From the NCBI GenBank assembly GCA_035533075.1, contig DATLUO010000193.1, forward strand, positions 62,001 through 126,000: 64,000 bases of DNA, in the 5' to 3' direction. The stretch is from Pirellulales bacterium (lineage in GTDB: Bacteria; Planctomycetota; Planctomycetia; Pirellulales; JAICIG01). Positions 1-64,000 of this stretch are shown in pieces. How positions within the stretch are numbered: position 1 is the first letter of the stretch; the number at the start of each line of letters is the position of its first letter. A model generated the notes under the pieces. That model saw only the letters and a list, made by a program, of their open reading frames with translations, ran no database searches and was not told where the DNA came from. A program made the position numbers and the translations under genes.

Positions 1-317
1 GCGGCCGGAACCGCTACGGCCGTCCCACACCACCGGTGCGGCAGAACCGGGGGAAGGAGCCTAGTAGTCTATCTTATCTCAATCCCGCGAACAGCAAAGG
101 TCATTTTTGCAACGATTGCGCTAGGGTTGCGCTCATCCCGCCCATTTTGCATGACGGCAGCCGGGCGTGGGCGATAACGGCCGCTCGAAAGGCTGCCAGT
201 TTTGCTGGTCGTTTGTATTATGACCCATGATGTTACGGTTCTTGGTGCCGCCAGTCAAGAGCCGAGGAAACTTCAGGCACCGCCCTTACGTCCGAACGAC
301 GACCAGGTGAAGTTGGC
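1..317. other. Left edge without a recognisable gene
   Basis: Short open frames exist on both strands, but none has a ribosome-binding site, a motif or a composition that supports it. The stretch could hold the end of a gene cut by the window edge or the 3' region of the membrane protein gene that follows. I see no RNA gene or repeat in it. Confidence 0.4.
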
Positions 318-797
318 TCAGCGGCGCTGGGCCGGCGGGAGCACGTCGCGATGGGCGGTATTCGCAGAGCCGCGTCGCTCGCCGGCCAAGCGTTGTTCGT
401 CCCAATAAGCGTAGTGCAGCGTAATGGCGGCGATTAGACACACGGCAAAAATCCAGAAAAACGCGGTGACCGTCGTGCCCACCACTTCTTGGGCTTCGGC
501 GCGCTCTTGGACCTCGGTTTGGCTGCGCGGGCGCCTGCCCGGCGACATGGCGGCGATCAGCAGCGCCGCCACGAATCCCATGAACAGAAACGGCAGCCAT
601 GCCGCGCCGAAGAGATGCGGCCCGACCGGACTGAGCCAGATTCCGCCGGCCCAGGTCGTGAGAAACAGCACCAGAAACAGGAGTAAAGCCGTGCCCCAGT
701 TGGCGCGTTCGTAGGCGCCGCCGCGCTCGATCGCCACCAGGATGGCGGTGAAGACGATCGCCACCGTCATTGCGAAGCCAAGATGAACCATGATCAT
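318..797 (-). CDS. Hypothetical membrane protein (159 aa)
   Basis: Four hydrophobic segments (about residues 5-22, 35-58, 63-85 and 108-130) are separated by short polar stretches. A charged Arg/Gln/Glu-rich loop lies at about 87-105, and the C-terminal 25 residues are polar. The ATG and the TM pattern on this strand make it far more likely coding than the overlapping Arg-rich frames. It is divergent from the small gene starting at 968. I do not recognise the family; an inner-membrane protein of unknown function is all that can be said. Confidence 0.6.
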   Translation of the reverse strand: MIMVHLGFAMTVAIVFTAILVAIERGGAYERANWGTALLLFLVLFLTTWAGGIWLSPVGPHLFGAAWLPFLFMGFVAALLIAAMSPGRRPRSQTEVQERAEAQEVVGTTVTAFFWIFAVCLIAAITLHYAYWDEQRLAGERRGSANTAHRDVLPPAQRR

Positions 798-886
798 CGC
801 TGAACCTCCGTCTCAAATTACCCTGCATTACTCTCCGATTGCATCGGGGATGCCAAAGACGACGAATTTGGCGGCGGAAGCGGATT

Positions 887-922
887 TCAGGGTTCAGGAC
901 CTGAACCCTGAACCCTGAACCC
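887..922. repeat. GGTTCAG heptamer tract (both orientations)
   Basis: A short run of GGTTCAG followed at once by its reverse complement CTGAACC units, so it can fold back. The same heptamer recurs at 22345-22480, 24139-24160, 31965-32075 and 51895-51944, always between genes. Confidence 0.85.
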
Positions 923-967
923 CGGCCTATAGTTAAGCGGGCCAAACAAGTTCGCGCTGCGTGGATT

Positions 968-1321
968 ATGCGACAACGAAGAACCGACGGACTGATCAAG
1001 GGCTTTGCCTGGATTTTTTTGGCCGCGGGCGTTTTGCCGAGCTTCTCGACCAGCGAACAAGTCTTTCAGGACGTGACCACGCTTTCCATCGGCGTGCCGT
1101 GGTCGCCCTGGCTCGTCTATCGCGAGTCGTGGTCGAGGCCGGCCATCGCCGCCGCCCCCGTGGTCCAATATCAAACGGTCGTCGAGCCGAAAAGCTGGTC
1201 GAGTGCGGCCGTGGTTGTTGGCATCGCTTTGCTCTTCGCCTCGCGGTTCTTCGCGCCCGCCCAGACCGCGCCCCGAACGACGCCTGCCATTGCGCGTCGA
1301 TCCACCGTATTGCGCACTTGA
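968..1321 (+). CDS. Small hypothetical membrane protein (117 aa)
   Basis: The N-terminus has two basic residues followed by a hydrophobic segment (about 10-25); a second hydrophobic segment lies at about 79-95, leaving a mostly extracytoplasmic middle. ATG start; several overlapping frames in this region are Arg-rich and look like shadows. It is divergent from the 318-797 gene and 138 bp upstream of motA on the same strand. No family is recognised. It could be a short-lived orphan, and moderate doubt remains that it is translated. Confidence 0.45.
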   Translation: MRQRRTDGLIKGFAWIFLAAGVLPSFSTSEQVFQDVTTLSIGVPWSPWLVYRESWSRPAIAAAPVVQYQTVVEPKSWSSAAVVVGIALLFASRFFAPAQTAPRTTPAIARRSTVLRT

Positions 1322-1459
1322 TGGTCTGGCTCGCACTTGCCCTTACGGGTTGGCGGTTTAACCTCCACGCGAGCATCCGCGTGCTAGATACAAGAGGCGG
1401 AGCTTTGACACGCCGTCCGCGGTCAGCGATTCGGGAACCAGGCAGCAGGCAGGCAGAGC

Positions 1460-2320
1460 ATGATTGTCATTGTCGGTAGCATGGTGGTGTTGGGCTGCGT
1501 GCTGGCCGGCTTTACCTTGTCCGGGGGACACATCGGCGCGCTGATCCATCCGGCGGAAATACTGACGATCGGCGGCGCCTCCCTCGGCGCGCTGATTATG
1601 ATGTCTCCCAAGAAAGTCCTGGGCGACCTGGTGCGCGGCCTGTTGCAATCGCTGAAAGGCGCCGCGTTCAGCAAAGAAGCTTATCGTGAGCTGTTCGGCG
1701 TGCTCTACGAGCTGCTGTCGGTCGCGCGGCGCGACGGCCTGCTGGGTCTGGAATCGCACATTTCCGATCCGCATCAAAGCCCGATTTTCAACAAATACCC
1801 GCGCATCGCGCACAATCATCACGTGGTCGATTTCATCTGCGGCGCGTTGTCGCCGGTGATCGAAGGCACGGCCAATGCCGAGCAGCTCGAAGCGCTGCTC
1901 GAAATCGAACTGAAGGTGCTGGAAGAAGAGCACCACGCACCGATCAGCGTGCTGTCGAAAACCGCCGACGCTTTGCCGGGCTTTGGCATCGTGGCGGCCG
2001 TGTTGGGCATCGTGATCACGATGGGGGCGATCGACGGGCCGGTGGAAGAGATCGGCCACAAGGTCGGCGCGGCGCTGGTCGGCACCTTTTTGGGCATCCT
2101 GGCGTCGTATGGCTTCTTTGGGCCATTGGCCGGCCGCATGGAGTTTCAGGGGGCGGCGGAGCTGGCGTTTTTCCGCACGATCGCCGCGGCCGTGCTCGGC
2201 TCGGTGCGCGATCTGCCGCCCAAGGTGGCCATCGAGCAGGCGCGGCGCGGCGTTTCCAGTGAAATGCGGCCCATGCGACAAGAGTTGGACGAGATGTTTC
2301 GCGCGGCGGAAGCCGCTTAA
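1460..2320 (+). CDS. motA: Flagellar motor stator protein MotA
   Basis: MotA forms, with MotB, the ion-conducting stator in the cytoplasmic membrane that powers flagellar rotation. The 286-residue length is usual for the family. TM1 is at residues 2-20 and TM2 at about 29-48 (PAEILTIGGASLGALIMM). The cytoplasmic loop with acidic ELKVLEEEH lies around 150-160. TM3-TM4 carry the conserved LPGFGIVAAVLGIVITMG and GAALVGTFLGILASYGFFGP signatures. motB follows after 12 nt with a clear AAGGAG site, so the two are one operon. No other flagellar gene is in the window. Whether protons or sodium drive it cannot be told from the sequence. Confidence 0.95.
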   Translation: MIVIVGSMVVLGCVLAGFTLSGGHIGALIHPAEILTIGGASLGALIMMSPKKVLGDLVRGLLQSLKGAAFSKEAYRELFGVLYELLSVARRDGLLGLESHISDPHQSPIFNKYPRIAHNHHVVDFICGALSPVIEGTANAEQLEALLEIELKVLEEEHHAPISVLSKTADALPGFGIVAAVLGIVITMGAIDGPVEEIGHKVGAALVGTFLGILASYGFFGPLAGRMEFQGAAELAFFRTIAAAVLGSVRDLPPKVAIEQARRGVSSEMRPMRQELDEMFRAAEAA

Positions 2321-2332
2321 AGGAGCGACAAT

Positions 2333-3115
2333 ATGGCCGGCCATGGCGGTGGAGCATGGAAAGTGGCGTACGCGGACTTTGTGACCGCGATGATGGCTTT
2401 TTTTTTGGTGATGTGGATCGTCGCTCAGAACAAGCCCGTCAAAGAGGCCGTGGCCAAATACTTTCGTGATCCGTTCGGCACGGCGGGCGCGCCCAGCGGT
2501 CCGCCGTTGGCCGTGGCCGCGCCCGAAAGCGGCGGCTTGTCGAATCTGAAAGCGCCGCCCAAAGGCCCGCGCGGTTACGGACGCGGCGCGGCAAAGGTGG
2601 ACGCCAAGGCCGCCTTGGGATCGGCGCTGAAAGGCGGCGCGCCCCTCCAAGGGACGGCCGATCCGGGCAGCACGCGCGTGGGAGCGGCGGTCCTGTTCGC
2701 TGAAGAATCAGCCCAGCTCGATGAGCAAGCCCAGCTCTGCTTGAGGGCCATGGCGCCTGCCCTGCTGGGCAAACCGAACAAGATCGAGATTCGCGGGCAC
2801 GCGACCGGGCGCCCACTGCCACCCAATAGCCCGTATGCCGATGCCTGGCAGCTCTCGTACGCTCGTTGCCTGGCCGTGTTCAAGTTTCTGGAGCAAGAAG
2901 GTGTCGAATCGCACCGCATGCGCTTCAGCCAGGCGGGTCCGTATGAGCCGCAAGAGCAGCCGGGCGACGCGAACTGGGCGGCGCAGAACTCGCGCGTCGA
3001 GGTGTCTATGCTGGGCGAATTTGCCGACGCGGTCAAAACGAAGCGAGGGATGCCGCTTGACCGCAGGCATCCCTCGCTTGGGGTTTCATCGCAGGCAGGT
3101 GTCGAGCGCGAGTGA
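2333..3115 (+). CDS. motB: Flagellar motor stator protein MotB
   Basis: Partner of MotA. It anchors the stator to peptidoglycan and supplies the channel aspartate. The N-terminal WKVAYADFVTAMMAFFLVMW (residues 9-28) is the MotB plug/TM segment with the conserved Asp15. A linker rich in Gly, Ala and Pro runs to about 100. An OmpA-like peptidoglycan-binding domain follows (about 115-235; KIEIRGHATG and the R-x-R-x-x-x-W/F-like LSYARCLAVFKFL helix). The start is set by the AAGGAG site 7 nt upstream. The last 25 codons lie beyond the OmpA domain and contain a strong inverted repeat (3041-3079). Confidence 0.93.
   Translation: MAGHGGGAWKVAYADFVTAMMAFFLVMWIVAQNKPVKEAVAKYFRDPFGTAGAPSGPPLAVAAPESGGLSNLKAPPKGPRGYGRGAAKVDAKAALGSALKGGAPLQGTADPGSTRVGAAVLFAEESAQLDEQAQLCLRAMAPALLGKPNKIEIRGHATGRPLPPNSPYADAWQLSYARCLAVFKFLEQEGVESHRMRFSQAGPYEPQEQPGDANWAAQNSRVEVSMLGEFADAVKTKRGMPLDRRHPSLGVSSQAGVERE
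3041..3079. other. Perfect 14-bp inverted repeat inside the 3' end of motB
   Basis: Arms AAGCGAGGGATGCC (3041-3054) and GGCATCCCTCGCTT (3066-3079) are fully complementary with an 11-nt loop. The structure sits just after the OmpA-domain codons, 36 nt before the stop, between motB and the convergent lipoprotein gene. It lacks a T-tract, so it is at best an atypical terminator; it may be an inserted hairpin repeat that extended the reading frame. Confidence 0.75.
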
Positions 3116-3146
3116 AACGCGCGAAAACACCCGGCCGCCGGCTGGC

Positions 3147-3419
3147 CTATTCGGCCGGCTTCTCGTCCGCCGCGGCTTCGTCGGCCGGCTTTTCGCCAGC
3201 GGGCTTCTCATCGGCGGGGGCTTCGTCGGCCGGCTTTTCGTCAGCGGGCTTTTCATCCTCGGGCATCTCCTCGGCGGGCTTCTCTTCAGCCGGGGTTTCC
3301 GGCGCGGTGGGCGTCGCGGGAGGGGGGGTTGCCGGGACGGGCTTGGGCTTGTTTTCGGTGCAACCGGCCACAAAAAGTCCAAAACCGAACAACATGCTCA
3401 GTAGCGCAAGTCTTTTCAT
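3147..3419 (-). CDS. Small repetitive lipoprotein (90 aa)
   Basis: Residues 1-20 form a lipoprotein signal peptide ending in the lipobox VAGC, so Cys20 should be lipidated and the mature protein exported and membrane-anchored. The mature part starts Pro/Thr-rich and then consists of imperfect hexapeptide units of the type DEKPA(D/G/E), repeated about nine times, giving a strongly acidic, probably unfolded tail. The DNA is a matching tandem repeat prone to length change. It is convergent with motB. No enzymatic domain; a spacer or cell-wall-associated function is conceivable but not shown. Confidence 0.75.
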   Translation of the reverse strand: MKRLALLSMLFGFGLFVAGCTENKPKPVPATPPPATPTAPETPAEEKPAEEMPEDEKPADEKPADEAPADEKPAGEKPADEAAADEKPAE

Positions 3420-3661
3420 TCCAATACCTTTTCCATTGCTTGATGTCCGACGCGTCGCCAGGTCCGTCCTGTCTCAGCCATCAGAAACTAGATGTTCTCT
3501 TCTAAGAAGAGGCAACGACGGCCGGATTTATTCCCCGCCCATCGCCTTTTTTCGGCCGCTGGCAGTTTTCCGGCTTTCCGGCAACTCGTTGTGATACGTC
3601 TCGCCCCAGCTTACCATACTTCCATATCCCCACATCCAACCGCCGAGGCCGAGTATCCTTT

Positions 3662-4495
3662 ATGAAACGCCCATTTGCTTTGGCCATGATCTTTTTTTGC
3701 GTTGGCTGGCCCGCACGTCCGATTGGGGCGGAAGAGCCGGTGCTCGACACGCCGCGCCCCATCGAGGCAATCGATACGGTCTTCATGGAAGAAATGACCT
3801 GGATGGAAGTTCGTGACGCCATTGCGGGCGGCAAAACCACCGCCATCGTTGCCACGGGGGGAGTCGAGCAGAACGGGCCTTACGTGGCGACGGGCAAGCA
3901 CAACTACATCTTAAGGGCCACCACGCAGGCCATTGCCCGCCGCCTCGGAAACGCCCTCGTCGCTCCGATCGTACCGTTCGTGCCCGAAGGCGATATCGAC
4001 CCGCCGACCGAACACATGCGCTACCCTGGGACGATCAGCGTCAGCGAGGCGACGTTCGAGGCGCTGTTGACCGACATCTGTGCCAGCCTGCGGGCACACG
4101 GGTTCAAGAATATCGTGTTGTTGGGCGACAGCGGCGGCAATCAGACGGGCATGAAACGCGTGGCCGAGCGGCTTAACCGCCGCTGGGCGGAGGCGGGGCC
4201 GCGCGTGCATTACATCGCCGAGTATTACGACTACCGCGCCGTGACCGAATGGCTGGAGAAAGAAGGAATCCACCAGGTGGACGAAGGCTTGCACGACGAC
4301 TTCGCCGTCACGGCCCTGCTCATGACCGTCGACCCAAACCTGGTGCGGATGAAGGAGCGAGGAGCGACCGGCAAGTTCTCGATCAACGGCGTCGAGCTGG
4401 CCCCGGCTCCGAAAACGATCGAGTGGGGCAAGCGGATCATCGACTTTCGCGCCAACGCGGCGGTGTCCGCAATCGAGCATTCGATTGGGCCGTAA
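3662..4495 (+). CDS. Secreted creatininase-family protein
   Basis: Signal peptide at residues 1-21. The rest follows the creatininase amidohydrolase fold: ATGGVEQNGPYVATGKHN (about 63-80) is the counterpart of the usual EQHGPHLPLGTD block, APIVPFVPEGD follows, and LLGDSGGNQTG (about 156-166) corresponds to NGHGGN. Compared with creatininase, several metal-ligand positions differ (EQN for EQH, KHN for GTD, DSG for GHG). The first two changes belong to an exported subfamily I recall; the serine in DSGGN is unusual even there. Function is therefore uncertain: amidohydrolase or altered/inactive enzyme. ATG start; no operon partner, the next gene being convergent. Confidence 0.8.
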   Translation: MKRPFALAMIFFCVGWPARPIGAEEPVLDTPRPIEAIDTVFMEEMTWMEVRDAIAGGKTTAIVATGGVEQNGPYVATGKHNYILRATTQAIARRLGNALVAPIVPFVPEGDIDPPTEHMRYPGTISVSEATFEALLTDICASLRAHGFKNIVLLGDSGGNQTGMKRVAERLNRRWAEAGPRVHYIAEYYDYRAVTEWLEKEGIHQVDEGLHDDFAVTALLMTVDPNLVRMKERGATGKFSINGVELAPAPKTIEWGKRIIDFRANAAVSAIEHSIGP

Positions 4496-4515
4496 GCCGG
4501 CGCGCGCTTGCTCTC

Positions 4516-6885
4516 TCAACTGGACGAAGACTGCCACCATCGCTTCCAGCGCTCAACGCGGTCGAGCGTGCTGGTGGGCGGGTCGTCGGGCCGCTCGGCC
4601 ACGTCGCGGCCAACCACCTTCGGCAAGCTGGCCAGGGCCGCGGTGCGTACGCCTAAAGTGTCGTCGAGCAGTCCGATCAGGGTCTCCGTATAGCGACGGT
4701 CGCCCACGCTTCCCATAAGCTGGGCCGCCTTCCGCCGCGTGCCGATATCGGTGTCGTGCGCCAGCAGCTCCAACGTTTGCGGGCCGCTGGGCGCTCCCAG
4801 CGCGATCAGGCTTTCGGCCAGGGCCAGCCTCAAGGCACGGTCGTTCGTGACCAGCAGCCGCTCCAAGGGGCCGGCGTCGACCAACATGCCCGGATGCCCC
4901 AAAGCTTTGACCGCCGCCGACACCACGGCCTGATTTTTGTCTTTCAGCGCCGGCAAGATCAGCGGAGCGTGTGCCGGCGACGAGTGGGCCGCCAAGTACT
5001 CGATCGCCTCTCGCCGCACCTCGGCCGCACGGTGGCCCAGGCCGGCGTAGGCCAGCCGCACCGCCGGTTCGCGTCCGTCCTTGGCCACGGCGCGTAGCAT
5101 TCCGGTCCAGACCAGTGAGTCGGGCTCCGCGGTGCCGAGCTCGGCCAAGCGGGCCACGATCACGCTGTTCAGCGGACCTTGTTCGGCCGCCGCCGCCAGG
5201 CTCCCGGCTGCACGGCGGCGCTGTTGAACGTCGGTCGAAAGCAGGCGGTCGATCACTTCGTATTGGCCGCCAAATTTGGGCAGCACCTGGCGATAGACCG
5301 CATCGGGCAAAACCACCCGCCCCTCATCGACGATTTGTCCCAGCACCCGCGGCAGGTCGGGACCAAAGCCCGCTAACTCGCCCAAAGCCTCGCTTGCCGC
5401 TGCGCCCGTCGGCGACGCCTGTTGCAGCCGTTGGACGATCTGCCGAGCTCGCTCGATTCGCTCGGGCACCAAGGGCACCTCGACTGCCGAGTGCTCGGTT
5501 CCCCGTGGGACCATCGACTCCAGCGAGGCGATGCCGAACTGACCGCTCCACTGTTGTCGCAACTGAGAGAGCGCCGCGGTGCGCCGTTCGCCGGGAGCAT
5601 CCGCCGTAAACTCGCGGGCCGGCGGCCAACGTTCGGCAAGCTGGGCCGCCGCCGACTTGCGGGCCATGTAAGCGTTGCCCCCCATCGCCTCCAGCAGCAC
5701 CGGTCCGGCCACCTCGAGCGGCCACTTGGCCAAGGTGGCAAGCACCTCTTTTTCGACCTCGATGCTGGCATCGGCCAGCAGGCGTCGGGCCAGCAGGGCG
5801 CCGCCCGCGTCGGGCCAATGGACCAGGGCCGCCGCCACCGACTGCCGCACGTGCCACGACGGGCTTTCGGCCGCGGCCCAAACGCGGTCGCGCGCGCCGA
5901 GCTTCGCCAGGGCGCCCACGGCGGCCGCGCGAATCACTTCGGACTCGCGCTCCAGCCCCTCCAACGCCTGCTGCGCCTCTTTTCCGCCGATCTGTCCCAG
6001 CGCCGCCACGGCTGCCAGGCGGACTTCCAAGCGATAATCGGTCAGGCCGCCGCGGGCGGCATCCAGCGCAAAGGGGTGATGTCGGGCGGCCATCGCACCC
6101 AGGGTCGCCGCGCGCACGCGATGGTCGGGATCGGTCCGCAGATCCGCGGCCGCTTCGGGCAGCGCCGCGGTGCCCGGACGCAACCAACCTCGTATGGCGG
6201 CCAGGCGAGCGGCCGCGACGGGACTTTTGACCGCCGACACAAAGCGCTCATCCGCCCCGGCATCGACATGTTCCGCCAGTCCATAAAGCAACTCGGCGTG
6301 CAGCTCGGCAAGGTACGAAGGCGTCGAGAATTCGCCGTAGCGCGTGGTGAGTTCTCGCAGCGCCTCCAGCGGCGACGGCTTGGCCGTTTCGGCCAGCGCT
6401 TCGGCGGCCGCGCAACGAAACGGCAATCGCAAGTCCTTATTGCCGACGGCCCCGATGAGTTGCGTGCGGCCGCGGCTATCGCCTAGGCGCGTCAGGCAGA
6501 TGGCGGCGTTGGTGGCGACGGTTTTATCGCCACTGGCCAGCTCGGCCGCAAAGTCCGGCCGTTCATTGAGGGGAAGCGCGTGGAGCGTTTCCAGATCGCG
6601 ATGCCGCCAACGGCGGCCTTGCGAGCGGTCCGTCGGTGGTTCCGGCGCCAGCGCCGCGCTCCAGCCGTCCTTTCGCAAGGGCGGAGGCAGGATGTCGATG
6701 TTGTCGTTGGCTGCGGTTGCCTCGGCAGCGTCGCGATTCTTGGCGGATCTGCCCTGATCGGACTTGCGTGCCGCGGTGGAGCGTGTACTCGAAGTGACGG
6801 GCTTCAGACGCAAACCCGTGCAGCCGACCAGCATGAGCACCAGGCACGCGAGAAACGGCTTTCGGTTTGCAAGAGCGACAGGCAC
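4516..6885 (-). CDS. HEAT-repeat lipoprotein (789 aa)
   Basis: GTG start with AAGGA about 10 nt upstream. Residues 1-22 are a lipoprotein signal ending in LVGC. After a Ser/Thr/Asp-rich linker to about residue 85, the protein is built of degenerate helical pairs of HEAT type, with recurring units such as DPDHRVRAATLGAMAARH, LEVRLAAVAALGQIGG and DRALRLALAESLIALGAP. It ends RVERWKRWWQ. HEAT arrays bind proteins; an exported, membrane-anchored scaffold is the likely role. The exported protein gene 6916-8457 lies upstream on the same strand with a 30-nt gap, so the two are probably co-transcribed. Partners are unknown. Confidence 0.82.
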   Translation of the reverse strand: MPVALANRKPFLACLVLMLVGCTGLRLKPVTSSTRSTAARKSDQGRSAKNRDAAEATAANDNIDILPPPLRKDGWSAALAPEPPTDRSQGRRWRHRDLETLHALPLNERPDFAAELASGDKTVATNAAICLTRLGDSRGRTQLIGAVGNKDLRLPFRCAAAEALAETAKPSPLEALRELTTRYGEFSTPSYLAELHAELLYGLAEHVDAGADERFVSAVKSPVAAARLAAIRGWLRPGTAALPEAAADLRTDPDHRVRAATLGAMAARHHPFALDAARGGLTDYRLEVRLAAVAALGQIGGKEAQQALEGLERESEVIRAAAVGALAKLGARDRVWAAAESPSWHVRQSVAAALVHWPDAGGALLARRLLADASIEVEKEVLATLAKWPLEVAGPVLLEAMGGNAYMARKSAAAQLAERWPPAREFTADAPGERRTAALSQLRQQWSGQFGIASLESMVPRGTEHSAVEVPLVPERIERARQIVQRLQQASPTGAAASEALGELAGFGPDLPRVLGQIVDEGRVVLPDAVYRQVLPKFGGQYEVIDRLLSTDVQQRRRAAGSLAAAAEQGPLNSVIVARLAELGTAEPDSLVWTGMLRAVAKDGREPAVRLAYAGLGHRAAEVRREAIEYLAAHSSPAHAPLILPALKDKNQAVVSAAVKALGHPGMLVDAGPLERLLVTNDRALRLALAESLIALGAPSGPQTLELLAHDTDIGTRRKAAQLMGSVGDRRYTETLIGLLDDTLGVRTAALASLPKVVGRDVAERPDDPPTSTLDRVERWKRWWQSSSS

Positions 6886-6915
6886 CGGGGCAAATCCTTT
6901 TGCCGTTTCGTGAAC

Positions 6916-8457
6916 TTACTCGCTGACCTTGCTCTCGCCGGCCGGAGCGTTTCCTTGCGGTCGCGGCCGTGCCGTACCGGGCGGAGGCGCCTTCGCGGCC
7001 TGGGCTTCTTCCGCCACAGGGCTACTCAACACCGCCTCCAGATCCTGGTTGGCGGTCGCCAACACGTCGCCCAGTTTTTGCAGGGCCTTGGGATCGCCCA
7101 GCGTCTTGGGATTGGCCAGCGACTTGACGATGTCGTCGATGTGCTTCACGATCTTGACGATGGTTGCTTTCGTGGCATCGTCGGCGGTTACGTCGAGGCC
7201 GCTGAAGGAATCCGGACCTGTCTCCCTCGATGTGGCGGCCTCTTTGCCGAACAGCGCCATGCGGATTTGCGACAGTTGCCAGAGCATTTCTTCGCTGCTG
7301 GCCTTTTGCACCGCGGGACTGACCTCCTCCTTCTCCTTTTTCTTCTCCTCGTCTTTTTCGCCGTCTTTTTTCTTGTCGTCCTTTTTCTTGTCGTCCTTTT
7401 TCTTGTCGCCTTCGTCTTTCTCCTGCTCGGCATCCTCTTCTTCGGCGCTTTCGTCGGGCAAAAAGGGGCTGGCCTGTGAAACGGCCAGCATCAGCCCGGC
7501 CAGCGCGCGGACGGCGGACGGCACGGCGGCTCCCTGCACGCTCTTACCGTCCAGGTGGCCCAAATCGCCGGCGAACTTCGCCCGCGCCCAGTTGGGGAGC
7601 GTATCGTCGCCGATGAGGGCGATGAGCGACGCGGCTGCTTTCGGCTGGTCGACGGCAATCTCTTTGGCGATCATCGCCTGCAGCAAGTCGGCCGCCACAA
7701 GCCGCAGCCAAGTCTGGCCGATCCGGTCTTTTCCTTCGCCGACCGGCTTTTCAATGATGCCCAGCATCACGTCGGCAATCTGCGGCTGCAACGGCGCGGC
7801 GATGCCGAACTGCGTGTGTCGCTTCAGCCCGATGATCGCGCAAATGCGCATCGCCAGGTGCTGCTTGGCATCGGCGACGATTTCCATCAGCGCGGTGGTC
7901 GCTTCGGGCAGGGGGACGGGCGCCGAAACGCCGGGCTGTATTTCCTGCGCGTCGAGCTCGGCGATCATCAACACGCAACCATAGCGGATGGCCCGCGGGT
8001 ACTTCGGATCTTCGGCCACCTGGCGGCAGGTTGTCAGCGTCAGCTCGTTGAGTCGCTTGTGCAGGTCGGTGACCGTGCGGTTTCGCTGGCCTGACGGCAC
8101 CAGCCACTTGTTCTTCAGGTCCTTGCGCCTGTCTGCCAGGGTCGAAATGTTTTTCTTCCAGGTCAGCGCGTACACGTAATAGTGCGCCAGATCTTCGAAG
8201 GCTTGTTCTTCGTCTTTGTTGCTCGACTTGCCTTGATTGAAGAGGTCGATGACCTTGCGGCGGTCCTTGCTGCTCGGCTCCTTGATCTCGCGGCGAGTGC
8301 CGTCTTTGGCGACGTATTCCGTTTCGCCCTCGAACTCACCGTCGGCCTCCTGCCCCGCCACAGGCCCGGCGGCCAGCACCGAGAGCAGCAGCGCCGCGGC
8401 ACTCCAAACTCCTGCTACACCGGCCCTGCGTGATGTCGGTTTGAGAAAACTGGACAT
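6916..8457 (-). CDS. Exported hypothetical protein with Lys/Asp/Glu-rich segment
   Basis: The ATG at 8457 is preferred over the TTG nine bases upstream because AGGA lies about 10 nt ahead of it. Signal peptide to about residue 35 (cleavage near VAGQ). The body (about 60-340) is helical and HEAT-like, for example YPRAIRYGCVLMIAELDAQE and HLAMRICAIIGLKRH. A low-complexity block of repeated KKDDKKKD units follows (about 350-385). The C-terminal region is helical and ends in a Pro/Gly/Arg-rich tail. The similar architecture and co-orientation suggest it works with the downstream HEAT lipoprotein at the cell envelope. Family not named with certainty. Confidence 0.75.
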   Translation of the reverse strand: MSSFLKPTSRRAGVAGVWSAAALLLSVLAAGPVAGQEADGEFEGETEYVAKDGTRREIKEPSSKDRRKVIDLFNQGKSSNKDEEQAFEDLAHYYVYALTWKKNISTLADRRKDLKNKWLVPSGQRNRTVTDLHKRLNELTLTTCRQVAEDPKYPRAIRYGCVLMIAELDAQEIQPGVSAPVPLPEATTALMEIVADAKQHLAMRICAIIGLKRHTQFGIAAPLQPQIADVMLGIIEKPVGEGKDRIGQTWLRLVAADLLQAMIAKEIAVDQPKAAASLIALIGDDTLPNWARAKFAGDLGHLDGKSVQGAAVPSAVRALAGLMLAVSQASPFLPDESAEEEDAEQEKDEGDKKKDDKKKDDKKKDGEKDEEKKKEKEEVSPAVQKASSEEMLWQLSQIRMALFGKEAATSRETGPDSFSGLDVTADDATKATIVKIVKHIDDIVKSLANPKTLGDPKALQKLGDVLATANQDLEAVLSSPVAEEAQAAKAPPPGTARPRPQGNAPAGESKVSE

Positions 8458-8666
8458 GCGAATCAATCCTGCCGCACCCGCCGTGGGGCGAGCACGTTTG
8501 TAGCGCCGTGCGAAGCGGCGCGGCTACCTGTTCCGAACGGAGCTCAAAGCACCGGGTAAAATGCGAACAGAACGTCCGGCGGCCTTGAACGACGACAAGC
8601 CTCAACACGCCCCATGCTACCAACACTCAAATCCTTTTGTCAACCTGTTTTGCGGCTAGGCGGGGC

Positions 8667-11600
8667 CTACGACACCGCTCGCTCCAGCGATTCGGGCAAA
8701 AGATGGGCGCCCACCACCAACCGCGGCGTGTAGCGCCCGCCGACCTGGTCGCGGTCCCAGACCTCGGACCACAAATCCCAGGGCACCGGCCAACTCGCAA
8801 AGACCAGCGCCTCGCGATCGAACGGGCCGGGCCGAATCACGGGCAACGCCGACGGGCCCTCGCGCAACGAACGTTCCTCGCGCAAGTCGAATGATTGCAA
8901 AGGCCTGCCCGTGCCGCTCCAGACGGTCAAGCCGCGCTCGGTGACTTCGAACGACTGCTGCGGATCGAGATTGGCGGCCACCTGCTCGTAGACCAGTTCC
9001 ACGCCGCAGATCTTGTAAAGTCCGGTCAGCGCGTCGGCCAGCGCCTGCCGGGGAGCGTCGGAAAGCCGCGCCGTCCAGCCAGGCTCGATGATCCGCGCCG
9101 TCAGCCAACCAGCCTGTTCGCTCAGCGCGAGACGCAACGAATCGTCGGCAATTTCCGGGCACTCGAGCTCGATGCGGACGCTGTTCACCGACAGCTCGAT
9201 CTGACCCAGCTTCGCGCGCAGCGGCTGAAAGCGGCGGCTCTCGGCCAACAGCTCGACAAATTCGCGGTCGATGAATCTGCGCACGGTGCGCTCGACCGAG
9301 CCGAGCGCCTCGCGATACTTGCGAGACTTCTTCCAGTTGCCCGTCCAAAGCGCTTTGCGGTCGGCGCGGCGCAGCCGAGCGTAAAGCTTGGGAACGGTGC
9401 CGGAGTGAAAGCCGGGGCGGAGCAGACGGACCAGCGTCTCGCCGTGATGGCCGACCGCCGACGGTTGCAGCTCCTTCGACCGGTTGGCCTTGTAGAGCCG
9501 CCAGTTCTCCTTCAGCTCCCAAACCAGGAAGCCGACGACTCCGGGCAAAGCAAAGATGGCGGTCCCAAAAATCGTTTTGGCCGCGCCGGGATTTACGAAC
9601 CGTTCCAGGGCGCCGATCACCGGCGACGAAAAGACCGGCGCCAGCGACAGCAGAATCTTGTGCGAGACGGTAACCACCGGAAAGTGCTTGACCGGATTGA
9701 TCTGCGGCTCGATCAACAGCGTAATGCAGAACCGCACCACGTAAGTCACGAAGAACCACATCACGCCCAGGACCGACTTGGTGACGACGGCCGCCCGCCG
9801 CTGCCCGCTGCGAAACCGCAGCCACTCGTCGACCGAATACAGAAAACGGTCGATGGTGTCGAGCACGCGACCGAAGAAGTCCATCACCATCTGCACCAGC
9901 GCGCCCAGCACGCGCAGGCGAAAACGGTCCCAGTTGTGAACCAACCAATCGGTGATCAGCTCCTCGGCGTTGCGTCCCACGCGCGAATTGAGCAGCAGGT
10001 TGACCACGAAGAAGATCAACGCGCCGTTTTTCACCGCGGCGTCGCCGTCGCGCGACAGCGAGCGGAACGCTGCCAGAATGAGCAGCGTGAAAACCAGCGG
10101 CTTAATCAGATAACGGCCCGCGAAGCGATAGACCGGGCTTTGCAGAATGCTGCGGATCAGCGGCACGGCGAGCAACCAATTCGGCAGATCGACCGCCAGC
10201 CATCGCGCGCAGCGGTAGACAAGTCGCCACGCCTGTCGGCAACCTCGGCGGAAGGCCTCGACGTAGATCAGGCCGAGCAAGACCGAGCCCACCGTCATCA
10301 CCGCCAGCGACATGACGCCCTTGGGCACCAGTTCCACTTTGTCGGCAACCTCCGCCGCGACCTCGGAGGCATGGTCGGCGGAGGCCCGGAAACCGCCGGC
10401 AATCAGCAGGACCAGGTGTTTGATGCCTTCCAGCAGCAGATACGCGCCTCCGTAGGGAATCGCCAAGTAGCGCACCAGCACGCGGCCCAGGGCCGTGCCG
10501 AAGGCCAGCGAGCTGAGCCGTTGCGGCAGCCGCAAATAGACCTCGCCGCGGTGATAAACGCCGTCCAGCGCCGCGGCCAGGCGGCGGTCGGCCTCGAGCA
10601 ATTGGTCGCCCGAAAAAAACTGCCGGCCGCTTTCCAGGTCGGGCAACTTCAGATTGTTGCGCGAGATGCCGTCGCGCAGATCGCTCATGGTCAAAAAGTC
10701 GCGCTCCACGACCTGGTCGAGCAATTCTTCGATCAGCTTCTTGCTGGCCACGCGTTCGGGCACATTCGCCGGCCGCAGCCCGACTTCTTCCAGCGACGAC
10801 GCGATCGCCGGCCGGAAGCGCTCGCGCAGCCGCCGCTCGGCATGCTCCACCGCCGACCGCAGCAACTGCGTCAACCGCCGCCGCTCGGCGTCGTCGACGC
10901 GCGCTTTGGCCGCGCGCCGCAGCGCCACGCGGAGGTGCTTCGACATCAGCACCTCGCGCTGGCCGGGCAAGTGCCGTTTGAGCGGCGCCTTGCCCCGCGC
11001 CATCGTCCATTCCACCAGGTTGACCGTGTAGACTTCGCGCTCGAAGTCGACGCACACTTTTTGCAGGTCGTAGAGCGTGCGCCCCTCGCGCGTCCAAAAG
11101 CCGTGGACCGACCGGCCCAACAGGGCCGTCATCGACTGCGACCAGCGCCACGTCTCTTTATCGCTCAGTTGCAGTGCCACGCGGATGCGATCGGTCAGCC
11201 GTTGCAGGTCTTCGCGGGCGGCGGCGCGGGCCCGGTTGGCCAGGCTGGGCCGCACATGGCGGGCGGCCCGCGTACGCAAGATGGCCGCCCGCACCGCGTT
11301 GCCCAGAGCAGCGGCGCGATCGGCCCGCCGGTTCAGGCGGCGATAGATCCCGTCCGACGGCCTGGCTTCCACGATGGCCAACTCGGCCTCTTCCGTTTCC
11401 TCGGCGAACTCGTGGTCGATCTCGTCGGCAATCTGCACCGGTGCCGGCGCGCCGGCGGGCCGCGTTCGCGACCAGAGATCGGCCGCATCGACGTCGATTT
11501 CGAGCACTTCGCTGACCCGGTCCAGGTCGTGCAAGCCCGGAAAATACCGCCGCACCAGCGACGCCGCGAAGTAACGCAGCTCCAGAAACACCGCCGCGAA

Positions 11601-12113
11601 CTCGATGTAGGTGCTCACATCGTCGACTGGCGGCAGCAACAGATCCTCTTGCCGCAGCACAACCCGGATCTCCTCGAACTCCGCCACGCCGATCCGCGAG
11701 ATGCGATTGCGCACGGCCGGCGCATCGAGCTGGCCGTCGGCGCGCTTGCGGTCGAGCTGCTGGTGTACGCGGGCATGAAACAGCAGCCGCCAATACTTCA
11801 CCAACGCTTCGCCCGTGGTCAGCGTGGAAAGATACTCGGCGTCGGGGCGGGCCAGCAGGATGACGCGGCCGCTGAGCGGCGCGTGCGACGGCAGCCCAAG
11901 CTCGTCGCGATCGACGATTTCCAGCAACCGCTCGGCCTCGATCAGGTACAGTTTGCGATGCGGCACTTTGAGTCCGATGCCGCCGATCTGGCGGTCTTGC
12001 TTGATCACGCGCCGCAAGATGCGCGGAGGGGCCAAGAGCGCGGCCGGTTCGATCTCGGCGATCGCCCGCTCCAATTCGGAGACCGACAACGGCAGATCAA
12101 GCTCGCCGGCCAT
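8667..12113 (-). CDS. Large multi-domain membrane protein (1148 aa)
   Basis: Begins on the base after the TGA of the livF-like gene, so translation is probably coupled. Residues 1-550 are soluble and Arg/Glu-rich with an acidic patch near 230-245 and long predicted helices. About seven hydrophobic segments lie between about 570 and 880 (for example YGGAYLLLEGIKHLVLLIAG, VMSLAVMTVGSVLLGLIYV, FFVTYVVRFCITLLI, FALPGVVGFLVWEL). A soluble C-terminal domain of about 260 residues follows. No catalytic motif is recognised. I recall long uncharacterised membrane proteins of this shape only from planctomycetes. The gene is real; its role is unknown. Confidence 0.82.
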   Translation of the reverse strand: MAGELDLPLSVSELERAIAEIEPAALLAPPRILRRVIKQDRQIGGIGLKVPHRKLYLIEAERLLEIVDRDELGLPSHAPLSGRVILLARPDAEYLSTLTTGEALVKYWRLLFHARVHQQLDRKRADGQLDAPAVRNRISRIGVAEFEEIRVVLRQEDLLLPPVDDVSTYIEFAAVFLELRYFAASLVRRYFPGLHDLDRVSEVLEIDVDAADLWSRTRPAGAPAPVQIADEIDHEFAEETEEAELAIVEARPSDGIYRRLNRRADRAAALGNAVRAAILRTRAARHVRPSLANRARAAAREDLQRLTDRIRVALQLSDKETWRWSQSMTALLGRSVHGFWTREGRTLYDLQKVCVDFEREVYTVNLVEWTMARGKAPLKRHLPGQREVLMSKHLRVALRRAAKARVDDAERRRLTQLLRSAVEHAERRLRERFRPAIASSLEEVGLRPANVPERVASKKLIEELLDQVVERDFLTMSDLRDGISRNNLKLPDLESGRQFFSGDQLLEADRRLAAALDGVYHRGEVYLRLPQRLSSLAFGTALGRVLVRYLAIPYGGAYLLLEGIKHLVLLIAGGFRASADHASEVAAEVADKVELVPKGVMSLAVMTVGSVLLGLIYVEAFRRGCRQAWRLVYRCARWLAVDLPNWLLAVPLIRSILQSPVYRFAGRYLIKPLVFTLLILAAFRSLSRDGDAAVKNGALIFFVVNLLLNSRVGRNAEELITDWLVHNWDRFRLRVLGALVQMVMDFFGRVLDTIDRFLYSVDEWLRFRSGQRRAAVVTKSVLGVMWFFVTYVVRFCITLLIEPQINPVKHFPVVTVSHKILLSLAPVFSSPVIGALERFVNPGAAKTIFGTAIFALPGVVGFLVWELKENWRLYKANRSKELQPSAVGHHGETLVRLLRPGFHSGTVPKLYARLRRADRKALWTGNWKKSRKYREALGSVERTVRRFIDREFVELLAESRRFQPLRAKLGQIELSVNSVRIELECPEIADDSLRLALSEQAGWLTARIIEPGWTARLSDAPRQALADALTGLYKICGVELVYEQVAANLDPQQSFEVTERGLTVWSGTGRPLQSFDLREERSLREGPSALPVIRPGPFDREALVFASWPVPWDLWSEVWDRDQVGGRYTPRLVVGAHLLPESLERAVS

Positions 12114-12827
12114 TCACGCTCCCAGGTAAGCTTGCTGCACGCGCGGATCCGACGCCAATTGGGCCGCCGGTCCGGCCAGCGTGACCGTTCCCTGCTCCAA
12201 AACGTAGGCCCGCTCGGCCAGGGCCAGCGCCTGGCGGGCGTTCTGCTCGACCAGCAACATGGACATGCCCGTCCGGTGCCAACTGGCCAGCGCCTCGAAC
12301 ACTTTGGCCACGACCAGCGGTGCCAGGCCCAACGACGGCTCGTCGAGCAGCAGCAGCCGCGGCCGCGACATCCAGGCCCGCGCCAAGGCCAGCATCTGTT
12401 GCTCGCCGCCCGACAGCGTGCCACCCGCCTGCTGCCGGCGTTCGGCCAGAATCGGAAACAGCTCGTAGACCGACTTCACATCGCGCTCGATCGCCGCGCG
12501 GTCGCGGCGGGTGTAGGCTCCCAACTGCAAGTTCTCGGCCACGGTCAGCCGCGAAAAGATGCGCCGCCCTTCCGGCGCGTGGCTCAGACCCAGGCGCACG
12601 ACTTCGTGGGGCGGCAAGCCCCGCGTCGACCGGCCGCGGAAACGGATTTCACCGCGGTCGGCCGGCAAACAGCCGGAGATGCACAAGAGCATCGTCGTTT
12701 TGCCCGCTCCGTTTGCGCCGATCATCGCCACCATCTCGCCTTCGCCGACTTCGAGCGACACGTTCTTGAGCACCTCGGCCTGTCCGTAGCCCGCCCACAC
12801 CCGCTCCAACTCAAGCAACGCGGCCAT
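12114..12827 (-). CDS. livF: LivF-type ABC transporter ATP-binding protein
   Basis: Full-length (237 aa) ABC ATPase of the branched-chain amino acid family: Walker A GANGAGKTT (37-45), LSHAPEGRRIFSRLTVAENL typical of LivF, signature LSGGEQQ (about 138), Walker B RLLLLDEPSLGLAP, and an H-loop-region change in SMLLVEQNARQAL, where LivF/LivG proteins read VEQN. It would energise import through LivH/LivM-like permeases. None is encoded here: the gene directly downstream, joined without a gap, is the 1148-aa membrane protein. UrtE (urea uptake) is a close relative and cannot be excluded. Confidence 0.88.
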   Translation of the reverse strand: MAALLELERVWAGYGQAEVLKNVSLEVGEGEMVAMIGANGAGKTTMLLCISGCLPADRGEIRFRGRSTRGLPPHEVVRLGLSHAPEGRRIFSRLTVAENLQLGAYTRRDRAAIERDVKSVYELFPILAERRQQAGGTLSGGEQQMLALARAWMSRPRLLLLDEPSLGLAPLVVAKVFEALASWHRTGMSMLLVEQNARQALALAERAYVLEQGTVTLAGPAAQLASDPRVQQAYLGA

Positions 12828-12863
12828 CGAAGCATTGTACGGTGGCGCACACGGAAGGGAACA

Positions 12864-12992
12864 GCGTTCCGCTTGCGGAGCTACGTAGCCCGCTTGCTCC
12901 GCAAGCGGAACGGCCTGGACCGGACGAGGATCTTCCCTTCGTCAATCGTCATGGTCGGCCGCGCCCTTCTGCTTGCGGAGCAAGCGGGCTAC
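12864..12992. repeat. Cluster of GCTTGCGGAGCAAGC-type hairpin repeats
   Basis: 12864-12911 and 12969-12992 each carry the palindromic core CGCTTGCGGAGCAAGCG or its inverse, next to GTAGCCC. Further copies are at 50126-50150 and 52521-52548. They fill the gap between the livF-like gene and the inositol oxygenase gene, which otherwise holds nothing recognisable. Confidence 0.8.
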
Positions 12993-12998
12993 TGGCGG

Positions 12999-13940
12999 CT
13001 ACCAAACCAGCGTCGGCGGGAAAAACTCCGCCACCAGATCTTCATAGTAGGGCCGCAGCGCCGCCACGTCCGGCCGCTCGGCGCTCTTCGTATAAAGATC
13101 GTAAGGACTGAACGCCTTCACCCAGGGAAAATACTGGCGGTCGGCGTCGTTCATCAGGTGGGCGTAGGCGCCCTCGCGATGACCCGGATAAAACGAATGA
13201 TAGCGGATCATGTACAACGCCTCGCGCGGCAGATAATCGCGCACCACGTGGTAGAGATACTCATCGTGCCCCCACGTCATGAGCACGTTGTCGAGCCCGC
13301 AGCCGGCGGCGTAAATGCCGCAGCGCGTTTGATAGTCGGGCACGCCGGCATCGGCGTTCTCAGCCAGAAACTCCTGAAACACGATCGCGTCGGACCAGGC
13401 GCAGCCGACGGGAAAGGTGTCGCCGACAACCGCCCATTGCGGTTCGCCGAACAGGCACAGGATTTTGCCCAGGTCGTGGATCAGCCCGGTGAGGATGAAC
13501 CAACGCGGCCGGCCGTCGTCGCGTATGGCTTCGGCCGTTTGCAAACAGTGTTCGATCTGGGCCAACGACGTGTCGGGATCGCTGTCGTCGACGAGGGTAT
13601 TGAGAAACTCCAGCGCTTCCCAGATGCCCATTTGCCGTCGCGGCCCGCGGTCTGTGGCTGCCGTTTCGCCGCCGGCCGGCGAACAGCCGGGCAAGCCCGA
13701 AAGGTATTCGTCTCGCTTGGCCCGCACAAAATCGACCGTTTGATGGCGATGGTGCAGGCGGTAGAACTCTTTGACCTGCGGCCGCGTTTCGGCGCGGTAA
13801 TCGCGAAACGCTCGCGGCATGCTGCTCTTGTCTGCTTCGAGCACTTCGGCCGGTGACGGATATCGCCGTCGCAGGTCGTCTTCCCATTCGTCAAGACCGC
13901 CCAGCGGACCGGTGACGTTGTGCCGCTCAAGATCGGCCAT
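12999..13940 (-). CDS. myo-Inositol oxygenase (MIOX family)
   Basis: MIOX is a mixed-valent di-iron oxygenase that cleaves myo-inositol to D-glucuronate. Family blocks are present in order: [14 protein letters not shown] (about 60-73), the HD-domain iron ligands in [39 protein letters not shown], and [12 protein letters not shown] near the C-terminus. The 313-residue length is close to animal and plant enzymes. The ATG has AGGAG 6 nt upstream and lies two bases after the stop of the PLC-like gene, so the two form an operon. MIOX is mainly eukaryotic, so bacterial occurrence suggests ancient transfer (inference). Confidence 0.93.
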
Positions 13941-13942
13941 GG

Positions 13943-14779
13943 TTACTCCTTCGCCTCGGTTTGGTCATTGAGCTTCGAGTCGCGCAGAAATCGCTCCAGC
14001 CCCGCCAGATCGTCGGTATTGATCAGGTCAATCTTCGCGGCGATCAACTCCCGCCACAGGGCCGGGTTGTCGGGCGTGGCCCAGAACCGCACGCGGCGGC
14101 CGCGGTCATGTGCGCGATGCACGATATCAAGTAGCTTGGCTCGCTCCGCTGCCGGCATCGGCCCTTCACCGCGCCAGCGAAAGTGCAGCGTCCAATTGTC
14201 GCTGATCAAGGGTAACAAATTGCTGGGGGCAGAGGAATCGAGATCGCTCAGCCGGCCGTCGATGCCGACATGCCGCGGCTCATCGGCGGCGATGGTCTCA
14301 CGGGCACGATCGCCCGACACGATGACGGTCACCGCCTTCGTTTCCAACCGGCCGTCGCGGACCACGGAAATCATGTCGTCGTATTCGGCCAGCAACTTGG
14401 CCAGCGCCTGATAGCTCGCCTTGCCATCGGCTTTGACATCGACGAGCAAAGTCAACGTGGGACCGCCGGGCCAGACGCGGCCTCGGCCCTGGCGGACTTT
14501 TTGGCGCAGCGGATCGAGGTAAAGCCGCCGCAACGTTCGTTCCGGGTCCAACTCCGGCCGAGTATGCGCGACGAGCAACTCCCCGTCGATCAGATAAACG
14601 TCGGCCTCGACGCTCGTAAAGCCATGATCGATCGCATCGAGCAAGGGCCGCTCGTGGAGGTAATCGTTATGGGCGTGCGCGTTCAAAAGTGGCGGCCCGG
14701 CGGCGCAGACGTGTGCCGCCACAGCGAGCATGAAGCCGCACAACGCACAAATCGACCGGGGACGGCCTTGGGACATCAT
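13943..14779 (-). CDS. Secreted PLC-like phosphodiesterase family protein
   Basis: Signal peptide at about 1-27 (cleavage after VCAAG). The mature protein is a PLC-like TIM barrel of the AIM6/glycerophosphodiesterase type: [18 protein letters not shown] supplies the first catalytic histidine, [19 protein letters not shown] the acidic metal ligands and second histidine, LTLLVDVK and HFRWRGEG later strands, and [17 protein letters not shown] closes the barrel. At 278 aa it is a complete domain. It is first in a two-gene operon with the inositol oxygenase, which suggests, but does not prove, an inositol-containing phosphodiester substrate. Confidence 0.85.
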
Positions 14780-14882
14780 TCTCGTTGACCGCTTGAAAAC
14801 AGGCTACTTCAGTGAAGCCGCTGAAAAACGGGCTTCCGGACGCCCTCGGCCGGCAACCACACCAGCCGATGGGCCGTTGCGG

Positions 14883-15113
14883 TTATTCTATGGGAAATCC
14901 GCCCTTTGCCCAGCAGCCGCGGGACGCCGCCAGCAGGAACGCGTCCACCAAGGGATGTGGTGCTTCGGGGGCCGATCGCGCCTGTGGCACATAGAGTGTG
15001 CCGACAAAGAACGGATGCCCTGGCAGCTCGACGGCGCGGACCTCGCCCTCCGCATCCGAGGCGACCAGGCGCAAATCCCGCGAGCCGAGCATGGCAACGC
15101 GCTCCGGCCAGGC
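14883..15113 (-). pseudogene. C-terminal remnant of a CTP-synthase-like glutamine amidotransferase
   Basis: The frame reads RDLRLVASDAEGEVRAVEL, then HPFFVGTLYVPQ and PHPLVDAFLLAA. This is the C-terminal end of proteins related to the CTP synthase amidotransferase domain, usually well over 200 residues. Everything upstream, including the catalytic Cys region, is missing, and the frame runs into the dispersed repeat that starts at 15114. I read it as a truncated gene cut at the repeat boundary, not a functional small protein. Confidence 0.7.
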
Positions 15114-15177
15114 ACCCCGCTTTGCCCGTGAGGACACTATAGCCGCGCGCTTGGTTCGCTGCTTTTTTGGAGCCGGA
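15114..15177 (+). repeat. Direct repeat copy A (~62 bp) flanking the zeta/HTH segment
   Basis: Contains GCTTTGCCCGTGAGGACAC, ATAGCCGCGCGCTTGGTTCG and a following TGCTTTT-GGAG block. It is nearly identical to 17251-17315 in the same orientation. It lies between the amidotransferase remnant and the 3' end of the HTH regulator gene. Confidence 0.88.
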
Positions 15178-15182
15178 CGAGA

Positions 15183-15521
15183 TTATTTCCCGGCATGGGA
15201 GGTCGGGGGCCGCTCGTCGCGCTGGGCCAGATCGATGATTTGCTGCATCGTCGCGAGATATTGGCGCAAGGCGCGGCGTCCGGCGGCGGTGATGCGGTAG
15301 GTGCTTTTCGGACGCCGGCCGACAAACTGCCGTTGGCAAGCCACGTAACCCGCGTCTTCGAGCTTGCGCAGGTGAACGCCCATCGCGCCGTCGGCCACTT
15401 CGAAGCGCTTGACGAGCGTGGTGAAGTCGAGCGGGCCCTCGACGTAGAGCGCGGTGATCACGCCCAGCCGCACCGGCCCGTGAACCAGCGTGTCGAGGCC
15501 GTTGAAGTCAACCGCCGACAT
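15183..15521 (-). CDS. Winged-helix transcriptional regulator (HTH_34-like)
   Basis: 112 residues, one winged-helix domain: LDTLVHGPVRLGVITALY (helix 1), DFTTLVKRFEVADGAMGVHL (recognition helix region), LRKLEDAGYVACQRQFVG and a wing RRPKSTYRITAAGRRALRQY. This is the pattern of short ArsR/MarR-like regulators that usually accompany a membrane protein gene. It overlaps the membrane protein gene upstream by 14 bp, so the two are translationally coupled. It probably represses its own operon; a 17-bp palindrome at 16192-16208 is a candidate site. Confidence 0.85.
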   Translation of the reverse strand: MSAVDFNGLDTLVHGPVRLGVITALYVEGPLDFTTLVKRFEVADGAMGVHLRKLEDAGYVACQRQFVGRRPKSTYRITAAGRRALRQYLATMQQIIDLAQRDERPPTSHAGK

Positions 15522-16149
15522 GCTCGCCCCCTTCCGCCGACTGCAATCGCCGCACGTGCCGATGCATGACGAACGCCGCTAAGCCGAGCCCCACGAGGCC
15601 CAGCAGCCCAATCAGGCTGTGGTAGTACGGTGCCTGAACGATGGGAATGGCCAGCCCAAACGCAATCGCCGGAAGGGCGCCAACGATCAAATAACTTCGT
15701 GGATACCGTGCTGGCGGTTGGGCGACGCCCACGACGAGCAACGCGATGCCCATTAGCGCCATCGCGCTGCCGACGAGCTGCATTTTCGTCATTCCGACAT
15801 ACTTGCCCCACCTTCCATATACCCCGGCGGCAGGAATAAGGCACGCCAGGGCAACGAGCGTCGAGCGGTACTCACGGCGGCGCGGTTCCTCGCGCGGCGA
15901 CAAGCGGCGCGATTTCAAGGCGATGTAAATCATGTAGACGCCGAGCGTCGCAGCCAGCGGCGCCGCGGCCCAGGCCGAAGTGACTTCCCAGGGAGCGTTT
16001 GGCCAGCTCAACGCGGCGTGCAAGCCTCCCGCCGCCGAGATCGCCGCGCAGAACCACACGTCGGTCCCGCTCCAGAGTAAACCAATTCCCAACGCGTTCC
16101 GCATGGTCGACAGGTCCGACCGCACCCGTTCCAAATCGCTGCTGCTCAT
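15508..16149 (-). CDS. Membrane protein co-encoded with HTH regulator
   Basis: Starts at the ATG at 16149 (CGAGGAAACC about 6 nt upstream), not at the longer frame, whose first 31 residues lack a Shine-Dalgarno. The soluble start MSSSDLERVRSDLSTMRNAL is followed by about six TM segments, and the end is RRLQSAEGGEHVGG. Its stop lies within the regulator gene. Such membrane protein/HTH pairs are common in planctomycetes and acidobacteria. Role unknown; membrane stress sensing or permease regulation are guesses. Confidence 0.78.
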   Translation of the reverse strand: MSSSDLERVRSDLSTMRNALGIGLLWSGTDVWFCAAISAAGGLHAALSWPNAPWEVTSAWAAAPLAATLGVYMIYIALKSRRLSPREEPRRREYRSTLVALACLIPAAGVYGRWGKYVGMTKMQLVGSAMALMGIALLVVGVAQPPARYPRSYLIVGALPAIAFGLAIPIVQAPYYHSLIGLLGLVGLGLAAFVMHRHVRRLQSAEGGEHVGG

Positions 16150-16191
16150 GACAAGGTTTCCTCGGAGTGTGAATGCTCTAACACTGCAACA

Positions 16192-16208
16192 ACTCCAAAG
16201 TTTAGAGT
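16192..16208. promoter_or_regulatory. 17-bp palindrome upstream of the HTH/membrane operon
   Basis: ACTCCAAAGTTTAGAGT reads as half-sites ACTCnAAA and TTTnGAGT around a central G. It lies 43 to 59 bp upstream of the membrane protein ATG, a normal place for an operator, and is AT-richer than its surroundings. That the HTH protein encoded in the operon binds it is inference. Confidence 0.45.
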
Positions 16209-16223
16209 ATGTGGCCCACCGTG

Positions 16224-16361
16224 TCAAGAGTCGAGGCGGCACCTGCCCGGATCACCGTCGCGGAATTTGAGCCATGCATCGTAGATTTCTTTCTCTTTGG
16301 CGCTGTAGAACAATCGTTCGACGCCGGCGGCAAGAGAGGCGAGGGGCCAGGCAGGCGGCAT
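16224..16361 (-). CDS. Small ORF (45 aa) downstream of zeta cassette
   Basis: Too short for most ORF callers. From ATG 16361 it reads MPPAWPLASLAAGVERLFYS, then AKEKEIYDAWLKFRDGD and RCRLDS. The second half has the amphipathic, charged look of a real protein. GAAGG precedes the ATG by 4 nt. It follows the 65-aa gene by 34 nt on the same strand. Function unknown; it may be a third member of the toxin cassette or the tail of a decayed gene. Confidence 0.4.
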   Translation of the reverse strand: MPPAWPLASLAAGVERLFYSAKEKEIYDAWLKFRDGDPGRCRLDS

Positions 16362-16395
16362 TTGCCTTCAGTGGCGCAACGGACGAGGGCGGGAA

Positions 16396-16593
16396 CTACG
16401 AGGCCGGCGAATCCGTGACGGGAATGTCTTTCGCTGGAATCCAAACAATGCGGCCATCTTGCCAGGTAACGACCGGCAGTCCGGCGCGTTTGTGAGCGAG
16501 CAAGGCGTTGCGAACGGCTTCTTGCATCGCCGCTTCGATGGCCAGAACCTCGGCCCGTAGCTGGGCGAGTTGCTCGTTTTGCGCGGTACTCAT
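16396..16593 (-). CDS. Small putative antitoxin-like protein (65 aa)
   Basis: ATG overlaps the zeta-like gene stop by 4 nt (ATGA), so it is translated from the same message. The N-terminal two thirds is one helix (QLAQLRAEVLAIEAAMQEAV and on), and the C-terminus is a short strand pair, LPVVTWQDGRIVWIPAKDIP. The helical N-terminus and the gene order fit a partner of the kinase, but classical epsilon antitoxins precede zeta and are longer. Calling it an antitoxin is inference. Confidence 0.65.
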   Translation of the reverse strand: MSTAQNEQLAQLRAEVLAIEAAMQEAVRNALLAHKRAGLPVVTWQDGRIVWIPAKDIPVTDSPAS

Positions 16594-17207
16594 GGCTGCG
16601 TCTTCATGTTCAGAATCCCGTTCCAGATTTCGTCGAGGTAAACCTCCGCGGGTTGGCCGGCAATCCCGGCGGCGATCACGCGAGATTGCCCGACACTCGT
16701 ATTATCAATCATTTTCCAGGAATCCGCCAGCGGCAAATACAGTTCCCGTAAATTCCTGAGTCCGGCGGCGTAGCGACGGCGCACGGTGGCTTCAGGAACA
16801 TTGTGACCGCCAAGGCGGACGCGATCGGCGACACGGGCGACTGCCAGGTCGGCGCTGGGCAGCCACAAAAAGAGGAGATGGGTCGTGTAGCCGGTTTCCC
16901 GCAACTGTCGAAGCCAAACCGCGTACGAACGGCTCGCCAGGGTCGTTTCATAGCCGAAGTCGGCACGCGCCGCCGCCAATTCATTGAGCCGGCCAAGCAT
17001 TATCCGGCCCGCTTGAAAGGCGACTCGGTCTTGTGCGAAGGCTGACAAGCCCTGGGCAATCGTGTCGGCATTAACGAATTCGTCGATATGGAGGGCGCCC
17101 AGCAACAACTGAGCCGCAGAGGTGGACTTGCCGGCGCCGTTTGGGCCGGCGAGCACAACAACTTTTGGCGACTGGCTTGCCACAGGCATCTCGGCGGTTG
17201 GTGGCAC
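16590..17207 (-). CDS. Zeta-toxin-like P-loop kinase
   Basis: 205 residues with Walker A GPNGAGKSTSA (about 19-29), ALHIDEFVNADTIAQGL after it as in zeta toxins and UDP-GlcNAc kinases, ADFGYETTLASRSY, and a lid-like stretch VRLGGHNVPEATVRRRYAAG. Zeta toxins phosphorylate UDP-N-acetylglucosamine and block wall synthesis; related housekeeping kinases exist, so toxicity is not certain. An alternative start is Met7. The gene heads a tight cassette with two small genes and is bracketed, together with the HTH pair, by direct repeats. Confidence 0.82.
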   Translation of the reverse strand: MPPTAEMPVASQSPKVVVLAGPNGAGKSTSAAQLLLGALHIDEFVNADTIAQGLSAFAQDRVAFQAGRIMLGRLNELAAARADFGYETTLASRSYAVWLRQLRETGYTTHLLFLWLPSADLAVARVADRVRLGGHNVPEATVRRRYAAGLRNLRELYLPLADSWKMIDNTSVGQSRVIAAGIAGQPAEVYLDEIWNGILNMKTQP

Positions 17208-17250
17208 ATTAATGCTTCGGGTTACGGCCGCTCAAGCCAAGCCGGTCAGA

Positions 17251-17315
17251 CACCCGGCTTTGCCCGTGAGGACACGATAGCCGCGCGCTTGGTTCGTTGC
17301 TTTTTGGAGTCGGAG
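17251..17315 (+). repeat. Direct repeat copy B (~62 bp)
   Basis: Same element as 15114-15177: shared GCTTTGCCCGTGAGGACAC and ATAGCCGCGCGCTTGGTTCG with a few substitutions and a two-base difference in the T run. It lies 43 bp upstream of the zeta-like start codon, in the same orientation as copy A. Confidence 0.88.
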
Positions 17316-17351
17316 CAGTGCCCCTGCCAAGTTCACTGAAGATCCGCACGA

Positions 17352-17411
17352 TTAATCATCAAGGCCCTCAAATTCGGGATCGAGTGCGAATCGCTCCAGT
17401 TCCTCATCCGT
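17352..17411 (-). pseudogene. Possible C-terminal remnant of a small protein
   Basis: The frame reads TDEELERFALDPEFEGLDD then a stop. It has no start codon (ACG where ATG could have been) and an upstream in-frame stop overlapping the end of the sulfatase gene. The acidic, natural-looking sequence suggests the tail of a lost small gene next to repeat copy B. Confidence 0.3.
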
Positions 17412-18855
17412 GCCTCACGGTTGGCTCCGTCTGCGTTTTGGCTTTTTGTGGACCTTGCCACCGCGGTTTCCAGTCGGGCGAGTCGCTGCGAGCGGTCGCC
17501 AGATACGCGCCGATCTTGGCGGCAATCTCAGGATGCTCCGCGGCCACGTTCGTCTTCTCGCCGATGTCGGTCTGCAAGTCGTAGACCGCCACGGGAGCAT
17601 CCGGCCCGCCGCTGCGAATGCCCTTCCAGCGGCCCTGGTAAATCGCCGCTTGCTTGAAACCGCCCTCGTGAAACTCCCAGTAAAGAAACTCGTGCTCCCG
17701 CTGCTCGGCGGGCCGGCCGAAGAGCGTCGACGCAAAGCTGATCGAGTCGCAATTGTCCGGCATCTTTGCGCCGGCCAACGCGGCGGCGGTCGCCATCCAA
17801 TCGCCGAAATAGGCGACGTGATCGGATGTGGTGCCCGCCGCGACACGGCCTGGCCACCAGGCAATCGTCGGCACGCGAATGCCGCCGTCGTGCAGGCTGC
17901 GCTTGATGCCCTGCAAAGGACCGGCAGGGTTGAAGCGGGCGAGGTGATGGTTGCTCTCGTTGTGCGGCCCGTTGTCGCTGGTGAAAATCACCAGCGTGTT
18001 TTCCGCCAGTCCCAACTCGCGAAGCGTGTCGAGCAGTCGGCCGACGTAGCCGTCGAGCCGCGTGATCATGGCGGCCTGACCCTTGTCAGGTTCGGGCCAG
18101 TCCTGATCGGCGTAGGGGCCGAAGTCGGGCACCTCGGCGCCGTTCTTCAGCACCCGCGTGCGTTCGTTGTTGGCGTGTGGAACAACCATGCACCAGTACA
18201 AAAAGAAGGGCCGCGATTGGTTGTCGGCCACGAATTTTGCGGCCGCGTCGGCAAACAGGTCGTCGGCATATTCGACGGCTTCGGTGGCATAGCCCCCGCC
18301 CGGCTCGCCGATGGGCGTGACGATGTTCGGCAGCGGAACCTTTTCTTCGTTTCGCCACAGATAGTCGGGAAAGTGGTTGTGCGCGTGGTGCTGATTGAGG
18401 TAGCCGAAGAACTCGTCGAAGCCCTGCTTTCGCGGCAGGCCGCTCTCGGCCGGTCCGACGTCGCCCAGCCCCCATTTGCCGATCAGGGCCGTATGGTAGC
18501 CGGCTTGCTGCAATACCTTGGCGACCGTCGTGTCGCCGGCCCGCAGCGCCTGGGCCACGCGATTGGCCGGGCCGGCGTTGCCGCGCACGCGTGTGTGGCC
18601 GTGGTGCTGCCCGGTCATGAGCACGCTGCGCGACGGGGCGCAGACGGTCGCCCCCGCGTAGAACTGCGTAAAGCGCAGGCCCTCTTTGGCCATGCGGTCG
18701 AGCCGCGGCGTCTCGATCACCCGCTGGCCATAGCAACCGAGCTCGCCATAACCCAGGTCGTCGGCCATGATCCAGATCAGGTTCGGCTTGTCGGCGGCCG
18801 CCGCCTGGCCGCAGGCCAACGCCGCGGAGAGCAACGTACACAGGATTGTTTTCAT
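17404..18855 (-). CDS. Secreted sulfatase (formylglycine type)
   Basis: Signal peptide at residues 1-21. PNLIWIMADDLGYGELGCYG (25-44) carries the metal-binding Asp pair, and C72-APSR is the formylglycine-modification motif (CxPSR). QHHGHTRVRGN, KWGLGD and SDNGPHNE are further family blocks. 483 residues is usual. It hydrolyses sulfate esters, probably of algal or animal polysaccharides, in the periplasm. It is divergent from the kinase gene at 18906 with a 50-bp gap that must hold both promoters. Substrate not predictable. Confidence 0.93.
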   Translation of the reverse strand: MKTILCTLLSAALACGQAAAADKPNLIWIMADDLGYGELGCYGQRVIETPRLDRMAKEGLRFTQFYAGATVCAPSRSVLMTGQHHGHTRVRGNAGPANRVAQALRAGDTTVAKVLQQAGYHTALIGKWGLGDVGPAESGLPRKQGFDEFFGYLNQHHAHNHFPDYLWRNEEKVPLPNIVTPIGEPGGGYATEAVEYADDLFADAAAKFVADNQSRPFFLYWCMVVPHANNERTRVLKNGAEVPDFGPYADQDWPEPDKGQAAMITRLDGYVGRLLDTLRELGLAENTLVIFTSDNGPHNESNHHLARFNPAGPLQGIKRSLHDGGIRVPTIAWWPGRVAAGTTSDHVAYFGDWMATAAALAGAKMPDNCDSISFASTLFGRPAEQREHEFLYWEFHEGGFKQAAIYQGRWKGIRSGGPDAPVAVYDLQTDIGEKTNVAAEHPEIAAKIGAYLATARSDSPDWKPRWQGPQKAKTQTEPTVRHG

Positions 18856-18905
18856 CGCTTCCTCGTGACAGTCGTGGCTGCGATTATCATACTGGTAGAA
18901 AGCAC

Positions 18906-20621
18906 ATGGAACCAGAACAGCGTTATCAAATCGTGGCCACGATCGGCGCGGGCGACTTCGCCACGGTCTACCACGCGCGCGACCTGGAGTTGGCGCGCGA
19001 AGTGGCCATCAAGCAAATCCACCATCAATATCTGCAGGACCCCCGGCAGCTCGACCGCTACTGGCACGAAGCCCAGGTTCTCGCCAACCTGCACCATCAG
19101 CACATCATGACCATCTACGATATCGTCCGCCCCCGCGGCTGGATGATTCTGGAGCTGATGCGAGGCAGCCTGCCCGGCGAGCTGCAAGGCCGCCCGGTCG
19201 ATATCGAGACGCTCAAGCTGGCGCTGGTGCAAAGCCTGCACGCCCTGGACTTCCTGCATACGCACGGCGTGCTGCACGGCGACATCAAGCCCAGCAATCT
19301 GCTGATCAGCATGCACAATCGCCTCAAGCTCGGCGATTTCGGGCTGGCGCGTCGGGCAGGCAACGGCGAAGGAAGCCTGCTCAAAGGCACGCCCAAATAC
19401 ATGGCGCCGGAAGTGATGTCGGAGCAGTTCGGGCCGGTCGGTCCGCCGAGCGACCTCTATTCGCTCGGCTTTACCTGCTACGAACTGCTGTGCGGGGCGC
19501 ACTTCGAATCGTTGTTTCCCGGCTTGAACAGTTTCGGGCGTGACAAGGCGGTGGCCTGGATGATGTGGCACTCGGCCGCCGACCGACGGCTGCCTCCGGT
19601 CCAAAAGGTGCTGGAAGGCGTGCCCGACGCAATCGCCGCGGTGATTGAACGCCTGATCGTGAAAGACCAAGCGGGCCGCTATCACACGGCCGCGGAGGTG
19701 TTGGAAGAGCTGAAAGAACGGCCCTTCACACCGGGCCCGACGGCCGCCGACGTGGAGGCCGAAGCGGCGGCCGCGCAGGCCAAGCGCAAGCGGCGGCTGG
19801 CCATCGGCGCCTTCGCCGCCAGCGCCGTCTTGAGCCTCGGTCTGGCATTCTGGCCTTCGGGCGGCGGCCAGCCCGAAGCGAAGCCCGATGCGGCCGCGGC
19901 GGCGGACGTGCGCAGCGGACACATTCGCGACTTGATGCTCGACGAACGGAAGATGGTGTTCGTGCTGCCGCAAGATCGCCGGCCGCTGGAGATTTCCATT
20001 CCCCCGGACTGCAAGATTCAATTGAACGGCGATCGGTTCTTGTTGTTGCGCGAGCTCGAGCGCGGCGATGAGGTGCGCGTCACGCTGGCCAAAGACCAGA
20101 CGCACCAGTTGACGGCCGAGGCGATCGACGTGGTGCGGCCCGAGGTGCTCGAAGGATCGTTTCATGCGGCCGACGCGAAGAACGGAACTTTGACGCTCGA
20201 TGTGACGCCGGATGGAAAGCGCAAGGAACCGCGCATCATCCACGTGCCCGAAGAAGTCAAACCGCGGATGAACGGCGAGCGGGAATTTGCGGGCCAAGCG
20301 GTCGGCCTCGACACGTTCCAGCCGGGCGATCGGATGGCCGTGAGGTATTTCATGCACGGCGAGCGGCGCGACGCCGTGGCGGTCGACGGCTACCGGCGGG
20401 TCTCGCTGACGGGGACGCTGAAGCAGTTGAATCTCGACGAACGGCGGATGGTGATTTCGGCGGAAGGCAAGGAGTTGGAGTTTCCTTTCGACGCGGAGTG
20501 TACGGTGACGCTCAACGGCGACTTCGCCAGCCCGCGCGACCTGGCGCCGGGCGACGAAGTGACGATCGAGCACGACGTCGAGGCGGTGCGGATCGAGGCC
20601 CGCCGTGCGGCGGCGCCGTGA
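18906..20621 (+). CDS. Membrane-anchored Ser/Thr protein kinase with C-terminal beta repeats
   Basis: Start at ATG 18906 (MEPEQRYQIVATIGAGDFAT); the longer frame adds 20 residues that do not look coding. The kinase domain is complete: glycine loop IGAGDFATV, VAIKQI lysine, catalytic HGDIKPSN with Asp126, DFG in KLGDFGLAR, APEVM. A TM segment lies at about 297-316. The remaining ~250 residues contain three similar beta-rich units of about 75-80 residues, each with a hydrophobic-acidic strand, a LNG turn and a PGD or GDEV turn, resembling DUF5666-type domains. They would lie outside the membrane and may sense a ligand. Confidence 0.9.
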   Translation: MEPEQRYQIVATIGAGDFATVYHARDLELAREVAIKQIHHQYLQDPRQLDRYWHEAQVLANLHHQHIMTIYDIVRPRGWMILELMRGSLPGELQGRPVDIETLKLALVQSLHALDFLHTHGVLHGDIKPSNLLISMHNRLKLGDFGLARRAGNGEGSLLKGTPKYMAPEVMSEQFGPVGPPSDLYSLGFTCYELLCGAHFESLFPGLNSFGRDKAVAWMMWHSAADRRLPPVQKVLEGVPDAIAAVIERLIVKDQAGRYHTAAEVLEELKERPFTPGPTAADVEAEAAAAQAKRKRRLAIGAFAASAVLSLGLAFWPSGGGQPEAKPDAAAAADVRSGHIRDLMLDERKMVFVLPQDRRPLEISIPPDCKIQLNGDRFLLLRELERGDEVRVTLAKDQTHQLTAEAIDVVRPEVLEGSFHAADAKNGTLTLDVTPDGKRKEPRIIHVPEEVKPRMNGEREFAGQAVGLDTFQPGDRMAVRYFMHGERRDAVAVDGYRRVSLTGTLKQLNLDERRMVISAEGKELEFPFDAECTVTLNGDFASPRDLAPGDEVTIEHDVEAVRIEARRAAAP

Positions 20622-20660
20622 CGGCAGCCGGCGGTCGCGGAGGCTGGCCTTCCTAGGCCG

Positions 20661-20906
20661 TCACGCTTCGTCCTGAGGGGCCAGGAAGCTTGCGGAAACG
20701 AGGCGGGGCAGGAGAATGCCGATCACGATGCCCGCCCCCAGGGCGGCAAAAACGGCCGTCATGGGCCGCTCTCGCACGGTCGCTTCCACGCGGTCGTCGA
20801 AAGCACGTAGAGCTTGCCGGCCCTGGTGCCAATAGTCGCCCGCTCCCTGAGCCATTCGCGAGCCGGCTTCGGTTGCCATCCGGGCCGCTCCGTTCCTGCG
20901 AGGCAT
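20661..20906 (-). CDS. DUF883/ElaB-like membrane-anchored protein
   Basis: The ATG at 20906 is chosen because GGAG lies 6-9 nt upstream; the ATG 18 nt earlier has no site. 81 residues: a basic N-terminus, an amphipathic helix with a conserved-type WHQGRQALRAFDDRVEATVR, and a single C-terminal TM segment PMTAVFAALGAGIVIGILLP. This matches the layout of DUF883/ElaB/YqjD proteins, which sit in the inner membrane and in enterobacteria bind ribosomes. The assignment is by architecture. Confidence 0.65.
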   Translation of the reverse strand: MPRRNGAARMATEAGSRMAQGAGDYWHQGRQALRAFDDRVEATVRERPMTAVFAALGAGIVIGILLPRLVSASFLAPQDEA

Positions 20907-21114
20907 AACTCCATCTCCCATCAAAAGCTACGTGAAAAACACCGGCTGGCGCCGCCCCGCCGTTCGCCAGCCGGCTGCGTGAACTCAACCGCATTTTGTG
21001 CGCCAATCGCCCGCATTGAGCTTTCATGCCGCCGCCGCTTGTGCGAAAATCATGTTGCTCGCCCAGTATGCGAAGCGACGGCCTTTAACCTTACGTCCGC
21101 AAAGCTAAGGGCAA

Positions 21115-22308
21115 ATGAATACCCGTTGGAGATCCGAGGTGGCAAAGGCGCACACACGCCGCCGGCTGGCGGTGCTGGGCGATTTACATTACGAGACGCC
21201 GCAAGACGGCGATTATCGCGCTGCCCGCGAGCAGATGTTGGCCCTCAAGCCCGACGTCGTGATTCAGTTGGGCGACCAGGGCGGCTACAGCCACTGTGGC
21301 ACTTGGCAGTCGTTCCTGGAGGGACTCGGCTTTCTGCAAGGTTTCGACCGTCCTTTCGGCACCTTAATGGGCAATCACGACATGGAGGGGCCGGAATACG
21401 CTTCCGACAGCGAGGCGGTGGCCGCCTGGTGCCATGCCTTCGGCGCCACGCACCCCCACCGCACGATCGACCTGGGCGAAGCGCTGGGCATCTGCCTGTC
21501 GACCACCCGGTTCCGCGCCAACCGCGGCTGCTGCCACGAAGTCTATATCGACGACGAACAGCTTGCCTGGTTTGCCGCCACCTTGGCCGACAACCGTCCG
21601 CGGCCGACGTTTGTTTTTTCGCACGCTCCGGTCATCGGTTCCGGCCTGCGCGTGTTGCAAAGCGTCCATCTGATGTGTCCCAACGCCTGGATGAACCACA
21701 CCGATCGGCCCGAGCGGTTCATCGAGATCGTGCGCGGCAATCCACAAATCAAGCTTTGGTTCTCGGCCCACAATCACCTGGGGCAAGACTATCCCGACTC
21801 GTTCTCGCGCGTCGGCAACTGCACCTTCATTCACACGGGCGTGATCGGCGACGTGTCGCGCGACGGCGCCCGCCACAGCCGGCTGGTCGATTACGACGCG
21901 CGAGGCTATGAAATCTCGACCGTCGACCATCGCACGGGCCGGCTGGTGGCCAACCTGCGCTACGATTACGGGCGCGGCTCGCTGAAGGTGTTGTCGCGGC
22001 ACCGGGCGGGCAACGGCGAAGTCCACTACGCGCCGCCGCCCTTTCCCGGCCGCAAGGCTTCGTTGACGCTGGGCCGCAGCGTCTTCGTGACCGAGCGTGG
22101 GATGCTGGTGGAGTACGACGCCGAGTTGAAGGCGCCGGTGGGGGTAGTTATGAAGGGCCTGACGAGCGCCCAGGTGCGCGTGCGGGCGGGAGAGTTGCAG
22201 GTGATCGAGTTCGGAGGCGCCGTGCGTATTTTGCGGCCCAACGCGGCCGGCCGTTATCTGCAGGTCTTCGAGCCGAATCCTTGGCTGGGGCAGCGGCGGT
22301 CGGCGTAG
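21115..22308 (+). CDS. Calcineurin-like metallophosphoesterase
   Basis: 397 residues without a signal peptide. Dimetal motifs in order: GDLHYE (D-x-H, about 23), QLGDQGG, MGNHDM (GNHD), FVFSHAP and WFSAHNHLGQ (H-x-H-like). The catalytic domain spans about 17-290, followed by a beta-rich C-terminal region of about 100 residues. It probably hydrolyses a phosphomonoester or diester in the cytoplasm. ATG with AAGGG 4-5 nt upstream. The TAG stop lies inside the dispersed intergenic repeat that begins at 22305. Substrate unknown. Confidence 0.88.
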   Translation: MNTRWRSEVAKAHTRRRLAVLGDLHYETPQDGDYRAAREQMLALKPDVVIQLGDQGGYSHCGTWQSFLEGLGFLQGFDRPFGTLMGNHDMEGPEYASDSEAVAAWCHAFGATHPHRTIDLGEALGICLSTTRFRANRGCCHEVYIDDEQLAWFAATLADNRPRPTFVFSHAPVIGSGLRVLQSVHLMCPNAWMNHTDRPERFIEIVRGNPQIKLWFSAHNHLGQDYPDSFSRVGNCTFIHTGVIGDVSRDGARHSRLVDYDARGYEISTVDHRTGRLVANLRYDYGRGSLKVLSRHRAGNGEVHYAPPPFPGRKASLTLGRSVFVTERGMLVEYDAELKAPVGVVMKGLTSAQVRVRAGELQVIEFGGAVRILRPNAAGRYLQVFEPNPWLGQRRSA

Positions 22309-22480
22309 GGTGGGACCAGCGAGCTTGCGAGCGCCGGCCCGCGAGGGTTCAGGGTTCGGGGTTCAGGGTTCAGGAAGGCCCTAGAACCAACTCGCGCAAG
22401 GTGCCGCGGACATTGGCCGCTGCGGGGTTGCGCCTGAACCCCGAACCCTGAACCCCCAACCCTGAACCCCGAACCCTGAA
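22305..22480 (+). repeat. Composite intergenic repeat, copy 1
   Basis: Begins GTAGGGTGGGACCAGCGAGC, continues into GGTTCAG heptamers, AACCAACTCGCGC, AAGGTGC, GCGGACATTGGCCG and a second, inverted heptamer tract. The same modules occur in the same order at 31921-32075. It fills the whole space between two convergent genes and contributes the stop codon of the upstream one. Confidence 0.85.
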
Positions 22481-23263
22481 CTACGTTCCCAGCAACGCGT
22501 CCACCGCTTGGCCGATGTCGGGGCTGGCCATCAGCGTCTCGCCCACGAGCATGCCGTCGACGCGCGCTTGCTCGAGCCGCAACACGTCGGCGCGGGTGCG
22601 GATGCCGCTTTCGGCGACCAGCACGCACTCGTCAGGCACGCGCTCGCGCAGCCGAAGCGTGTGGTCCAAGTCGGTCTCGAAAGTCCGCAGGTCGCGATTG
22701 TTGATTCCGATCAGCGTGGCCCCGGCGTCGAACACCCGCCGCAGGTTGTCAGGCTCATACAATTCGACCAGCGGACTCATGCCCAGGGCCACGATTTCGT
22801 CGTGCAGCGCCCGAAGCCGGCAGTCGTCGAGGCATTCCGCGATCAGCAGCACGGCGTCGGCCCCGGCCGCGCGGGCCTCGAGCACCTGATACCGGTCGAG
22901 AATGAAATCCTTGCGCAGCACGGGCAACTCGACCGCCGAACGGACGAGGCGGAGGTCGGCGAGGCTGCCTTGAAAATACTTTTCATCGGTCAGCACGCTC
23001 AAGCACGAGGCGCCGTGGCCGGCGTAGATGGCGGCGATGGCGACCGGGTCGAAGTCGGCGCGGATCACGCCCTTCGAGGGACTGGCCTTCTTGACCTCGG
23101 CGATCAGCTTGATCGGTCCGGGCGCGGCCAGCGGAGCAAAAAAGTTCCGCACCGGCGGCGCCGACTCGAGTTCCTTGACGAGCGCCCGTTCCGGCCGGCG
23201 ACGTTTGGCTTCTTCGATTTCGCCGCGTTTGGTGGCGACGATCGTTTCGAGAATGGTAGACAC
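22481..23263 (-). CDS. trpC: Indole-3-glycerol-phosphate synthase TrpC
   Basis: Closes the indole ring in tryptophan synthesis. Starts at GTG 23263 (VSTILETIVATKRGEIEEAK), one base after the TGA of the preceding gene; an upstream frame would overlap that gene. Family blocks: LIAEVKKASPSKG, VLTDEKYFQGS, LPVLRKDFILDRYQV, DAVLLIAECL, LVELYEPDNL, IGINNRDLRTFETDL, VAESGIRTRADV and DGMLVGETLM. The length (260 aa) is typical. No other trp gene is nearby. Confidence 0.95.
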   Translation of the reverse strand: MSTILETIVATKRGEIEEAKRRRPERALVKELESAPPVRNFFAPLAAPGPIKLIAEVKKASPSKGVIRADFDPVAIAAIYAGHGASCLSVLTDEKYFQGSLADLRLVRSAVELPVLRKDFILDRYQVLEARAAGADAVLLIAECLDDCRLRALHDEIVALGMSPLVELYEPDNLRRVFDAGATLIGINNRDLRTFETDLDHTLRLRERVPDECVLVAESGIRTRADVLRLEQARVDGMLVGETLMASPDIGQAVDALLGT

Positions 23264-23264
23264 T

Positions 23265-24122
23265 TCAGCTCGCCTTCTGACGCTTGGCCCATTGGCCCTT
23301 GATAAAGGCCAGGCCGTCACGGGCAAGCTGGTCCTCGCTCTCGAACATCCGCCGCCAAATCTTGGTGGCCGCGGCCAAGGCCGGCAAGGCCAGGCCAAAG
23401 GCTTCGATGACGAACCAGCCGTCGTAGCCCGTCTGCTTCAAGGTATCGAACGTCAACTCCCACTGAACGTGCCCTTGGCCCGGCGTGCCGCGGTCGTTCT
23501 CCGATAAGTGTACGTGGACGGTGTATTCCGAGCAGCAACGGATGGCCTGGGCGATGTCCTTCTCCTCGATGTTGGCGTGGAAGGTGTCGTACATCATGCG
23601 GCAGTTGGGATGGCCCACGTCGCGAACGAAACGGGCCGTGTCGGCGGCCGTGTTCAGCAGGTAGCACTCGAAGCGGTTCAGGTATTCGACCGCCAGCGTC
23701 ACGCCGCACTGGCCGGCGTGCTCGGCCACCTGCCGCATGCTATCGACGCCCCACTTCCACTCGTCGGGCGCGGGGCAGGCGCCGGTGAAACCCCCCAGCG
23801 CCGAGTGAAACGGCCCGGCCATGAGCTTCGCCCCGACCGCCTGGGCGCAATCGAGAATCCGCTTATTGTTCTCGACGCCCAGTGCCCGAACCTTGGCGTC
23901 GGGGCTGATGGGATTGTCGTCGTTCAGCCGGCAGGTGACGACCGTTCGTTCAAGGCCGACCCCGTCGAACCAGCGGCCCAGGGCGGCATATTTCTTGGTG
24001 TCGTGATCGAAGATGGGAAACTCGACGCCGTCGTAGCCCATCTTCTTGAGCCGCTCCATAATCGGCTTATGGGCATCGGTGATGGTGTCGGTCCAGAGCA
24101 GCATGTTCATGCCGAATTTCAT
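23265..24122 (-). CDS. Sugar isomerase/epimerase-like TIM-barrel protein
   Basis: Start at ATG 24122 (MKFGMNMLLWTDTITDAHKP) with AAGGAA upstream; the longer frame covers intergenic repeat. 285 residues of the xylose-isomerase-like barrel: YDGVEFPIFD, VTCRLNDDNPISPD, AGPFHSALGGFTG, LAVEYLNRFECYLLNT, MMYDTFHANIEEKD, VHVHLSENDRGTPGQGHVQW with the metal-binding Glu, Asp and His positions of D-tagatose/psicose 3-epimerases. Likely cytoplasmic keto-sugar epimerase or hydroxypyruvate isomerase relative. Joined to trpC with a one-base gap, so co-transcribed, although no shared pathway is apparent. Confidence 0.85.
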   Translation of the reverse strand: MKFGMNMLLWTDTITDAHKPIMERLKKMGYDGVEFPIFDHDTKKYAALGRWFDGVGLERTVVTCRLNDDNPISPDAKVRALGVENNKRILDCAQAVGAKLMAGPFHSALGGFTGACPAPDEWKWGVDSMRQVAEHAGQCGVTLAVEYLNRFECYLLNTAADTARFVRDVGHPNCRMMYDTFHANIEEKDIAQAIRCCSEYTVHVHLSENDRGTPGQGHVQWELTFDTLKQTGYDGWFVIEAFGLALPALAAATKIWRRMFESEDQLARDGLAFIKGQWAKRQKAS

Positions 24123-24308
24123 GGCGGGTTCCTTGGGAAGGTTCAGGGTTTCGGGGTTCGACCATTGTAGCCGGAATCGGATCCCAGCGAGAGTCGTCCA
24201 CCGCCTGGACCGTCTGGAAGCCCCTGTGGTCGCCAGCCTCGGGGTACGCCGCGGCCGGGCCGAGTCAACACGCTTGCATTCAGCCAACCGGCGCGAGATG
24301 CTGGCCCT

Positions 24309-25859
24309 ATGTCCAATTCGCTTAACGTGAGCATGCCAAGCAACCGGGAAGCAGCGAAGCGGGGGCAGCCGAACGCACGTCGGCGGCGATGGCTGTTTCG
24401 GCTGACGGCGATGGCCTTCGGACTCTCGCTGTTGGCCGGCTTCGAAGGCGTTTGCCGGCTCTGCGATTGGGGCCGGCCGGAGCTGCGCGACGACCCCTTC
24501 GTCGGTTTCCGCTCCATCAGGCCGTTGTTCGTGTTGAACGAAGACCGCAGCCGATATGAGATTTCCAAGGCCCGGCGGGTTTACTTCCGGCCGCAGTCAT
24601 TCTCGGCGGAGAAGGCGGACGACGAGTACCGCGTCTTCTGTCTGGGCGGCTCGACCGTACAAGGCCGGCCCTACGCGGTTGAAACGGCCTTTTCCACCTG
24701 GTTGGAAATCAGCCTTCGGGCCGCCGATTCTCGCCGCCGCTGGAACGTCGTCAACTGCGGCGGCGTCTCCTACGCCAGCTATCGGCTGACGCCGATCTTG
24801 CAGGAAGTGCTGGGCTACAAGCCCGACCTGATCGTCCTATGCACGGGCCATAACGAGTTTCTTGAAAGCCGCACGTTCGACCACATCCGAGACCGGGGTG
24901 AACTTGTGAACGCATCGATCGCCGCGGTTTCCCGGCTGCGCGCATTCAACCTGATGCGCGACGGCGTCGTCCGTTTGGGCGACGCCTCGCCGAGCGTTCC
25001 GCCCGAAGGACGCCCACTCTTGCCGGTCGAAGTGGAAGCCCTGCTGGATTATCGCGGTGGGCTGGAAGAGTATCACCGCGACGAAGCCTGGCGCCGCAAC
25101 GTGATCCGTCAATTCCGTTTCAATCTGCGGCGCATGGTGCAGCTTGCCCGCGACGCGGGCGTCGAGGTCATTCTCATGAACCCCGTCTCGAACATTCGCG
25201 ACGTGCCGCCGTTCAAAGCCGAGCATCGGCCCGACCTCGGCGCCGAGGATCTCGCGCAGTGGGAATCGTTGCTCGAAGCGGCGCGAGGGCATTTTCGCCG
25301 CGAGAGTTACCACTTGCAAAAGGCCATCCCGCCCTTGGAGCGGGCCTGCAGAATCGACCCGCTGCACGCGGGCGGTTGGTATACGCTGGCCGAGTGCTAT
25401 CGTGGCGTGGGCCGAATGGCGGAAGCCCGCGAGGCATACCTGCGGGCGAAGGAACTCGACGTCTGCCCGCTGCGCATCCCGCAGCCGATGAACCAGGCCA
25501 TTCTCGACGTGGCGCGCGAAACGGGCACGCCGCTGGTCGACGTCGAAAAGCTCTTCGAGCAGAGCAGTCCTCACGGCATTGTGGGCAGCGAGCTATTGGT
25601 CGATCACGTTCACCCCGGTTTCAAGGGACACCAACGGATCGCCGATGCTCTGGCCGACAAGTTGGTGGAACTGGGGCGCCTCCGTCCGGCGTCCGATTGG
25701 CAGGCAAAAAAGCGTAGCGCCTTCCAGAAGCATCTCGACGGCCTCGACGACAATTACTATATCCGCGGAGAGCAGCGGCTGAAAAACTTGCGGCTCTGGG
25801 CCCAAGGTCGGGCCACGACCGTTCGACCGTCGGCGTCCAGCGCTGGCCAACGGCCGTAG
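24309..25859 (+). CDS. Membrane-anchored SGNH/GDSL hydrolase with TPR-like segment
   Basis: 516 residues. N-terminal basic stretch and TM/signal segment (LFRLTAMAFGLSLLAGF, about 30-46). SGNH blocks: FCLGGSTVQG with the nucleophilic Ser, VNCGGVSYASY (Gly), LCTGHNEFLE (Asn), and DHVHPGFKGH with the D-x-x-H dyad near the end. Between blocks III and V sits a TPR-like pair containing GGWYTLAECYRGVGRMAEAR. This layout occurs in planctomycete and proteobacterial envelope hydrolases and O-acetyl transfer-related proteins. Acts outside the membrane; substrate unknown. Confidence 0.85.
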   Translation: MSNSLNVSMPSNREAAKRGQPNARRRRWLFRLTAMAFGLSLLAGFEGVCRLCDWGRPELRDDPFVGFRSIRPLFVLNEDRSRYEISKARRVYFRPQSFSAEKADDEYRVFCLGGSTVQGRPYAVETAFSTWLEISLRAADSRRRWNVVNCGGVSYASYRLTPILQEVLGYKPDLIVLCTGHNEFLESRTFDHIRDRGELVNASIAAVSRLRAFNLMRDGVVRLGDASPSVPPEGRPLLPVEVEALLDYRGGLEEYHRDEAWRRNVIRQFRFNLRRMVQLARDAGVEVILMNPVSNIRDVPPFKAEHRPDLGAEDLAQWESLLEAARGHFRRESYHLQKAIPPLERACRIDPLHAGGWYTLAECYRGVGRMAEAREAYLRAKELDVCPLRIPQPMNQAILDVARETGTPLVDVEKLFEQSSPHGIVGSELLVDHVHPGFKGHQRIADALADKLVELGRLRPASDWQAKKRSAFQKHLDGLDDNYYIRGEQRLKNLRLWAQGRATTVRPSASSAGQRP

Positions 25860-25885
25860 GTCCCGATGCCGAACCATCCAATGCC

Positions 25886-26203
25886 ATGATGAGTGACGAC
25901 GCCCGCGAACCGCCCGTGCAAAGTGTTGGCCAAAGCTCCGCGGCCGGGAGCGTGCCGGTCTTTAATTGCCATGCTTGCTTGTCGACGCCCGACGCCGAAG
26001 GGTGGATCACGGCGCGCTGCTCGAATCTGCCCGAAATCGTGGTTCGAGGCAAAACCCAGCGCGAGGCGCTGGCCGCGATGGTTGCCGCGTTCAAATCCGC
26101 CCTGTCGCGATACCGCGCCGCGGGCCGGGCGATTCCCTGGGCGGAATCCCCCGCGAAACCCGAACCGGGCGAACAGGAACGCTGGATTGCCGTCCATCTG
26201 TAG
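25886..26203 (+). CDS. HicB-like small protein (105 aa)
   Basis: The central part, HACLSTPDAEGWITARCSNL then EIVVRGKTQREALAAMVAAF, is the partial RNase-H-like fold of HicB antitoxins and related proteins: a beta hairpin with substrate-like strand followed by a helix. The Pro/Glu-rich C-terminus lacks the usual DNA-binding domain, and no HicA gene is next to it. It follows the SGNH hydrolase gene by 26 bp. Downstream is a decayed transporter gene, so this may be an orphan. Function uncertain. Confidence 0.6.
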   Translation: MMSDDAREPPVQSVGQSSAAGSVPVFNCHACLSTPDAEGWITARCSNLPEIVVRGKTQREALAAMVAAFKSALSRYRAAGRAIPWAESPAKPEPGEQERWIAVHL

Positions 26204-26204
26204 C

Positions 26205-26487
26205 TGGCAAGGCGAGCAGGTCAGCCCGATCGAGTATGCGCCGACCTGGGTGTGGTTGTTTTCGGCCACGAGCACGATCGGTTTGGCGGACGGCTTGGGC
26301 TTCCCGGTGAGCACGACGCACGTCCTCTCCTCGGCGGTGGCCGGCACCATGCTGGCGAACCGCTCGGTAGTGCAGCTTGATTCCATCAAGAAGATCGCCC
26401 GGGGCCTGGGCGTCGACACTTCCGGCCACCGTCGTGCTCGCCGGCGGCGCCTTTTTCCTACTCCGTCTGGTGCTGGACCTGGACTGA
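26205..26487 (+). pseudogene. 3' remnant of a PiT-family phosphate transporter, frameshifted
   Basis: The frame from 26205 reads GFPVSTTHVLSSAVAGTMLA, the hallmark C-terminal repeat of PiT inorganic phosphate transporters, then loses homology near 26400. Shifting the frame there gives TLPATVVLAGGAFFLLRLVL and a stop at 26485-26487, the normal end of the family. One extra base in the run around 26397-26402 explains it. The N-terminal two thirds is absent. It is therefore a truncated and frameshifted gene. Confidence 0.82.
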
Positions 26488-26708
26488 CGGTTTTGACAGC
26501 AATTCGTGCGCGCGATAAGCTGGCGGCAGAAGGTACCGCGCTAGGCCAAACGAACCGTCGGCGACAGAAAATTGACCGTTCCCGAAAGTTCGACGACAAT
26601 CAGGGCTGGACTTGGAGATGCAAGTGATCTCACGAGCCGGTGGTTTCACTTCAGCTTGCGAGCGTTGCTAATATCACGCTTCGACCGTACTAACACTGGA
26701 GGGTAACC

Positions 26709-27323
26709 GTGAGAAAGACGACTTTTCTGGGCTTTATGGCGATGATCCTCCTCGGATGCGTGCTGGCGGCGACGCGGAGCGACGCAGAGCAAGAGGGCGA
26801 CAATCAAACTCCGCAATCGCCGTTCAAGGGTCAAATCTTGGTCATCTCATCGAAAAGCAATGTCGAAATAGGAGCGGTGCTAGAAGACGCCTCGGTCAAG
26901 CGGCTTGGCCAGCACTCTTTCCTGGTAGGAAAAGGCGCGGACGATTGTCACCCGGATAATTGGCACAAGGGCCGAACGGTTTGGGTCGCAATCGATGACA
27001 TAGCCCAAATCGCCGAGTTTGAAAACATCGATGAATACACGCGGCACCAAAAAGAACTTGCGGCCCAGGAAGAAAAGCGCGAGGCCATCCAAAAAGAACT
27101 TGCGGCCCAGGAAGAACGTTCCGATCGGCTCATGGCCCGCTTTAACTCCTTGATGAGCGATGAGAAGCGACGTGATGCGGAGACCGTTGCTGAAATATTG
27201 CAGCATCGCGACGCGCCTTCGTCCGTTACGCCACCGAATGATGTCGGCTTCCAAAGGTGGCTACTCGACCGAACGGAATGGGACAGGTTTATCGAGGATT
27301 ACCTCGACAAACACAGCCCGTGA
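26709..27323 (+). CDS. Exported hypothetical protein with coiled-coil repeat (204 aa)
   Basis: Start codon 26709 with AGGGTAACC a few bases upstream. The N-terminus MRKTTFLGFMAMILLGCVLA is a signal peptide with a lipobox-like LLGC. A beta-rich domain (about 35-110) is followed by a helical segment holding the duplicated KELAAQEE unit and then a polar C-terminus ending LDKHSP. It is less GC-rich than its neighbours, consistent with recent arrival. No family recognised. Confidence 0.65.
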   Translation: MRKTTFLGFMAMILLGCVLAATRSDAEQEGDNQTPQSPFKGQILVISSKSNVEIGAVLEDASVKRLGQHSFLVGKGADDCHPDNWHKGRTVWVAIDDIAQIAEFENIDEYTRHQKELAAQEEKREAIQKELAAQEERSDRLMARFNSLMSDEKRRDAETVAEILQHRDAPSSVTPPNDVGFQRWLLDRTEWDRFIEDYLDKHSP

Positions 27324-27444
27324 CCACTGGGCGCCGCAGCCGCTGTGCCGCCCTTTTTTCGGGCGCTTCCGCCATACCGGTCGCTTGACGAAAATCCTGT
27401 CGATTAGCCTGACCCACTACCTCGAATCGCACCACCGCGACTGC

Positions 27445-27831
27445 CTACGAGACCAACTCCACCACGGGCTGGGCGTTGTCTTCCATCAGGTATTGCGGGC
27501 GGCCGTTGAGGTCGGCGATCGTCGTCTGGCCGACATCGATGCCGAGATGCTTGAACAGCGTGGCGTAGACTTCGCCGAACGTCACCGGCCGCGCGACGGT
27601 TTCCCCGGCGATGCGGTCGGTGGCGCCGATCACCTGCCCGTGCCGCATCGCGCCGCCGGCCAATAGCGCGCAGTTCACCTGCGGCCAATGGTCGCGGCCC
27701 ACGATGGATCTGATCTTCGGCGTCCGGCCGAATTCCCCCCACACGACGACGGCGCAGTCGTCCGCCAGACCCCGCAGATGCAGGTCTTCCACGAGCGCGC
27801 TGACGCATCGATCGAAGACCGGAAAATCCAC
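27445..27831 (-). pseudogene. C-terminal remnant of a DUF1501 protein
   Basis: Reads ALVEDLHLRGLADDCAVVVW, GEFGRTPKI, GRDHWPQVNCALLAGGAM and GRPQYLMEDNAQPVVELV. These are the last ~125 residues of DUF1501 proteins (twin-arginine exported, usually 400-480 aa, abundant in planctomycetes and paired with DUF1549/DUF1553 proteins). The N-terminal two thirds, including signal and metal-binding residues, is missing. The end is normal, so the gene was cut from its 5' side. Confidence 0.85.
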
Positions 27832-27849
27832 AACTCCAGATAACCTCGG

Positions 27850-28050
27850 CTAGCCGTTCGTCCAGTTATAGCTTGTGGTTTCGCCGGTCCGGTCGACGCG
27901 GCTAGTGAGGTCGCCGGAACTGTTGAAGTCGAGGGTCACTCCCTGGTGCGTCACAAGCTGCCAGCCGCCCGTGACGGCGGTGAGCGTGTCGAAGGCGTGC
28001 GGCCCGGCCGGGCTGGTGTAAGAATTTCCCGGGCCGGCCGTGAAATTCCA
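27850..28050 (-). pseudogene. RHS/YD-repeat protein remnant
   Basis: The frame gives FDTLTAVTGGWQLVTHQGV and DFNSSGDLTSRVDRTGETTS before a stop. The second part is a YD/RHS repeat unit as found in long secreted RHS proteins. Only about 65 residues are recognisable; there is no start region and no C-terminal toxin. It directly precedes the DUF1501 remnant on the same strand, with a junction at about 27835-27850. Confidence 0.72.
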
Positions 28051-28241
28051 ACCCTCGGCGCAACCTTGGCGTGAGGGTTTCCGAGATCCGTTCCGGACAA
28101 GCCGAAGATCAGTGTTCCTACTCTTTGTATAGACGCGAACCGGCGACCGATGCCGCAATAATTCTTTCCAGAATTCTTTGGCACGCGGCTTGCCGACGAC
28201 CGACAGCCACTCGCGAGAGAGAGGGCAAAAGCAACACACTC

Positions 28242-28277
28242 AGCCTTTCGCGTCACTGGCAACGCGAGGTCGTTCGA
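28242..28277 (+). repeat. GCGTCACTGGCAACG repeat, copy 1
   Basis: AGCCTTTCGCGTCACTGGCA followed by ACGCGAGGTC matches 30345-30380 with few differences in the same orientation. The two copies bracket msrA and the exported protein gene. Confidence 0.8.
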
Positions 28278-28295
28278 TCGGCCATGATCTCGGCG

Positions 28296-29039
28296 CTACT
28301 TCTTCGCCGGCTCCTTCAGCTTTTCGTGAAACACCTTCTTCACCTTGACGACCTTCGGCCGGATGACGGCGCTGCAATACCCCTGCTCGCGGTGAAGGTT
28401 GTAATAGTTCTGGTGATAGTCCTCGGCCGGGTAGAACTCGGAAAACTTCGTGATTTCGGTCACGATCGGTTTGCGGAAGGCGTGCTCCTCTTGGAGCTTC
28501 TTTTTGTAATGCTCGGCCAGCTCTTGCTGCCGCGGGTTATGGTAGAGAATCACGGAGCGATACTGCGTGCCCTCGTCGGCCCCTTGACGGTTGAGCGTCG
28601 TCGGATCGTGCGTCTGCCAGAACACTTCCAGTAGCTCCGGATAGGAAATCACTTCGGGGTCGTAGGCGATCTGGATCACCTCGGCGTGGCCCGTTTGCCC
28701 GCTGCAAACTTGTTGATAGGTGGGATGCGGGAAGATGCCGCCGCTGTAGCCCGATACGACCGACCGCACCCCTTTGAGCTGCTGAAAAACGGCCTCGCTG
28801 CACCAAAAGCAACCGGCGCCGAAGGTCGCCTTCTCGAGTCCTGGCGAGCGCTCGTCGGTGGAAGTCGATGGTTCGTTCATATCGCTCTCCTTTGCTGTTT
28901 CGGTTGGGTCCGCGGCCGCTTTCGATTTCGCGGGCGGCTTGTTTGCCCGTGGCGCGGCAACCAGCGCTGGGAGGGCCGCGCCCAGAGCCATCAACGCCGA
29001 GCATGCCAGGGTCACCGCGTTTCGTCGCGCATCAGACAT
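28296..29039 (-). CDS. msrA: Peptide methionine sulfoxide reductase MsrA, exported form
   Basis: Reduces methionine-S-sulfoxide. GAGCFWCSEAVFQQLKGV holds the catalytic Cys; GYSGGIFPHPTYQQVCSGQT, HAEVIQIAYDP, GTQYRSVI and AEDYHQNYY are the family blocks. The N-terminal ~75 residues add a signal peptide (about 10-28) and a Lys/Pro/Glu-rich linker, so the enzyme probably acts in the periplasm. Extra C-terminal residues VKVKKVFHEKLKEPAKK are strongly basic. No MsrB domain. Flanked by direct repeats. Confidence 0.94.
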   Translation of the reverse strand: MSDARRNAVTLACSALMALGAALPALVAAPRANKPPAKSKAAADPTETAKESDMNEPSTSTDERSPGLEKATFGAGCFWCSEAVFQQLKGVRSVVSGYSGGIFPHPTYQQVCSGQTGHAEVIQIAYDPEVISYPELLEVFWQTHDPTTLNRQGADEGTQYRSVILYHNPRQQELAEHYKKKLQEEHAFRKPIVTEITKFSEFYPAEDYHQNYYNLHREQGYCSAVIRPKVVKVKKVFHEKLKEPAKK

Positions 29040-29175
29040 GGTTACCTCCCAAAATTGGTTTCACGCGCGGGATGCCCCACGGCCCCAACCTATTTTAGGC
29101 GGAAGCGGGCAGAATGCCAAAGCCCTCCCCGTCTTGCCGGACCGGGTAGCCGCTTGGGCAGCCAAGTGCGGGCCG

Positions 29176-30153
29176 CTAACGTTTTCGCGGCCGGGCCGGA
29201 GGTCGCACGGCCATCTTGGGACGCCGGGCCACGTAAAATGCCGGATCGTCGATGATCCAGCCCGTCGACCAGGTACGGCCGTCGTCGGCGCTGATCAGGT
29301 CAAAGAAAAACGTGTCGAACTGGTGGCAGGTGAAGCCGTAGGGAAACTGCGAGCTGACGCGGTCGGCCGAGGTCAGGTCTTCGATGCCCGGCTTGGCGTA
29401 ATAGTGAAACTGGCCGTCGGTCGTACACGACATGCCCATCGTCCACCAGCCGGTCTGCTTGATGTCGGGTCCCCGCAGGTCGCGGCCGCTCGGTCCGGCC
29501 CGCAGCAAGAAGAACGCCGAGTCTGCTTTGTGCCGGCGGTCGCTCTTGCTGTTAAACACGATCCACATTCCGGGCCAATACTCTTCGACCGGTTCCTTGC
29601 CGTCGGGCCGCGAGCCGTGCGCCCCGGCCCGCACTGCGAAGGTGTTGCCCGTCCGCCGCTCCCATTCGTCAAAGGGCGGCATATAGACCCGCACCACGAA
29701 GCTGGGCAGCCACGAGACCGGCACGCCGCGGCCCATCGCGCCGCGCACGTTGGCGACGAAATCGTCCTGCTGGCTGTGGTAACTGGGCCGGTCGGGCGTG
29801 CCCGTGTAAAGCGACCGCATCAAGAGCGAGCCGCGGCTGCCCGACAACCCGCCTTCGGGCGTGGCCACGCGCTGAAGCAGGTCGGGGTGGCCCCGCAACG
29901 GCCCTTCGAACCAGCGGCGGTTGCGCGAATAGCCGTTGGGCAAGCGCGATTGGCCGTCGAGCTCGGAACTGTTTTTGGGGTTATTGAAGACGTAGCTCCA
30001 GTTCGGGTCTTCGAAGTCGTCGCCCGCGTTGGAGATTTTTTCGCCCGTGCCGGGCACCAACGGCTCGTAGGCCGCCGCCGTGACGGCGAAGAACATGCAG
30101 GCGATGCCCACGACGAGCGTGCGCGGCGACAGGACATAAAGAGTGGAACGCAT
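29176..30153 (-). CDS. Exported hypothetical protein (325 aa)
   Basis: Start at ATG 30153 with GGGAGG 12 nt upstream; the longer frame has no site. Signal peptide to about residue 27 (VTAAAYEPLVPG). The mature protein is Trp/Tyr/Phe-rich with many short strands (NWSYVFNNPKNSSELD, PGMWIVFNSKSDRRHKADSA, GWWTMGMSCTTDGQFHYYAK). This looks like a beta-sandwich of concanavalin/laminin-G type, common in planctomycete secreted proteins. It ends in a basic Arg/Pro/Lys tail. No catalytic motif seen; fold assignment is inference. Confidence 0.78.
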   Translation of the reverse strand: MRSTLYVLSPRTLVVGIACMFFAVTAAAYEPLVPGTGEKISNAGDDFEDPNWSYVFNNPKNSSELDGQSRLPNGYSRNRRWFEGPLRGHPDLLQRVATPEGGLSGSRGSLLMRSLYTGTPDRPSYHSQQDDFVANVRGAMGRGVPVSWLPSFVVRVYMPPFDEWERRTGNTFAVRAGAHGSRPDGKEPVEEYWPGMWIVFNSKSDRRHKADSAFFLLRAGPSGRDLRGPDIKQTGWWTMGMSCTTDGQFHYYAKPGIEDLTSADRVSSQFPYGFTCHQFDTFFFDLISADDGRTWSTGWIIDDPAFYVARRPKMAVRPPARPRKR

Positions 30154-30692
30154 CACGGCAAGAACCTCCCTGTTCAATGACGAACGATTCGCTCGGCCCC
30201 CGATTGGGGCGATTCTGCCACAAGCCGCATCGCGGGGCAAGCCGAAACGTCCGTTCGTTTTGTCGTAAGTCGGCAGAAAACCGCGGTTCGTTGCGCGTGC
30301 CGCCCGTGCAGCACCGGCCACCCTGTGACGGAATGCAAAACCCAAGCCTTTTGCGTCACTGGCAACGAAAGGTCACTTGAGCGACTTGCCATGCAACACG
30401 AACCGGTTCAAGCGTTTAGGTCGCTCACCGCTGGCCGACGCCGCAGCCTCCCGCACTGCGACGGGCAAGCAACAGCGCCGCGCGCGGAGCAGTTTGACGA
30501 GCGTCCAGACGTTCATTCCTTGGCGATGCCGCTGGCCGCGGGTGAGGCTCTGCCCTGATATGCTGGGTGATTCGCCAAAGCAGGACCGCGACGATACGAT
30601 GAAAACGCCACCGCGAAAAGGGCCAAGGCCGCCTCAGCTCCATGCGTTGGTGCCAACCACTCCTTTTATTCCACACTGCCAGCCGACACTTC
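30154..30692. other. Intergenic stretch with a dispersed repeat
   Basis: Between the divergent exported-protein and M20-peptidase genes. Contains repeat copy 2 at 30345-30380. Short frames such as 30390-30558 show no motif or ribosome-binding site. No RNA gene seen. Confidence 0.5.
30345..30380 (+). repeat. GCGTCACTGGCAACG repeat, copy 2
   Basis: AGCCTTTTGCGTCACTGGCA then ACGAAAGGTC, same orientation as 28242-28277, 2.1 kb away. Confidence 0.8.
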
Positions 30693-31916
30693 ATGACCCC
30701 AGTAACCAAACAAAAGATGCCGCGGGGCGGCGGCGCTGCGTCGCCCGAACCCGATCTCGGCGCCGCGTTCCGCCTGGTGATGCGGCTGATGGCCCTCCGC
30801 GGCACCAGCGGTCAGGAACGCGCGGTGGCCGACTTCGTGACCGAGCGACTGCGAGAAGGGGGTGCCACGGCCAAGGCCATTCAGTTCGACGACGCCCACC
30901 GCAAGTCGCCACTGCGCGGCGAAGTCGGCAATTTGTACTTCTCGCTCGGCGGCACGCTCCGCGGCCCGCGGCGGCTGCTGATGGCGCATCTCGACACCGT
31001 GCCTCTGTGCGTGGGCTGCAAACCGGTCCGTAAAGGCGAACGCGTCGTCTCGGCCGATCCGCACACCGGCCTGGGCGCCGACGACCGTGCCGGTTGCGCC
31101 GTCATCCTCACGGCGGCCCTGGAAATCCTGCGACGAAAGCTGCCCCATCCGCCCTTGACCTTCCTCTGGCCGGTGCAAGAAGAGGTGGGCCTGCACGGGG
31201 CGCGGCTGGCGCGGCTGTCGAAGTTGGGCAAGCCGCGGTTGGCTTTCAACTGGGACGGCGGTCCGGCGGAAAAGCTCACCATCGGGGCCACCGGCGCTTT
31301 TCGCATGACGTTCGAAGTCGAGGGCCTCGCCAGCCACGCGGGCGGCGCTCCGGAACAGGGCGTCAATGCCATTACCATCGCCGGCCTGGCCATCGCCGAA
31401 CTGGAGCGCAAAGGTTGGCTGGGCGATATCCGCAAAGACGGCCGGCACGGCACGAGCAATATCGGCGTCATCCAGGGCGGCGCCGCGACGAACGTCGTCA
31501 CCGACCACGTCAAGCTGCGTGCCGAATGTCGCAGCCACGACGGTACGTTCCGCAAGCAGATTCTGACCGCGTTCGAAGACGCCTTCCAACGGGCCGCCGC
31601 CGCGGTCAAAAACGTCGCCGGTGCCGGCGGGAAAGTACGCATGGAAAGCCAGCTCGACTACGACTCCTTCCGCCTTGCCGACCGCGAACCGTGCGTGCTG
31701 GCGGCCGAGGCGGCCGTGCGGGCAACCGGCGCCGAGCCGCTGCGGGCGATCACCAACGGCGGACTCGATGCCAACTGGCTCACGGCCCGCGGCATTCCCA
31801 CGGTCACGCTGGGCTGCGGCCAGCAGAGCGTCCACACCACCGCCGAGCAGCTCGATATCGCGGCCTTCGAGCGGGCCTGCCGCATCGCCCTGCGCCTGGC
31901 CACGGCCGCGGATTGA
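30693..31916 (+). CDS. M20-family metallopeptidase (tripeptidase T-like)
   Basis: Cytoplasmic zinc aminopeptidase family. LLMAHLDTVPLC gives the first metal His and catalytic Asp; GLGADDRAGCAVIL the bridging Asp; WPVQEEVGLHGA the general-base Glu pair; SHAGGAPEQGVNAI is the lid-domain His region; GCGQQSVHTTAEQLDI the last metal His. The length of 407 aa fits PepT. The start is uncertain: ATG 30693 has no Shine-Dalgarno, and ATG 30717 is an alternative. Neighbours give no pathway. Confidence 0.88.
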   Translation: MTPVTKQKMPRGGGAASPEPDLGAAFRLVMRLMALRGTSGQERAVADFVTERLREGGATAKAIQFDDAHRKSPLRGEVGNLYFSLGGTLRGPRRLLMAHLDTVPLCVGCKPVRKGERVVSADPHTGLGADDRAGCAVILTAALEILRRKLPHPPLTFLWPVQEEVGLHGARLARLSKLGKPRLAFNWDGGPAEKLTIGATGAFRMTFEVEGLASHAGGAPEQGVNAITIAGLAIAELERKGWLGDIRKDGRHGTSNIGVIQGGAATNVVTDHVKLRAECRSHDGTFRKQILTAFEDAFQRAAAAVKNVAGAGGKVRMESQLDYDSFRLADREPCVLAAEAAVRATGAEPLRAITNGGLDANWLTARGIPTVTLGCGQQSVHTTAEQLDIAAFERACRIALRLATAAD

Positions 31917-31920
31917 GGCT

Positions 31921-32075
31921 GTAGGGTGGGACCAGCGAGCGTGCGAGCGCCGGCCCACGAGTGTTTAGGATTCAGGGTTCAGGAAGACCCTAATGTGAAA
32001 CCAACTCGCGCCGACCCAACGCAAGGTGCGGCGGACATCGGCCGTTGCGGGTTGCGCCTGAACGCTGAACCCTTT
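31921..32075 (+). repeat. Composite intergenic repeat, copy 2
   Basis: Same order of modules as 22305-22480: GTAGGGTGGGACCAGCGAGC, GCCGGCCCACGAG, TTCAGGGTTCAGGAAG, AACCAACTCGCGC, CAAGGTGCGGCGGACATCGG and a closing inverted GCCTGAAC/CTGAACCC tract. It starts 4 bp after the M20 stop codon. Confidence 0.85.
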
Positions 32076-32180
32076 GACTCTGCCCCAGCCACCGTTACAA
32101 AACGCTTTTTCTACCGCGCTTGCCTTTGGCGCGGCTAGACTATAAAGTCCACTCCGTTGCTTTCAGTCCAGGTCGTTGAG

Positions 32181-34058
32181 ATGCTGTTTGCCGATCGAGT
32201 CGCGGGGCTTCTAACGCCCGCCCAGTTGACGCTGCTCGACTTGGCTCTTGTCTTCGGCCTGTTGATCTGGTCGCGGCTGCCGCCCGACTTTGTGCTGGTC
32301 GGCGGCGTGGCCTTGCTCGTACTGACGGGCATTCTCGATGCCCGCGAGGCGCTGGCCGGCCTGGCCAACGAGGCCATGGTGACGGTCGGCATCCTGTATG
32401 TCGTCGGCGCCGGAGTGCGCCAGACCGGCGGCGTCGATTGGATCGCACAGCGCCTGTTCGGAAAGCCGAAATCGACGTTCAACGCCATCGTGCGGCTGAT
32501 GTTTCCCGCCGCCGGGCTGAGCGCGTTTATGAACAACACGCCGTTGGTGGCCATGCTGATCCCGGCCGTGACCGATTGGGCGAAGATGCACCGCATCGCC
32601 ACCTCGAAGTTGATGATTCCGCTCAGCTACGCGGCCATCCTTGGCGGCACGTGTACGCTCATCGGCACCAGCACCAACCTGGTGGTCGACGGACAGGTCA
32701 AAGAAGAAGCCAAGCGACGCATTGCGGCCGACGTGAAGGCGGGCATGCCGGAGGCCAAGGCGCGCGAGAAGTTCGAGCGAGAGACCCGCTTGCCCGCCGA
32801 CGGACTGGCGATGTTCGACATCACCTGGGTGGGCCTTCCGGCGGCGGTCCTCGGTTGCGGGTTCATGGCCGTGGCGGCGTGGTGGCTGTTGCCCGACCGC
32901 AAACCGGCCATGAGCAATCTGGAAGACCCGCGTTCGTATACCGTCGAGATGCTGGTCGAACCCGACAGCCCGCTGGTGGGCAAAGCGATCGAAGAGGCCG
33001 GGCTGCGTCACTTGCCCGGCGCCTACCTGGTGGAGATCGACCGCGAAGGGTTTATTCTGCCGGCCGTGAGTCCCGACGAGCGGTTGCGCGGCAACGACCG
33101 GCTGGTGTTTGTGGGCGTGGTCGATTCGGTGCTCGATTTGCAAAAGATTCGCGGGCTGGTGCCGGCCACCGACCAGGTGTTCAAGCTCTCCGCCCCGCGT
33201 TCGTCGCGCTGCTTGATTGAAGCGGTGGTGTCGAATAGTTGCCCGTTGGTGGGCAAGACGATCCGCGACGGCCGCTTCCGCTCGATTTACAACGCGGCCG
33301 TGATCGCGGTGGCCCGCAACGGCGAGCGGATCAACAAGAAGATCGGCGACATCGTGCTGGCGCCCGGCGACACGCTGCTGTTGGAAGCGCACCCGGCGTT
33401 CGCCGACCAGCAGCGAAACAACCGCGACTTCTTTCTCGTCAGCCGGCTGGAAGACTCGCAGCCGCCCAGGCACGAGCGGGCCTTGGTGGCGGCGGGCATC
33501 CTGATCGGCATGGTGCTGCTGGCGAGCCTCACGTCGCTGGGCATGTTCAAGGCGTCGCTGCTGGCCGGGGGACTGATGCTGGCCACGCGCTGCTGCTCGG
33601 TGTCGCTGGCCCGCCGCAGCATCGACTGGGAAGTGTTGCTGGCCATCGCCGCGTCGTTTGCCATCGGCGCGGCGTTGGAAAAGACGAAGGCCGCCGAGAT
33701 GATCGCCCATCAAATGATCGGGCTGGCCCAGGGAAACGCTTGGGCCTCGCTGGCCATCGTCTACCTGGCCACATTGCTGGCGACCGAGTTGATCACGAAC
33801 AACGCCGCGGCCGCGCTGATGTTTCCGATGGCCGTCAAAACCGCCGAGGGCCTGCAGGTGAACTGGATGCCGTTTGTGATCGTGGTGATGATGGCCGCCT
33901 CGGCCGGCTTCGCCACGCCGATCGGCTATCAAACGAACCTGATGGTTTATGGTCCGGGCGGCTACCGCTTCAGCGACTATCTGAAAGTCGGCGTGCCGCT
34001 GGACCTGTTGATCGGTGTGATTACGGTGCTGCTCGCGCCGTTTTTATGGCCGTTTTAG
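32181..34058 (+). CDS. SLC13 (DASS)-family permease with two TrkA-C domains
   Basis: ATG 32181 is preferred over the TTG 24 nt upstream. TM segments lie at 10-70 and about 95-165, with LSAFMNNTPLVAMLIP and GTCTLIGTSTNLVVDGQV holding the SNT-type substrate/sodium motifs. Two soluble TrkA-C-like modules follow (about 265-330 and 345-420; YTVEMLVEPDSPLVGKAIEE and CLIEAVVSNSCPLVGKTI). A second TM half then carries TNNAAAALMFP and GYQTNLMVYGPGGY. Imports a di/tricarboxylate, sulfate or similar anion with sodium; the TrkA-C insert suggests regulation by a nucleotide-like ligand. Confidence 0.9.
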   Translation: MLFADRVAGLLTPAQLTLLDLALVFGLLIWSRLPPDFVLVGGVALLVLTGILDAREALAGLANEAMVTVGILYVVGAGVRQTGGVDWIAQRLFGKPKSTFNAIVRLMFPAAGLSAFMNNTPLVAMLIPAVTDWAKMHRIATSKLMIPLSYAAILGGTCTLIGTSTNLVVDGQVKEEAKRRIAADVKAGMPEAKAREKFERETRLPADGLAMFDITWVGLPAAVLGCGFMAVAAWWLLPDRKPAMSNLEDPRSYTVEMLVEPDSPLVGKAIEEAGLRHLPGAYLVEIDREGFILPAVSPDERLRGNDRLVFVGVVDSVLDLQKIRGLVPATDQVFKLSAPRSSRCLIEAVVSNSCPLVGKTIRDGRFRSIYNAAVIAVARNGERINKKIGDIVLAPGDTLLLEAHPAFADQQRNNRDFFLVSRLEDSQPPRHERALVAAGILIGMVLLASLTSLGMFKASLLAGGLMLATRCCSVSLARRSIDWEVLLAIAASFAIGAALEKTKAAEMIAHQMIGLAQGNAWASLAIVYLATLLATELITNNAAAALMFPMAVKTAEGLQVNWMPFVIVVMMAASAGFATPIGYQTNLMVYGPGGYRFSDYLKVGVPLDLLIGVITVLLAPFLWPF

Positions 34059-34119
34059 TAATCGCCGGTACGACTCATCGTCGTAGGTGGGACCAACTCA
34101 GCTTTAAGACACTACCCGG

Positions 34120-34389
34120 GATGCGCCGCGTGATTCCGCCGAGGCGGAGCTCGCGCCGCTGCGCGACCGGCGGCGGTTTCACTTCACGGAATTCTCGGCG
34201 CTGATGTTTGCCGAGATCCGTCTCTGTCATGCCCGCCGCAACATCGCCGCCGCTCGTTCCTGGTACGACCTCTGGCAGCGCATGGTTCCCGACGGTCCCC
34301 AGCTCGACGCCGCCCGCGAGTTGCTGGAAGACCGCTCTACGCGCTGGATGAAACGGATGTGGGACGCGGCATGGCGGCGGGGCGGTTGA
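34120..34389 (+). pseudogene. C-terminal remnant of an unrecognised protein
   Basis: An open frame without its own 5' end reads LMFAEIRLCHARRNIAAARS, WYDLWQRMVPDGPQLDAARE and WMKRMWDAAWRRGG. The helical sequence is clearly natural, and it starts just after a partial repeat (GTAGGTGGGACCAACTCAG at 34084). A short product from ATG 34204 is possible. I cannot name the parent family. Confidence 0.5.
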
Positions 34390-34549
34390 AAGGACGCGGC
34401 GGACGCGGCAACCTCCGGACGTTAATTGAGGATCGAGGCCGCCCATGCCGAAGCGATTCGCTCTTGCTTGACAGCCCCCACCGCAAGGCGTCAAATTGCG
34501 GTTTCAAGCATCCGACGAAACCCCCTGGTCTTTGCTGTGAGTTCCCACC

Positions 34550-35440
34550 TTGAAAGACTTTGAATACGCCGCCGCCACCAGCGTCGATGAGGCCGTGAGC
34601 CTGTTGGCCGCCCGTGGAGAACGGGCGAAAATCCTGGCGGGCGGCACCGATATTCTCGTGCAGTTGCGCGAAGGGCTGCGCGAGGCCGACTTGGTGCTCG
34701 ACGTCAAGAAAATCCCCGAGCTGATGGAACTGTCGTTCAGCCGCGAGCGCGGCTTGCGGTTGGGCGCCGGCGTGCCGTGCTACAAGATTTACGAAAACGA
34801 AGCGGTCAAGACGGCCTATCCGGCGCTGGCCGATTCGGCACGCATCATCGGCGGCTGGCAGATTCAAAGCCGGGCCAGCATCGGCGGCAACCTGTGCAAC
34901 TCGTCGCCGGCCGCCGATTCGATTCCGTCGCTGATCGCACTGGACGCCGTCTGCCAGATCGCCGGCCCCGGCGGACGACGTAGCCCGCCGGTGGCCGAGT
35001 TTTGCACCGGGCCGGGCAAGAACGTTTTGCAGCGCGGCGAGTTCCTGGTATCGCTCGATTTTCCGCCGCCGCAGCCGCACAGCGGTTCGCGCTATCTGCG
35101 GTTCATTCCCCGCAACGAAATGGACATCGCCGTGGTCGGCGTCGGCGCCTGGCTGCGGCTCGATGCCAGTGGCAAGAACATCGACGAAGCCCGGCTGGGC
35201 ATTGCCGCCGTGGCTCCCACGCCGCTGGCCGCCACCGAGGCCGCGACTTGGCTGGCGGGCAAGCCGGCGACGCTGGAGTCGTTTACCGAGGCCGGCCGCT
35301 TGGCCCGCAGCGTTGCCCGGCCGATTACCGATATGCGTGGCCCGGCCGATTACCGAGTGCATCTCGTCGGCGTAATTGCCCAGCGGGCCCTGGCTGAGGC
35401 GGCTGAGAGGGCGAGGGGCCGCCACGCGAATCAAAGCTAA
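34550..35440 (+). CDS. FAD-binding subunit of a xanthine dehydrogenase/CO dehydrogenase-type enzyme (CoxM-like)
   Basis: 296 residues from a TTG start. FAD-binding signatures: ILAGGTDILVQLREG (about 30-44) and SRASIGGNLCNSSPAADSIP (about 105-124); then the C-terminal CoxM domain with RFIPRNEMDIAVVGVGAWL and LGIAAVAPTPLAATEA. In molybdenum hydroxylases this subunit passes electrons from the 2Fe-2S protein to its acceptor. The molybdopterin and iron-sulfur subunits are not encoded next to it in this window, so it is an orphan here. The weak start region has no clear ribosome-binding site. Confidence 0.85.
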   Translation: MKDFEYAAATSVDEAVSLLAARGERAKILAGGTDILVQLREGLREADLVLDVKKIPELMELSFSRERGLRLGAGVPCYKIYENEAVKTAYPALADSARIIGGWQIQSRASIGGNLCNSSPAADSIPSLIALDAVCQIAGPGGRRSPPVAEFCTGPGKNVLQRGEFLVSLDFPPPQPHSGSRYLRFIPRNEMDIAVVGVGAWLRLDASGKNIDEARLGIAAVAPTPLAATEAATWLAGKPATLESFTEAGRLARSVARPITDMRGPADYRVHLVGVIAQRALAEAAERARGRHANQS

Positions 35441-35486
35441 ATGGCCGCAGCGATCCTACCGGGAATGCCGCAGTGATGCGCGCGTC

Positions 35487-36077
35487 TTACGCGGAGAATC
35501 GGGTTCGCAACCGCTGACGGCATCGCAAGCAGAACCGCCAGGCGGGACGGGCGAACGGCCAGCGCACGAGCCACACGCCGAACCAGAGCAGCGACTCCGT
35601 GAGGCCGAGCACGGCAGGGCAGGTCAAAAGGAACACCAACGTGCAGCCGAATCCCACGCCCAGCACGGCGCTCCACGGCAATGCTTGCCGCACGTGTGCC
35701 TCGACGTGGACCACCACCCAACGGATGCCGGCGAAGTAGATGGCGGCAAACGTGGTCAAGAACAGCAGCGAGCTGAGGGCGAACTGCCCGCCTTGCGCTC
35801 GCTCGTTCGTGGCCCAAAAGTACATCCACGCCAGGGCCAGGCCGGCGCAAACGAGCACCGCCCCGATCGTCGCCGCATACATGATGGTGAACGAGTGCCC
35901 GCTCAACGCCGACAGCCCGAGGGCCACCATCGCCAGCCAACCTAAATTGGCAATCGCGCGGCACCACAGGAGAGTGCGGCTCGTTGGCTCGCAAGTCGCG
36001 CCGGAATCGGGCACGGTCGCTGCCGGAAAAACAACATCATTTCGCCGAGAATCGCCCTTGCTGACTTCGAGCGGCAT
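35487..36077 (-). CDS. Hypothetical membrane protein downstream of mcsB
   Basis: ATG 36077 lies two bases after the mcsB stop, so it is third in the mcsA-mcsB operon. 196 residues: a hydrophilic start (MPLEVSKGDSRRNDVVFPAA), then about five TM segments (around 45-65, 70-92, 105-125, 140-165 and 170-185), and an Arg/Cys-rich C-terminus. No family recognised; the link to protein-arginine phosphorylation is only positional. Confidence 0.68.
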   Translation of the reverse strand: MPLEVSKGDSRRNDVVFPAATVPDSGATCEPTSRTLLWCRAIANLGWLAMVALGLSALSGHSFTIMYAATIGAVLVCAGLALAWMYFWATNERAQGGQFALSSLLFLTTFAAIYFAGIRWVVVHVEAHVRQALPWSAVLGVGFGCTLVFLLTCPAVLGLTESLLWFGVWLVRWPFARPAWRFCLRCRQRLRTRFSA

Positions 36078-36078
36078 G

Positions 36079-37149
36079 TCAGTTCTGCAGCGGCCCATCC
36101 TCTTTGTTGAGGTGCCGCCGCAGATAGCGGGCACGCTCGATGTTGCGGTCGGCCGTGTCCAACTCGCTGCCGGTCAGCTTTTGCAGGTGCGCCGGCTGCG
36201 TGTAAATGAACAACTTGTTCACCAGCGGTATCTCCAGGTCGGCGATCAGTCCCAGGTTCACGCCCATCCGCACGCTCGACAGCAGATGCATGGTCTCCTC
36301 GGAGCTGATCGTCTGGGCGGTCCGCAGGATGCCGTAGGCCCGGCTCACGCGGTCGTGCAGGGTTTCGTGGCTCTCGCGAATCAAGAACTCACGGGCCTTG
36401 CGCTCGTAGTCGATAATCTGCGGCACCACGTCGCCCACCTGCTTTACCAGGTCGGTCTCGGTGCGCCCCAGCGTCACCTGGTTGCTGATCTGGTAAAAAT
36501 CGCCCATCGCTTGCGAGCCTTCGCCGTACAGCCCCCGCACCGCCAGACTGATCTTTTGTAGCGAACGGAACAGCTTTTCGATCTGCCGCGTGATGACCAA
36601 CGCCGGCAAGTGCAGCATCACGCTCACGCGCATGCCCGTGCCGACATTCGTGGGGCAGGCCGTCAAATAACCAAGCCGATCGCTGAAGGCATACGTGACT
36701 TGCGACTCGACCAGGTCGTCGATCGTGTTGATCTGCTCCCAGGCCGCCAGCAAGTCCAGCCCGCTGTGCATCACTTGAATGCGGAGATGGTCTTCCTCGT
36801 TGATCATCAGGCTGACGCGCTCTTGCGGGTCGATGGCCACGCCACGGGCGCCTTCGGCCTCGGCGTGCTCGCGGCTGATGAGCTGCCGCTCGACGAGAAA
36901 CTGGCGGTCGAGCCCTTCGAGCTTGTTGACGTCGAAGTAGACCAACTCGGCGGCCCCCGGCGCCCGCATCACGCGGTCGCGCAGCATGCGTTCGATCTCG
37001 GCCCGGTCGGAGGGCGTGGCCCGGCTGATGAAGGCGAACTCCGCCAGGTTGCGGGCCAGCCGAATGCGGCTGCTGATCACGATGTCCGATTCCGGACCCG
37101 ATCCCCGCAGCCACTCGCCGCTCGTGCGTGCCAATTCTTCTAGTTCCAC
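36079..37149 (-). CDS. mcsB: Protein-arginine kinase McsB
   Basis: Phosphorylates arginines on proteins, marking them for ClpCP. Start at GTG 37149, 4 nt after the mcsA stop, gives 356 aa aligning with the usual N-terminus (GEWLRGSGPESDIVISSRIR); a GTG 39 nt earlier would overlap mcsA. Phosphagen-kinase blocks: SSRIRLARN, LINEEDHLRIQVM, TACPTNVGTGMRVSVMLHLP, GEGSQAMGDFYQISNQVTLG, and ARYLRRHLN at the end. Neither ctsR nor clpC is in the window. Regulation and substrates cannot be read here. Confidence 0.94.
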   Translation of the reverse strand: MELEELARTSGEWLRGSGPESDIVISSRIRLARNLAEFAFISRATPSDRAEIERMLRDRVMRAPGAAELVYFDVNKLEGLDRQFLVERQLISREHAEAEGARGVAIDPQERVSLMINEEDHLRIQVMHSGLDLLAAWEQINTIDDLVESQVTYAFSDRLGYLTACPTNVGTGMRVSVMLHLPALVITRQIEKLFRSLQKISLAVRGLYGEGSQAMGDFYQISNQVTLGRTETDLVKQVGDVVPQIIDYERKAREFLIRESHETLHDRVSRAYGILRTAQTISSEETMHLLSSVRMGVNLGLIADLEIPLVNKLFIYTQPAHLQKLTGSELDTADRNIERARYLRRHLNKEDGPLQN

Positions 37150-37153
37150 GGCG

Positions 37154-37648
37154 TCACGACAACCTTTCGATTTGCCGAATTTCGTCACGCAACTGCGAAG
37201 CCTTCTCGTAGTCTTCGCCCTGGATGGCCTCTTTCATCTCCCGCCGCAGCCGGATCAACTGCGTCTGTTCGTCGGTGCCGCCGGTGGTGCGGCGCGGCCG
37301 CTTGCCCGCATGCGCGCTCTCGCCGTGGATGTTCAGGATCAGCGGGTCCAACTCCTTGCGAAAGCAAACGTAGTCATGCGGACAGCCCAGCCGGCCGTGG
37401 TTGCGGAATTCAAAGAAGGTGATGCCGCAGATCGGGCAGGCCTGCTGATCGAGCTTGGCCAACTCTTCGGCAGTGCCGCCCACAAGCTGCTGTGCCAGCG
37501 CGCCGGCCAGGTTTCCGGCCGGCTGGTCGTCGGACTCGGTGAGATATTGCCTGGCGTGCTCTTCGCAAAGGTGCAGTTCCTGCGGTTTGCCGCCCGTCAA
37601 CTCGGTGATGTGAAACGTGGCCGACTTGTCGCAGCGTTGGCACTTCAT
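37154..37648 (-). CDS. mcsA: McsA-like zinc-finger/UVR-domain activator
   Basis: Start at ATG 37648 (MKCQRCDKSATFHITELTGG). Two pairs of CxxC zinc knuckles: CQRCDK with LCEEHA, and CPICGITFFEF with GCPHDYVCF. A linker follows, then a C-terminal UVR motif QTQLIRLRREMKEAIQGEDY leading to LRDEIRQIERL. McsA activates McsB and helps deliver it to Clp; the neighbouring mcsB supports the call. 164 aa is usual. Confidence 0.92.
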   Translation of the reverse strand: MKCQRCDKSATFHITELTGGKPQELHLCEEHARQYLTESDDQPAGNLAGALAQQLVGGTAEELAKLDQQACPICGITFFEFRNHGRLGCPHDYVCFRKELDPLILNIHGESAHAGKRPRRTTGGTDEQTQLIRLRREMKEAIQGEDYEKASQLRDEIRQIERLS

Positions 37649-37748
37649 TCTTCGATCCGCACGCGTGGCGACCGACAAAGACCGGCTGATCGGGTCGCTG
37701 TTTGGGGCATTCGATTCTGCGGGAATTCTATCAGTGCCCCCCACAGTG

Positions 37749-39350
37749 TCAATGGACGTGGACCGGCGTCGTGTTCGGCTGCGGCATGCCGGGCGTGCTG
37801 CGGCCGTCGGCGACGTACTTGTCGAGCAGCGCCGTCAGCCGTTCGACCACTTCGGGGTGTTCATCATAGAGGTTGTGCCGCTCGCCGATGTCCGCCGCCA
37901 GGTCGTAAAGCTGCACCGGCGGCAGCCCGGCGGCCTCCTTGCTGCCCGGCTTGGGCGCGCTCCAGCCGCCCGAATCGCGGCACAGTTCCAGCTTCCAGTT
38001 TCCTTGCCGGATGGAAAACGAGCCGTTGATCGAGTGATGCACGATGGCCTCGCGCCGCGGTGGCTCGGCCTTACCCAGCAGTGCCGGCAAAATGCTGACG
38101 CTGTCTTCCGCGGCGTCGGCGGGCAACGTTTCGCCGATCAAGTCTGCAAACGTGGCCATCACGTCGGTCAGGCACACCAAGGCGTCGCTCTGTCCGCCGG
38201 CCTGGACCTTGTCCGGCCACCGCGCGATGAACGGAATGCGATGTCCGCCGTCGTAGATGTCGGCCTTGGCGCCGCGAAATACATAGCTCGGCTGATGGCC
38301 GTGCGCCGCCAGCGTTTTCAAATCGGCGACGGGCGAACAGCCGTTGTCGCTCGTGAGGATGACCAGCGTGTCGTCGGCGGCGCCGCGGTCGTTCAGCGCG
38401 TCGAGCACGCGGCCCACGGTGTCGTCGACTTGCATCACGAAATCGGCGTAGTCGTTGATGCCGCTTTTGCCCCGCCACTCGTCGGTCGGCTCGATCGGCG
38501 CGTGCGGCGCGTTGAGCGGAAAGTAGAGCAAGAAGGGCGGCTGGTCGCGGTCGGCCGAGGCGTGCTCTCGGATGAAGGCCACGGCCTTCTCGGTGAGCGT
38601 GGGAAGCACCTTCACGGCTTCGAAATCATCGGCGGCCGGTCCCAGCCGCACAATCTTCTTCTCCTTGGTCGGCACGGCCGTGAAGCGGTCGTTTTCGATG
38701 AACACGTAGGGCGACATATCGAGCGAGGCGCTGATGCCGAAGTAATAATCGAAGCCCACCGCGTTGGGTCCGCCGGCGATCTTGCCCGCATAATCGACGT
38801 CCCAGGCCTTGGCATAGCCCTTGCCGAAGTTGGCCTTGTCGTCGGCCACGCCGCCGTCTTTGAGCGGCATATCCATGCCCAGGTGCCATTTGCCGACGCA
38901 GGCGGTGACGTAACCGTGTTGTCGGGCGAGTTGGGCGATGGTCAGCCGGCCGGGCTCAATGAGCGGCCGTGAATATCCGCCCAGCACGCCGCTTTTGAGC
39001 CGCGAGCGCCAGTTGTACCTGCCCGTGAGAATGCCGTAGCGCGTCGGCGTGCAGACCGACGAGCTGGAATGGGCGTCGGTAAAGATCATCCCGTCGGCCG
39101 CCAAGCGGTCGATCCTGGGCGTGGCAATTTTGCCCTCCGGGTTCAGGCACTTGACATCGCCGTAGCCCAGGTCGTCGACCAGGATGACCACGACGTTCGG
39201 CGGGTTTTTCGGTTCGCCGGAAAGTGCGGTAAGAGTCGAAAAGCCGACGATCGCAACGGCCGCGGCGGTGTGAATGAGCGTCGTCAGCGCGCGCGGCAAA
39301 TGCCTGCGACCGAAACGGCAAGACGGCAGTGAAGGCAGTGAGGTTTTCAT
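37749..39350 (-). CDS. Secreted arylsulfatase (formylglycine type)
   Basis: Start at ATG 39350; the TTG five codons upstream is less likely. Signal peptide at about 20-45 behind a basic N-terminus. NVVVILVDDLGYGDVKCLNP carries the metal-binding Asp pair; C100-TPTR is the modification motif; KWHLGMDMPLKDGG, LTSDNGCSP and LYDLAADIGERHNLYDEHPE are typical. 533 aa. Hydrolyses sulfate esters outside the cytoplasm; substrate unknown. Monocistronic by position. Confidence 0.93.
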   Translation of the reverse strand: MKTSLPSLPSCRFGRRHLPRALTTLIHTAAAVAIVGFSTLTALSGEPKNPPNVVVILVDDLGYGDVKCLNPEGKIATPRIDRLAADGMIFTDAHSSSSVCTPTRYGILTGRYNWRSRLKSGVLGGYSRPLIEPGRLTIAQLARQHGYVTACVGKWHLGMDMPLKDGGVADDKANFGKGYAKAWDVDYAGKIAGGPNAVGFDYYFGISASLDMSPYVFIENDRFTAVPTKEKKIVRLGPAADDFEAVKVLPTLTEKAVAFIREHASADRDQPPFLLYFPLNAPHAPIEPTDEWRGKSGINDYADFVMQVDDTVGRVLDALNDRGAADDTLVILTSDNGCSPVADLKTLAAHGHQPSYVFRGAKADIYDGGHRIPFIARWPDKVQAGGQSDALVCLTDVMATFADLIGETLPADAAEDSVSILPALLGKAEPPRREAIVHHSINGSFSIRQGNWKLELCRDSGGWSAPKPGSKEAAGLPPVQLYDLAADIGERHNLYDEHPEVVERLTALLDKYVADGRSTPGMPQPNTTPVHVH

Positions 39351-39620
39351 GGTCGGCTTCACCAAATCTTTGCGAGCTTACGAGAAAGCAACGAGGCGTA
39401 TCCAAGCGCAAAGTATGGGTGCAAGCGGGGTCGGGGTCAACGGGGGTCGACCAGCGACGGAAAGCGGGCCCTTCTCGGCACGGTTCTCGCGACCGCGTTT
39501 CGCGGCTGTCTCGCGGGCGAATTACCGGCCAGCGTAGTTCGCAACGGCCGCCATAACAATCCCTTCGTCTGCGAGAAGGGAGTTTCTGCTTGCGGTTCGC
39601 GGTACGACCAGTCCACGCGT

Positions 39621-40271
39621 TCACGCCACCGACCTTAGCCAATTCGCGATCGACAGGAGTAGAAGAAGTGGATTAGGCAGACCTGTGGCAATTCGGAGCT
39701 CAGGCGGAATAATTACTCGGCGCTGGCCCCGCCGGCCTGGTTCTTCCATCGGCGGCGAGTTTATGTGCCAGTGCGATGGCGCGTGTGCCGGGTAACAGCC
39801 AACGATCTTTTCCCATTGCTGCAACCATGGCTCAATTGGAGGTTTATAACCTTCCACTGGATCGAGTTCCCATCGTATTTGCCGAATCGCAGGGCTCTCA
39901 AGATCGTCGATCCGGATGTAGCACCTTTGGTACAGTTCAATCGTACCAACATCCGTCGAAAAGTCGGTTACGAACCTGCCGCCGCCTGCTGGCGCAGCAG
40001 TCGCGTAAGGCCTTGTCACAAGGAGAATGCTGGCTTGCCCCCGCGGCGAAATCTGGATCGGAATCGTTGCACGGTCGCGACGATGGCGCTGAATTAAGTC
40101 GCGCGATTCCGCTTCGGCAATCCCAGCCGCGATTACCAACCACTTGGCCCCGGCCCTGTTGATGATCTCTACATCGAAAAGCTGGGCCCCTTCTACCGTG
40201 CGCTGAAAAACGCCTGCTTGCAGCAGGCAATCTTCAAGATGCCGCTGAATCCGCTCAAATCGGAAGTCCAT
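39621..40271 (-). CDS. Third gene of ATPase module: unknown protein (216 aa)
   Basis: Follows the 188-aa gene by 7 nt. An alpha/beta start (VEIINRAGAKWLVIAAGIAE) leads to a mid-region with ELYQRCYIRIDDLESP and a Trp/Pro/His-rich stretch, EPWLQQWEKIVGCYPAHAP then SHWHINSPP. The conserved-looking His pair in a PSHWHINSP motif resembles blocks of small conflict-system effectors, but I cannot assign a family. It ends with a short hydrophobic helix NPLLLLLSIANWL. Its AT content is higher than its neighbours', suggesting acquired DNA. Confidence 0.65.
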   Translation of the reverse strand: MDFRFERIQRHLEDCLLQAGVFQRTVEGAQLFDVEIINRAGAKWLVIAAGIAEAESRDLIQRHRRDRATIPIQISPRGQASILLVTRPYATAAPAGGGRFVTDFSTDVGTIELYQRCYIRIDDLESPAIRQIRWELDPVEGYKPPIEPWLQQWEKIVGCYPAHAPSHWHINSPPMEEPGRRGQRRVIIPPELRIATGLPNPLLLLLSIANWLRSVA

Positions 40272-40278
40272 GTATTAC

Positions 40279-40845
40279 TCAGCCAGCGTGGCGCTTTAGC
40301 TGTTCATTCCAATCAGCGATATCTTCTGGCGCCGGGATTTCGCCTGGCAAGGCATGCAGCTCTTCGTTCCAAGCGCTCGGCAGGCGGTCGGGCAATCGCC
40401 CGACCGCGTTGCAATCGAGTAACGGTAATAGTCCCGTTGCGTCATGAACGTCGGAGTGCGCGAAGGACATCAAGTCCGGCGCCCGTCGACAGAGTGCGGC
40501 ATAATCGGCCCGGCGAATAACCACTACCGTTCCCGGCGACGCCGCCAGCCGTTGACGCCAGCCGTTGAGCCATGCACCCACGGACTCGGCGCTCGCTTGG
40601 GGAACGAGGAGAAAACGCCGCGGAATTGGCGCGCTCTGATCCACATTCTCGTAGAGCTCAATGCTAAACCGCTGCAGAGCCACTTGATTGCTTGGCAACA
40701 AAACCGGTACGTCCGGAAAACCGTCAAGAGCAGCCTTGAGCACCAACAAGGCGCGAACCAAGTCGGTCTTGCTTTCCCACAATAGCACCTGTATGCCCCG
40801 ATTTTTCAGGTTGAGTACCCGCAACAGATGCTCGGCGCTTTCCAT
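40279..40845 (-). CDS. Second gene of ATPase module: unknown alpha/beta protein (188 aa)
   Basis: The ATG lies one base after the ATPase stop, with GGAGG just upstream. The sequence alternates strands and helices (GIQVLLWESKTDLVRALLVL, PRRFLLVPQASAESVGAWLN, GTVVVIRRADYAALCRRAPD), suggesting a Rossmann-like or TIR-like fold without recognisable catalytic residues. It ends in an acidic segment PGEIPAPEDIADWNEQ. It must act with the ATPase and the 216-aa protein, judging from the packing. Function unknown. Confidence 0.65.
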   Translation of the reverse strand: MESAEHLLRVLNLKNRGIQVLLWESKTDLVRALLVLKAALDGFPDVPVLLPSNQVALQRFSIELYENVDQSAPIPRRFLLVPQASAESVGAWLNGWRQRLAASPGTVVVIRRADYAALCRRAPDLMSFAHSDVHDATGLLPLLDCNAVGRLPDRLPSAWNEELHALPGEIPAPEDIADWNEQLKRHAG

Positions 40846-40846
40846 C

Positions 40847-42078
40847 TCACCTCCCTACTTTCTGCTTGGCCTCTTTTCTGAGTCTGAAGCGGTCAAGTGC
40901 GGGCCGCGCTAGTGGATGAACCGTGATTCGCTGTTCATCACTTGAGGTACGCTGAACAAGTAGGCTGATCGGCGAGCGCAGCAATTCCGCCGCCTCGCCT
41001 AAGCCTGTTCCGTACTCGTCGATTTCGCCCAGTAGCTCAAGCTGCCTGAGCGAATAGTCCTGATAATTCCGAAGCGCATTGTTGATCACCAGCGAACAAT
41101 CGGACGGCTCAATTCTGTCGTGTCCGGCCAAATGAGCTTCCAGACAAGCACTGCGCAAGAACTGAACGAAGTAACGCGCTACGCCGCCCGAGTAGTAAGC
41201 GAGCATTCTCAACGACTCGTCCCCTATCAAGCCGCGAAGCTGCGCACCTATGGCCATTTTCCAGTAAACCTGCGGAATCGCGCCGTTGTTTGGGTCGGGA
41301 ACCTCAAGAGGATAGACCAGCAAGGGCGAATTCCAACGCGATTCGACAGAATGCCTGAGATCACCAAGCGTGTATTCGAACGGAGCCGTCATAACCAATG
41401 ATGCGGCAAGTCGTTGCCACTGAGGGTGCGCGTCGACGAGCACCTCCTTCGCGGCAGCCGGATCGCGAATCTTGTCCACGTGGTCGACGAGAATTACGGG
41501 CTGTCGCCGCGATTTCTGTTGTATCCATTTGAGTAGCCGATTGAGCTGGTTGAGCAAGGTATCCGGAATCAGGCCAAAGCGGTCGGCGGCCTGAGAAACC
41601 GCCTGGTGCAGGGCTGCTTTGCCGAGTATCAGCAACAGCCCCGAGTCTCGGCTGTCTTCCGTCAGAGACACAGGGTACTCCATGTCGTGGAACCGGAAAA
41701 CGACGCCTTGCCGGTCGTCTTCGTACTGCCCTTTTAGCCAGTCTACGAGTGTCTCGATCGTTGCATTTCGAATGTCGCGCCGTTCCGGTTGGCGCACACC
41801 GCCATACGAGGCACTTGCACTCCAACAATCTCGAAAAATCGCCAACAGCACCGCGGCCGCTCCGCAATGTTCGGTCCGACCCCAATTTGGCCGCTGACTA
41901 GAAGTCTGGCCTTGCCTCTGCGGCTCGACAACTCCAATTGAAGCCTGGGTTGAAACCCGTCGTCCCGCTCGACAGACGGCATCCGATCGTCAGCGATTTC
42001 TGATGAAGCGGGACGCTCGGCATCCAGGCGCCCGAGCACCGTGCGAAGTTGCTGCAGGTCTGACAGTGCGCTCGGCAT
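40847..42078 (-). pseudogene. STAND/AAA-like P-loop ATPase, frameshifted at Walker A
   Basis: Two overlapping frames make one protein of about 410 residues. The first (from ATG 42078) runs to ARLLVSGQIGVG, the start of a Walker A motif. The second resumes with TEHCGAAAVLLAIFRDCW and continues through Walker B-like QPVILVDHVDKI, a helical domain and a winged-helix-like C-terminus. Inserting four bases (AAGA) at about 41873 would restore GQIGVGKTEHC, a canonical GxxxxGKT. The deletion thus removes the essential lysine and shifts the frame. It begins four bases after the ribBA stop. Confidence 0.78.
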
Positions 42079-42082
42079 GATG

Positions 42083-43294
42083 TTACGCTCCCGGCAGATG
42101 GTGGCCCAGCTTTTCGCGTTTGGTGGCCAGATAGCGTGCGTTGTGCTCGTTGATCGGCGCCACGATCGGCACCTGGTCGACCACTTCCAAGTCGAAGCCG
42201 TCGTAGATGAAGGCGTTCGTCTTTTTCGGATTGTTGGTGAGCAACCGCACCTTGCTCAGGCCGAGATCCTTGAGAATCTGGATGCCCACGCCGTAATCGC
42301 GCATGTCGGCCTTGAATCCGAGCGCCTGGTTCGCCTCGACGGTGTCCATGCCCTTGTCTTGCAGACTGTAGGCCTTGATCTTGTGGGCCAGGCCGATGCC
42401 GCGTCCCTCTTGCGGCAGATAAATCAGCACGCCGGTTTCCTCCTGGCAGATCATCTCCAAGGCCATCCGCAATTGGTCGCCGCAATCGCAACGCAGCGAA
42501 TTCAGCAGGTCGCCGGTCAAACACGACGAGTGCAACCGCACCAGCGGCGCCGCCACCGTGGTCGGCGTGCCGAAAACCAGCGCGAACGGCTCCTGCGACT
42601 CGTATTTGACGCCGTAATAAATGCACGTCGCCGGGCCGTAGTGCGTCGGCAACTGGCACTCGGCCTGGCGATAGACGAGCTTTTCGCGTGCCCGACGATA
42701 GCGAATCAACTCTTCGATGGTGGTGATTTCCAGCCGGTGGTGCCGGGCCAGGTCGATCAGTTCTTCGCGATTGGCCCGGTCGCCGCTTTCGCCAAGAATC
42801 TCACAGAGCACGCCGGCCGGATAAAGGCCCGCCAGGCGTGCCAGGTCGATGGCCGCTTCGGTGTGCCCTGCCCGGCGGAGCACGCCGCCTTCTTTGGCCA
42901 TGATCGGGTACATGTGGCCGGGCCGCACGAAATCGGCCGGCTGGCTGCGCGGGTCGATCAGAGCCAGGATGGTCGTCGCTTTCTCCTGGGCCGTGATGCC
43001 GGTGCGGGCACTGCTGTGATCGACCGCCACGGTGAAGGCGGTGCGCAGCGGGGCGGTGTTCTGGTCGACCATGGGCGTGAGCTTGAGCCGCTCGCAGACT
43101 TCCGGCAGCACGGGCACGCACACCTGCCCGCGGCCGTGCTTGAGCATGAAATTGACGATGGCCGGCGTGACCTTTTCGGCGGCGCAGATAAAATCGCCTT
43201 CGTTCTCGCGGTCTTCGGCATCGACCACGATCACGATCTGGCCTCGCCCGAAGGCGGCGATGGCCGATTCAACGGTGGAAAACCGAGTGTTCAA
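42083..43294 (-). CDS. ribBA: Bifunctional DHBP synthase/GTP cyclohydrolase II RibBA
   Basis: Two enzymes of riboflavin synthesis in one chain. N-terminal 3,4-dihydroxy-2-butanone-4-phosphate synthase (about 1-205): DAEDRENEGDFICAAE, GRGQVCVPV, DFVRPGHMYPI, RRAGHTEAAIDLARLAG. C-terminal GTP cyclohydrolase II (about 210-403): VRLHSSCLTGDLLNSLRCDC with zinc cysteines, YLPQEGRGIGLAHKIKAY and LLTNNPKKTNAF. Both catalytic sets are complete. ATG start; no FMN riboswitch seen upstream. The damaged ATPase module follows immediately. Confidence 0.96.
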   Translation of the reverse strand: MNTRFSTVESAIAAFGRGQIVIVVDAEDRENEGDFICAAEKVTPAIVNFMLKHGRGQVCVPVLPEVCERLKLTPMVDQNTAPLRTAFTVAVDHSSARTGITAQEKATTILALIDPRSQPADFVRPGHMYPIMAKEGGVLRRAGHTEAAIDLARLAGLYPAGVLCEILGESGDRANREELIDLARHHRLEITTIEELIRYRRAREKLVYRQAECQLPTHYGPATCIYYGVKYESQEPFALVFGTPTTVAAPLVRLHSSCLTGDLLNSLRCDCGDQLRMALEMICQEETGVLIYLPQEGRGIGLAHKIKAYSLQDKGMDTVEANQALGFKADMRDYGVGIQILKDLGLSKVRLLTNNPKKTNAFIYDGFDLEVVDQVPIVAPINEHNARYLATKREKLGHHLPGA

Positions 43295-43446
43295 AGGGGT
43301 GGAATGGTTCCGCGGGTGGCTTCAGCTATCATTATAGGGACCGGCTGGCATCAAGCTAGCCGGTCGCGGGCGGACCCATCTGGTCCATCCGCTGGCTCAT
43401 CGGCCCAGTGGACTCGATCTTCTACCAAATCCGCACTTGCCGCGAT

Positions 43447-43818
43447 AGAATTTGTTGGTGGCTGCTCCGTCGCGTAGCCATTTAGCTGTGTTGGAATGCA
43501 ACGAGGGCGAGGAACCAGATTTGCCACCAGCCGCTCCTCAATCCCCGGGCGACATCTTGATGCCCGGTGGCAATCCAATAGGGGCCGCAGGTTCAGGCAG
43601 GAAGGTTCGTTAAGTTCATGGAGGGCGGAAGAAAGCCGATGAGATTTTCGATGATTTGATCGTTGGTGGCAACCCGAGTACGCCTGCCAATTATCCTGGA
43701 AAAGGGTATGACCTGCCGAATGGCGGTTGGGTTGGGCTGCGTCCGTCTTCCAAGAGCGGCCCTCCGACCATGGATATCAATATCCCCGGCATTCCTATCA
43801 GAAAGCTAGAATTTCTAT
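43447..43818 (+). pseudogene. Remnant of an RHS/polymorphic toxin C-terminus
   Basis: In one frame: GDILMPGGNPIGAAGSGRKV, then an in-frame TAA (43611-43613), then ADEIFDDLIVGGNPSTPANY, PGKGYDLPNGGWVGLRPSSK, SGPPTMDINIPGIPIRKLEF and a stop. This is the tail of a secreted polymorphic toxin with a C-terminal nuclease-like cap. The delivery part is absent and the frame has a nonsense codon. The last codons overlap the immunity gene (ATGA), the usual toxin-immunity arrangement. Confidence 0.75.
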
Positions 43819-44179
43819 GACGAGTGAAATGGCCAACATGGAATCAATGAAGCGTGACTTGCTCACCGAAATGGCGGACGATCATGTCGGGTTGTGGACG
43901 GTTCGCGGATACGTCGGAGACGAGATGCCGGGCGCAGATGAAGCGGCACTTCGTAAAAAGACGCTCGACGTGCTGTATGACATGCTGCGGAGCGGAGCGA
44001 TCGAGGCCGGTTTTCCTGACTCGAATGGGAGAGATTTCCACCGCTGGCCGTTTGCGCCCGAAGTGGTGATCGACTACATCAAGGCCCGCTGGAAACCGCA
44101 CGGTCCACCTCCGAAGCCGGGTGAAATCGCTTGGTTCACAACGCCAACGCGAGCATTTCAGGCCGCGCGGTCGCCATAA
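43817..44179 (+). CDS. Probable immunity protein (120 aa)
   Basis: The start at ATG 43817 overlaps the toxin stop by 4 nt. MTSEMANMESMKRDLLTEMA is followed by DDHVGLWTVRGYVGDEMPGA, a helix LRKKTLDVLYDMLRSGAIEA, GFPDSNGRDFHRWPFAPEVV and EIAWFTTPTRAF. Small soluble proteins with this DDHVGLW and WFTT pattern sit behind polymorphic toxin tails in other genomes (recalled, not searched). It appears intact although its toxin is broken, as expected for orphan immunity genes. Confidence 0.7.
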   Translation: MTSEMANMESMKRDLLTEMADDHVGLWTVRGYVGDEMPGADEAALRKKTLDVLYDMLRSGAIEAGFPDSNGRDFHRWPFAPEVVIDYIKARWKPHGPPPKPGEIAWFTTPTRAFQAARSP

Positions 44180-44222
44180 TCGTTTTGACACTCGCTTTTG
44201 AACGCGGCGGCCACCACTCTAA

Positions 44223-45602
44223 CTAACTATCGCCGAAGAGCAAGCACATCACGTCCATCGTGGCCAGCGCCAACGCCGGGTTGTGAATTTGATCGCCCGC
44301 CACGCAGTCCTGCCACACGCGCAGCGCGTGACGCAGGTATTGCTCGCGCGATTCTTCCACCAGATCGGGACCGACCTGAGCCTGCACCTCGGGCCACAGC
44401 CGGCGCAGCTCGTCGAGCGCACCCGGCCTGCCGGCAATCGCTTCGAATACCGTGTCGTCGAGCAACTCCAACTTTTCGATCGCCGCCGGACACTGCCCGC
44501 CCACGACCTGCGCCGGATCGTCGGCCCAGTCGCTCCTGACCGGCGGGGCCGGCACGTCGCTGGGCCGGTTGCCGCGGAGGTGCGCGGCGTCGGCCCGACG
44601 CGCTTCGGCGGGCGCGTCGCCCGTGGCCGCCGCCAGCAACGCTTCGGCCGGCGCAGCGGGAAGCTCGCCGCGCGGCTTGCGGCCGCACATGTTCGTCGAC
44701 GGCCCGCGTGGACCTTCGGCCATCCATTCGAGCAATTGATTGCCCAACGGTTCCAGATCGGCCAGCGTCAGGCCGGGACGCGAAGCCGAGAGCTGCTCGG
44801 CCAGAAAGGCCGTCTTGCCGGCGGCAATCGCGCTGGCCACAAATCCGCCCCAGCCCGCCGTGGCCGTGAATTCCCGCGGCGGCCTGCCGAACACCTCCAC
44901 CATGGTCAGCTCGTATCGCCGGGCCAAGCGGCGCTGCTCGGCCAAATGACCTCCCAGGCAGACGATGCGCAGCGGCCGCCGGGGCGAGTATTTCAGGCCG
45001 GTTGAAAAAGAGAACTCCAGGCGGCATTCCACCGGCAGACAGTTCATCAGCCCCGCCAACAAGCGCGGACCGTGATTCGGCGCCAAAAGCGCGACGCGCG
45101 GCGAGGTGAGTGCGGCCTCGACGACCGCCTGCAACCAGAGCACGCCCGGATCGCTCAGCAGGTTGCCCAGCAAGGCCTCGTCGACGGCCGCCGCCCGCCC
45201 GCACAGCTTGAAGGGATCCAGATCGCCGGAAATCTCTTCCAGCACCCGCAGGTGTCCCTGTGCAAACGCCGCGTTCAAGAGCGCCAGCGCATTGTTGGCA
45301 AAGTCGGCCAGCAGCTCGCGGCCGACCACGAGGCATTGCGTATACACGCGCGGCCCGCGGCGGCCGCTGTGCTCTTGCCCGGCCGGCGTGGTCTTCGAGA
45401 CACAATAGCAGCCGCTCGGCAAGGCATAGCAGTTGACGCTCATCGCATCGTCGCCCGTCTCCCAGAGCGAATCGTGCGACGGCCCGCGCGAGGCCAGCGC
45501 GCGCAGGTCGGCCTCGTCGACGCCGGGGCTGGTGGCCACGAGCTGGTAGCCGTCGCGACGGCCGGTATCCGCGGAGGTGAAAATCGCTTGTTCGACTAGC
45601 AC
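44223..45602 (-). CDS. GTPase-associated protein (GAP1-N-like)
   Basis: The GTG at 45602 overlaps the GTPase stop and gives MLVEQAIFTSADTGRRDGYQ, the typical beginning of the GAP1 N-terminal domain; a GTG 30 nt upstream is possible. The N-terminal ~150 residues form a beta-rich domain (YQLVATSPGVDEADLRALAS, MSVNCYALPSGCYCVSKT). The rest is mostly helical, with GWGGFVASAIAAGKTAFLAE as a false P-loop look-alike. GAP1 proteins occur with TRAFAC GTPases in predicted conflict systems; the adjacent GTPase supports this. Molecular role unknown. Confidence 0.75.
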   Translation of the reverse strand: MLVEQAIFTSADTGRRDGYQLVATSPGVDEADLRALASRGPSHDSLWETGDDAMSVNCYALPSGCYCVSKTTPAGQEHSGRRGPRVYTQCLVVGRELLADFANNALALLNAAFAQGHLRVLEEISGDLDPFKLCGRAAAVDEALLGNLLSDPGVLWLQAVVEAALTSPRVALLAPNHGPRLLAGLMNCLPVECRLEFSFSTGLKYSPRRPLRIVCLGGHLAEQRRLARRYELTMVEVFGRPPREFTATAGWGGFVASAIAAGKTAFLAEQLSASRPGLTLADLEPLGNQLLEWMAEGPRGPSTNMCGRKPRGELPAAPAEALLAAATGDAPAEARRADAAHLRGNRPSDVPAPPVRSDWADDPAQVVGGQCPAAIEKLELLDDTVFEAIAGRPGALDELRRLWPEVQAQVGPDLVEESREQYLRHALRVWQDCVAGDQIHNPALALATMDVMCLLFGDS

Positions 45603-46513
45603 GATGGACTCTTCAATTGCTTTACGAGCCACTCAAAAGGTTCGACGATGCCGCGCGGCTCAATGCGCAGCGGCACGCGCACGCGGCCGTAACGACTGAC
45701 TCGGTGGGCGCATCCGCCGGCCACACTCGCGGCGAAGAAGCGAAAGTTCTCGAACCGCTCGAAGCAATGCCGCCAGAGGCCCGGCGACCGCGCCGCGGCG
45801 AACGCCGCCGGGTCGTCGAAGCAGGCCTCGCACCCGTCGGCCTTGGTCAGCACAAAGGCGATCGGCCGCCTCGACCAACCGTGGTTGCGGCGGCCATCGA
45901 TCTCCGCCATGTAGGTCAATAACTTCATGGTGAAATAGTCTTCGTCGAGCGAGCCGCGCTCGAGCTTCAAGGCGTCGACCAAAACCAGCGCCCCCAAGGC
46001 CTTGGCCAGCAGTGGGTAGACGACCTCACAGGTGTGTGAATGGTCGAGTTCTTCGGCCAACGCTTCTCCCGGCAGGTCGGGCAACACCAACTCCAGCGGC
46101 GCGGCCTGGGGCCGCGTCCGTATCTGGCAATGGACCCAATTCCAGCGATCGGGTTCGCAGGGTGTTTTGTGGGGGAATTCACCGCGGGCCAACGCGCCGA
46201 CGGTCGTCTGTTGCAAGTTGATCGAGAAGGCCCCGCGCGCGAGCAACTGCAAGCGGTCGGGCTGTCGCGACAACATATCCAGCAGCATGCCCAAGTAGAC
46301 GGTCTTGCCGGCGGCGCTGCTGCCCAGCGCGGCGATCAAGCCGGGCACGATTTTTTGTGAGGCGGCCTGATGGGCCAGGGCCATCGGCGCGAAGCATTCG
46401 CGGCACAGCTCCATATCGTAAGTGTTGCCGGTTCCGCAAATAAAGCAGGCCGCCTGGTTCGATTGCTGGATCAACCGCAGCGAATCGAGCGGTTGCTGGC
46501 TGAGCTTGATCAT
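45596..46513 (-). CDS. Zinc-ribbon TRAFAC-type GTPase (double-GTPase 2-like)
   Basis: ATG 46513 overlaps the FGE stop by 4 nt (ATGA) with AGGAG upstream. Zinc ribbon C23-FIC26 and C37-REC40. G1/Walker A GSSAAGKT (64-71), switch region TTVGALARGEFPHKTP, G3 LVLPDLPGE (D-x-P-G at 146-149), G4 VLTKAD (223-226). A small cytoplasmic GTPase, 305 aa, of the kind found with GAP1 proteins in bacterial conflict systems. It would act as the nucleotide switch of the operon. All catalytic motifs look intact. Confidence 0.85.
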   Translation of the reverse strand: MIKLSQQPLDSLRLIQQSNQAACFICGTGNTYDMELCRECFAPMALAHQAASQKIVPGLIAALGSSAAGKTVYLGMLLDMLSRQPDRLQLLARGAFSINLQQTTVGALARGEFPHKTPCEPDRWNWVHCQIRTRPQAAPLELVLPDLPGEALAEELDHSHTCEVVYPLLAKALGALVLVDALKLERGSLDEDYFTMKLLTYMAEIDGRRNHGWSRRPIAFVLTKADGCEACFDDPAAFAAARSPGLWRHCFERFENFRFFAASVAGGCAHRVSRYGRVRVPLRIEPRGIVEPFEWLVKQLKSPSC

Positions 46514-47556
46514 GGCGTTGCTCCTGGTAGGGCCACGTCGCACGCGCTCAAGGCGCAGCGGAAGCCGATGTTGTGCTTGCGGGCCAGCGGGGTTTCGCCG
46601 CTCGGCGATTGGCAGCTTGCCTGGTGCTCAAAGTAGGTGTCGAACGCCCCACCGCGGAGGCCCTTCATGGGTATCGTGAGCTCCAGCGGGGCGCCGTCGG
46701 CGTCGAAGGCTTCGAAGTCTCCGTTCATCCATTCCCAGACGTTGCCGGTCAGTTGATACACGCCGCCGACGCTGACGCCCGCCGAGAACTGGGTGACCGC
46801 GGCGGTTCTGCCCGGTCCCGATCCCCAGACATTGCAGCGTCCGCGGTCGATGGTGTCGCCCCAGGGAAAGCGTCGCTGGCTGTGCTGTCCGTCGCCTGTG
46901 CGAATCGGCCAGGCCGCCGCTTTGAGCCACTCGGCTTCGTCGGGCAACCGTTTGCCGGCCCAACGTGCGTAGGCGGCCGCTTCGTGCCAATTGATGCCCA
47001 CGACCGGATAATCGTCTTCGCCACTGGGATATCGGCCGCTGCGCCAAAAGCGCGGTCCCGGTGCGCCGCCGGAATCAACCAACTCGGCCCGCGTGGGCCA
47101 GATATCGGCGTCCCAAAGCGGCTCCAGGGCATACCCCCCTGCTTCGACGAACTGCCGAAACTGCCGGTTCGTGACGGGATAGCGATCCAAGAGCAGTGGC
47201 TCGACCTGTTCGAGCGCTTCGGCCACAGCATCGCCTTCGTAGTTGCGGAGACCAATATCGACCACGCCGCCCGGCACGGTGGCCATCGATCGCTCCAGGG
47301 CCTCGCGCGCCCGCTGGAATTGCTCCGCCGATAAACTCTCGACGACCTGGCGGCGAAGCAAGAGCGCGTAACGGCCTTGGGCCAGCATGCTCTCGACGAT
47401 CGACGCGCGATCGGGCGCCGCAAGCGGTGCGGCCGGAGCGCGTTCGATGGCCTCCATGCTGGAAACGTCGGGCGCGACTTCCGGAACGGCGCCGTCGTTT
47501 TGGCCGTGCCAGCGCACCGTCCATCGCGACCACCAGGTTTGATTTGTCGTCAGCAT
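46510..47556 (-). CDS. FGE-sulfatase-fold protein of the GTPase operon
   Basis: 348 residues. The N-terminal ~110 residues are helical and lack a signal peptide, so the protein is cytoplasmic. The FGE domain follows: LLLDRYPVTNRQFRQFVEAG, YPVVGINWHEAAAYARWAGK, RLPDEAEWLKAAAWP, GNVWEWMNGDFEAFDADGAP, KGLRGGAFDTYFEHQAS and IGFRCALSA. In enzymes this fold makes formylglycine; in conflict systems and DGR targets it serves as a binding module. The canonical paired active-site Cys region is altered (HQASCQSPSGETP), so recognition rather than catalysis is plausible. Gap to the coiled-coil gene: 6 nt. Confidence 0.85.
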   Translation of the reverse strand: MLTTNQTWWSRWTVRWHGQNDGAVPEVAPDVSSMEAIERAPAAPLAAPDRASIVESMLAQGRYALLLRRQVVESLSAEQFQRAREALERSMATVPGGVVDIGLRNYEGDAVAEALEQVEPLLLDRYPVTNRQFRQFVEAGGYALEPLWDADIWPTRAELVDSGGAPGPRFWRSGRYPSGEDDYPVVGINWHEAAAYARWAGKRLPDEAEWLKAAAWPIRTGDGQHSQRRFPWGDTIDRGRCNVWGSGPGRTAAVTQFSAGVSVGGVYQLTGNVWEWMNGDFEAFDADGAPLELTIPMKGLRGGAFDTYFEHQASCQSPSGETPLARKHNIGFRCALSACDVALPGATP

Positions 47557-47562
47557 GCGTCG

Positions 47563-47805
47563 TTATCCGATCGACATCGGTTGCCTGTCCGTGTGGTGTG
47601 TCAACGCTTCCTCTCTGTGTTGCAGTTCTCGTTCGCGGCGGGCCAGCTCGCGGGCCCGATCGGTCAGCTCGCAGCGCAGCCGTTCGAGCTCGTCCCATTG
47701 GCTATCGAGAAACGCGCCCAGCTCGCTCGTGCTGGCGTGCAGTTGCGCAAGAGTCGTTTCGACTCGTTCCCATTCGGCCGGCAGTTTGGATACGTCCGAG
47801 CGCAT
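47563..47805 (-). CDS. Coiled-coil protein, first gene of the GTPase operon (80 aa)
   Basis: Almost entirely a charged helix with heptad spacing: LPAEWERVETTLAQLHASTS, ELGAFLDSQWDELERLRCEL, TDRARELARRERELQHREEA. No other domain. It probably oligomerises or bridges the FGE and GTPase components. The ATG lies 148 bp downstream of the divergent Cys-rich gene start, a space that should hold the operon promoter. The tight spacing to the FGE gene supports co-translation. Confidence 0.7.
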   Translation of the reverse strand: MRSDVSKLPAEWERVETTLAQLHASTSELGAFLDSQWDELERLRCELTDRARELARRERELQHREEALTHHTDRQPMSIG

Positions 47806-47952
47806 GCCAAGGAAACTTTAGGTCAAGGCGGCAGGGTGTGCAAAAACAGCGTAAACTACTTGCAAAGTCGCCGTCCGCGGGCGAAAGTAGGCATGTGGGG
47901 CCGAACGAGCGTTTACGACGTTCTTACTGCTACAACTGGGAGGACCAGCATC

Positions 47953-48489
47953 ATGCTTCTTCGAATCAGTCTGCTCGCCGCGTTGGTATCGTTTGCCCTA
48001 GGCGCCGGCCCCAATGAGGCCAGCGCCGCCGGGCGTCTGGCCGCTTTTCGGGCCGCCCGAGCGGCGGCCCAAGACGCCGCGGCCGCGGCAACCCTGCCGC
48101 CGCCCGCGGCGATGCCCTACACGGCGCAGCCCGTCTCGCTTCAGCCCGCGGCGCCGGTCGAACCGATGGTTCCGGCCGCCGGGCCGGTGGCTGGCTGTGG
48201 CATGTGCTGCCCGCAGCCCTGCCTGATCTATCGCCACCGCGGCCACCATCGGGTCTGCTGCGGCTGTGCTCCGCCGGTCGAGACCGTGCTCACGGCCACC
48301 AATCCTTGCACCTGCTGCCCGGTGGCCATACCGGTTTGCCTGCCTGGCTGCTGCAATTGCCCGCCGACGGTGTCGTGCCACAGCGGGCTGTTTTGTGCCG
48401 GCGTGGTCGAATACGACTGGAGCTGCGGTTATCGCGTGACGGTTCGCTTCAAGCACAACGGCGAGGTGGTGGTGGTAAGCCGCGGATGA
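47953..48489 (+). CDS. Secreted cysteine-rich protein (178 aa)
   Basis: Signal peptide at 1-25 (MLLRISLLAALVSFALGAG). An Ala/Pro-rich middle to about 75 precedes a C-terminal domain with about 18 cysteines, many in CxxC or CC pairs (GCGMCCPQPC, CCGCAPP, CTCCP, CLPGCCNCPP) and His clusters (YRHRGHHRVCC). It ends in a strand pair YRVTVRFKHNGEVVVVSRG. A disulfide-rich or metal-binding envelope protein; I recall similar Cys-rich products in planctomycetes, linked by others to their proteinaceous envelope, but homology is not shown. Its stop overlaps the next start. Confidence 0.75.
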   Translation: MLLRISLLAALVSFALGAGPNEASAAGRLAAFRAARAAAQDAAAAATLPPPAAMPYTAQPVSLQPAAPVEPMVPAAGPVAGCGMCCPQPCLIYRHRGHHRVCCGCAPPVETVLTATNPCTCCPVAIPVCLPGCCNCPPTVSCHSGLFCAGVVEYDWSCGYRVTVRFKHNGEVVVVSRG

Positions 48490-48821
48490 ATCGCAAGAAG
48501 CGAACCAAGTCGCAGGCCGCGACCGAGCTACGCAGCGTGGAGGTGCTCACCATCGGCTGGATGCTGACGGTCGTCACCACGCTGGCCTGCGAGCTCGGCT
48601 CCGCCCTGGCCCGCTGGGCGGCCGGCGTCAACGAAGGCCCGTTGCGGATGCTCTCCGAGCTGTTGCTGTTCGCGGCTTTGGTGATCGGCTTCATCGCCCT
48701 GCTGGTCATGCCTGTCGTGCTGCGCAGCCGCCGCGTGGCGCCGCCGTCGGGCGTGCTGGTGTTCGCCGTTGTCGTCACCGCGGCGCCGCTGCTCATGGTC
48801 GCCGTCGAGATTCTCAAGTAA
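48486..48821 (+). CDS. Small membrane protein coupled to the Cys-rich gene (111 aa)
   Basis: ATG overlaps the preceding stop (ATGA), so it is translationally coupled. A basic N-terminus MNRKKRTKSQAATEL is followed by three TM segments (around 20-40, 55-78 and 88-108). Two bases separate its stop from the LutB-like ATG, making a three-gene operon. No family recognised. Confidence 0.72.
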   Translation: MNRKKRTKSQAATELRSVEVLTIGWMLTVVTTLACELGSALARWAAGVNEGPLRMLSELLLFAALVIGFIALLVMPVVLRSRRVAPPSGVLVFAVVVTAAPLLMVAVEILK

Positions 48822-48823
48822 CC

Positions 48824-50323
48824 ATGACCGGCGACTACGCGCAGCACGAACATCACGAGTTTCTGGCCGCCAGCGCCGCCGCGCTGGCCGACGCTCAGCT
48901 CCAAGGCGCGCTTTCGCAATTGGGCGACACCTTGGGCGCTCGCAACCGGCAGGCGTTTGCCGAGATGGCCGAATCGGGCCGGCTCCGCGATCGGGCCCGC
49001 GCCATCAAAGACGCCACGCTGGCCAATCTCGCCGAGCACATCGAGACGCTGGAGGCGAGCGTGGTCCGCAACGGAGGGCACGTATATTACGCCGACGACG
49101 CGGCCGCCGCGCGGCAGACCGTGCTCGAAATCCTCCAGCGGGCGGGGGCCCGCAACGTCGTCAAATCGAAGTCGATGACGAGCGAAGAAATTCACCTCAA
49201 CGCCGCGCTGGCCGAGCGGGGGATCAACGTCGTCGAAACCGATTTTGGCGAATTCATTATTCAGGTTGCCGGGCACCGCCCATCGCACATCGTGGCCCCG
49301 GCGATTCACCTGCGCACTCCGCAGGTGGCCGAGGTGCTCAGCCGCGACGCCGGGCAGCCGTTGCCGGCCGACGCCGAGCAGCTTGCCGCCTACGCGCGGC
49401 GGCGCCTGCGGGCCGAGTTCGCGCGGGCCGATGCGGGCATCACGGGCGGCAATTTCGCCGTCGCCGAAACCGGCACCATCGTGCTGGTCTCGAACGAAGG
49501 CAACGCCCGGCTCACGACCACCTTGCCGCGCGTTCACATCGCGTTGGTCGGCATCGAGAAGGTCATTCCGCGGCTGGCCGACCTGCCGGTGTTCTTGAAG
49601 GTGCTGGCGCGTGCCGCGACGGGGCAAAAGCTTTCGATCTACACTTCGCTGATCACGGGCCCGCGGCGGCCGGGCGAGCTCGACGGGGCTGAAGAGTTTC
49701 ATCTGGTGCTGCTGGACAACGGCCGCTCTAGCATTCTGGCCGGGCCGCTGCGCGAGAGCCTGTTTTGCATCCGTTGCGGGGCGTGCCTGAATGCCTGCCC
49801 GATCTTCCGCACGGTGGGCGGTCACGCCTACGGCGGCGTCTATGCCGGACCGATCGGCGCCGTCTTGACGCCGCTCTACGACGGGCTGGCGGCGAACCAT
49901 CACCTGCCGCACGCTTCCAGCTTGTGCGGCGCGTGCCAGGCGGCTTGTCCGGTGAAGATCGCCATACCCGAAATGCTGATCCAGCTTCGCGAGCGTTTGC
50001 ACCAGCAACCCGGCCAGCTCAGCCGGAGCGAAGCGTTGGCCTATCGCGTCTGGTCGATCACGATGCGTCATCCGCGGCTCTACCGGCTGGCCACCTGGCT
50101 CGCCACGCGCGTGGTGTCACGTTTTGGTAGCCCGCTTGCGGAGCAAGCGGATGTGCCCCAACTTCCGCCCGATCCTCAATCTCCCCCAGCCACGCCCCCA
50201 GCGCCACGCTGGTTCGCTCATCTTCCCGGCCCGTTCGCCGGCTGGACCGGCACTCGCCACTTTCCCGCGCCGGCCGACGAGCGGTTCCGCGACTGGTGGG
50301 ACCGCGAGGGAACGAAAAAATGA
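48824..50323 (+). CDS. lutB: LutB-like iron-sulfur protein
   Basis: LutB-type proteins take part in lactate oxidation with LutA and LutC. The N-terminal LUD domain (about 60-300) has NGGHVYYADDAAAARQTVLE, KSKSMTSEEIHLNAALAERG, GITGGNFAVAETGTIVLVSN and EGNARLTTTLPRVHIALVGI. Two 4Fe-4S motifs follow: CIRCGACLNACP and LCGACQAACPVKI. The C-terminal tail is Pro-rich and includes a dispersed hairpin repeat read in frame (50126-50150). lutA and lutC are not adjacent. 499 aa, slightly long for the family because of the tail. Confidence 0.93.
   Translation: MTGDYAQHEHHEFLAASAAALADAQLQGALSQLGDTLGARNRQAFAEMAESGRLRDRARAIKDATLANLAEHIETLEASVVRNGGHVYYADDAAAARQTVLEILQRAGARNVVKSKSMTSEEIHLNAALAERGINVVETDFGEFIIQVAGHRPSHIVAPAIHLRTPQVAEVLSRDAGQPLPADAEQLAAYARRRLRAEFARADAGITGGNFAVAETGTIVLVSNEGNARLTTTLPRVHIALVGIEKVIPRLADLPVFLKVLARAATGQKLSIYTSLITGPRRPGELDGAEEFHLVLLDNGRSSILAGPLRESLFCIRCGACLNACPIFRTVGGHAYGGVYAGPIGAVLTPLYDGLAANHHLPHASSLCGACQAACPVKIAIPEMLIQLRERLHQQPGQLSRSEALAYRVWSITMRHPRLYRLATWLATRVVSRFGSPLAEQADVPQLPPDPQSPPATPPAPRWFAHLPGPFAGWTGTRHFPAPADERFRDWWDREGTKK
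50126..50150. repeat. GCTTGCGGAGCAAGC hairpin repeat inside the LutB-like gene
   Basis: GGTAGCCCGCTTGCGGAGCA continuing to AGCGG, the same element as in the 12.9-kb and 52.5-kb intergenic regions. Here it is translated in frame in the Pro-rich tail. Confidence 0.85.
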
Positions 50324-50448
50324 AAGGCTGCCGCAACGTAGGGCCGCCGAAGCCGAGCAGTCGGAGGCTTGCCCCGTCGCGGACAGCATCTTACGATGCC
50401 GCTGGTGGCAACCGCAGACTTCCTTTCTATCGATCCACAAAGTATCGC

Positions 50449-51366
50449 CTAATGCAGATAGCCGCGCGGAGCGAGTGGAGTTCGCTCGCCGGCGGGCGAA
50501 CGCTGCCACAGGCCCGGCTCCGGCACAAACTCGCCCACGATCGTCAACGCCACACCCAGCGACGGACCGGCCACCATTCGTTCCGCTTCCGCCCGTGGCA
50601 CAGCCAACACCAGCTCGAAATCCTCGCCGTCGCTCAAGGCATGTTCGAGCGCCGTCACGCCGTCGTTTCGCAAGCGGGCCAGCTCGTGCGCCGCCGCCGC
50701 GACGGGCACCCTTTCCAGTTCGAGCACCGCCCCGCAGCCGCTGGCCGCCGCCAATCGGGAAAGGTCGAGCGACAGGCCGTCGCTGACGTCGATTCCCGCG
50801 TGCAGATCATAACGGTTGTGGAGCGACAGGGCCTCGTTGACCCGTGGCTCGAAATCAAAGTGCTTTCCCAGAATGCTGCCGCCAAAGCTGCCGCTGACGA
50901 CGATCGCATCGCCGGGCGTCGCCCCGTCGCGGCGCAGCACCCCCCGCTCGCTCGTCTGACCGATCAGCGTAATGCCGATCGCCAGCGGCCCTTCCCAGGT
51001 GTTCGTGTCGCCGCCGGCAATCGCCGTGTGGTAGCGCTCGGCAAGTGGTAGAAGGCCTTGATAGATTCCCACCGCGATGTCCAGGGCACGCGCACGTGGC
51101 AGGGCCAGCGCCACGACGGCCGCCAGCGGACGCGCCGCCATCGCCGCCAGGTCGCTCAGGTTGACCGCCAGCGCCTTGCGGCCGGTCCGCTCCAGCGATG
51201 CTTCAGGCAGACGAAAGTCGACGCCCTCCGTCAGCAAGTCGACGGTGATGACGCAATCGTGGCGAGCACCGAGATCGACGACGGCGGCGTCGTCGCCGAT
51301 TCCCAGCCGCAGACAGGGATGAGGCGGCAGTCGGTCGCGTAGCCAAGCGAGGAATTCGGTTTCCAT
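50449..51366 (-). CDS. thiL: Thiamine-monophosphate kinase ThiL
   Basis: Last step of thiamine diphosphate synthesis. The family blocks are complete: LRLGIGDDAAVVD, DLLTEGVDFRL, AVNLSDLAAMAARPLA, TAIAGGDTNTWEGPLAIGIT, GDAIVVSGSFGGSILGKHFDF, HAGIDVSDGLSLDLSRLA and ALSDGEDFELVLAVP. 305 aa. ATG start; convergent with the LutB-like gene. The 50324-50448 gap holds nothing recognisable. No other thiamine gene and no TPP riboswitch nearby. Confidence 0.95.
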   Translation of the reverse strand: METEFLAWLRDRLPPHPCLRLGIGDDAAVVDLGARHDCVITVDLLTEGVDFRLPEASLERTGRKALAVNLSDLAAMAARPLAAVVALALPRARALDIAVGIYQGLLPLAERYHTAIAGGDTNTWEGPLAIGITLIGQTSERGVLRRDGATPGDAIVVSGSFGGSILGKHFDFEPRVNEALSLHNRYDLHAGIDVSDGLSLDLSRLAAASGCGAVLELERVPVAAAAHELARLRNDGVTALEHALSDGEDFELVLAVPRAEAERMVAGPSLGVALTIVGEFVPEPGLWQRSPAGERTPLAPRGYLH

Positions 51367-51540
51367 GAATCGCCCATGATAAGGCGGCCCGTGGGCGGGT
51401 GGCTAGTCGACAACGTCTGCCACGACGATTACTGGCCTCCGGGCCTCTTTCTGGATGACTTGGCATGTTCCAGCCGGCGTACTGACGCATGCGGGTCCGC
51501 ACGTTGCGTTGCGGAAAACAACACCGTCGCTGCGGCGAGC

Positions 51541-51843
51541 TTACAACGTAACTCGCATGGACGAAGGGTCTTTCAACAATCTTGCGGCCGCCTTGCAAAA
51601 AACCGGCCGCAACCACCGTGATGGAGGGAAGGCAAGACGCCAAAGCCTTTGCTGCCGATCGATGACGCGCACGGCGATTTGGGCCACTCGCTGCCGCGAC
51701 AAGGCGTGTGCGGCGGCCACGCGTTGGTGCGTCTCGCCGCGCAGGATGTGTTGTTCGTAGATACCGCAGTCGCGCTGGCTCGGCGGCCGTTCGTCCGCCG
51801 TCGTGCGTTTGACGGGTGGCTGCGCCTTTTCTCGCTTGGGCGG
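51541..51843 (-). pseudogene. Remnant of a small helix-turn-helix protein
   Basis: The minus frame reads RDCGIYEQHILRGETHQRVA, AAHALSRQRVAQIAVRVIDR and QQRLW, a sigma/resolvase-type HTH (helix, turn at HALS, recognition helix RQRVAQIAVRV) like short planctomycete DNA-binding proteins. No start codon: the 5' side runs into the GGTTCAG tract at about 51850. The 3' tail is Arg/Leu-rich to a TAA. Probably a truncated gene. Confidence 0.5.
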
Positions 51844-51894
51844 GGTGTTGGGTTCTCCGGGTTCGGGGTTCGGGGTCAGTGGCAGGGTTGGGGG

Positions 51895-51944
51895 TTCAGG
51901 GTTCAGGGTTCAGGGTTCAGGGTTCAGGGTTCAGGGTTCAGGGG
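51895..51944 (+). repeat. Longest GGTTCAG heptamer tract
   Basis: About seven uninterrupted GGTTCAG units, preceded by degenerate GGGTTCGGGGT units from about 51850. Confidence 0.92.
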
Positions 51945-52088
51945 GCCGGTTTGCTTGTGAAAAACAACAATCAGGCGCGCCGTCTGGGCTATCTAAGCTG
52001 GTCGGGGCCAGTGGCTTAGGGCGACATGCGAAAGCATCGATGCTGACTTGTACAAGCGCGGAACCATCTGACGGCTCTGTAGGGACCG

Positions 52089-52154
52089 CCCTCCGTGGCG
52101 TTCCGAGGTCGTGCGGGTTGGCGCCGACCGCGCTGCGCGGAACGCCACAGAGGG
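52089..52154. repeat. Imperfect inverted repeat
   Basis: Arms CCCTCCGTGGCGTTCCG (52089-52105) and CGGAACGCCACAGAGGG (52138-52154), one mismatch, 32-nt spacer that is itself GC-rich and could fold. Confidence 0.75.
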
Positions 52155-52173
52155 TGTTCCCCACAGAGCGCTC

Positions 52174-52201
52174 CTCGTTTGTGCAAATTTGCACAAACGA
52201 G
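52174..52201. promoter_or_regulatory. Perfect 28-bp palindrome
   Basis: The left half CTCGTTTGTGCAAA is followed with no spacer by its exact reverse complement, then by five A residues. AT-rich core GTGCAAATTTGCAC. It could be an operator, a recombination site or a cruciform; no gene starts close by. Confidence 0.6.
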
Positions 52202-52520
52202 AAAAACCGAGGGATTTCATCATCTCGTAGTTCTGAAGAGGGGATGAGCGATGAGGGATGAGGGATGGCCAAAATAAAGTCGCGAGTTCCGCGTTGAGGG
52301 GCGTTCCGCGGTGGTCCGGTTCCTGCCTTCTCGCACTTTACTCGCCGACTGGCTTGGGCACGGATCGTAGGCATCGCGCTCCGCCGTGATGGAACCTTTC
52401 GGCCGCGGATCCTGACAGAAAAATTACCTGGCATCACTCCTCTTGCACGGCCATAACAAGCATCGTCACCGGATTGATGGCGTAGCCGTTGCGTTTCCGT
52501 CATCGTCGATCTCGCCAAGC

Positions 52521-52548
52521 CGTTCCGCTTGCCGAGCAAGCGGGCTAC
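52521..52548. repeat. GCTTGCCGAGCAAGC hairpin repeat
   Basis: CGTTCCGCTTGCCGAGCAAG then CGGGCTAC, a variant of the elements at 12.9 kb and 50.1 kb. Confidence 0.75.
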
Positions 52549-52714
52549 GGAACCAGGCCGCTGACTTCCCTTGAATCAACCCTAGGTTTTGAAATACACT
52601 TGATGGAGAACAAGTCCGCATAGGCGGTCAGGAGAGATGCTATGCACGTCACCGTTCCACCACGGTTGCCCGACGTCGACGCTGAAGACTTTTATCCTAG
52701 CTCGGATGGCCGCC

Positions 52715-54043
52715 ATGTCCGAACATTTCGACCCGTATCACCAGTGGCTGGGAGTTCCGCCCAAGGACCAACCGCCGCATCACTATCGGCTACTGGCCAT
52801 CGATTTCCTGGAAGCCAGCGCCGACGTCATCGCCAACGCGGCTGACCGGCAGATGGCGCACGTCCGCACTTTTCAGACCGGCAAGCACGGCCAGGAATCG
52901 CAGCAGTTGCTCAACCAACTCGCCGCGGCCCGAATCTGCCTGCTCGACGCGGCGAAAAAGGCCGAGTACGACCGGCGGTTGAAGTCGCAGGCCGAGGCAC
53001 AGAAAGCGGTGAGCCAGGCCCCGGCCGCCAGCGGCGCCGTCGGCGTGGGCTCGGTCCTGGGCGAGTACGAGCTGCTGGAGCCGATCGGGCATGGGGCGAT
53101 CGGCGAGGTTTACAAGGCGGTGCATCGGCGCTTGCGGCGGATAGTGGCGATCAAGGTCGTCAACGCCGCCGCCAGCTCTCAGGAGGCGCTGGGGCGTTTC
53201 CAGCGCGAGGTCAAGCTGGCCGGCATGCTCACCCATCCGAATATCGTCGCCGCGCTCGACGCCAACGAGTCGGGCGGCCACCATTATCTGGTAATGGAGT
53301 ATGTTCCCGGCCAGGATCTGGCGGCCCTGCTTTCGCAGCACGGTCCCATGCCACTGGAGCAGACGCTCGACGTCGTGCTGCAGACGGCCCGCGGACTGGA
53401 ATATGCCCATGCCCACGGCGTGGTGCATCGCAATATCAAGCCCGGAAACCTGCTGTTGAGCATCGACGGAGTCGTGAAGGTGCTCGACATGGGTCTGGCG
53501 CGCTACGACGACGCGGAGGGCGGCCCGCAGCTTACGCAAGCCGGCCAGACCATGGGAACGGTCGACTACATGTCGCCGGAGCAGGCCGCCGACGCGCGAC
53601 TGGCCGACCCGCGTTCCGACGTCTACAGCCTCGGCTATACGATGTACCGGCTGCTGACGGGTCAGGTGCCCTACGCCGCCAAAAACGTGGTGATGAAAGC
53701 GCTGGCGCACGCCCAGTCGCCGATTCCGGCGTTGAGGGCCGCCCGGCCCGATCTTCCGGAATGGCTGGAAGCGGTTTATCAGCGGATGGTGGCAAAAACG
53801 CCGGGCGACCGATATGCCGGCATGAGCGAATTCATCGCGGCGGTCGAGGCCTGCCGCTGGGGCCGGAATTCGAGCGCAGCCGTCGCTGTGTCGACACCGC
53901 CCGCGGCCGCGGCTTCTCGTCCGTCCGCGGTCCCGGACAAGCCCCCCTATCGCAGGCGCCGCAACGATGCGACGGCGATTGTCGCCATCGGCGCGGCGCT
54001 GGTGATCGTCGTGGGCGGGCTGCTGGCGTTGTGGCTGAGCTAA
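52715..54043 (+). CDS. Planctomycete-type Ser/Thr kinase with degenerate catalytic loop
   Basis: Start at ATG 52715 (MSEHFDPYHQWLGVPPKDQP) as in related proteins; two in-frame upstream codons are possible. The N-terminal ~95 residues are a J-domain-like module (PPHHYRLLAIDFLEASADVI, AAKKAEYDRRLK). The kinase domain follows: IGHGAIGEVYKAV loop, VAIKVV with Lys146, VVHRNIKPGN, VLDMGLARYDD, YMSPEQAAD. The catalytic-loop Asp is Asn240 (HRN), so it may be a pseudokinase. A C-terminal TM segment (about 420-440) ends the protein. Acts at the membrane; partners unknown. Confidence 0.9.
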   Translation: MSEHFDPYHQWLGVPPKDQPPHHYRLLAIDFLEASADVIANAADRQMAHVRTFQTGKHGQESQQLLNQLAAARICLLDAAKKAEYDRRLKSQAEAQKAVSQAPAASGAVGVGSVLGEYELLEPIGHGAIGEVYKAVHRRLRRIVAIKVVNAAASSQEALGRFQREVKLAGMLTHPNIVAALDANESGGHHYLVMEYVPGQDLAALLSQHGPMPLEQTLDVVLQTARGLEYAHAHGVVHRNIKPGNLLLSIDGVVKVLDMGLARYDDAEGGPQLTQAGQTMGTVDYMSPEQAADARLADPRSDVYSLGYTMYRLLTGQVPYAAKNVVMKALAHAQSPIPALRAARPDLPEWLEAVYQRMVAKTPGDRYAGMSEFIAAVEACRWGRNSSAAVAVSTPPAAAASRPSAVPDKPPYRRRRNDATAIVAIGAALVIVVGGLLALWLS

Positions 54044-54088
54044 TTAGGGCCGCTTCCGGAGATAAATGAGCAGACGGCCCGCCTGGCG

Positions 54089-54346
54089 GTGCGCGGGCCA
54101 CAAAGGGATTGGCGCAGCGGCGCCGAGACAGTCGGCGCCTCCGGCAGCCCCGTCGTCGAGAAGGCCCTCGATCAAAAGGTCATGCTGCGGTTACGCGAAA
54201 CCCCGCTCCGCGATTTTTTGGAAACGGTCAGGCGTGCGCATAGTCTTCGAGTGGACATCGACGCCGAGGCATTTCGGGATGCAGACGTTACCGCCGATGC
54301 GCCGATCACCCGTGACCTTGATCCTCTTCACAATCCTAGGCGAAGA
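54089..54346 (+). pseudogene. Remnant with a secretin/TonB short N-terminal-like domain
   Basis: The frame reads VEKALDQKVMLRLRETPLRD, FLETVRRAHSLRVDIDAEAF and DADVTADAPITRDL, matching the ALDxxVxLxLxxxPLxxxL pattern of STN-like domains common in planctomycete proteins. Afterwards the frame loses sense and an overlapping frame looks better (VTLILFTILGEEAAKFKRV), suggesting a frameshift near 54310. Only the fragment remains between the kinase and the next membrane gene. Confidence 0.5.
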
Positions 54347-54426
54347 AGCGGCGAAGTTCAAACGTGTCCCGGCAAATCGAGGAGGCATCTTCATTTCCCT
54401 GTGGCCGCGACGATATACTGACCCGC

Positions 54427-55434
54427 ATGCGAAGCCCGTCCGCCACCGTTCGCCTGCTCTTGGTCAGCGTGGTTTTGCCCGCCGTGTTCGTCGCGCTCGA
54501 TCAGGCCGCCCTGCGATTCGGGGCCGCCCATCGTTGGTCGCCTGCGACCGGCGTGGCCGTGGGCAGTTGGTTCGTCGTGCAGACGGCTCTGCTCAGCTTT
54601 CTCGCCGGCTTGAAGCTGCCGCATTGGGGCTGGCGGTTGTTGCTGCTCGGCTGGAGCCTGGTGCTGGTCAACCTGCTGTTGGCCACCGGCGCGATGGATG
54701 ATCGGTGGAACCAAAGGCTGCTGGCTTTGGCGTTTTTATCGGCCGAGTTTGGCGCCTCGGCGGCATGGCTGATTCTCGGAAGCGCGTCGTTTCCCAGCCG
54801 TCTGTGCCTCGTTGCCCTGGCCGGGGTACCCGTTATGTATCTCACCAATGTGCTGCACTTCGATCTGGCTCACATTCATTGGGGAGATGCCTGGGCGATC
54901 ATTGTGGCGGCGCAAATCGCGGGCGCTTCAGGTTTGGTCGCGCTATTGAGAGTGGCCGGCTACCGGATCGAACGCGAGATTCAAGATCCCGCGGACACCA
55001 GCGGCGTGCCGGTGCAGTTTTCGATCCGGCACCTGCTCGTGGTCACGACCGTGGTCGCGATTCTGGTGCCCATCGTCAAGGGTTCGCTCCAGTCGTCGTC
55101 TCGTTGGATGGACACCCGGCAATGGCTGCACGCCGCGGCAGATGGCGGTGTGCTGGCGCTGATTTCACTGGCGGCGCTCTGGGCCGCCTTGGGCAGTGGC
55201 AACTGGCTGATCAAGATCGGCTTTTTCGCGCTCTTGGCGGTCGCCGCCGGTGGCGGCTTGTATTGGCTGGAACTGACGGCTTTATACCGCCAGCCCTATT
55301 CGCTTGCTCCGGTTCCGCTGACCCATGCGGGTTGGCGCTGGATCGCATGGACGTTGCTCACCGGTTCGTTCCTGGCCGGCATGCTGCTGGTGCTGCGTCC
55401 TACCGGCTTCCGGCTCGTGCGGCGGCGACGATGA
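54427..55434 (+). CDS. Hypothetical membrane protein (335 aa)
   Basis: ATG 54427 follows a plausible intergenic space; the earlier frame start overlaps the remnant. About eight TM segments. Mid-protein QFSIRHLLVVTTVVAILVPI is a motif repeated in many planctomycete membrane proteins (soluble stretch then a TM beginning FSIRxLL). It overlaps the next gene by 4 nt (ATGA). No known function. Confidence 0.78.
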   Translation: MRSPSATVRLLLVSVVLPAVFVALDQAALRFGAAHRWSPATGVAVGSWFVVQTALLSFLAGLKLPHWGWRLLLLGWSLVLVNLLLATGAMDDRWNQRLLALAFLSAEFGASAAWLILGSASFPSRLCLVALAGVPVMYLTNVLHFDLAHIHWGDAWAIIVAAQIAGASGLVALLRVAGYRIEREIQDPADTSGVPVQFSIRHLLVVTTVVAILVPIVKGSLQSSSRWMDTRQWLHAAADGGVLALISLAALWAALGSGNWLIKIGFFALLAVAAGGGLYWLELTALYRQPYSLAPVPLTHAGWRWIAWTLLTGSFLAGMLLVLRPTGFRLVRRRR

Positions 55435-55850
55435 CCGGGAGCCATGTCGTGCGATTCCGACTCAAAACACTGTTCCTCCTCACCTTTCTGGTCGCTGTCG
55501 TTTGCGCGGTGCTGTTCACGCTGCCCGACGGGCTGGCGCTGATCGTGCTGGCGACGTTGGGAATGGCGACGCCGGGAGCATTGATCGCCGGCATCATCTA
55601 TGGCCGCGGCGCGAAGCGGGCCTTCGCCATCGGCAGCCTCGCTGCGGGCGGGTGGGCGCTGTGGATCGCGCCGTACTTTTTCTACGCGGCCATCAGCGGC
55701 GAATGGGACGGTGCCGACATTACGCTCGTCAAATGGATGTTCGCCGGATTCTACGTCGCGCTCGCGGTGGCGGGACTGGCCAGCGTCGGCGTGCGACGGC
55801 TCTGCTATCAGGGCCGCAACGGCATCCGGCCGCCCCGCGACTGCTGCTAG
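55431..55850 (+). CDS. Hypothetical membrane protein (139 aa)
   Basis: Translationally coupled by ATGA to the gene before. It starts MTGSHVVRFRLKTLFLLTFL, again with the (F/R)xLKTLFLLTxxxA motif seen in planctomycete membrane proteins, and has three to four TM segments, ending in a Cys/Arg-rich tail. It probably works with its neighbour; role unknown. Confidence 0.75.
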   Translation: MTGSHVVRFRLKTLFLLTFLVAVVCAVLFTLPDGLALIVLATLGMATPGALIAGIIYGRGAKRAFAIGSLAAGGWALWIAPYFFYAAISGEWDGADITLVKWMFAGFYVALAVAGLASVGVRRLCYQGRNGIRPPRDCC

Positions 55851-55903
55851 CGCGCCTGGCCTCCGGAAAAGGGACCGCGGCAGATCGACGATACAATGGC
55901 AGT

Positions 55904-56245
55904 ATGCTCTTGAACCGCGAACCGCCCGATCGAACTCGCCGCAACCGCTGGGCCATCGCTTGGACCGTGGCCGTGACGCTGGTCGTCGAGGCGACCACGC
56001 TTTATTTGCGGTTTGCGGCCGGCCGAACGGCCGGCGAGTTCAACCAGACCGCTCCCCTGCTGCTGCAAATCCACCACATGTTCTGGGGCCTGCCGCTTCT
56101 GGCCGCCTTGCCGTTTTGCTGGCGGCGACCGAAACTGAGCGGCGCGATGCTGGGGACGGCGCTCGGCTTTCTGCTTAGCGACCTCGCCTACCATTTTATC
56201 ATTCTGCCGCTCGCGGTCGGCAACACGGGCTGGCATTGGCCGTAG
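55904..56245 (+). CDS. Small hypothetical membrane protein (113 aa)
   Basis: ATG 55904, 53 nt after the previous gene. The polar N-terminus MLLNREPPDRTRRNRW is followed by three TM segments (17-37, 52-68, 80-105). Histidines lie in QIHHMFWGLP and AYHFIILP. Convergent with the LRR gene. No family recognised. Confidence 0.68.
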   Translation: MLLNREPPDRTRRNRWAIAWTVAVTLVVEATTLYLRFAAGRTAGEFNQTAPLLLQIHHMFWGLPLLAALPFCWRRPKLSGAMLGTALGFLLSDLAYHFIILPLAVGNTGWHWP

Positions 56246-56254
56246 TCCGGATGA

Positions 56255-56500
56255 TCAACCATGCGAATAAAGAATCGCGACCGCGGGCAACGCGCGCCGC
56301 AGATCGTCAAGCCCGGCATCCGTCACGTGCGTGCCGTCGAGAATCAGCATTTGCAGCCGCGTCAGCCGCTTGAGGTGCTCAAGACCCGCGTCGCTGACCT
56401 TCGTGCCCGATAGATCGAGCACATCGACATCGGTCAGATCCTCCAACTCCGCCAAATCATCATCACTAATGCGAGTGCTGCTCAGGTTGACGTAAGACAT
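56255..56500 (-). CDS. Short leucine-rich-repeat protein (81 aa)
   Basis: Three LRR units of the planctomycete type: VNLSSTRISDDDLAELEDL, VDVLDLSGTKVSDAGLEHL, LQMLILDGTHVTDAGLDDL. No signal peptide and no cap. It starts 12 bases after the ispH stop, so it may be read from the ispH message. It could be the tail of a longer LRR protein, but it has an ATG at the right distance. Confidence 0.68.
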   Translation of the reverse strand: MSYVNLSSTRISDDDLAELEDLTDVDVLDLSGTKVSDAGLEHLKRLTRLQMLILDGTHVTDAGLDDLRRALPAVAILYSHG

Positions 56501-56512
56501 GATGCTTCACCT

Positions 56513-57433
56513 TCAACGGACTTCAAGGGGCAAGGGAAACTCGACCAATTCCTCCCGCAGCGAATGTTGTTCGACCGTGGCGTCGAACCACTCGCACAAC
56601 ACCCGCAGGCAATCGGCCACCAAATCCTCCGGAGCGCTGGCGCCGGCCGTCACGACGAGCGTTTGCTTGCCCGCGAACCAATCGGCGTCCAGTTCCGCGG
56701 CGCCGTCGACCAGCCAGGCGGGGCAGCCGAATTCGCGGGCCACTTCGACCAAACGGTTGCTGTTCGAGCTGTTGCGGCTTCCCACCACCAGCACGGCGTC
56801 GGCTTCGGGCAACAGCCGCTTGAGCGACTCTTGACGGTTTTGGGTGGCGTAGCAAATGTCTTCTTTGGGCGCTCCGACGCACTGGGGAAACCGCCGTCGC
56901 AGCCGCTCGACGATGATTTGGACTTCGTCCACGCTCAAGGTGGTTTGCGTCAGATAGGCGATCTTGTCGGAGGCGGCGAATTCGAGTCGGTCGACGTCGT
57001 CCGGCGAAGAAACGAGGCGTATGCGCTCGGGAGCGTATCCCAACGTGCCGACCACCTCGTCGTGACCGTCGTGCCCGACGAGCACGATCGTATATCCCTG
57101 CTCGGCGAACCGCAGCGCCTCCAGGTGTACCTTGCGAACGAGCGGGCAAGTGGCGTCGATGACGTTCAACCCGCGGTCGCGCGCGGCCCGCTGCACGGCG
57201 GGCGAAACGCCGTGAGCGCTGTACATCAGGTTGGCCCCCTGCGGCACTTCGGCGAGATCGTCGACGAACACGGCGCCTTTGCCGCGAAAGCGTTCGACGA
57301 CGTGGCGGTTATGCACGATCTCGTGGAACACGTACAGCGGAGTGCCGAACAGCGCCAGGGCGCGGTCGAGCGCGTCGACCGCCATGTGGACTCCGGCGCA
57401 AAAGCCTCGTGGTGCGGCCAGCAAGATTCTCAT
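56513..57433 (-). CDS. ispH: 4-Hydroxy-3-methylbut-2-enyl diphosphate reductase IspH
   Basis: Final step of the MEP pathway, giving IPP and DMAPP with a 4Fe-4S cluster. The three cluster cysteines are in PRGFCAGVHMAVDAL, NVIDATCPLVRKVHLEA and EDICYATQNRQESL. Other blocks: VFHEIVHNRHVV, LVGHDGHDEVVGTLGYAP, IAYLTQTTLSVDEV, GSRNSSNSNRLVEVA and VVTAGASAPEDLV. 306 aa; ATG with GGAGA upstream. It lies downstream of the histidine kinases and the terpene synthase-like gene on the same strand, but a 162-bp repeat-rich gap separates them. Confidence 0.96.
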   Translation of the reverse strand: MRILLAAPRGFCAGVHMAVDALDRALALFGTPLYVFHEIVHNRHVVERFRGKGAVFVDDLAEVPQGANLMYSAHGVSPAVQRAARDRGLNVIDATCPLVRKVHLEALRFAEQGYTIVLVGHDGHDEVVGTLGYAPERIRLVSSPDDVDRLEFAASDKIAYLTQTTLSVDEVQIIVERLRRRFPQCVGAPKEDICYATQNRQESLKRLLPEADAVLVVGSRNSSNSNRLVEVAREFGCPAWLVDGAAELDADWFAGKQTLVVTAGASAPEDLVADCLRVLCEWFDATVEQHSLREELVEFPLPLEVR

Positions 57434-57471
57434 CAGCAGCGTTCTCCTGTGTATTACAAGGCGTTAGGCAG

Positions 57472-57533
57472 TAGGCGTTGGGCGTTAGGGCCTTGTTAGA
57501 GGACCGCGCCTAATGCCTAACGCCCAACGCCTA
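57472..57533. repeat. 18-bp perfect inverted repeat of GCGTTAGG units
   Basis: Arms TAGGCGTTGGGCGTTAGG (57472-57489) and its complement (57516-57533) with a 26-nt spacer, flanked by further GGCGTTAGGCA units. It lies between ispH and the kinase genes and could form a long hairpin. Confidence 0.82.
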
Positions 57534-57547
57534 ACTCCTCCTATACG

Positions 57548-57585
57548 GTGGGCCGGCGCTCGCAAGCTCGCTGGTCCCACCCTAC
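57548..57585 (-). repeat. Partial copy of the composite intergenic repeat
   Basis: Reverse complement of the left end of 22305-22480 (GTAGGGTGGGACCAGCGAGC then TTGCGAGCGCCGGCCCAC), without the heptamer part. Confidence 0.85.
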
Positions 57586-57595
57586 GATGATTGGC

Positions 57596-58759
57596 CTAAC
57601 TCACACACTCATAAAGGGCAACTAAACCTGGGTCATTGGAGGTACTGATCGGGGTGGCGGGCCGTGAGGCAGTTTCCTCGGGCATGACGAGGGGCAACCG
57701 CACGGTAAACGTCGTTCCACGGCCGACCGCCGTTTCGCAAGCGATCCTTCCGCCGTGCGCCTCGATGATGCCCTTCACGATGTCGAGCCCCAGACCGTTC
57801 CCTTCGTCGCCTTTCGTCGTAAAAAACGGCTCCCAGATGCGCTCCGCAACGTCGGGCGCCATACCGCAGCCGTTGTCGCGCACGGTGATGACGGCGTCGG
57901 AGCGGTTGGCATCGAGTTGAAGCACGATCTGGCCGTCCGCCCGCTCGCGAATCGCGTAGGCCGCGTTCTTCAGCAAGTTGACGAGCACTTGCTGCAGCTT
58001 GACGGCGTGCCCCTTGACCGACGGCTCGGCGTGGATGCGCAGCGAAAGCCGGCTGTGCGGCAACGTGTTGTCGTAGCGCAGGAAAGCCAGCAGCTCGTGC
58101 AGCACGCCGGCCAGCGAGAGCGGTTGCAGCTCGATCCCCGTCTGCTCGAACCGCACGAACGACTTCACTTCGTCGACAAGCTGCACCAGGCGGTCGTAGG
58201 TCTGCCGGGCAAGAGCCGCCGTTTGCACCAGCTCGTCGTGTTCCGCATAGCGCTCCTCGATCAGCTCCAGCAGCGGCAGCATGCAGAGTTGGTTGCCCAT
58301 CTCGTGAGCGATTCTAGCGGCGGAGCGGCCCAGCGCGGCGCAGCGGTCGATGGCCACCAGCCGCTCGGTGAGCGCCATGTTGGCCACCGACAAGTCGTAG
58401 GCCTCGATGGCCCGCGAGAGCACCGACAAGATATCGTGCCGTTCCCAGGGCTTCTTCAGGAAGTAATACACCTGCCCTTGGTTGATGGCGTCGAGCATCG
58501 CTTTCGAGTCGGCGTAGCCCGTAAGCATCACGCGCTTGCTGAGCGGGTGCTGGCGGCGCAGGATCTCGAACAGCTCGGCGCCGGTCATGCCGGGCATCCG
58601 CTGATCGGCCACGATGACGGGGAACGATTGCCGCCCGAGCAGGTCGAGGGCCTTCGCCGCGCTGCTGGCCGTATGCACGTTGTACGTCGACTCGAACGTC
58701 GCCTCGAAGACGACGAGATTGTCGACTTCATCGTCAACATACAAGATGTCTCGTTTCAT
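57596..58759 (-). CDS. Hybrid response regulator/histidine kinase
   Basis: 387 aa. Receiver domain at 1-120: acidic pocket YVDDE, phospho-acceptor Asp in IVADQRMPGMTG, ThrGly in VMLTGYAD, Lys in YFLKKPW. HisKA-like: RSAARIAHEMGNQLCMLPLL with the phospho-His. HATPase_c: N box VLVNLLKNAAYAI, DNGCGMAPDVAERIWEPFFT, GNGLGLDIVKGIIEAHGG. Soluble. It overlaps the preceding sensor kinase by 26 bp, so the two are made together, probably as a phosphorelay. No output domain; target unknown. Confidence 0.92.
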   Translation of the reverse strand: MKRDILYVDDEVDNLVVFEATFESTYNVHTASSAAKALDLLGRQSFPVIVADQRMPGMTGAELFEILRRQHPLSKRVMLTGYADSKAMLDAINQGQVYYFLKKPWERHDILSVLSRAIEAYDLSVANMALTERLVAIDRCAALGRSAARIAHEMGNQLCMLPLLELIEERYAEHDELVQTAALARQTYDRLVQLVDEVKSFVRFEQTGIELQPLSLAGVLHELLAFLRYDNTLPHSRLSLRIHAEPSVKGHAVKLQQVLVNLLKNAAYAIRERADGQIVLQLDANRSDAVITVRDNGCGMAPDVAERIWEPFFTTKGDEGNGLGLDIVKGIIEAHGGRIACETAVGRGTTFTVRLPLVMPEETASRPATPISTSNDPGLVALYECVS

Positions 58760-60656
58760 AATCGGCTCCTACCGTAGGAAAAAGGGCCCCGGCCGGTCGG
58801 CAGCCAAGGCCCGGGTCGCCGCCATGCACGCCGGCCTGGCGAGGAAAAGTGACAATGAATTCGGCACCGTCGCCGGGCGAGCTCTGGCAGGCGATCGTGC
58901 CGCCGAGCTTGTGCATGATGCCGTAGCTGATCGACAGGCCCAGTCCCGTGCCCAGGCCCGGTTCTTTGGTCGTGAAAAAAGGATCGAAAATGCGGCCCTT
59001 GACGTCGTCGGGAATGCCGGGGCCGTTGTCGCGGATGGAAACCCGGATCATCTCGCCGTCGCCGCGGGTCGTCACCAGGATGCGGCCTTCGCCTTCGATC
59101 GCCTGTTCGGCGTTGCTCAGAATGTTCATGAACACCTGATTGAGATGGCCGTGCGGCCCGTGGACCGTGTCGATCTGGCCATAGTCGCGCTCCAGCACGA
59201 TGCGGTGCTTGACCTGGCTGAACAACAGGTTGAGGCACATGTCGAGCGATTCGTGCAAGTCGAAATCGTCGAAGTCTTCTTTGCCGGGGTGCGAGAAGGT
59301 TTTTAGATCGGCGATGATGCGGGCGGTGCGCGTGGCGCCGTTTTCGATGACCGTGGCCAGCGAAAACAGCCGCCGAAACAGCCGGTCGATCTCGTCGCGC
59401 GACTCCGGGCCGCACTCGAAAGGCTGGCCGGCCAGCAGCGGGGCGAGCGCGCCTTGCAAGCGGTGGGTGCTTTGGGTCAGCGGTTGGATGCCGTTGTAAA
59501 CCGCGTTGATCGAGTTGTTGATCTCGTGGGCCAGCCCGGCCACGAGCTGGCCGAGCGAGCTCATCTTTTCGGAATGGATCAATTGCCCCTGCATCGCCGC
59601 CAGATCGTGGTAGGCCGCTTCCAGCTCGGCCAGCGACCGCTTCAGCGAGCGGCGGCTCTTGGAGAGTTGCCGCGTGCGCGTGCGGACCTTCGCCTCCAAA
59701 TTGACGTTCAAGTCGCGGATCGTATGGTCGTTGGTCTGCAGCCGCTCGACCATCGCGTTGAACTGTCGGGCCAGCGAGTCGATTTCGTCGGTGGTGGTGG
59801 TTTGCAGCCGCTCGCTGAGCAACCCTTGTTGCACCCGTTTCATGGCGTCGACCATCAGCCGCACGCGCGAAGCGATGGAAGTGGCCAAAAGCCGCGAAAG
59901 CACCAGGCCGGTGACCGCCGCCGCCAGGGTCATGATGACCGTGTGCTGCCGCAGGTTGGCCACCGCCTGGGCCTGGTTGCTCGGATTGTTGATGATGTCC
60001 AGTGCCCGCTGGTTGGCCAGTCCGCCAATCATCACCGCGGTCAGCACCACGGCTCCGCCGACGCAGATATTGAGCCGCACGTGCAGCCGGCCGGCGGGCA
60101 TGGCCTCGAAATCGACCGGCACGCCGCGCTCGACCAGGTAGCGCACCAACGGCGCCAGCCAGCGCTCTTCCATAAAGAACGCGATCAGCAACACCGCGGC
60201 GATGCCCAAGCAGCCGGCGATGCCCGTTTGCACCAGCGGGCCGATGGAAACACCGTCGAGGGCCCGCAGGGTGGCGCAGATCGGCAAAACGATGGCGATG
60301 GGATCGATCAGGCTCTCACGCCAACATTGTCGACCCGGAAAGAGGACGACTTCGGCTCCGACTTTTGCCGCCAGTTCGGCGTCGACGGGCTGGCCGTCGC
60401 GCAGCAAGTCGAGCGCGCGGCGTGCATGAGGCGTGTAATACAGACCCAGCAAGGCGCTGAGCACGATGCCCCACGACACAAACCACGCCGCGGCCACGAA
60501 AAAGTGCCGTTCGACGTCGGCCGGAAAGGAGAGCATCAGGGTCACGTAGTAGACGCTCAGCAGGCCGCCCAGCGAGGCCAGCAGGCGCGTGGAGAGCATC
60601 ATCGCCAGGATGTAGGCGCCTCCGAGACGTTCAGGTTGAAAACGCTGCTGGAACAT
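58734..60656 (-). CDS. Membrane sensor histidine kinase with HAMP domain
   Basis: 640 aa. TM segments at about 18-45 and 55-78, more hydrophobic stretches around 118-160 and 190-215, then a TM before HAMP (about 245-320; [38 protein letters not shown]). A coiled coil leads to HisKA with [20 protein letters not shown], then HATPase_c: [36 protein letters not shown] and [18 protein letters not shown]. All boxes are intact. It lies 33 nt after the terpene synthase-like gene and overlaps the hybrid kinase, so the three form an operon. Confidence 0.92.
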
Positions 60657-60689
60657 GATTCTGTTTCGCCGCGGCGACCCATCGCCGCC

Positions 60690-62987
60690 TTACTTCGCGC
60701 CTCGGCTGACCAGTTCGGTCTGTAAAAGTCGATCCAGGCCGCGTAGAGTGACTGCCAGGTCGACGGAGGTCACCTGCGGCAGCAGCCGTTGAAATTGGAT
60801 TCTGTGCTCTCGCCAGCGGCGGTGAAAATAGGCTTCGTGGCCGCCGCGCGTGATGGCGGCCGTGATTTGCGCGGGCGATCCGTGCATCAACTGGTCCACC
60901 GTCAGGTCGTGGTTGGCCACGGCATGGGCAAAAACTCCGCTGCTGTAATCGCGGTCGTGGATTTCGCGCTGCCAGGTGGTCATCAGGTTGCCGATGCGGG
61001 CCATCCATTGCGCGTGCCACATCGCCTCACGCAGCCGGCCGAGCTCGGTCACGCTGAAATCGGGGCTGCACATCAAGTCGATCATCGCAAAGCCCAGCAG
61101 GCCCATGCCCTGTGGCGAATAACCATCATGTTCTACGACGTTAAGAATGTATGGGTTACTGTTGACCAGATGGGAATAGTGAACGGTGTTGAAGAGTTGC
61201 GTCAGGTCGAATTGCAGAAGCATCGTGTAGGGGTCGTAGCAAGGGTATCGCTTGGCGCGACGCCAGACCACGTCCCACACCTCGCAGGTAAATTCGCCGT
61301 AGCGCCGGTCGGCGGCCCCCAGACCCTGCAATTGGGGCCTCTCGTGGTGGGTCAGTTTCAATAGTTCATCGAGCAAATCCCCGCGGCCCTGCTGATCGGC
61401 CACGTCGTCGACCAGCACGTTGACCATGCCGGCCAGAACTTTCGTATCGCAGACGTCGGCCCGCAGCGCCGGCCGCACACAGTCGAGCGTCGTCAGCTCG
61501 ACGCCCTGCAGGCACCACTTCCAGAGATAGCCACCGCGCTCCCCCACTTGCTCGTAAGCGGCGATCCACGACGCCAACTCGGCGCTGAATTGCTTGGCCA
61601 GAATCTCCTCGCGTTCCGCCTGGGCGGCCTCGGGCTGCCGCTGGGCGCCAAGCGGTTCCGCCCGATCGAAGCGCAACTGCCCGCCGGTAGCCGACGCATC
61701 GAGCGGTGTTTCGATGACCGTCAGCCCGTCTCGCCCCAGAGAAAGGGCCAGCAAGTCTTCGAAGTGCCGCAGGTCACGGGCGGCGACCGTGGTCTCGGTC
61801 GGCGACAGCGCCGGCAACAGGTGAGATTTCGCCGGCGAGCGTGGGTCTCGAAACACCACCGCCGTCGCAATCAGCTCGACCTCTTCGGGCAACGTCCCAA
61901 GAGCGGTTGCCGCAGCGGCCCATTGGCGTTCGGTCAGCAGCAGCACTGGCCGGCAGCCGCCGGCCGCCAGGCCGATCGAACGCTGCCAAACGTAAGCGTC
62001 GCCGGCGCCGGAGGCCACGTAACGCTGGGCAAGACGGCGCGCGAAGTCGGCCGTTGCCGCCGGGCGGAGGTCGACCATGACCACCTGCGGTTCGCCGAGC
62101 GCCATCGCGACCAGTGCCGATTCGACCGCGGCCGACGTCGCTTTTTCCGACAACGAGTCGGCGGCCGTGCCGGCCGCTTCCGGCGGCGCCGAGCGCTCCG
62201 CGAAGAGACGGCCTGGATTGGCCGTCGGCAAATCATCGTCGCCGCGCGTCGCTTCCGCGGAGCGCAGCCGCAGCATGACCGATGAGGCATGCCCCATGAC
62301 TTTCAGCGCGTGAAAAATAGAAACCAGATCGTCGCCCGTGACGCCGCTCAGCAGTCCGACGTGAGGCAGGTCCGATCGCGAAAGAAGTTCTTCCAGCGTC
62401 TTGCGGCTCTGCGCCGCGTCGTACAACGGACCGGCGTCGTCGACCTCGCACCAGACGACGAGCAGCCGCTTGGCGCGGGCCAACAGCCGGATCTGCTCTT
62501 GGCACGCCGGCGACAACGACGAACGCGCGTCGGCGACGAGTACGATCCAATGATCGGCAAGCAGTACGTCGCGGGCCTGGACCACTCCCAAGGCGGTGGA
62601 CAGAATCTCGGCGGCGCACGGTGCGTCGGCATCGCTGGCTTTTGGCCCTGGGTCGTTGAGCGGCGGAAAGTGGCCGCCCGAAGTCGCGCGATCGTGGGCC
62701 GGATCGAGCCGCAGGCCGCGGCCGGTGGGCACGGTGGGCAGATCGAGCATTTGGGCCGAATCGGCCACAATCCGGTCGCGGTCCAGATCGAAGGCGCGGC
62801 GCAGGGCGACGGCCAAGTCGGCCGCGGTGATCAGGCTGCCGCCGGCCGCCCCTTTTGCTTCGAGCAACGACGCCAGCCGGTCGTTCGACAGCGCGGCCGG
62901 CGCCGTGGCGGGCGCAAGGGGCGCGAAGTGCGCGCCGCGCAACGACTGCATCGCGTTAAACAGATGACTTACCGAAAGCTTACTCAT
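60690..62987 (-). CDS. DXS-like pseudoenzyme fused to a class I terpene synthase-like domain
   Basis: Start at ATG 62987 with a strong GGAGGTGC; 765 aa. Residues about 25-450 follow DXS: EILSTALGVVQARDVLLADH aligns with the SxALGxAxARD block, but the thiamine motif GDG...NN reads ADARSSLS...LL (about 152-169). DLPHVGLLSGVTGDDLVSIF matches DXS GPVDGHD, and VESALVAMALGEPQVVMVDL opens the pyrimidine domain, in which the catalytic Glu region (IAEQHAV) reads VWQRSIG. Residues about 490-765 are helical with LVDDVADQQ (DDxxD, 526-531) and NLMTTWQRE (NSE, 667-675), spaced as in class I terpene synthases. Product unknown. Confidence 0.75.
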   Translation of the reverse strand: MSKLSVSHLFNAMQSLRGAHFAPLAPATAPAALSNDRLASLLEAKGAAGGSLITAADLAVALRRAFDLDRDRIVADSAQMLDLPTVPTGRGLRLDPAHDRATSGGHFPPLNDPGPKASDADAPCAAEILSTALGVVQARDVLLADHWIVLVADARSSLSPACQEQIRLLARAKRLLVVWCEVDDAGPLYDAAQSRKTLEELLSRSDLPHVGLLSGVTGDDLVSIFHALKVMGHASSVMLRLRSAEATRGDDDLPTANPGRLFAERSAPPEAAGTAADSLSEKATSAAVESALVAMALGEPQVVMVDLRPAATADFARRLAQRYVASGAGDAYVWQRSIGLAAGGCRPVLLLTERQWAAAATALGTLPEEVELIATAVVFRDPRSPAKSHLLPALSPTETTVAARDLRHFEDLLALSLGRDGLTVIETPLDASATGGQLRFDRAEPLGAQRQPEAAQAEREEILAKQFSAELASWIAAYEQVGERGGYLWKWCLQGVELTTLDCVRPALRADVCDTKVLAGMVNVLVDDVADQQGRGDLLDELLKLTHHERPQLQGLGAADRRYGEFTCEVWDVVWRRAKRYPCYDPYTMLLQFDLTQLFNTVHYSHLVNSNPYILNVVEHDGYSPQGMGLLGFAMIDLMCSPDFSVTELGRLREAMWHAQWMARIGNLMTTWQREIHDRDYSSGVFAHAVANHDLTVDQLMHGSPAQITAAITRGGHEAYFHRRWREHRIQFQRLLPQVTSVDLAVTLRGLDRLLQTELVSRGAK

Positions 62988-63152
62988 AGCTGCACCTCCA
63001 GGCCATCGTGGCTGGTTGAGAACGGTTGCCAAGGGTCCGATTATCGAAGAAGACCCCGGCGTGCATCAACGAACAAACCCTTACAACCGGAAAAGGCTGC
63101 CAAGAATTTGCTCGGCGGGTTGCGATTATATCAGAAATGCGGAAGACAACAA

Positions 63153-63180
63153 ATTATCCGATCGTATGAATAATCGCCAA
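63153..63180 (-). promoter_or_regulatory. Candidate promoter of the terpene synthase/kinase operon
   Basis: On the minus strand: TTGGCG, 16 bp, GATAAT, in the only strongly AT-rich block of the region, about 170 bp upstream of the ATG. Match to a sigma-70 consensus only; planctomycete promoters are poorly known. Confidence 0.3.
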
Positions 63181-63358
63181 CGATCAAAAAAACAGTCATA
63201 AATTATTGACAAATGTTTCAATTCATGGCCTTTGGGGGGATTCGAAGGCGTTTTGTCGGCCCAATGGGGTGGGTCGGCTTGGGCGTGGCCAATTAATGGC
63301 CACACGGGGCATCGGCTCGCTGCAGCGCGTTTGGGCCGGATTATTGATGGCCCCCACT

Positions 63359-63414
63359 AACCCGAAGCGCAAGCGAGGCCGGGCAACGAACTTACCTCGC
63401 TTGCGCTTTGGGTT
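63359..63414. repeat. 20-bp hairpin repeat
   Basis: Arm AACCCGAAGCGCAAGCGAGG (63359-63378) pairs with 63395-63414 with one G-T wobble and a 16-nt loop. It has no T-tract; probably another dispersed intergenic hairpin of this genome. Confidence 0.8.
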
Positions 63415-63493
63415 GGTGTGCCGGAGTTTCGGTCCGATCCCGAACCTACACTTGTACTGGAACCACGATCGCCGGTGGCCTATCTTGTCTCAA

Positions 63494-64000
63494 ATGCGGA
63501 CCACAGAGAACCGATGGATCCCCGAGCGCTGGGCCGCGCCCCTGGCCTACGCGCTGATGCTGGCCGCCGCGGTGATGGCCTTACTGTTGATCGTCCAATC
63601 GGGCGAGACGCTCACGGCGCCGGCCGCCGGGTATGCGGTACGCGCTCCCGCGGCGCCGGTCGCGGCCACCAGCAAAATCAGCCCCTTGGTCCACGTGCTG
63701 CTTCTGCTGGCTGTCGTGGTGGCCTTGGGCCGATTGATGAGCCGGCTGCTCGCCCGCTGGCGGCAGCCGCCGGTGATCGGCGAAATACTGGCCGGAATCG
63801 CCTTGGGGCCGTCGCTGCTGGGACACTTTTGGCCAGGTGCGTCGGAGTTTTTATTGCCGGCCGACGTGGCGCCGTACCTGAACGTGCTGGCGCAGCTCGG
63901 CGTGGTGCTCTATATGTTCGTGGTGGGCCTGGAACTGAACGCCGGTTTGCTGCGCGATCGCGCGCACGCCACGATCGCCATTTCGCACGCCAGCATTCTC
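63494..64000 (+). CDS. Cation:proton antiporter (CPA2/KefB-like), cut by window end
   Basis: An open frame from ATG 63494 continues to the last base (169 codons). After a first TM (about 14-35) and an Ala/Pro linker, the CPA2 beginning is clear: LVHVLLLLAVVVALGRLMSR, RWRQPPVIGEILAGIALGPS, LLGHFWPGA, then LAQLGVVLYMFVVGLELNAG. These are the TM1-TM3 signatures of Kef-type and NapA-type Na+(K+)/H+ exchangers. Whether a TrkA domain follows is outside the window. Confidence 0.9.
   Translation, partial: MRTTENRWIPERWAAPLAYALMLAAAVMALLLIVQSGETLTAPAAGYAVRAPAAPVAATSKISPLVHVLLLLAVVVALGRLMSRLLARWRQPPVIGEILAGIALGPSLLGHFWPGASEFLLPADVAPYLNVLAQLGVVLYMFVVGLELNAGLLRDRAHATIAISHASIL

What the first reader, a model, noticed from the sequence alone, without database searches (positions are those of the whole stretch)
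44223..47805. Four-gene GTPase conflict-like system: coiled coil, FGE-fold, zinc-ribbon GTPase, GAP1
The genes overlap or nearly touch (6-nt gap, ATGA overlap, GTG within the stop). The GTPase has intact G1, G3 and G4 motifs and a zinc ribbon; GAP1-like N-terminal domains are known from predicted NTP-dependent conflict systems. Here the set includes a cytoplasmic FGE-fold protein with altered active-site cysteines and a short coiled coil, suggesting recognition plus a GTPase switch. No obvious killing effector is present, so it may be hidden in the helical C-terminus of the GAP1 protein.
Basis: partly seen in the sequence, partly recalled or inferred. Interest (0 to 1): 0.75.

Follow-up and report, generated by a model that had tools for sequence, protein, structure and literature searches.

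The report
Planctomycete GTPase with DENN-like partner
Four adjacent planctomycete genes form an old, vertically inherited GTPase switch whose regulator is predicted to have the longin-DENN shape known from eukaryotic GTPase regulators, so the set looks like a core cellular module rather than a mobile antiviral weapon.

Summary
The four genes are real: coiled coil, FGE-fold protein, zinc-ribbon DO-GTPase, GAP1-N2 protein. The FGE-bearing planctomycete version of this system is already in print (Kaur 2020). The conflict-system reading is weakened. The GTPase occurs in 50 of 97 sampled relatives, once each, in a neighbourhood conserved in most loci. It follows the RpoB tree (11 of 13 well-supported splits) and evolves as slowly as housekeeping genes. 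FGE sits directly upstream in 79 of 80 named loci across two classes, so it is an obligate partner, not a variable effector.

New here: the predicted GAP1 structure (N2 + M) aligns best with eukaryotic DENN modules (DENND10 Z 9.2, DENND1B 8.7, DENND1A 8.6), then TagF and folliculin. The GTPase is Ras/Arf/Rag-like, nearest YcjX by Foldseek.

The window copy is atypical: its coiled coil is cut to 80 residues and its FGE protein lacks the N-terminal membrane segment most relatives carry.

Best reading: a membrane-associated GTPase switch with a longin-DENN-like regulator. Its cellular output is not shown.

The parts
47563..47805 (-). Coiled-coil gene, truncated: only the N-terminal part of orthologues of 238-617 aa; lacks the C-terminal xMAQFxxLQ-type motif found by regex in 18 of 24 family members
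   Evidence: (coil HMM 3e-12, model positions 21-89 of 329)
46510..47556 (-). FGE-fold protein, 348 aa; catalytic Cys pair absent; no N-terminal membrane segment in this copy
   Evidence: (PF03781 4.8e-40)
46552..47292 (-). FGE/EgtB-like domain (residues 89-335)
   Evidence: best solved relative EgtB 4x8b, 2.5e-38 for the family profile
45596..46513 (-). DO-GTPase, 305 aa, Ras/Arf/Rag-like fold, closest to YcjX by Foldseek
46394..46447 (-). Zinc ribbon C23-x2-C26...C37-x2-C40
   Evidence: invariant 20 of 20
46301..46324 (-). G1 / P-loop GSSAAGKT (64-71)
46064..46078 (-). G3 / Walker B DLPGE (146-150; family consensus DMAGE)
45836..45847 (-). G4 TKAD (223-226)
44223..45632 (-). GAP1 protein (likely start GTG at 45602)
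45192..45611 (-). GAP1-N2 = longin-type domain (residues 8-147, b-b-a-b-b-b-a-a)
44718..45191 (-). GAP1-M = DENN-like alpha/beta domain (148-305); R204 and R219 invariant in 28 of 28 aligned rows
44502..44705 (-). Linker of low confidence (residues 310-377, pLDDT mostly under 50)
44226..44501 (-). C-terminal helical domain (378-469), also a stand-alone gene in other genomes
47953..48489 (+). Syntenic marker: divergent secreted Cys-rich protein (family F3)
   Evidence: F3 HMM 1.8e-47; divergent upstream neighbour in 25 of the other 45 loci
48486..48821 (+). Syntenic marker: small membrane protein (family F8)
   Evidence: 1.5e-35
48824..50323 (+). Syntenic marker: LutB-like iron-sulfur protein (name from recall)

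Best explanation
An old, vertically inherited planctomycete GTPase switch. Shown: coiled coil, FGE-fold protein, DO-GTPase and GAP1 are co-inherited as a compact gene set; the GTPase keeps its nucleotide motifs; FGE and GTPase are inseparable; GAP1 is predicted to be a longin domain plus a DENN-like domain, joined by a floppy linker to a separable helical domain. Inferred: the DO-GTPase cycles GTP/GDP; GAP1's longin-DENN part binds its switch regions and acts as its GAP or GEF (invariant R204 and R219 are candidate contacts); the FGE protein, catalytically altered and in most Pirellulales apparently tethered to the membrane by N-terminal hydrophobic segments, fixes the GTPase at the membrane and/or reads a ligand; the coiled coil and the GAP1 C-terminal domain form the output arm (tether or scaffold), which some lineages keep after losing the switch. 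It would thus work like MglA-MglB, Rab-DENN or Rag-folliculin, serving envelope or spatial organisation rather than killing.
For: GTPase in 50 of 97, C-terminal domain in 59 of 97, N-terminal part of GAP1 in 48 of 97 relatives; GTPase and GAP1-N co-occur (45 both, 5 GTPase only, 3 GAP1-N only, 44 neither). FGE next to GTPase in 32 of 33 loci (the miss is at a contig edge) and absent from all 13 loci without GTPase; in 79 of 80 named loci, 7 of them titled Phycisphaerae/Phycisphaerales/Phycisphaera; a coiled-coil gene precedes FGE in the Phycisphaerales chromosome L164 too. GTPase tree against RpoB, 26 genomes: 12 of 23 splits shared (shuffles: mean 0.22, max 2 of 500), 11 of 13 well-supported RpoB splits recovered, Mantel r 0.67 (0 of 2000 permutations reach it). 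dN/dS GTPase 0.022-0.035 against asnS 0.036 and proA 0.039-0.043. GAP1 model pLDDT 82.5; VIA Z 9.2/8.7/8.6 to three DENN modules over 247-256 residues, TagF 7.6, FLCN 7.4, then longin domains of NPRL2, Lokiarchaeota and Lst4. GTPase model pLDDT 85.7, Foldseek rank 1 YcjX 1.9e-7, Arf, Rag and Ras folds Z 16-17.
Against: 26 of 97 relatives lack all parts, so it is not essential. The DENN match rests on one predicted model; rmsd is 5-6 A at 6-7% identity; sequence profiles find no solved DENN, longin or TagF chain. No interaction was modelled. GAP1-N is missing in 5 genomes that keep the GTPase, and the GTPase is missing in 3 that keep GAP1-N. The window copy has lost parts. R204 and R219 are invariant in the 28 aligned rows, but a strict motif regex spanning them finds only 78 of 103 GAP1-N hits and none in four large GAP1-region proteins.
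Confidence: 0.52

Rival explanations
1. A GAP1-N2 type conflict (anti-phage) system: the GTPase sets a threshold, the FGE-fold protein senses or acts as effector, and activation limits infection.
For: Kaur 2020 groups DO-GTPase + GAP1-N2 neighbourhoods as conflict systems and mentions planctomycete ones with FGS (FGE) effectors. GAP1-N2 and DO-GTPase Pfam families match. 26 of 97 relatives lack all parts.
Against: Not mobile: conserved neighbours, single copy, tree follows RpoB. FGE is constant as a partner rather than variable. Strong purifying selection. No PADLOC hit for the four proteins, no GAP1 match in phages or plasmids. More typical GAP1-N2 loci, a large GAP1 with Ig-like domains and GYF/MotA-ExbB neighbours, exist separately in a relative.
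Confidence: 0.22
2. A TagF-like, envelope-machine regulator: GAP1 works like the T6SS repressor TagF, controlling assembly of an envelope complex through a phospho-reader or coiled coil, with FGE as a sensor part.
For: TagF is the top Foldseek hit (4.4e-4) and VIA Z 7.6. TagF acts by sequestering Fha (passages). In L158 the gene upstream of the coiled coil encodes an FHA domain plus coiled coil.
Against: T6SS genes were not searched for at these loci; an FHA gene was seen in one locus only; the word GTPase does not occur in the TagF paper. That TagR has an FGE fold is recalled, not tested.
Confidence: 0.13
3. The window copy itself is decaying: an old module losing function in this lineage.
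For: Coiled coil cut at 80 aa before its conserved C-terminal motif, and the FGE membrane segment missing; one deletion across the gene boundary would explain both. The GTPase departs from consensus at A15I, A148P, P159S, Y162C, C172A and its bit score ranks 32nd of 50.
Against: All reading frames are open; all catalytic and zinc residues of the GTPase are intact; other loci without an N-terminal hydrophobic FGE segment persist.
Confidence: 0.12

Closest known systems
[quoted passage not shown] 2020, PMC7159879)
   Same: DO-GTPase with zinc ribbon followed by GAP1 with N2 domain; planctomycete versions with an FGS/FGE protein are mentioned there
   Different: No FNIII component among the four genes or the flanking proteins scanned; FGE is an obligate, conserved partner; a coiled coil is near-constant; vertically inherited, not mobile; longin/DENN not mentioned there
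Eukaryotic longin-DENN modules (DENND1A/1B/10, folliculin-FNIP2)
   Same: Predicted longin domain followed by an alpha/beta DENN-like domain, encoded with a Ras/Rag-like GTPase
   Different: 6-11% identity; d-DENN equivalent not shown; bacterial; no GEF or GAP activity known
MglA-MglB and conservons
   Same: Bacterial small GTPase with a longin/roadblock-superfamily partner (idea from PMC3521125, passages)
   Different: GAP1 has the longin order of elements plus a second domain; the GTPase has a zinc ribbon and resembles YcjX
TagF (T6SS accessory protein)
   Same: Top Foldseek match, bacterial, 238 residues aligned at Z 7.6
   Different: No cognate GTPase known to me; different neighbourhood
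YcjX
   Same: Rank 1 Foldseek match to the GTPase (1.9e-7), Z 17.1 over 238 residues
   Different: YcjX is 454-467 aa in the solved chains and, in the passage read, its family is tied to PSP operons

Membership tests
GAP1-N2 GTPase-centric system (Kaur 2020) | DO-GTPase with G1/G3/G4 and N-terminal zinc ribbon | tested here: met
GAP1-N2 GTPase-centric system (Kaur 2020) | GAP1 with N2 domain downstream of the GTPase | tested here: met
   (PF20013 8.7e-14, over cut-off); GAP1-M only 0.0026
GAP1-N2 GTPase-centric system (Kaur 2020) | FNIII-repeat component | tested here: not met
   no FNIII match in the four proteins or in the neighbours scanned with Pfam
GAP1-N2 GTPase-centric system (Kaur 2020) | Mobile neighbourhood with variable effector components | tested here: not met
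DENN module | Longin domain followed by DENN alpha/beta domain | tested here: met
   predicted model only:
DENN module | d-DENN helical domain completing the tripartite module | tested here: inconclusive
   a separate helical domain lies after a linker of low confidence; no alignment of it to d-DENN was listed
DENN module | GEF or GAP activity on a small GTPase | not testable with these tools
   -
Formylglycine-generating enzyme | FGE fold | tested here: met
   (sequence profiles)
Formylglycine-generating enzyme | Two active-site cysteines (motif recalled) | tested here: not met
   RGGAFDTYF-type loop in place of the recalled Cys-bearing loop across 23 aligned orthologues
Mobile anti-phage defence system | Match to a known defence family or mobile context | tested here: not met

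The most novel reading that the evidence does not exclude
GAP1 and DO-GTPase form a bacterial longin-DENN/GTPase pair homologous to the eukaryotic Rab-DENN and Rag-folliculin switches. In planctomycetes it is part of conserved membrane-organising machinery, with a membrane-tethered FGE pseudoenzyme as its anchor. The DENN architecture would then predate eukaryotes.
Probability: 0.2. Interest if true: 0.92.

Novelty: new variant of a known kind. Interest (0 to 1): 0.6.

Why it matters
A family filed as a mobile conflict system turns out, in this order, to be a conserved chromosomal GTPase switch with a regulator that resembles eukaryotic DENN modules. That gives a concrete, testable biochemical partner for DO-GTPases (does GAP1 act as GAP or GEF?), a possible bacterial relative of a module described as eukaryotic, and a candidate spatial or envelope switch in planctomycetes, bacteria with unusual cell organisation.

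Tried and rejected
Rejected: a toxin in the GAP1 C-terminus. The domain occurs without GAP1-N in 21 of the 59 genomes that have it (18 of these also lack the GTPase), has no Pfam match as a stand-alone gene and shows no recognised catalytic signature in the alignment. Its profile weakly hits the C-terminal helices of solute-binding-like proteins (name from reading the sequence) in four genomes and one unrelated 329-aa protein; taken as helical look-alikes. PADLOC hits of the kinase at 52637-54043 are generic kinase matches.

Tried without result: sequence-profile search of solved structures with GAP1 found nothing relevant, as did four literature searches for bacterial longin/DENN or planctomycete GTPase work (listings only). 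One search, searching five family names, returned Kaur 2020 plus three papers with one passing term each. The PAS/LOV rows and the AAA and helical rows were read as fold look-alikes. The phylum sample gave 8 of 246 genomes with a GTPase match, five of them partial (only 9 candidates scored per genome), so spread outside the order is under-measured.

Errors corrected: the first tree run used wrong frames for two RpoB proteins and gave no correlation; only one search is used. One search's scan misses the segment of L032 because its ORF is over-extended, and it pools loci from two fetches that partly come from the same genomes. The script lists the window's Cys-rich neighbour as downstream because its open frame is long; it is upstream. 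In the A1, A2 and A4 alignments I left out some family rows with fused, cut or over-extended ORFs (A2 20 of 28, A4 23 of 25 family members).
Full report
OBSERVATION. The four minus-strand genes are present as described. Pfam names GAP1-N2, DO-GTPase1/2 and FGE-sulfatase. In 20 aligned orthologues the four zinc-ribbon cysteines, G64/G69/K70/T71, D146/G149 and K224/D226 of the GTPase are invariant. The likely GAP1 start is the GTG overlapping the GTPase stop (45602), since the family consensus begins at about that place. The window lies in an 8.5-Mb, 296-contig genome; most named relatives are titled Pirellulales, Planctomycetes or similar.

NEIGHBOURHOOD AND INHERITANCE. GAP1 was sought in 97 relatives: 69 have a match, 48 covering its N-terminal part and 21 only C-terminal residues. 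Profiles gave the C-terminal domain in 59 and the GTPase in 50 of 97, the GTPase once per genome. GTPase and GAP1-N co-occur: 45 both, 5 GTPase only, 3 GAP1-N only, 44 neither; 26 genomes have no part. Forty neighbourhoods from relatives, the window and five more loci (46 in all) were mapped. Thirty-three have the GTPase; 32 of them have FGE just upstream and the other is cut by a contig end; none of the 13 without GTPase has FGE. The same place recurs: a divergent Cys-rich secreted protein upstream in 25 of the other 45 loci, the small membrane protein F8 in 19 of 46, carA downstream in 18 (16 of them within 3 kb). The window has the Cys-rich gene, F8 and a LutB-like gene in the order also seen in L035. 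Eleven of 46 show none of the five markers, two of them with under 1.3 kb of upstream sequence.

In genome contigs, 80 of 85 confirmed GTPase relatives were kept. FGE precedes the GTPase in 79 of 80 (the exception starts near a contig end) and GAP1-N follows in 71. Seven are titled Phycisphaerae, Phycisphaerales or Phycisphaera. In a Phycisphaerales chromosome (L164) a coiled-coil gene again precedes FGE; in L158 an FHA-coiled-coil gene and a second coiled-coil-like gene do. So the set spans two classes, going by record titles.

GTPase and FGE trees were compared with RpoB in 26 genomes. The GTPase tree shares 12 of 23 splits (shuffled labels: mean 0.22, maximum 2) and recovers 11 of 13 well-supported RpoB splits; FGE recovers 10 of 13; distances correlate (r 0.67 and 0.63, no permutation of 2000 as high). 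In two close pairs dN/dS is 0.022-0.035 for GTPase, 0.052-0.069 for GAP1, 0.073-0.128 for FGE and 0.115-0.132 for the coiled coil; asnS is 0.036 in the pair where it is held and proA 0.039-0.043 (synonymous sites near saturation, so rough). Three further pairs were run: GAP1 0.167 and coil 0.175 in L048/L049, coil 0.103 in L063/L064, and 0.34-0.58 for the four genes in the most distant pair, L037/L038, which has no housekeeping gene for comparison. GAP1 has no match in the phage and plasmid collections and none of the four proteins matches PADLOC. This is the pattern of a lineage module with repeated loss, not of a mobile defence system, though not of an essential gene either.

MODULARITY. Loci show the full set; the set without the C-terminal domain; coiled coil + GAP1 without FGE/GTPase; coiled coil + stand-alone C-terminal domain; coiled coil + FGE + GTPase + stand-alone C-terminal domain; coiled coil + FGE + GTPase only; and, in three loci, the C-terminal domain with no other part detected. 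Hence FGE-GTPase is one unit and the coiled coil is the near-constant part. The C-terminal domain is separable: the model gives it confident helices after a linker of pLDDT mostly under 50.

THE WINDOW COPY IS UNUSUAL. Its closest relative (L032) has a 455-aa coiled coil and an FGE protein starting with a hydrophobic segment; the window has only the first ~70 residues of similarity in the coiled coil and no such segment, with both genes in one frame and 6 nt between them. One deletion across the gene boundary is the simplest account; an assembly fault is not excluded. Over both locus sets, 64 of 100 FGE hits not cut by a contig end have at least one N-terminal hydrophobic segment (11 edge-cut hits were set aside; pooled loci overlap).

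STRUCTURE. GAP1 was modelled from 28 sequences (pLDDT 82.5). Its first domain has the strand-helix order of a longin domain (order recalled). Foldseek ranks TagF first (4.4e-4), then folliculin-complex chains (3.3e-3, 6.0e-3). VIA-align puts DENND10 (Z 9.2, 247 residues, rmsd 5.2), DENND1B (8.7) and DENND1A (8.6) first, then TagF (7.6), FLCN-complex chains (7.4; rmsd 29, a flexible fit), then longin domains of GATOR1 chains, a Lokiarchaeal protein and Lst4 at 5-6; unrelated rows over the same part are at 4.0 or below, and BIRC6 (6.4) and a tcTRP9 design (4.7) fit only the helical C-terminus. The tool warns that Z under 8 may be a common arrangement; three DENN chains exceed it and cover both domains. 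Sequence profiles show no such link, so homology is not established. The GTPase model (pLDDT 85.7) ranks YcjX first in Foldseek (1.9e-7) and has many Arf/Rag/Ras chains at Z 16-17. A paper passage counts a DO-GTPase in PSP operons as predicted for membrane stress, citing the YcjX structure. The FGE family is closest to EgtB and FGE, but the loop that carries the two FGE cysteines (recalled) lacks them in all 23 aligned members.

LITERATURE. Kaur et al. 2020 (passages, outline and section 27 read) define the families, call the neighbourhoods mobile, and mention planctomycete systems with FGS domain effectors; the words longin, DENN, roadblock, MglB, TagF and folliculin do not occur in the text. 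Zhang et al. 2012 (passages) derive eukaryotic longin domains from prokaryotic MglB-like GAPs and say DENN and d-DENN are known only together in the DENN module. TagF sequesters Fha (passages). Searches listed no paper that joins GAP1 to longin or DENN; the library is partial and only listings were seen.

MECHANISM. Shown: gene set, co-inheritance, intact GTPase motifs, separable domains, predicted folds. Inferred: GAP1's longin-DENN part binds and regulates the GTPase; FGE anchors it at the membrane (typical orthologues) or reads a ligand; coiled coil and C-terminal domain carry the output. Other GAP1-N2 loci occur elsewhere in the same genomes, for example a 1086-aa GAP1 with Ig-like domains beside GYF and MotA/ExbB genes in G035 and a 1374-aa GAP1-N2 protein in the window's own genome, so the conserved small module and the larger systems are distinct.

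Noticed in passing
L221 (G000:C17) 175-4299: The window's own genome has a second, much larger GAP1-N2 protein (1374 aa); neither of the two genes that follow it matches Pfam.
   Followed up: partly
L222 8632-18121: Large GAP1-N2 + Ig-like protein next to a weak DO-GTPase2 match, a 985-aa orphan, a GYF_2 and a MotA/ExbB protein: a more typical variable GAP1-N2 locus in G035.
   Followed up: partly
L158 2804-4339: FHA domain fused to a long coiled coil directly upstream of the coiled coil-FGE-GTPase-GAP1 set.
   Followed up: partly
L082-L085: The GAP1 C-terminal-domain profile weakly matches the C-terminal helices of solute-binding-protein-like proteins in four genomes.
   Followed up: partly
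window 39621-41851 (-): Three adjoining genes without any Pfam match; the first may be a shortened NTPase-like protein.
   Followed up: no
L102: Record titled Candidatus Nealsonbacteria carries this planctomycete locus; probably a mis-binned contig.
   Followed up: no

Follow-up and report, generated by a model that had tools for sequence, protein, structure and literature searches.

A decayed DXS fused to a likely divergent terpene synthase, and its co-occurring six-transmembrane kinase, in planctomycetes

The signal of the CqsA/CqsS system is an alpha-hydroxyketone. The CqsS-type kinase, which has six transmembrane helices (6TM), binds a lipophilic ligand, binding being thought to take place within the membrane segments (PMC4821796), and a lipid-receptor role has been reported for the 6TM domains of adenylyl cyclases (PMC11606603, PMC12505454). 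The RpfF/RpfC/RpfG (DSF) system holds a synthase, a membrane hybrid kinase and an HD-GYP regulator in one locus. The sesquiterpene synthases NS1 and NP1 of Nostoc cluster with a P450 (PMC4390852), and a two-component protein is reported to lie near them (Agger 2008). No bacterial signal system is known to us that possesses a dedicated terpene synthase together with its own receptor kinase, and our literature searches brought none to light.

The locus presented here lies within a stretch of 64,000 nucleotides from a Pirellulales bacterium (hereafter the window) and encodes a fusion of a decayed 1-deoxy-D-xylulose-5-phosphate synthase (DXS) to a terpene synthase-like domain. The fusion ORF starts at an ATG at 62987 with the ribosome-binding site GGAGGT just before it; a sensor histidine kinase begins 34 bp past the fusion gene on the same strand, and the gene of a response-regulator receiver joined to a histidine kinase ATPase (RR-kinase) overlaps the preceding kinase gene by 26 bp. 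The features, in window coordinates, are as follows.

60690..62987, minus strand: fusion gene, 765 aa, pseudo-DXS plus class I terpene synthase-like domain
61653..62915, minus strand: pseudo-DXS region, approximately residues 25-445 (alignment with intact and decayed DXS fusions)
62517..62534, minus strand: ADARSS, replacing the ThDP-binding GDG motif (alignment)
62472..62489, minus strand: RLLARA, replacing NN of the ThDP motif (alignment)
61986..62003, minus strand: GDAYVW, replacing the catalytic Glu segment (xCESHAV / AEQHAV), with Asp at the Glu column (alignment)
60690..61640, minus strand: terpene synthase-like domain, residues 450-765, all-helical (AF2, Foldseek, sub-threshold Pfam matches in relatives)
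61395..61409, minus strand: Asp-rich motif DDVAD, residues 527-531 (conserved in the homologue alignment)
60963..60989, minus strand: NSE-type motif NLMTTWQRE, residues 667-675 (conserved; aligns with the NSE of known synthases)
58734..60656, minus strand: membrane sensor histidine kinase with 6TM, HAMP, HisKA and HATPase
59907..60656, minus strand: 6TM sensor domain, first 250 aa of the kinase (profile search)
59514-59528: HEINN box of the sensor histidine kinase
57596..58759, minus strand: RR-kinase
56513..57433, minus strand: cluster-dedicated IspH paralogue, Fe-S cysteines and catalytic residues intact

A palindromic repeat, consisting of two inverted copies of CCTCGCTTGCGCTTCGGGTT, is found upstream of the operon at window positions 63359-63414.

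As in CqsA/CqsS and LqsA/LqsS, a synthase gene lies here beside that of a 6TM receptor histidine kinase and the ligand is hydrophobic (PMC4821796 for the receptor, the rest being general knowledge, and the ligand in our case only inferred), whereas the synthase is terpene-type instead of a PLP acyltransferase and the kinase carries a HAMP domain. The likeness of the 6TM domain to CqsS is one of six-helix architecture and gene context and is not a tested homology. The combination of synthase, membrane kinase and HD-GYP regulator known from RpfF/RpfC/RpfG recurs in a second cluster of the same genome, on contig C251, although the synthases are unrelated and the window cluster is without HD-GYP. 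The Nostoc clusters likewise place a terpene synthase near a two-component protein, but theirs belongs to a canonical synthase family, has a P450 partner and is not fused to DXS.

Direct HMM searches gave only marginal matches of the window protein to DXS (NCBIfam DXS E=0.0047; Pfam DXP_synthase_N E=0.18), and the TIGR00204 cut-off was not reached, this model being unlisted and the best DXS model scoring 15.5 bits against 395. Residues 14-370 are nevertheless 35% identical to the fusion L024 (E=9.5e-31), true DXS is matched by the fusions L024, L025, L029 and L058 (E=6e-11 to 5e-31), and TIGR00204 itself by L025 and L058 (E ~1e-34); the homology is thus settled, since these intermediate fusions bridge the window protein to genuine DXS. 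The DXS origin is proven by L035, from a Phycisphaerae MAG, because it is the same fusion with an intact, full-length DXS: 915 aa long, with a DXS half scoring 712 bits against the TIGR00204 cut-off of 466, all of the GDG, NN, AEQHAV and DRAG-H motifs present, and a synthase domain sharing 50% identity with the standalone synthase of C251. The best Foldseek matches of the pseudo-DXS region were all DXS, a result which is not independent, as the MSA behind the model contained DXS rows. An unrelated fold for this half was rejected on the strength of L035 and of the L058 and L025 intermediates, and an assembly error as the origin of the fusion was rejected because the fusion is present in several independent genomes.

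The window protein differs from DXS in having neither the ThDP nor the catalytic motifs, and almost the whole of the C-terminal transketolase domain is missing. The alignment shows a decayed DXS half in nine other fusions, where the ThDP and catalytic motifs are also gone (except that L059 keeps the Glu) and no DXS motif is conserved throughout. Ancestry and motif loss are therefore shown, while the catalytic inactivity of the N-terminal half is inferred from them.

A first-pass annotation made from sequence alone had placed the ORF at 60690-62987 and described it as a dead DXS derivative joined to a class I terpene synthase-like half; the position held (minus strand, 765 aa), and the identity proposed was supported for both halves. 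Its readings of ADA for GDG and LL for NN were borne out by the alignment. The "VWQRSIG" that it put at the catalytic Glu was out of register, the column holding Asp (AGDAYVW), and its equation of SGVTGDD with GPVDGHD failed, GLLSGVT being aligned there instead. Homologues with the same fusion, for which it had proposed a search, were found, including L035 with its intact DXS. It knew of no described protein with this fusion; neither a DXS-synthase fusion nor a planctomycete synthase-kinase pair was found described in the open-access literature searched, which omits most subscription journals. The scaffold or sensor of MEP intermediates that it suggested for the N-terminus has no direct support, relatives suggesting dispensability. 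It missed the conserved neighbours (receptor kinase, RR-kinase and IspH), as well as the fact that synthase and 6TM kinase are strictly paired.

The C-terminal half is likely to be a divergent class I terpene synthase, an assignment resting on individually modest items in combination with the spacing of its motifs; its catalysis and product are inferred, and by sequence it is only weakly linked to known synthases. The AF2 model of residues 450-765 is all-helical with a pLDDT of ~95, having been built from an alignment (single-sequence AlphaFold of the whole protein gave a pLDDT of 38). DDVAD and NLMTTWQRE are separated by 140 residues, and nearly all of the 28 homologues that were aligned retain DDxx(D/E) and N-x-x-x-(S/T)-x-x-x-E. 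A helical C-terminal half with these two motifs about 140 residues apart, as described in the first-pass annotation, was thus confirmed, and neither of the outcomes that it had named as refuting, an unrelated fold in either half (AF2 model, Foldseek) or the loss of DDVAD and the NSE-like motif in homologues, was seen.

When viral structures in BFVD were searched with Foldseek, an Orpheovirus terpenoid synthase came second (probability 1.00, TM 0.55 on target, E=0.02) in a list with similar giant-virus proteins around it; against the PDB, DXS and a few other transketolase-type proteins masked any matches to this half, for which that search is uninformative. Pfam Terpene_syn_C_2 was matched below cut-off in 3 of the 28 relatives (best E=0.004) and left the window domain unmatched, at cut-off the family escapes every Pfam and NCBIfam model, and PDB sequence searches with the window protein and with profiles returned nothing significant. 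A weak HMM match of the family to Stt4548 aligns both metal motifs. HHalign against ten known synthases, drawn from Streptomyces, Nostoc and archaeal plasmids with a geosmin synthase query serving only as bait, gave E=0.0038 and a probability of 9% with NSE placed on NSE, compared with 0.29 for an unrelated control. Controls were also sought by searching 294 planctomycete genomes for Terpene_syn_C_2, where the sole match was a polyprenyl synthetase.

The family thus shares with class I terpene synthases (Terpene_syn_C_2, Orpheovirus, Stt4548) the all-helical fold and DDxxD and NSE-type motifs ~140 residues apart, but it remains below every cut-off, is fused to DXS or tied to a kinase gene, and does not conserve the pyrophosphate-sensor Arg. 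This residue, 46 positions before the NSE (R183/N229 in the known-synthase alignment), is invariant in the known bacterial set and is replaced here by His or Asp. For the C-terminal RY region, most members have an SRG with its Arg at a similar distance, and Gln, Ser, Val or Thr is found in some.

A 6TM-HAMP kinase lies near the synthase in 21/21 planctomycete loci with enough flanking DNA, directly adjoining it in 19 and standing one to two ORFs away in L031 and L035. A profile of the 6TM domain, made from the first 250 aa of the kinase, was searched in about 396 Planctomycetia genomes and found the domain in the 13 genomes that carry the synthase, once per synthase, with one extra and weak match in a genome without synthase (G372, E=4e-5). 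Within this sample the synthase and the 6TM domain co-occur strictly; the chance of such an overlap under random placement is ~2e-23, with the reservation that these genomes, coming from 11-12 genera, lack independence. Being restricted to synthase-bearing genomes apart from that weak match, the 6TM domain is not a general-purpose sensor. The operon pairing as such is equally compatible with pathway regulation and with ligand sensing, and no exporter is common to all clusters.

The window cluster also contains an IspH paralogue that scores 310 bits against the TIGR00216 cut-off of 188, in a genome with three IspH copies and two intact DXS genes in total. Such a paralogue, with its key residues (Fe-S cysteines and active site) kept, is part of the cluster in ten loci, and these ten branch apart from a 13-member housekeeping clade, requiring two label changes versus 8.5 in shuffles. 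The C251 synthase, a standalone paralogue of 49% identity, lies beside MEP enzymes (an intact DXS, IspG and IspH), signalling proteins (an HD-GYP regulator, a phosphorelay kinase and a 6TM kinase) and an RND transporter. Two synthase clusters contain FAD-dependent oxidoreductases (L024:12942-14240 and L035:10921-12201), which might possibly tailor the product.

Proteins resembling DXS or transketolase are also encoded in several of the genomes (L144, L145 and others), at a great distance from the synthase clusters. Long-branch IspH-like proteins were observed as well, namely L112/L115 (G144, G308), L111/L103 (G476) and L114 (G273), with altered motifs (GMCFG, GELVHN, CQPTKDR); they belong neither to the housekeeping nor to the cluster IspH.

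In the synthase tree, fused, truncated and standalone forms are interleaved, and L035 and L063 (G476), which fall outside the class of the window, are both fused. An early fusion followed by repeated decay fits this tree and is possible, support being limited; no further intact fusions were found in the class of G476, and no homologues were found in phages. Haloarchaeal homologues, annotated as hypothetical, are 29-35% identical, and both metal motifs are kept in nearly all members, these remote ones included. Haloarchaeal synthases adjoin HTH, HalOD1 or Bat regulators in 3/4 loci read, and remote synthases are found near other kinases (Ser/Thr kinase-AAA-GAF-HK in L080 and L083, GAF-PAS-HK in L082).

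On Halorussus plasmids of two species (L085:5764-8957 and L087:5859-8966) a synthase homologue has a tryptophanase gene in its vicinity and adjoins or overlaps an HTH regulator of the FilR1/HVO_A0261 type, followed by HalOD1; a link to indole can be entertained at these loci as no more than a possibility. The 9.5 Mb genome G516 carries four divergent synthase copies (L079:10344-12456, L080 and L081), among them a tandem pair whose second copy is without the DD motif; a SAM methyltransferase lies next to one of the copies.

We propose that the product of the divergent synthase is sensed by the partner 6TM kinase, the DXS half being dead, a reading that we consider as likely to be wrong as right, with catalysis, product, ligand and output all inferred. 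The fusion would probably have begun as a working DXS-synthase enzyme, as it may still be in L035, coupling the first MEP step to the last cyclisation, after which the DXS half would have decayed in most lineages and been lost in some. The synthase domain would convert a prenyl diphosphate into a hydrophobic terpenoid, IspH (together with DXS and IspG in C251) would raise the supply of precursor, and the 6TM domain of the partner kinase would bind the terpenoid in the membrane and start a phosphorelay, predicted to end in an HD-GYP regulator in some clusters. Ligand binding by the 6TM domain is proposed by analogy, there being no binding data, and whether the product would act within or between cells is likewise a matter of inference. 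Against the proposal stand the facts that no family member is characterised, that the sensor Arg is not conserved and that sequence ties the family only weakly to known synthases.

The main rival, which remains possible, is an ordinary terpenoid cluster making a structural or defensive terpenoid, whose kinase would respond to some cue unrelated to the product (membrane state, redox or light) and set production accordingly. Regulators are common in biosynthetic clusters, the IspH, IspG, DXS and RND transporter of C251 resemble a production cluster, and the FAD oxidoreductases of L024 and L035 are candidates for tailoring enzymes. Against this, no DNA-binding regulator was seen in the best-studied clusters (window and C251), their outputs being RR-kinases and HD-GYP, and a general cue would not call for a sensor domain that goes with the synthase alone, as this one does.

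It is also possible that the N-terminal half has retained a function, such as oligomerisation, allostery or recruitment of DXS or IspH, and is not a decaying relic; this reading covers the N-terminal half only and is compatible with either model of the synthase half. In its favour, the N-terminal half is still mostly folded in the model, is under some constraint (omega ~0.3 between L056 and L057) and persists in many lineages. On the other hand, that constraint is ~3x weaker than on the synthase half (L056/L057 omega 0.30 vs 0.10), the decayed fusions retain no common DXS motif, and the N-terminal half looks dispensable because it is truncated in several relatives (L056, L057, L061 and L062) and absent from standalone forms.

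That the synthase-like domain is instead a non-enzymatic prenyl-diphosphate receptor, controlling the kinase by contact and reporting isoprenoid flux with the pseudo-DXS aiding as MEP sensor or scaffold, is unlikely: half of the protein being a pseudoenzyme, the missing pyrophosphate-sensor Arg and the strict kinase pairing speak for it, but both metal motifs are kept nearly everywhere, even in remote haloarchaeal members, dedicated MEP enzymes suit synthesis more than sensing, and the N-terminal half is missing from many members.

Returning to the preferred reading of a terpenoid sensed by its partner kinase, a bolder version may be put forward, in which these loci constitute a terpenoid signalling system, each terpene being a pheromone or second messenger for its co-inherited 6TM kinase, fed by a private MEP branch and derived from a fusion of the first and last steps; for this version the balance tips towards disbelief. 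If it is true, terpenes would be added to the few classes of autoinducer known in bacteria, and ligand-receptor pairs would be at hand for testing, given that synthase and kinase are strictly paired one to one. With its DXS half intact in a single lineage and dead in most, the fusion presents a clear case of the passage from metabolic fusion to pseudoenzyme, and the likely synthase half adds to planctomycetes and haloarchaea a terpene synthase family missed by current profile libraries.
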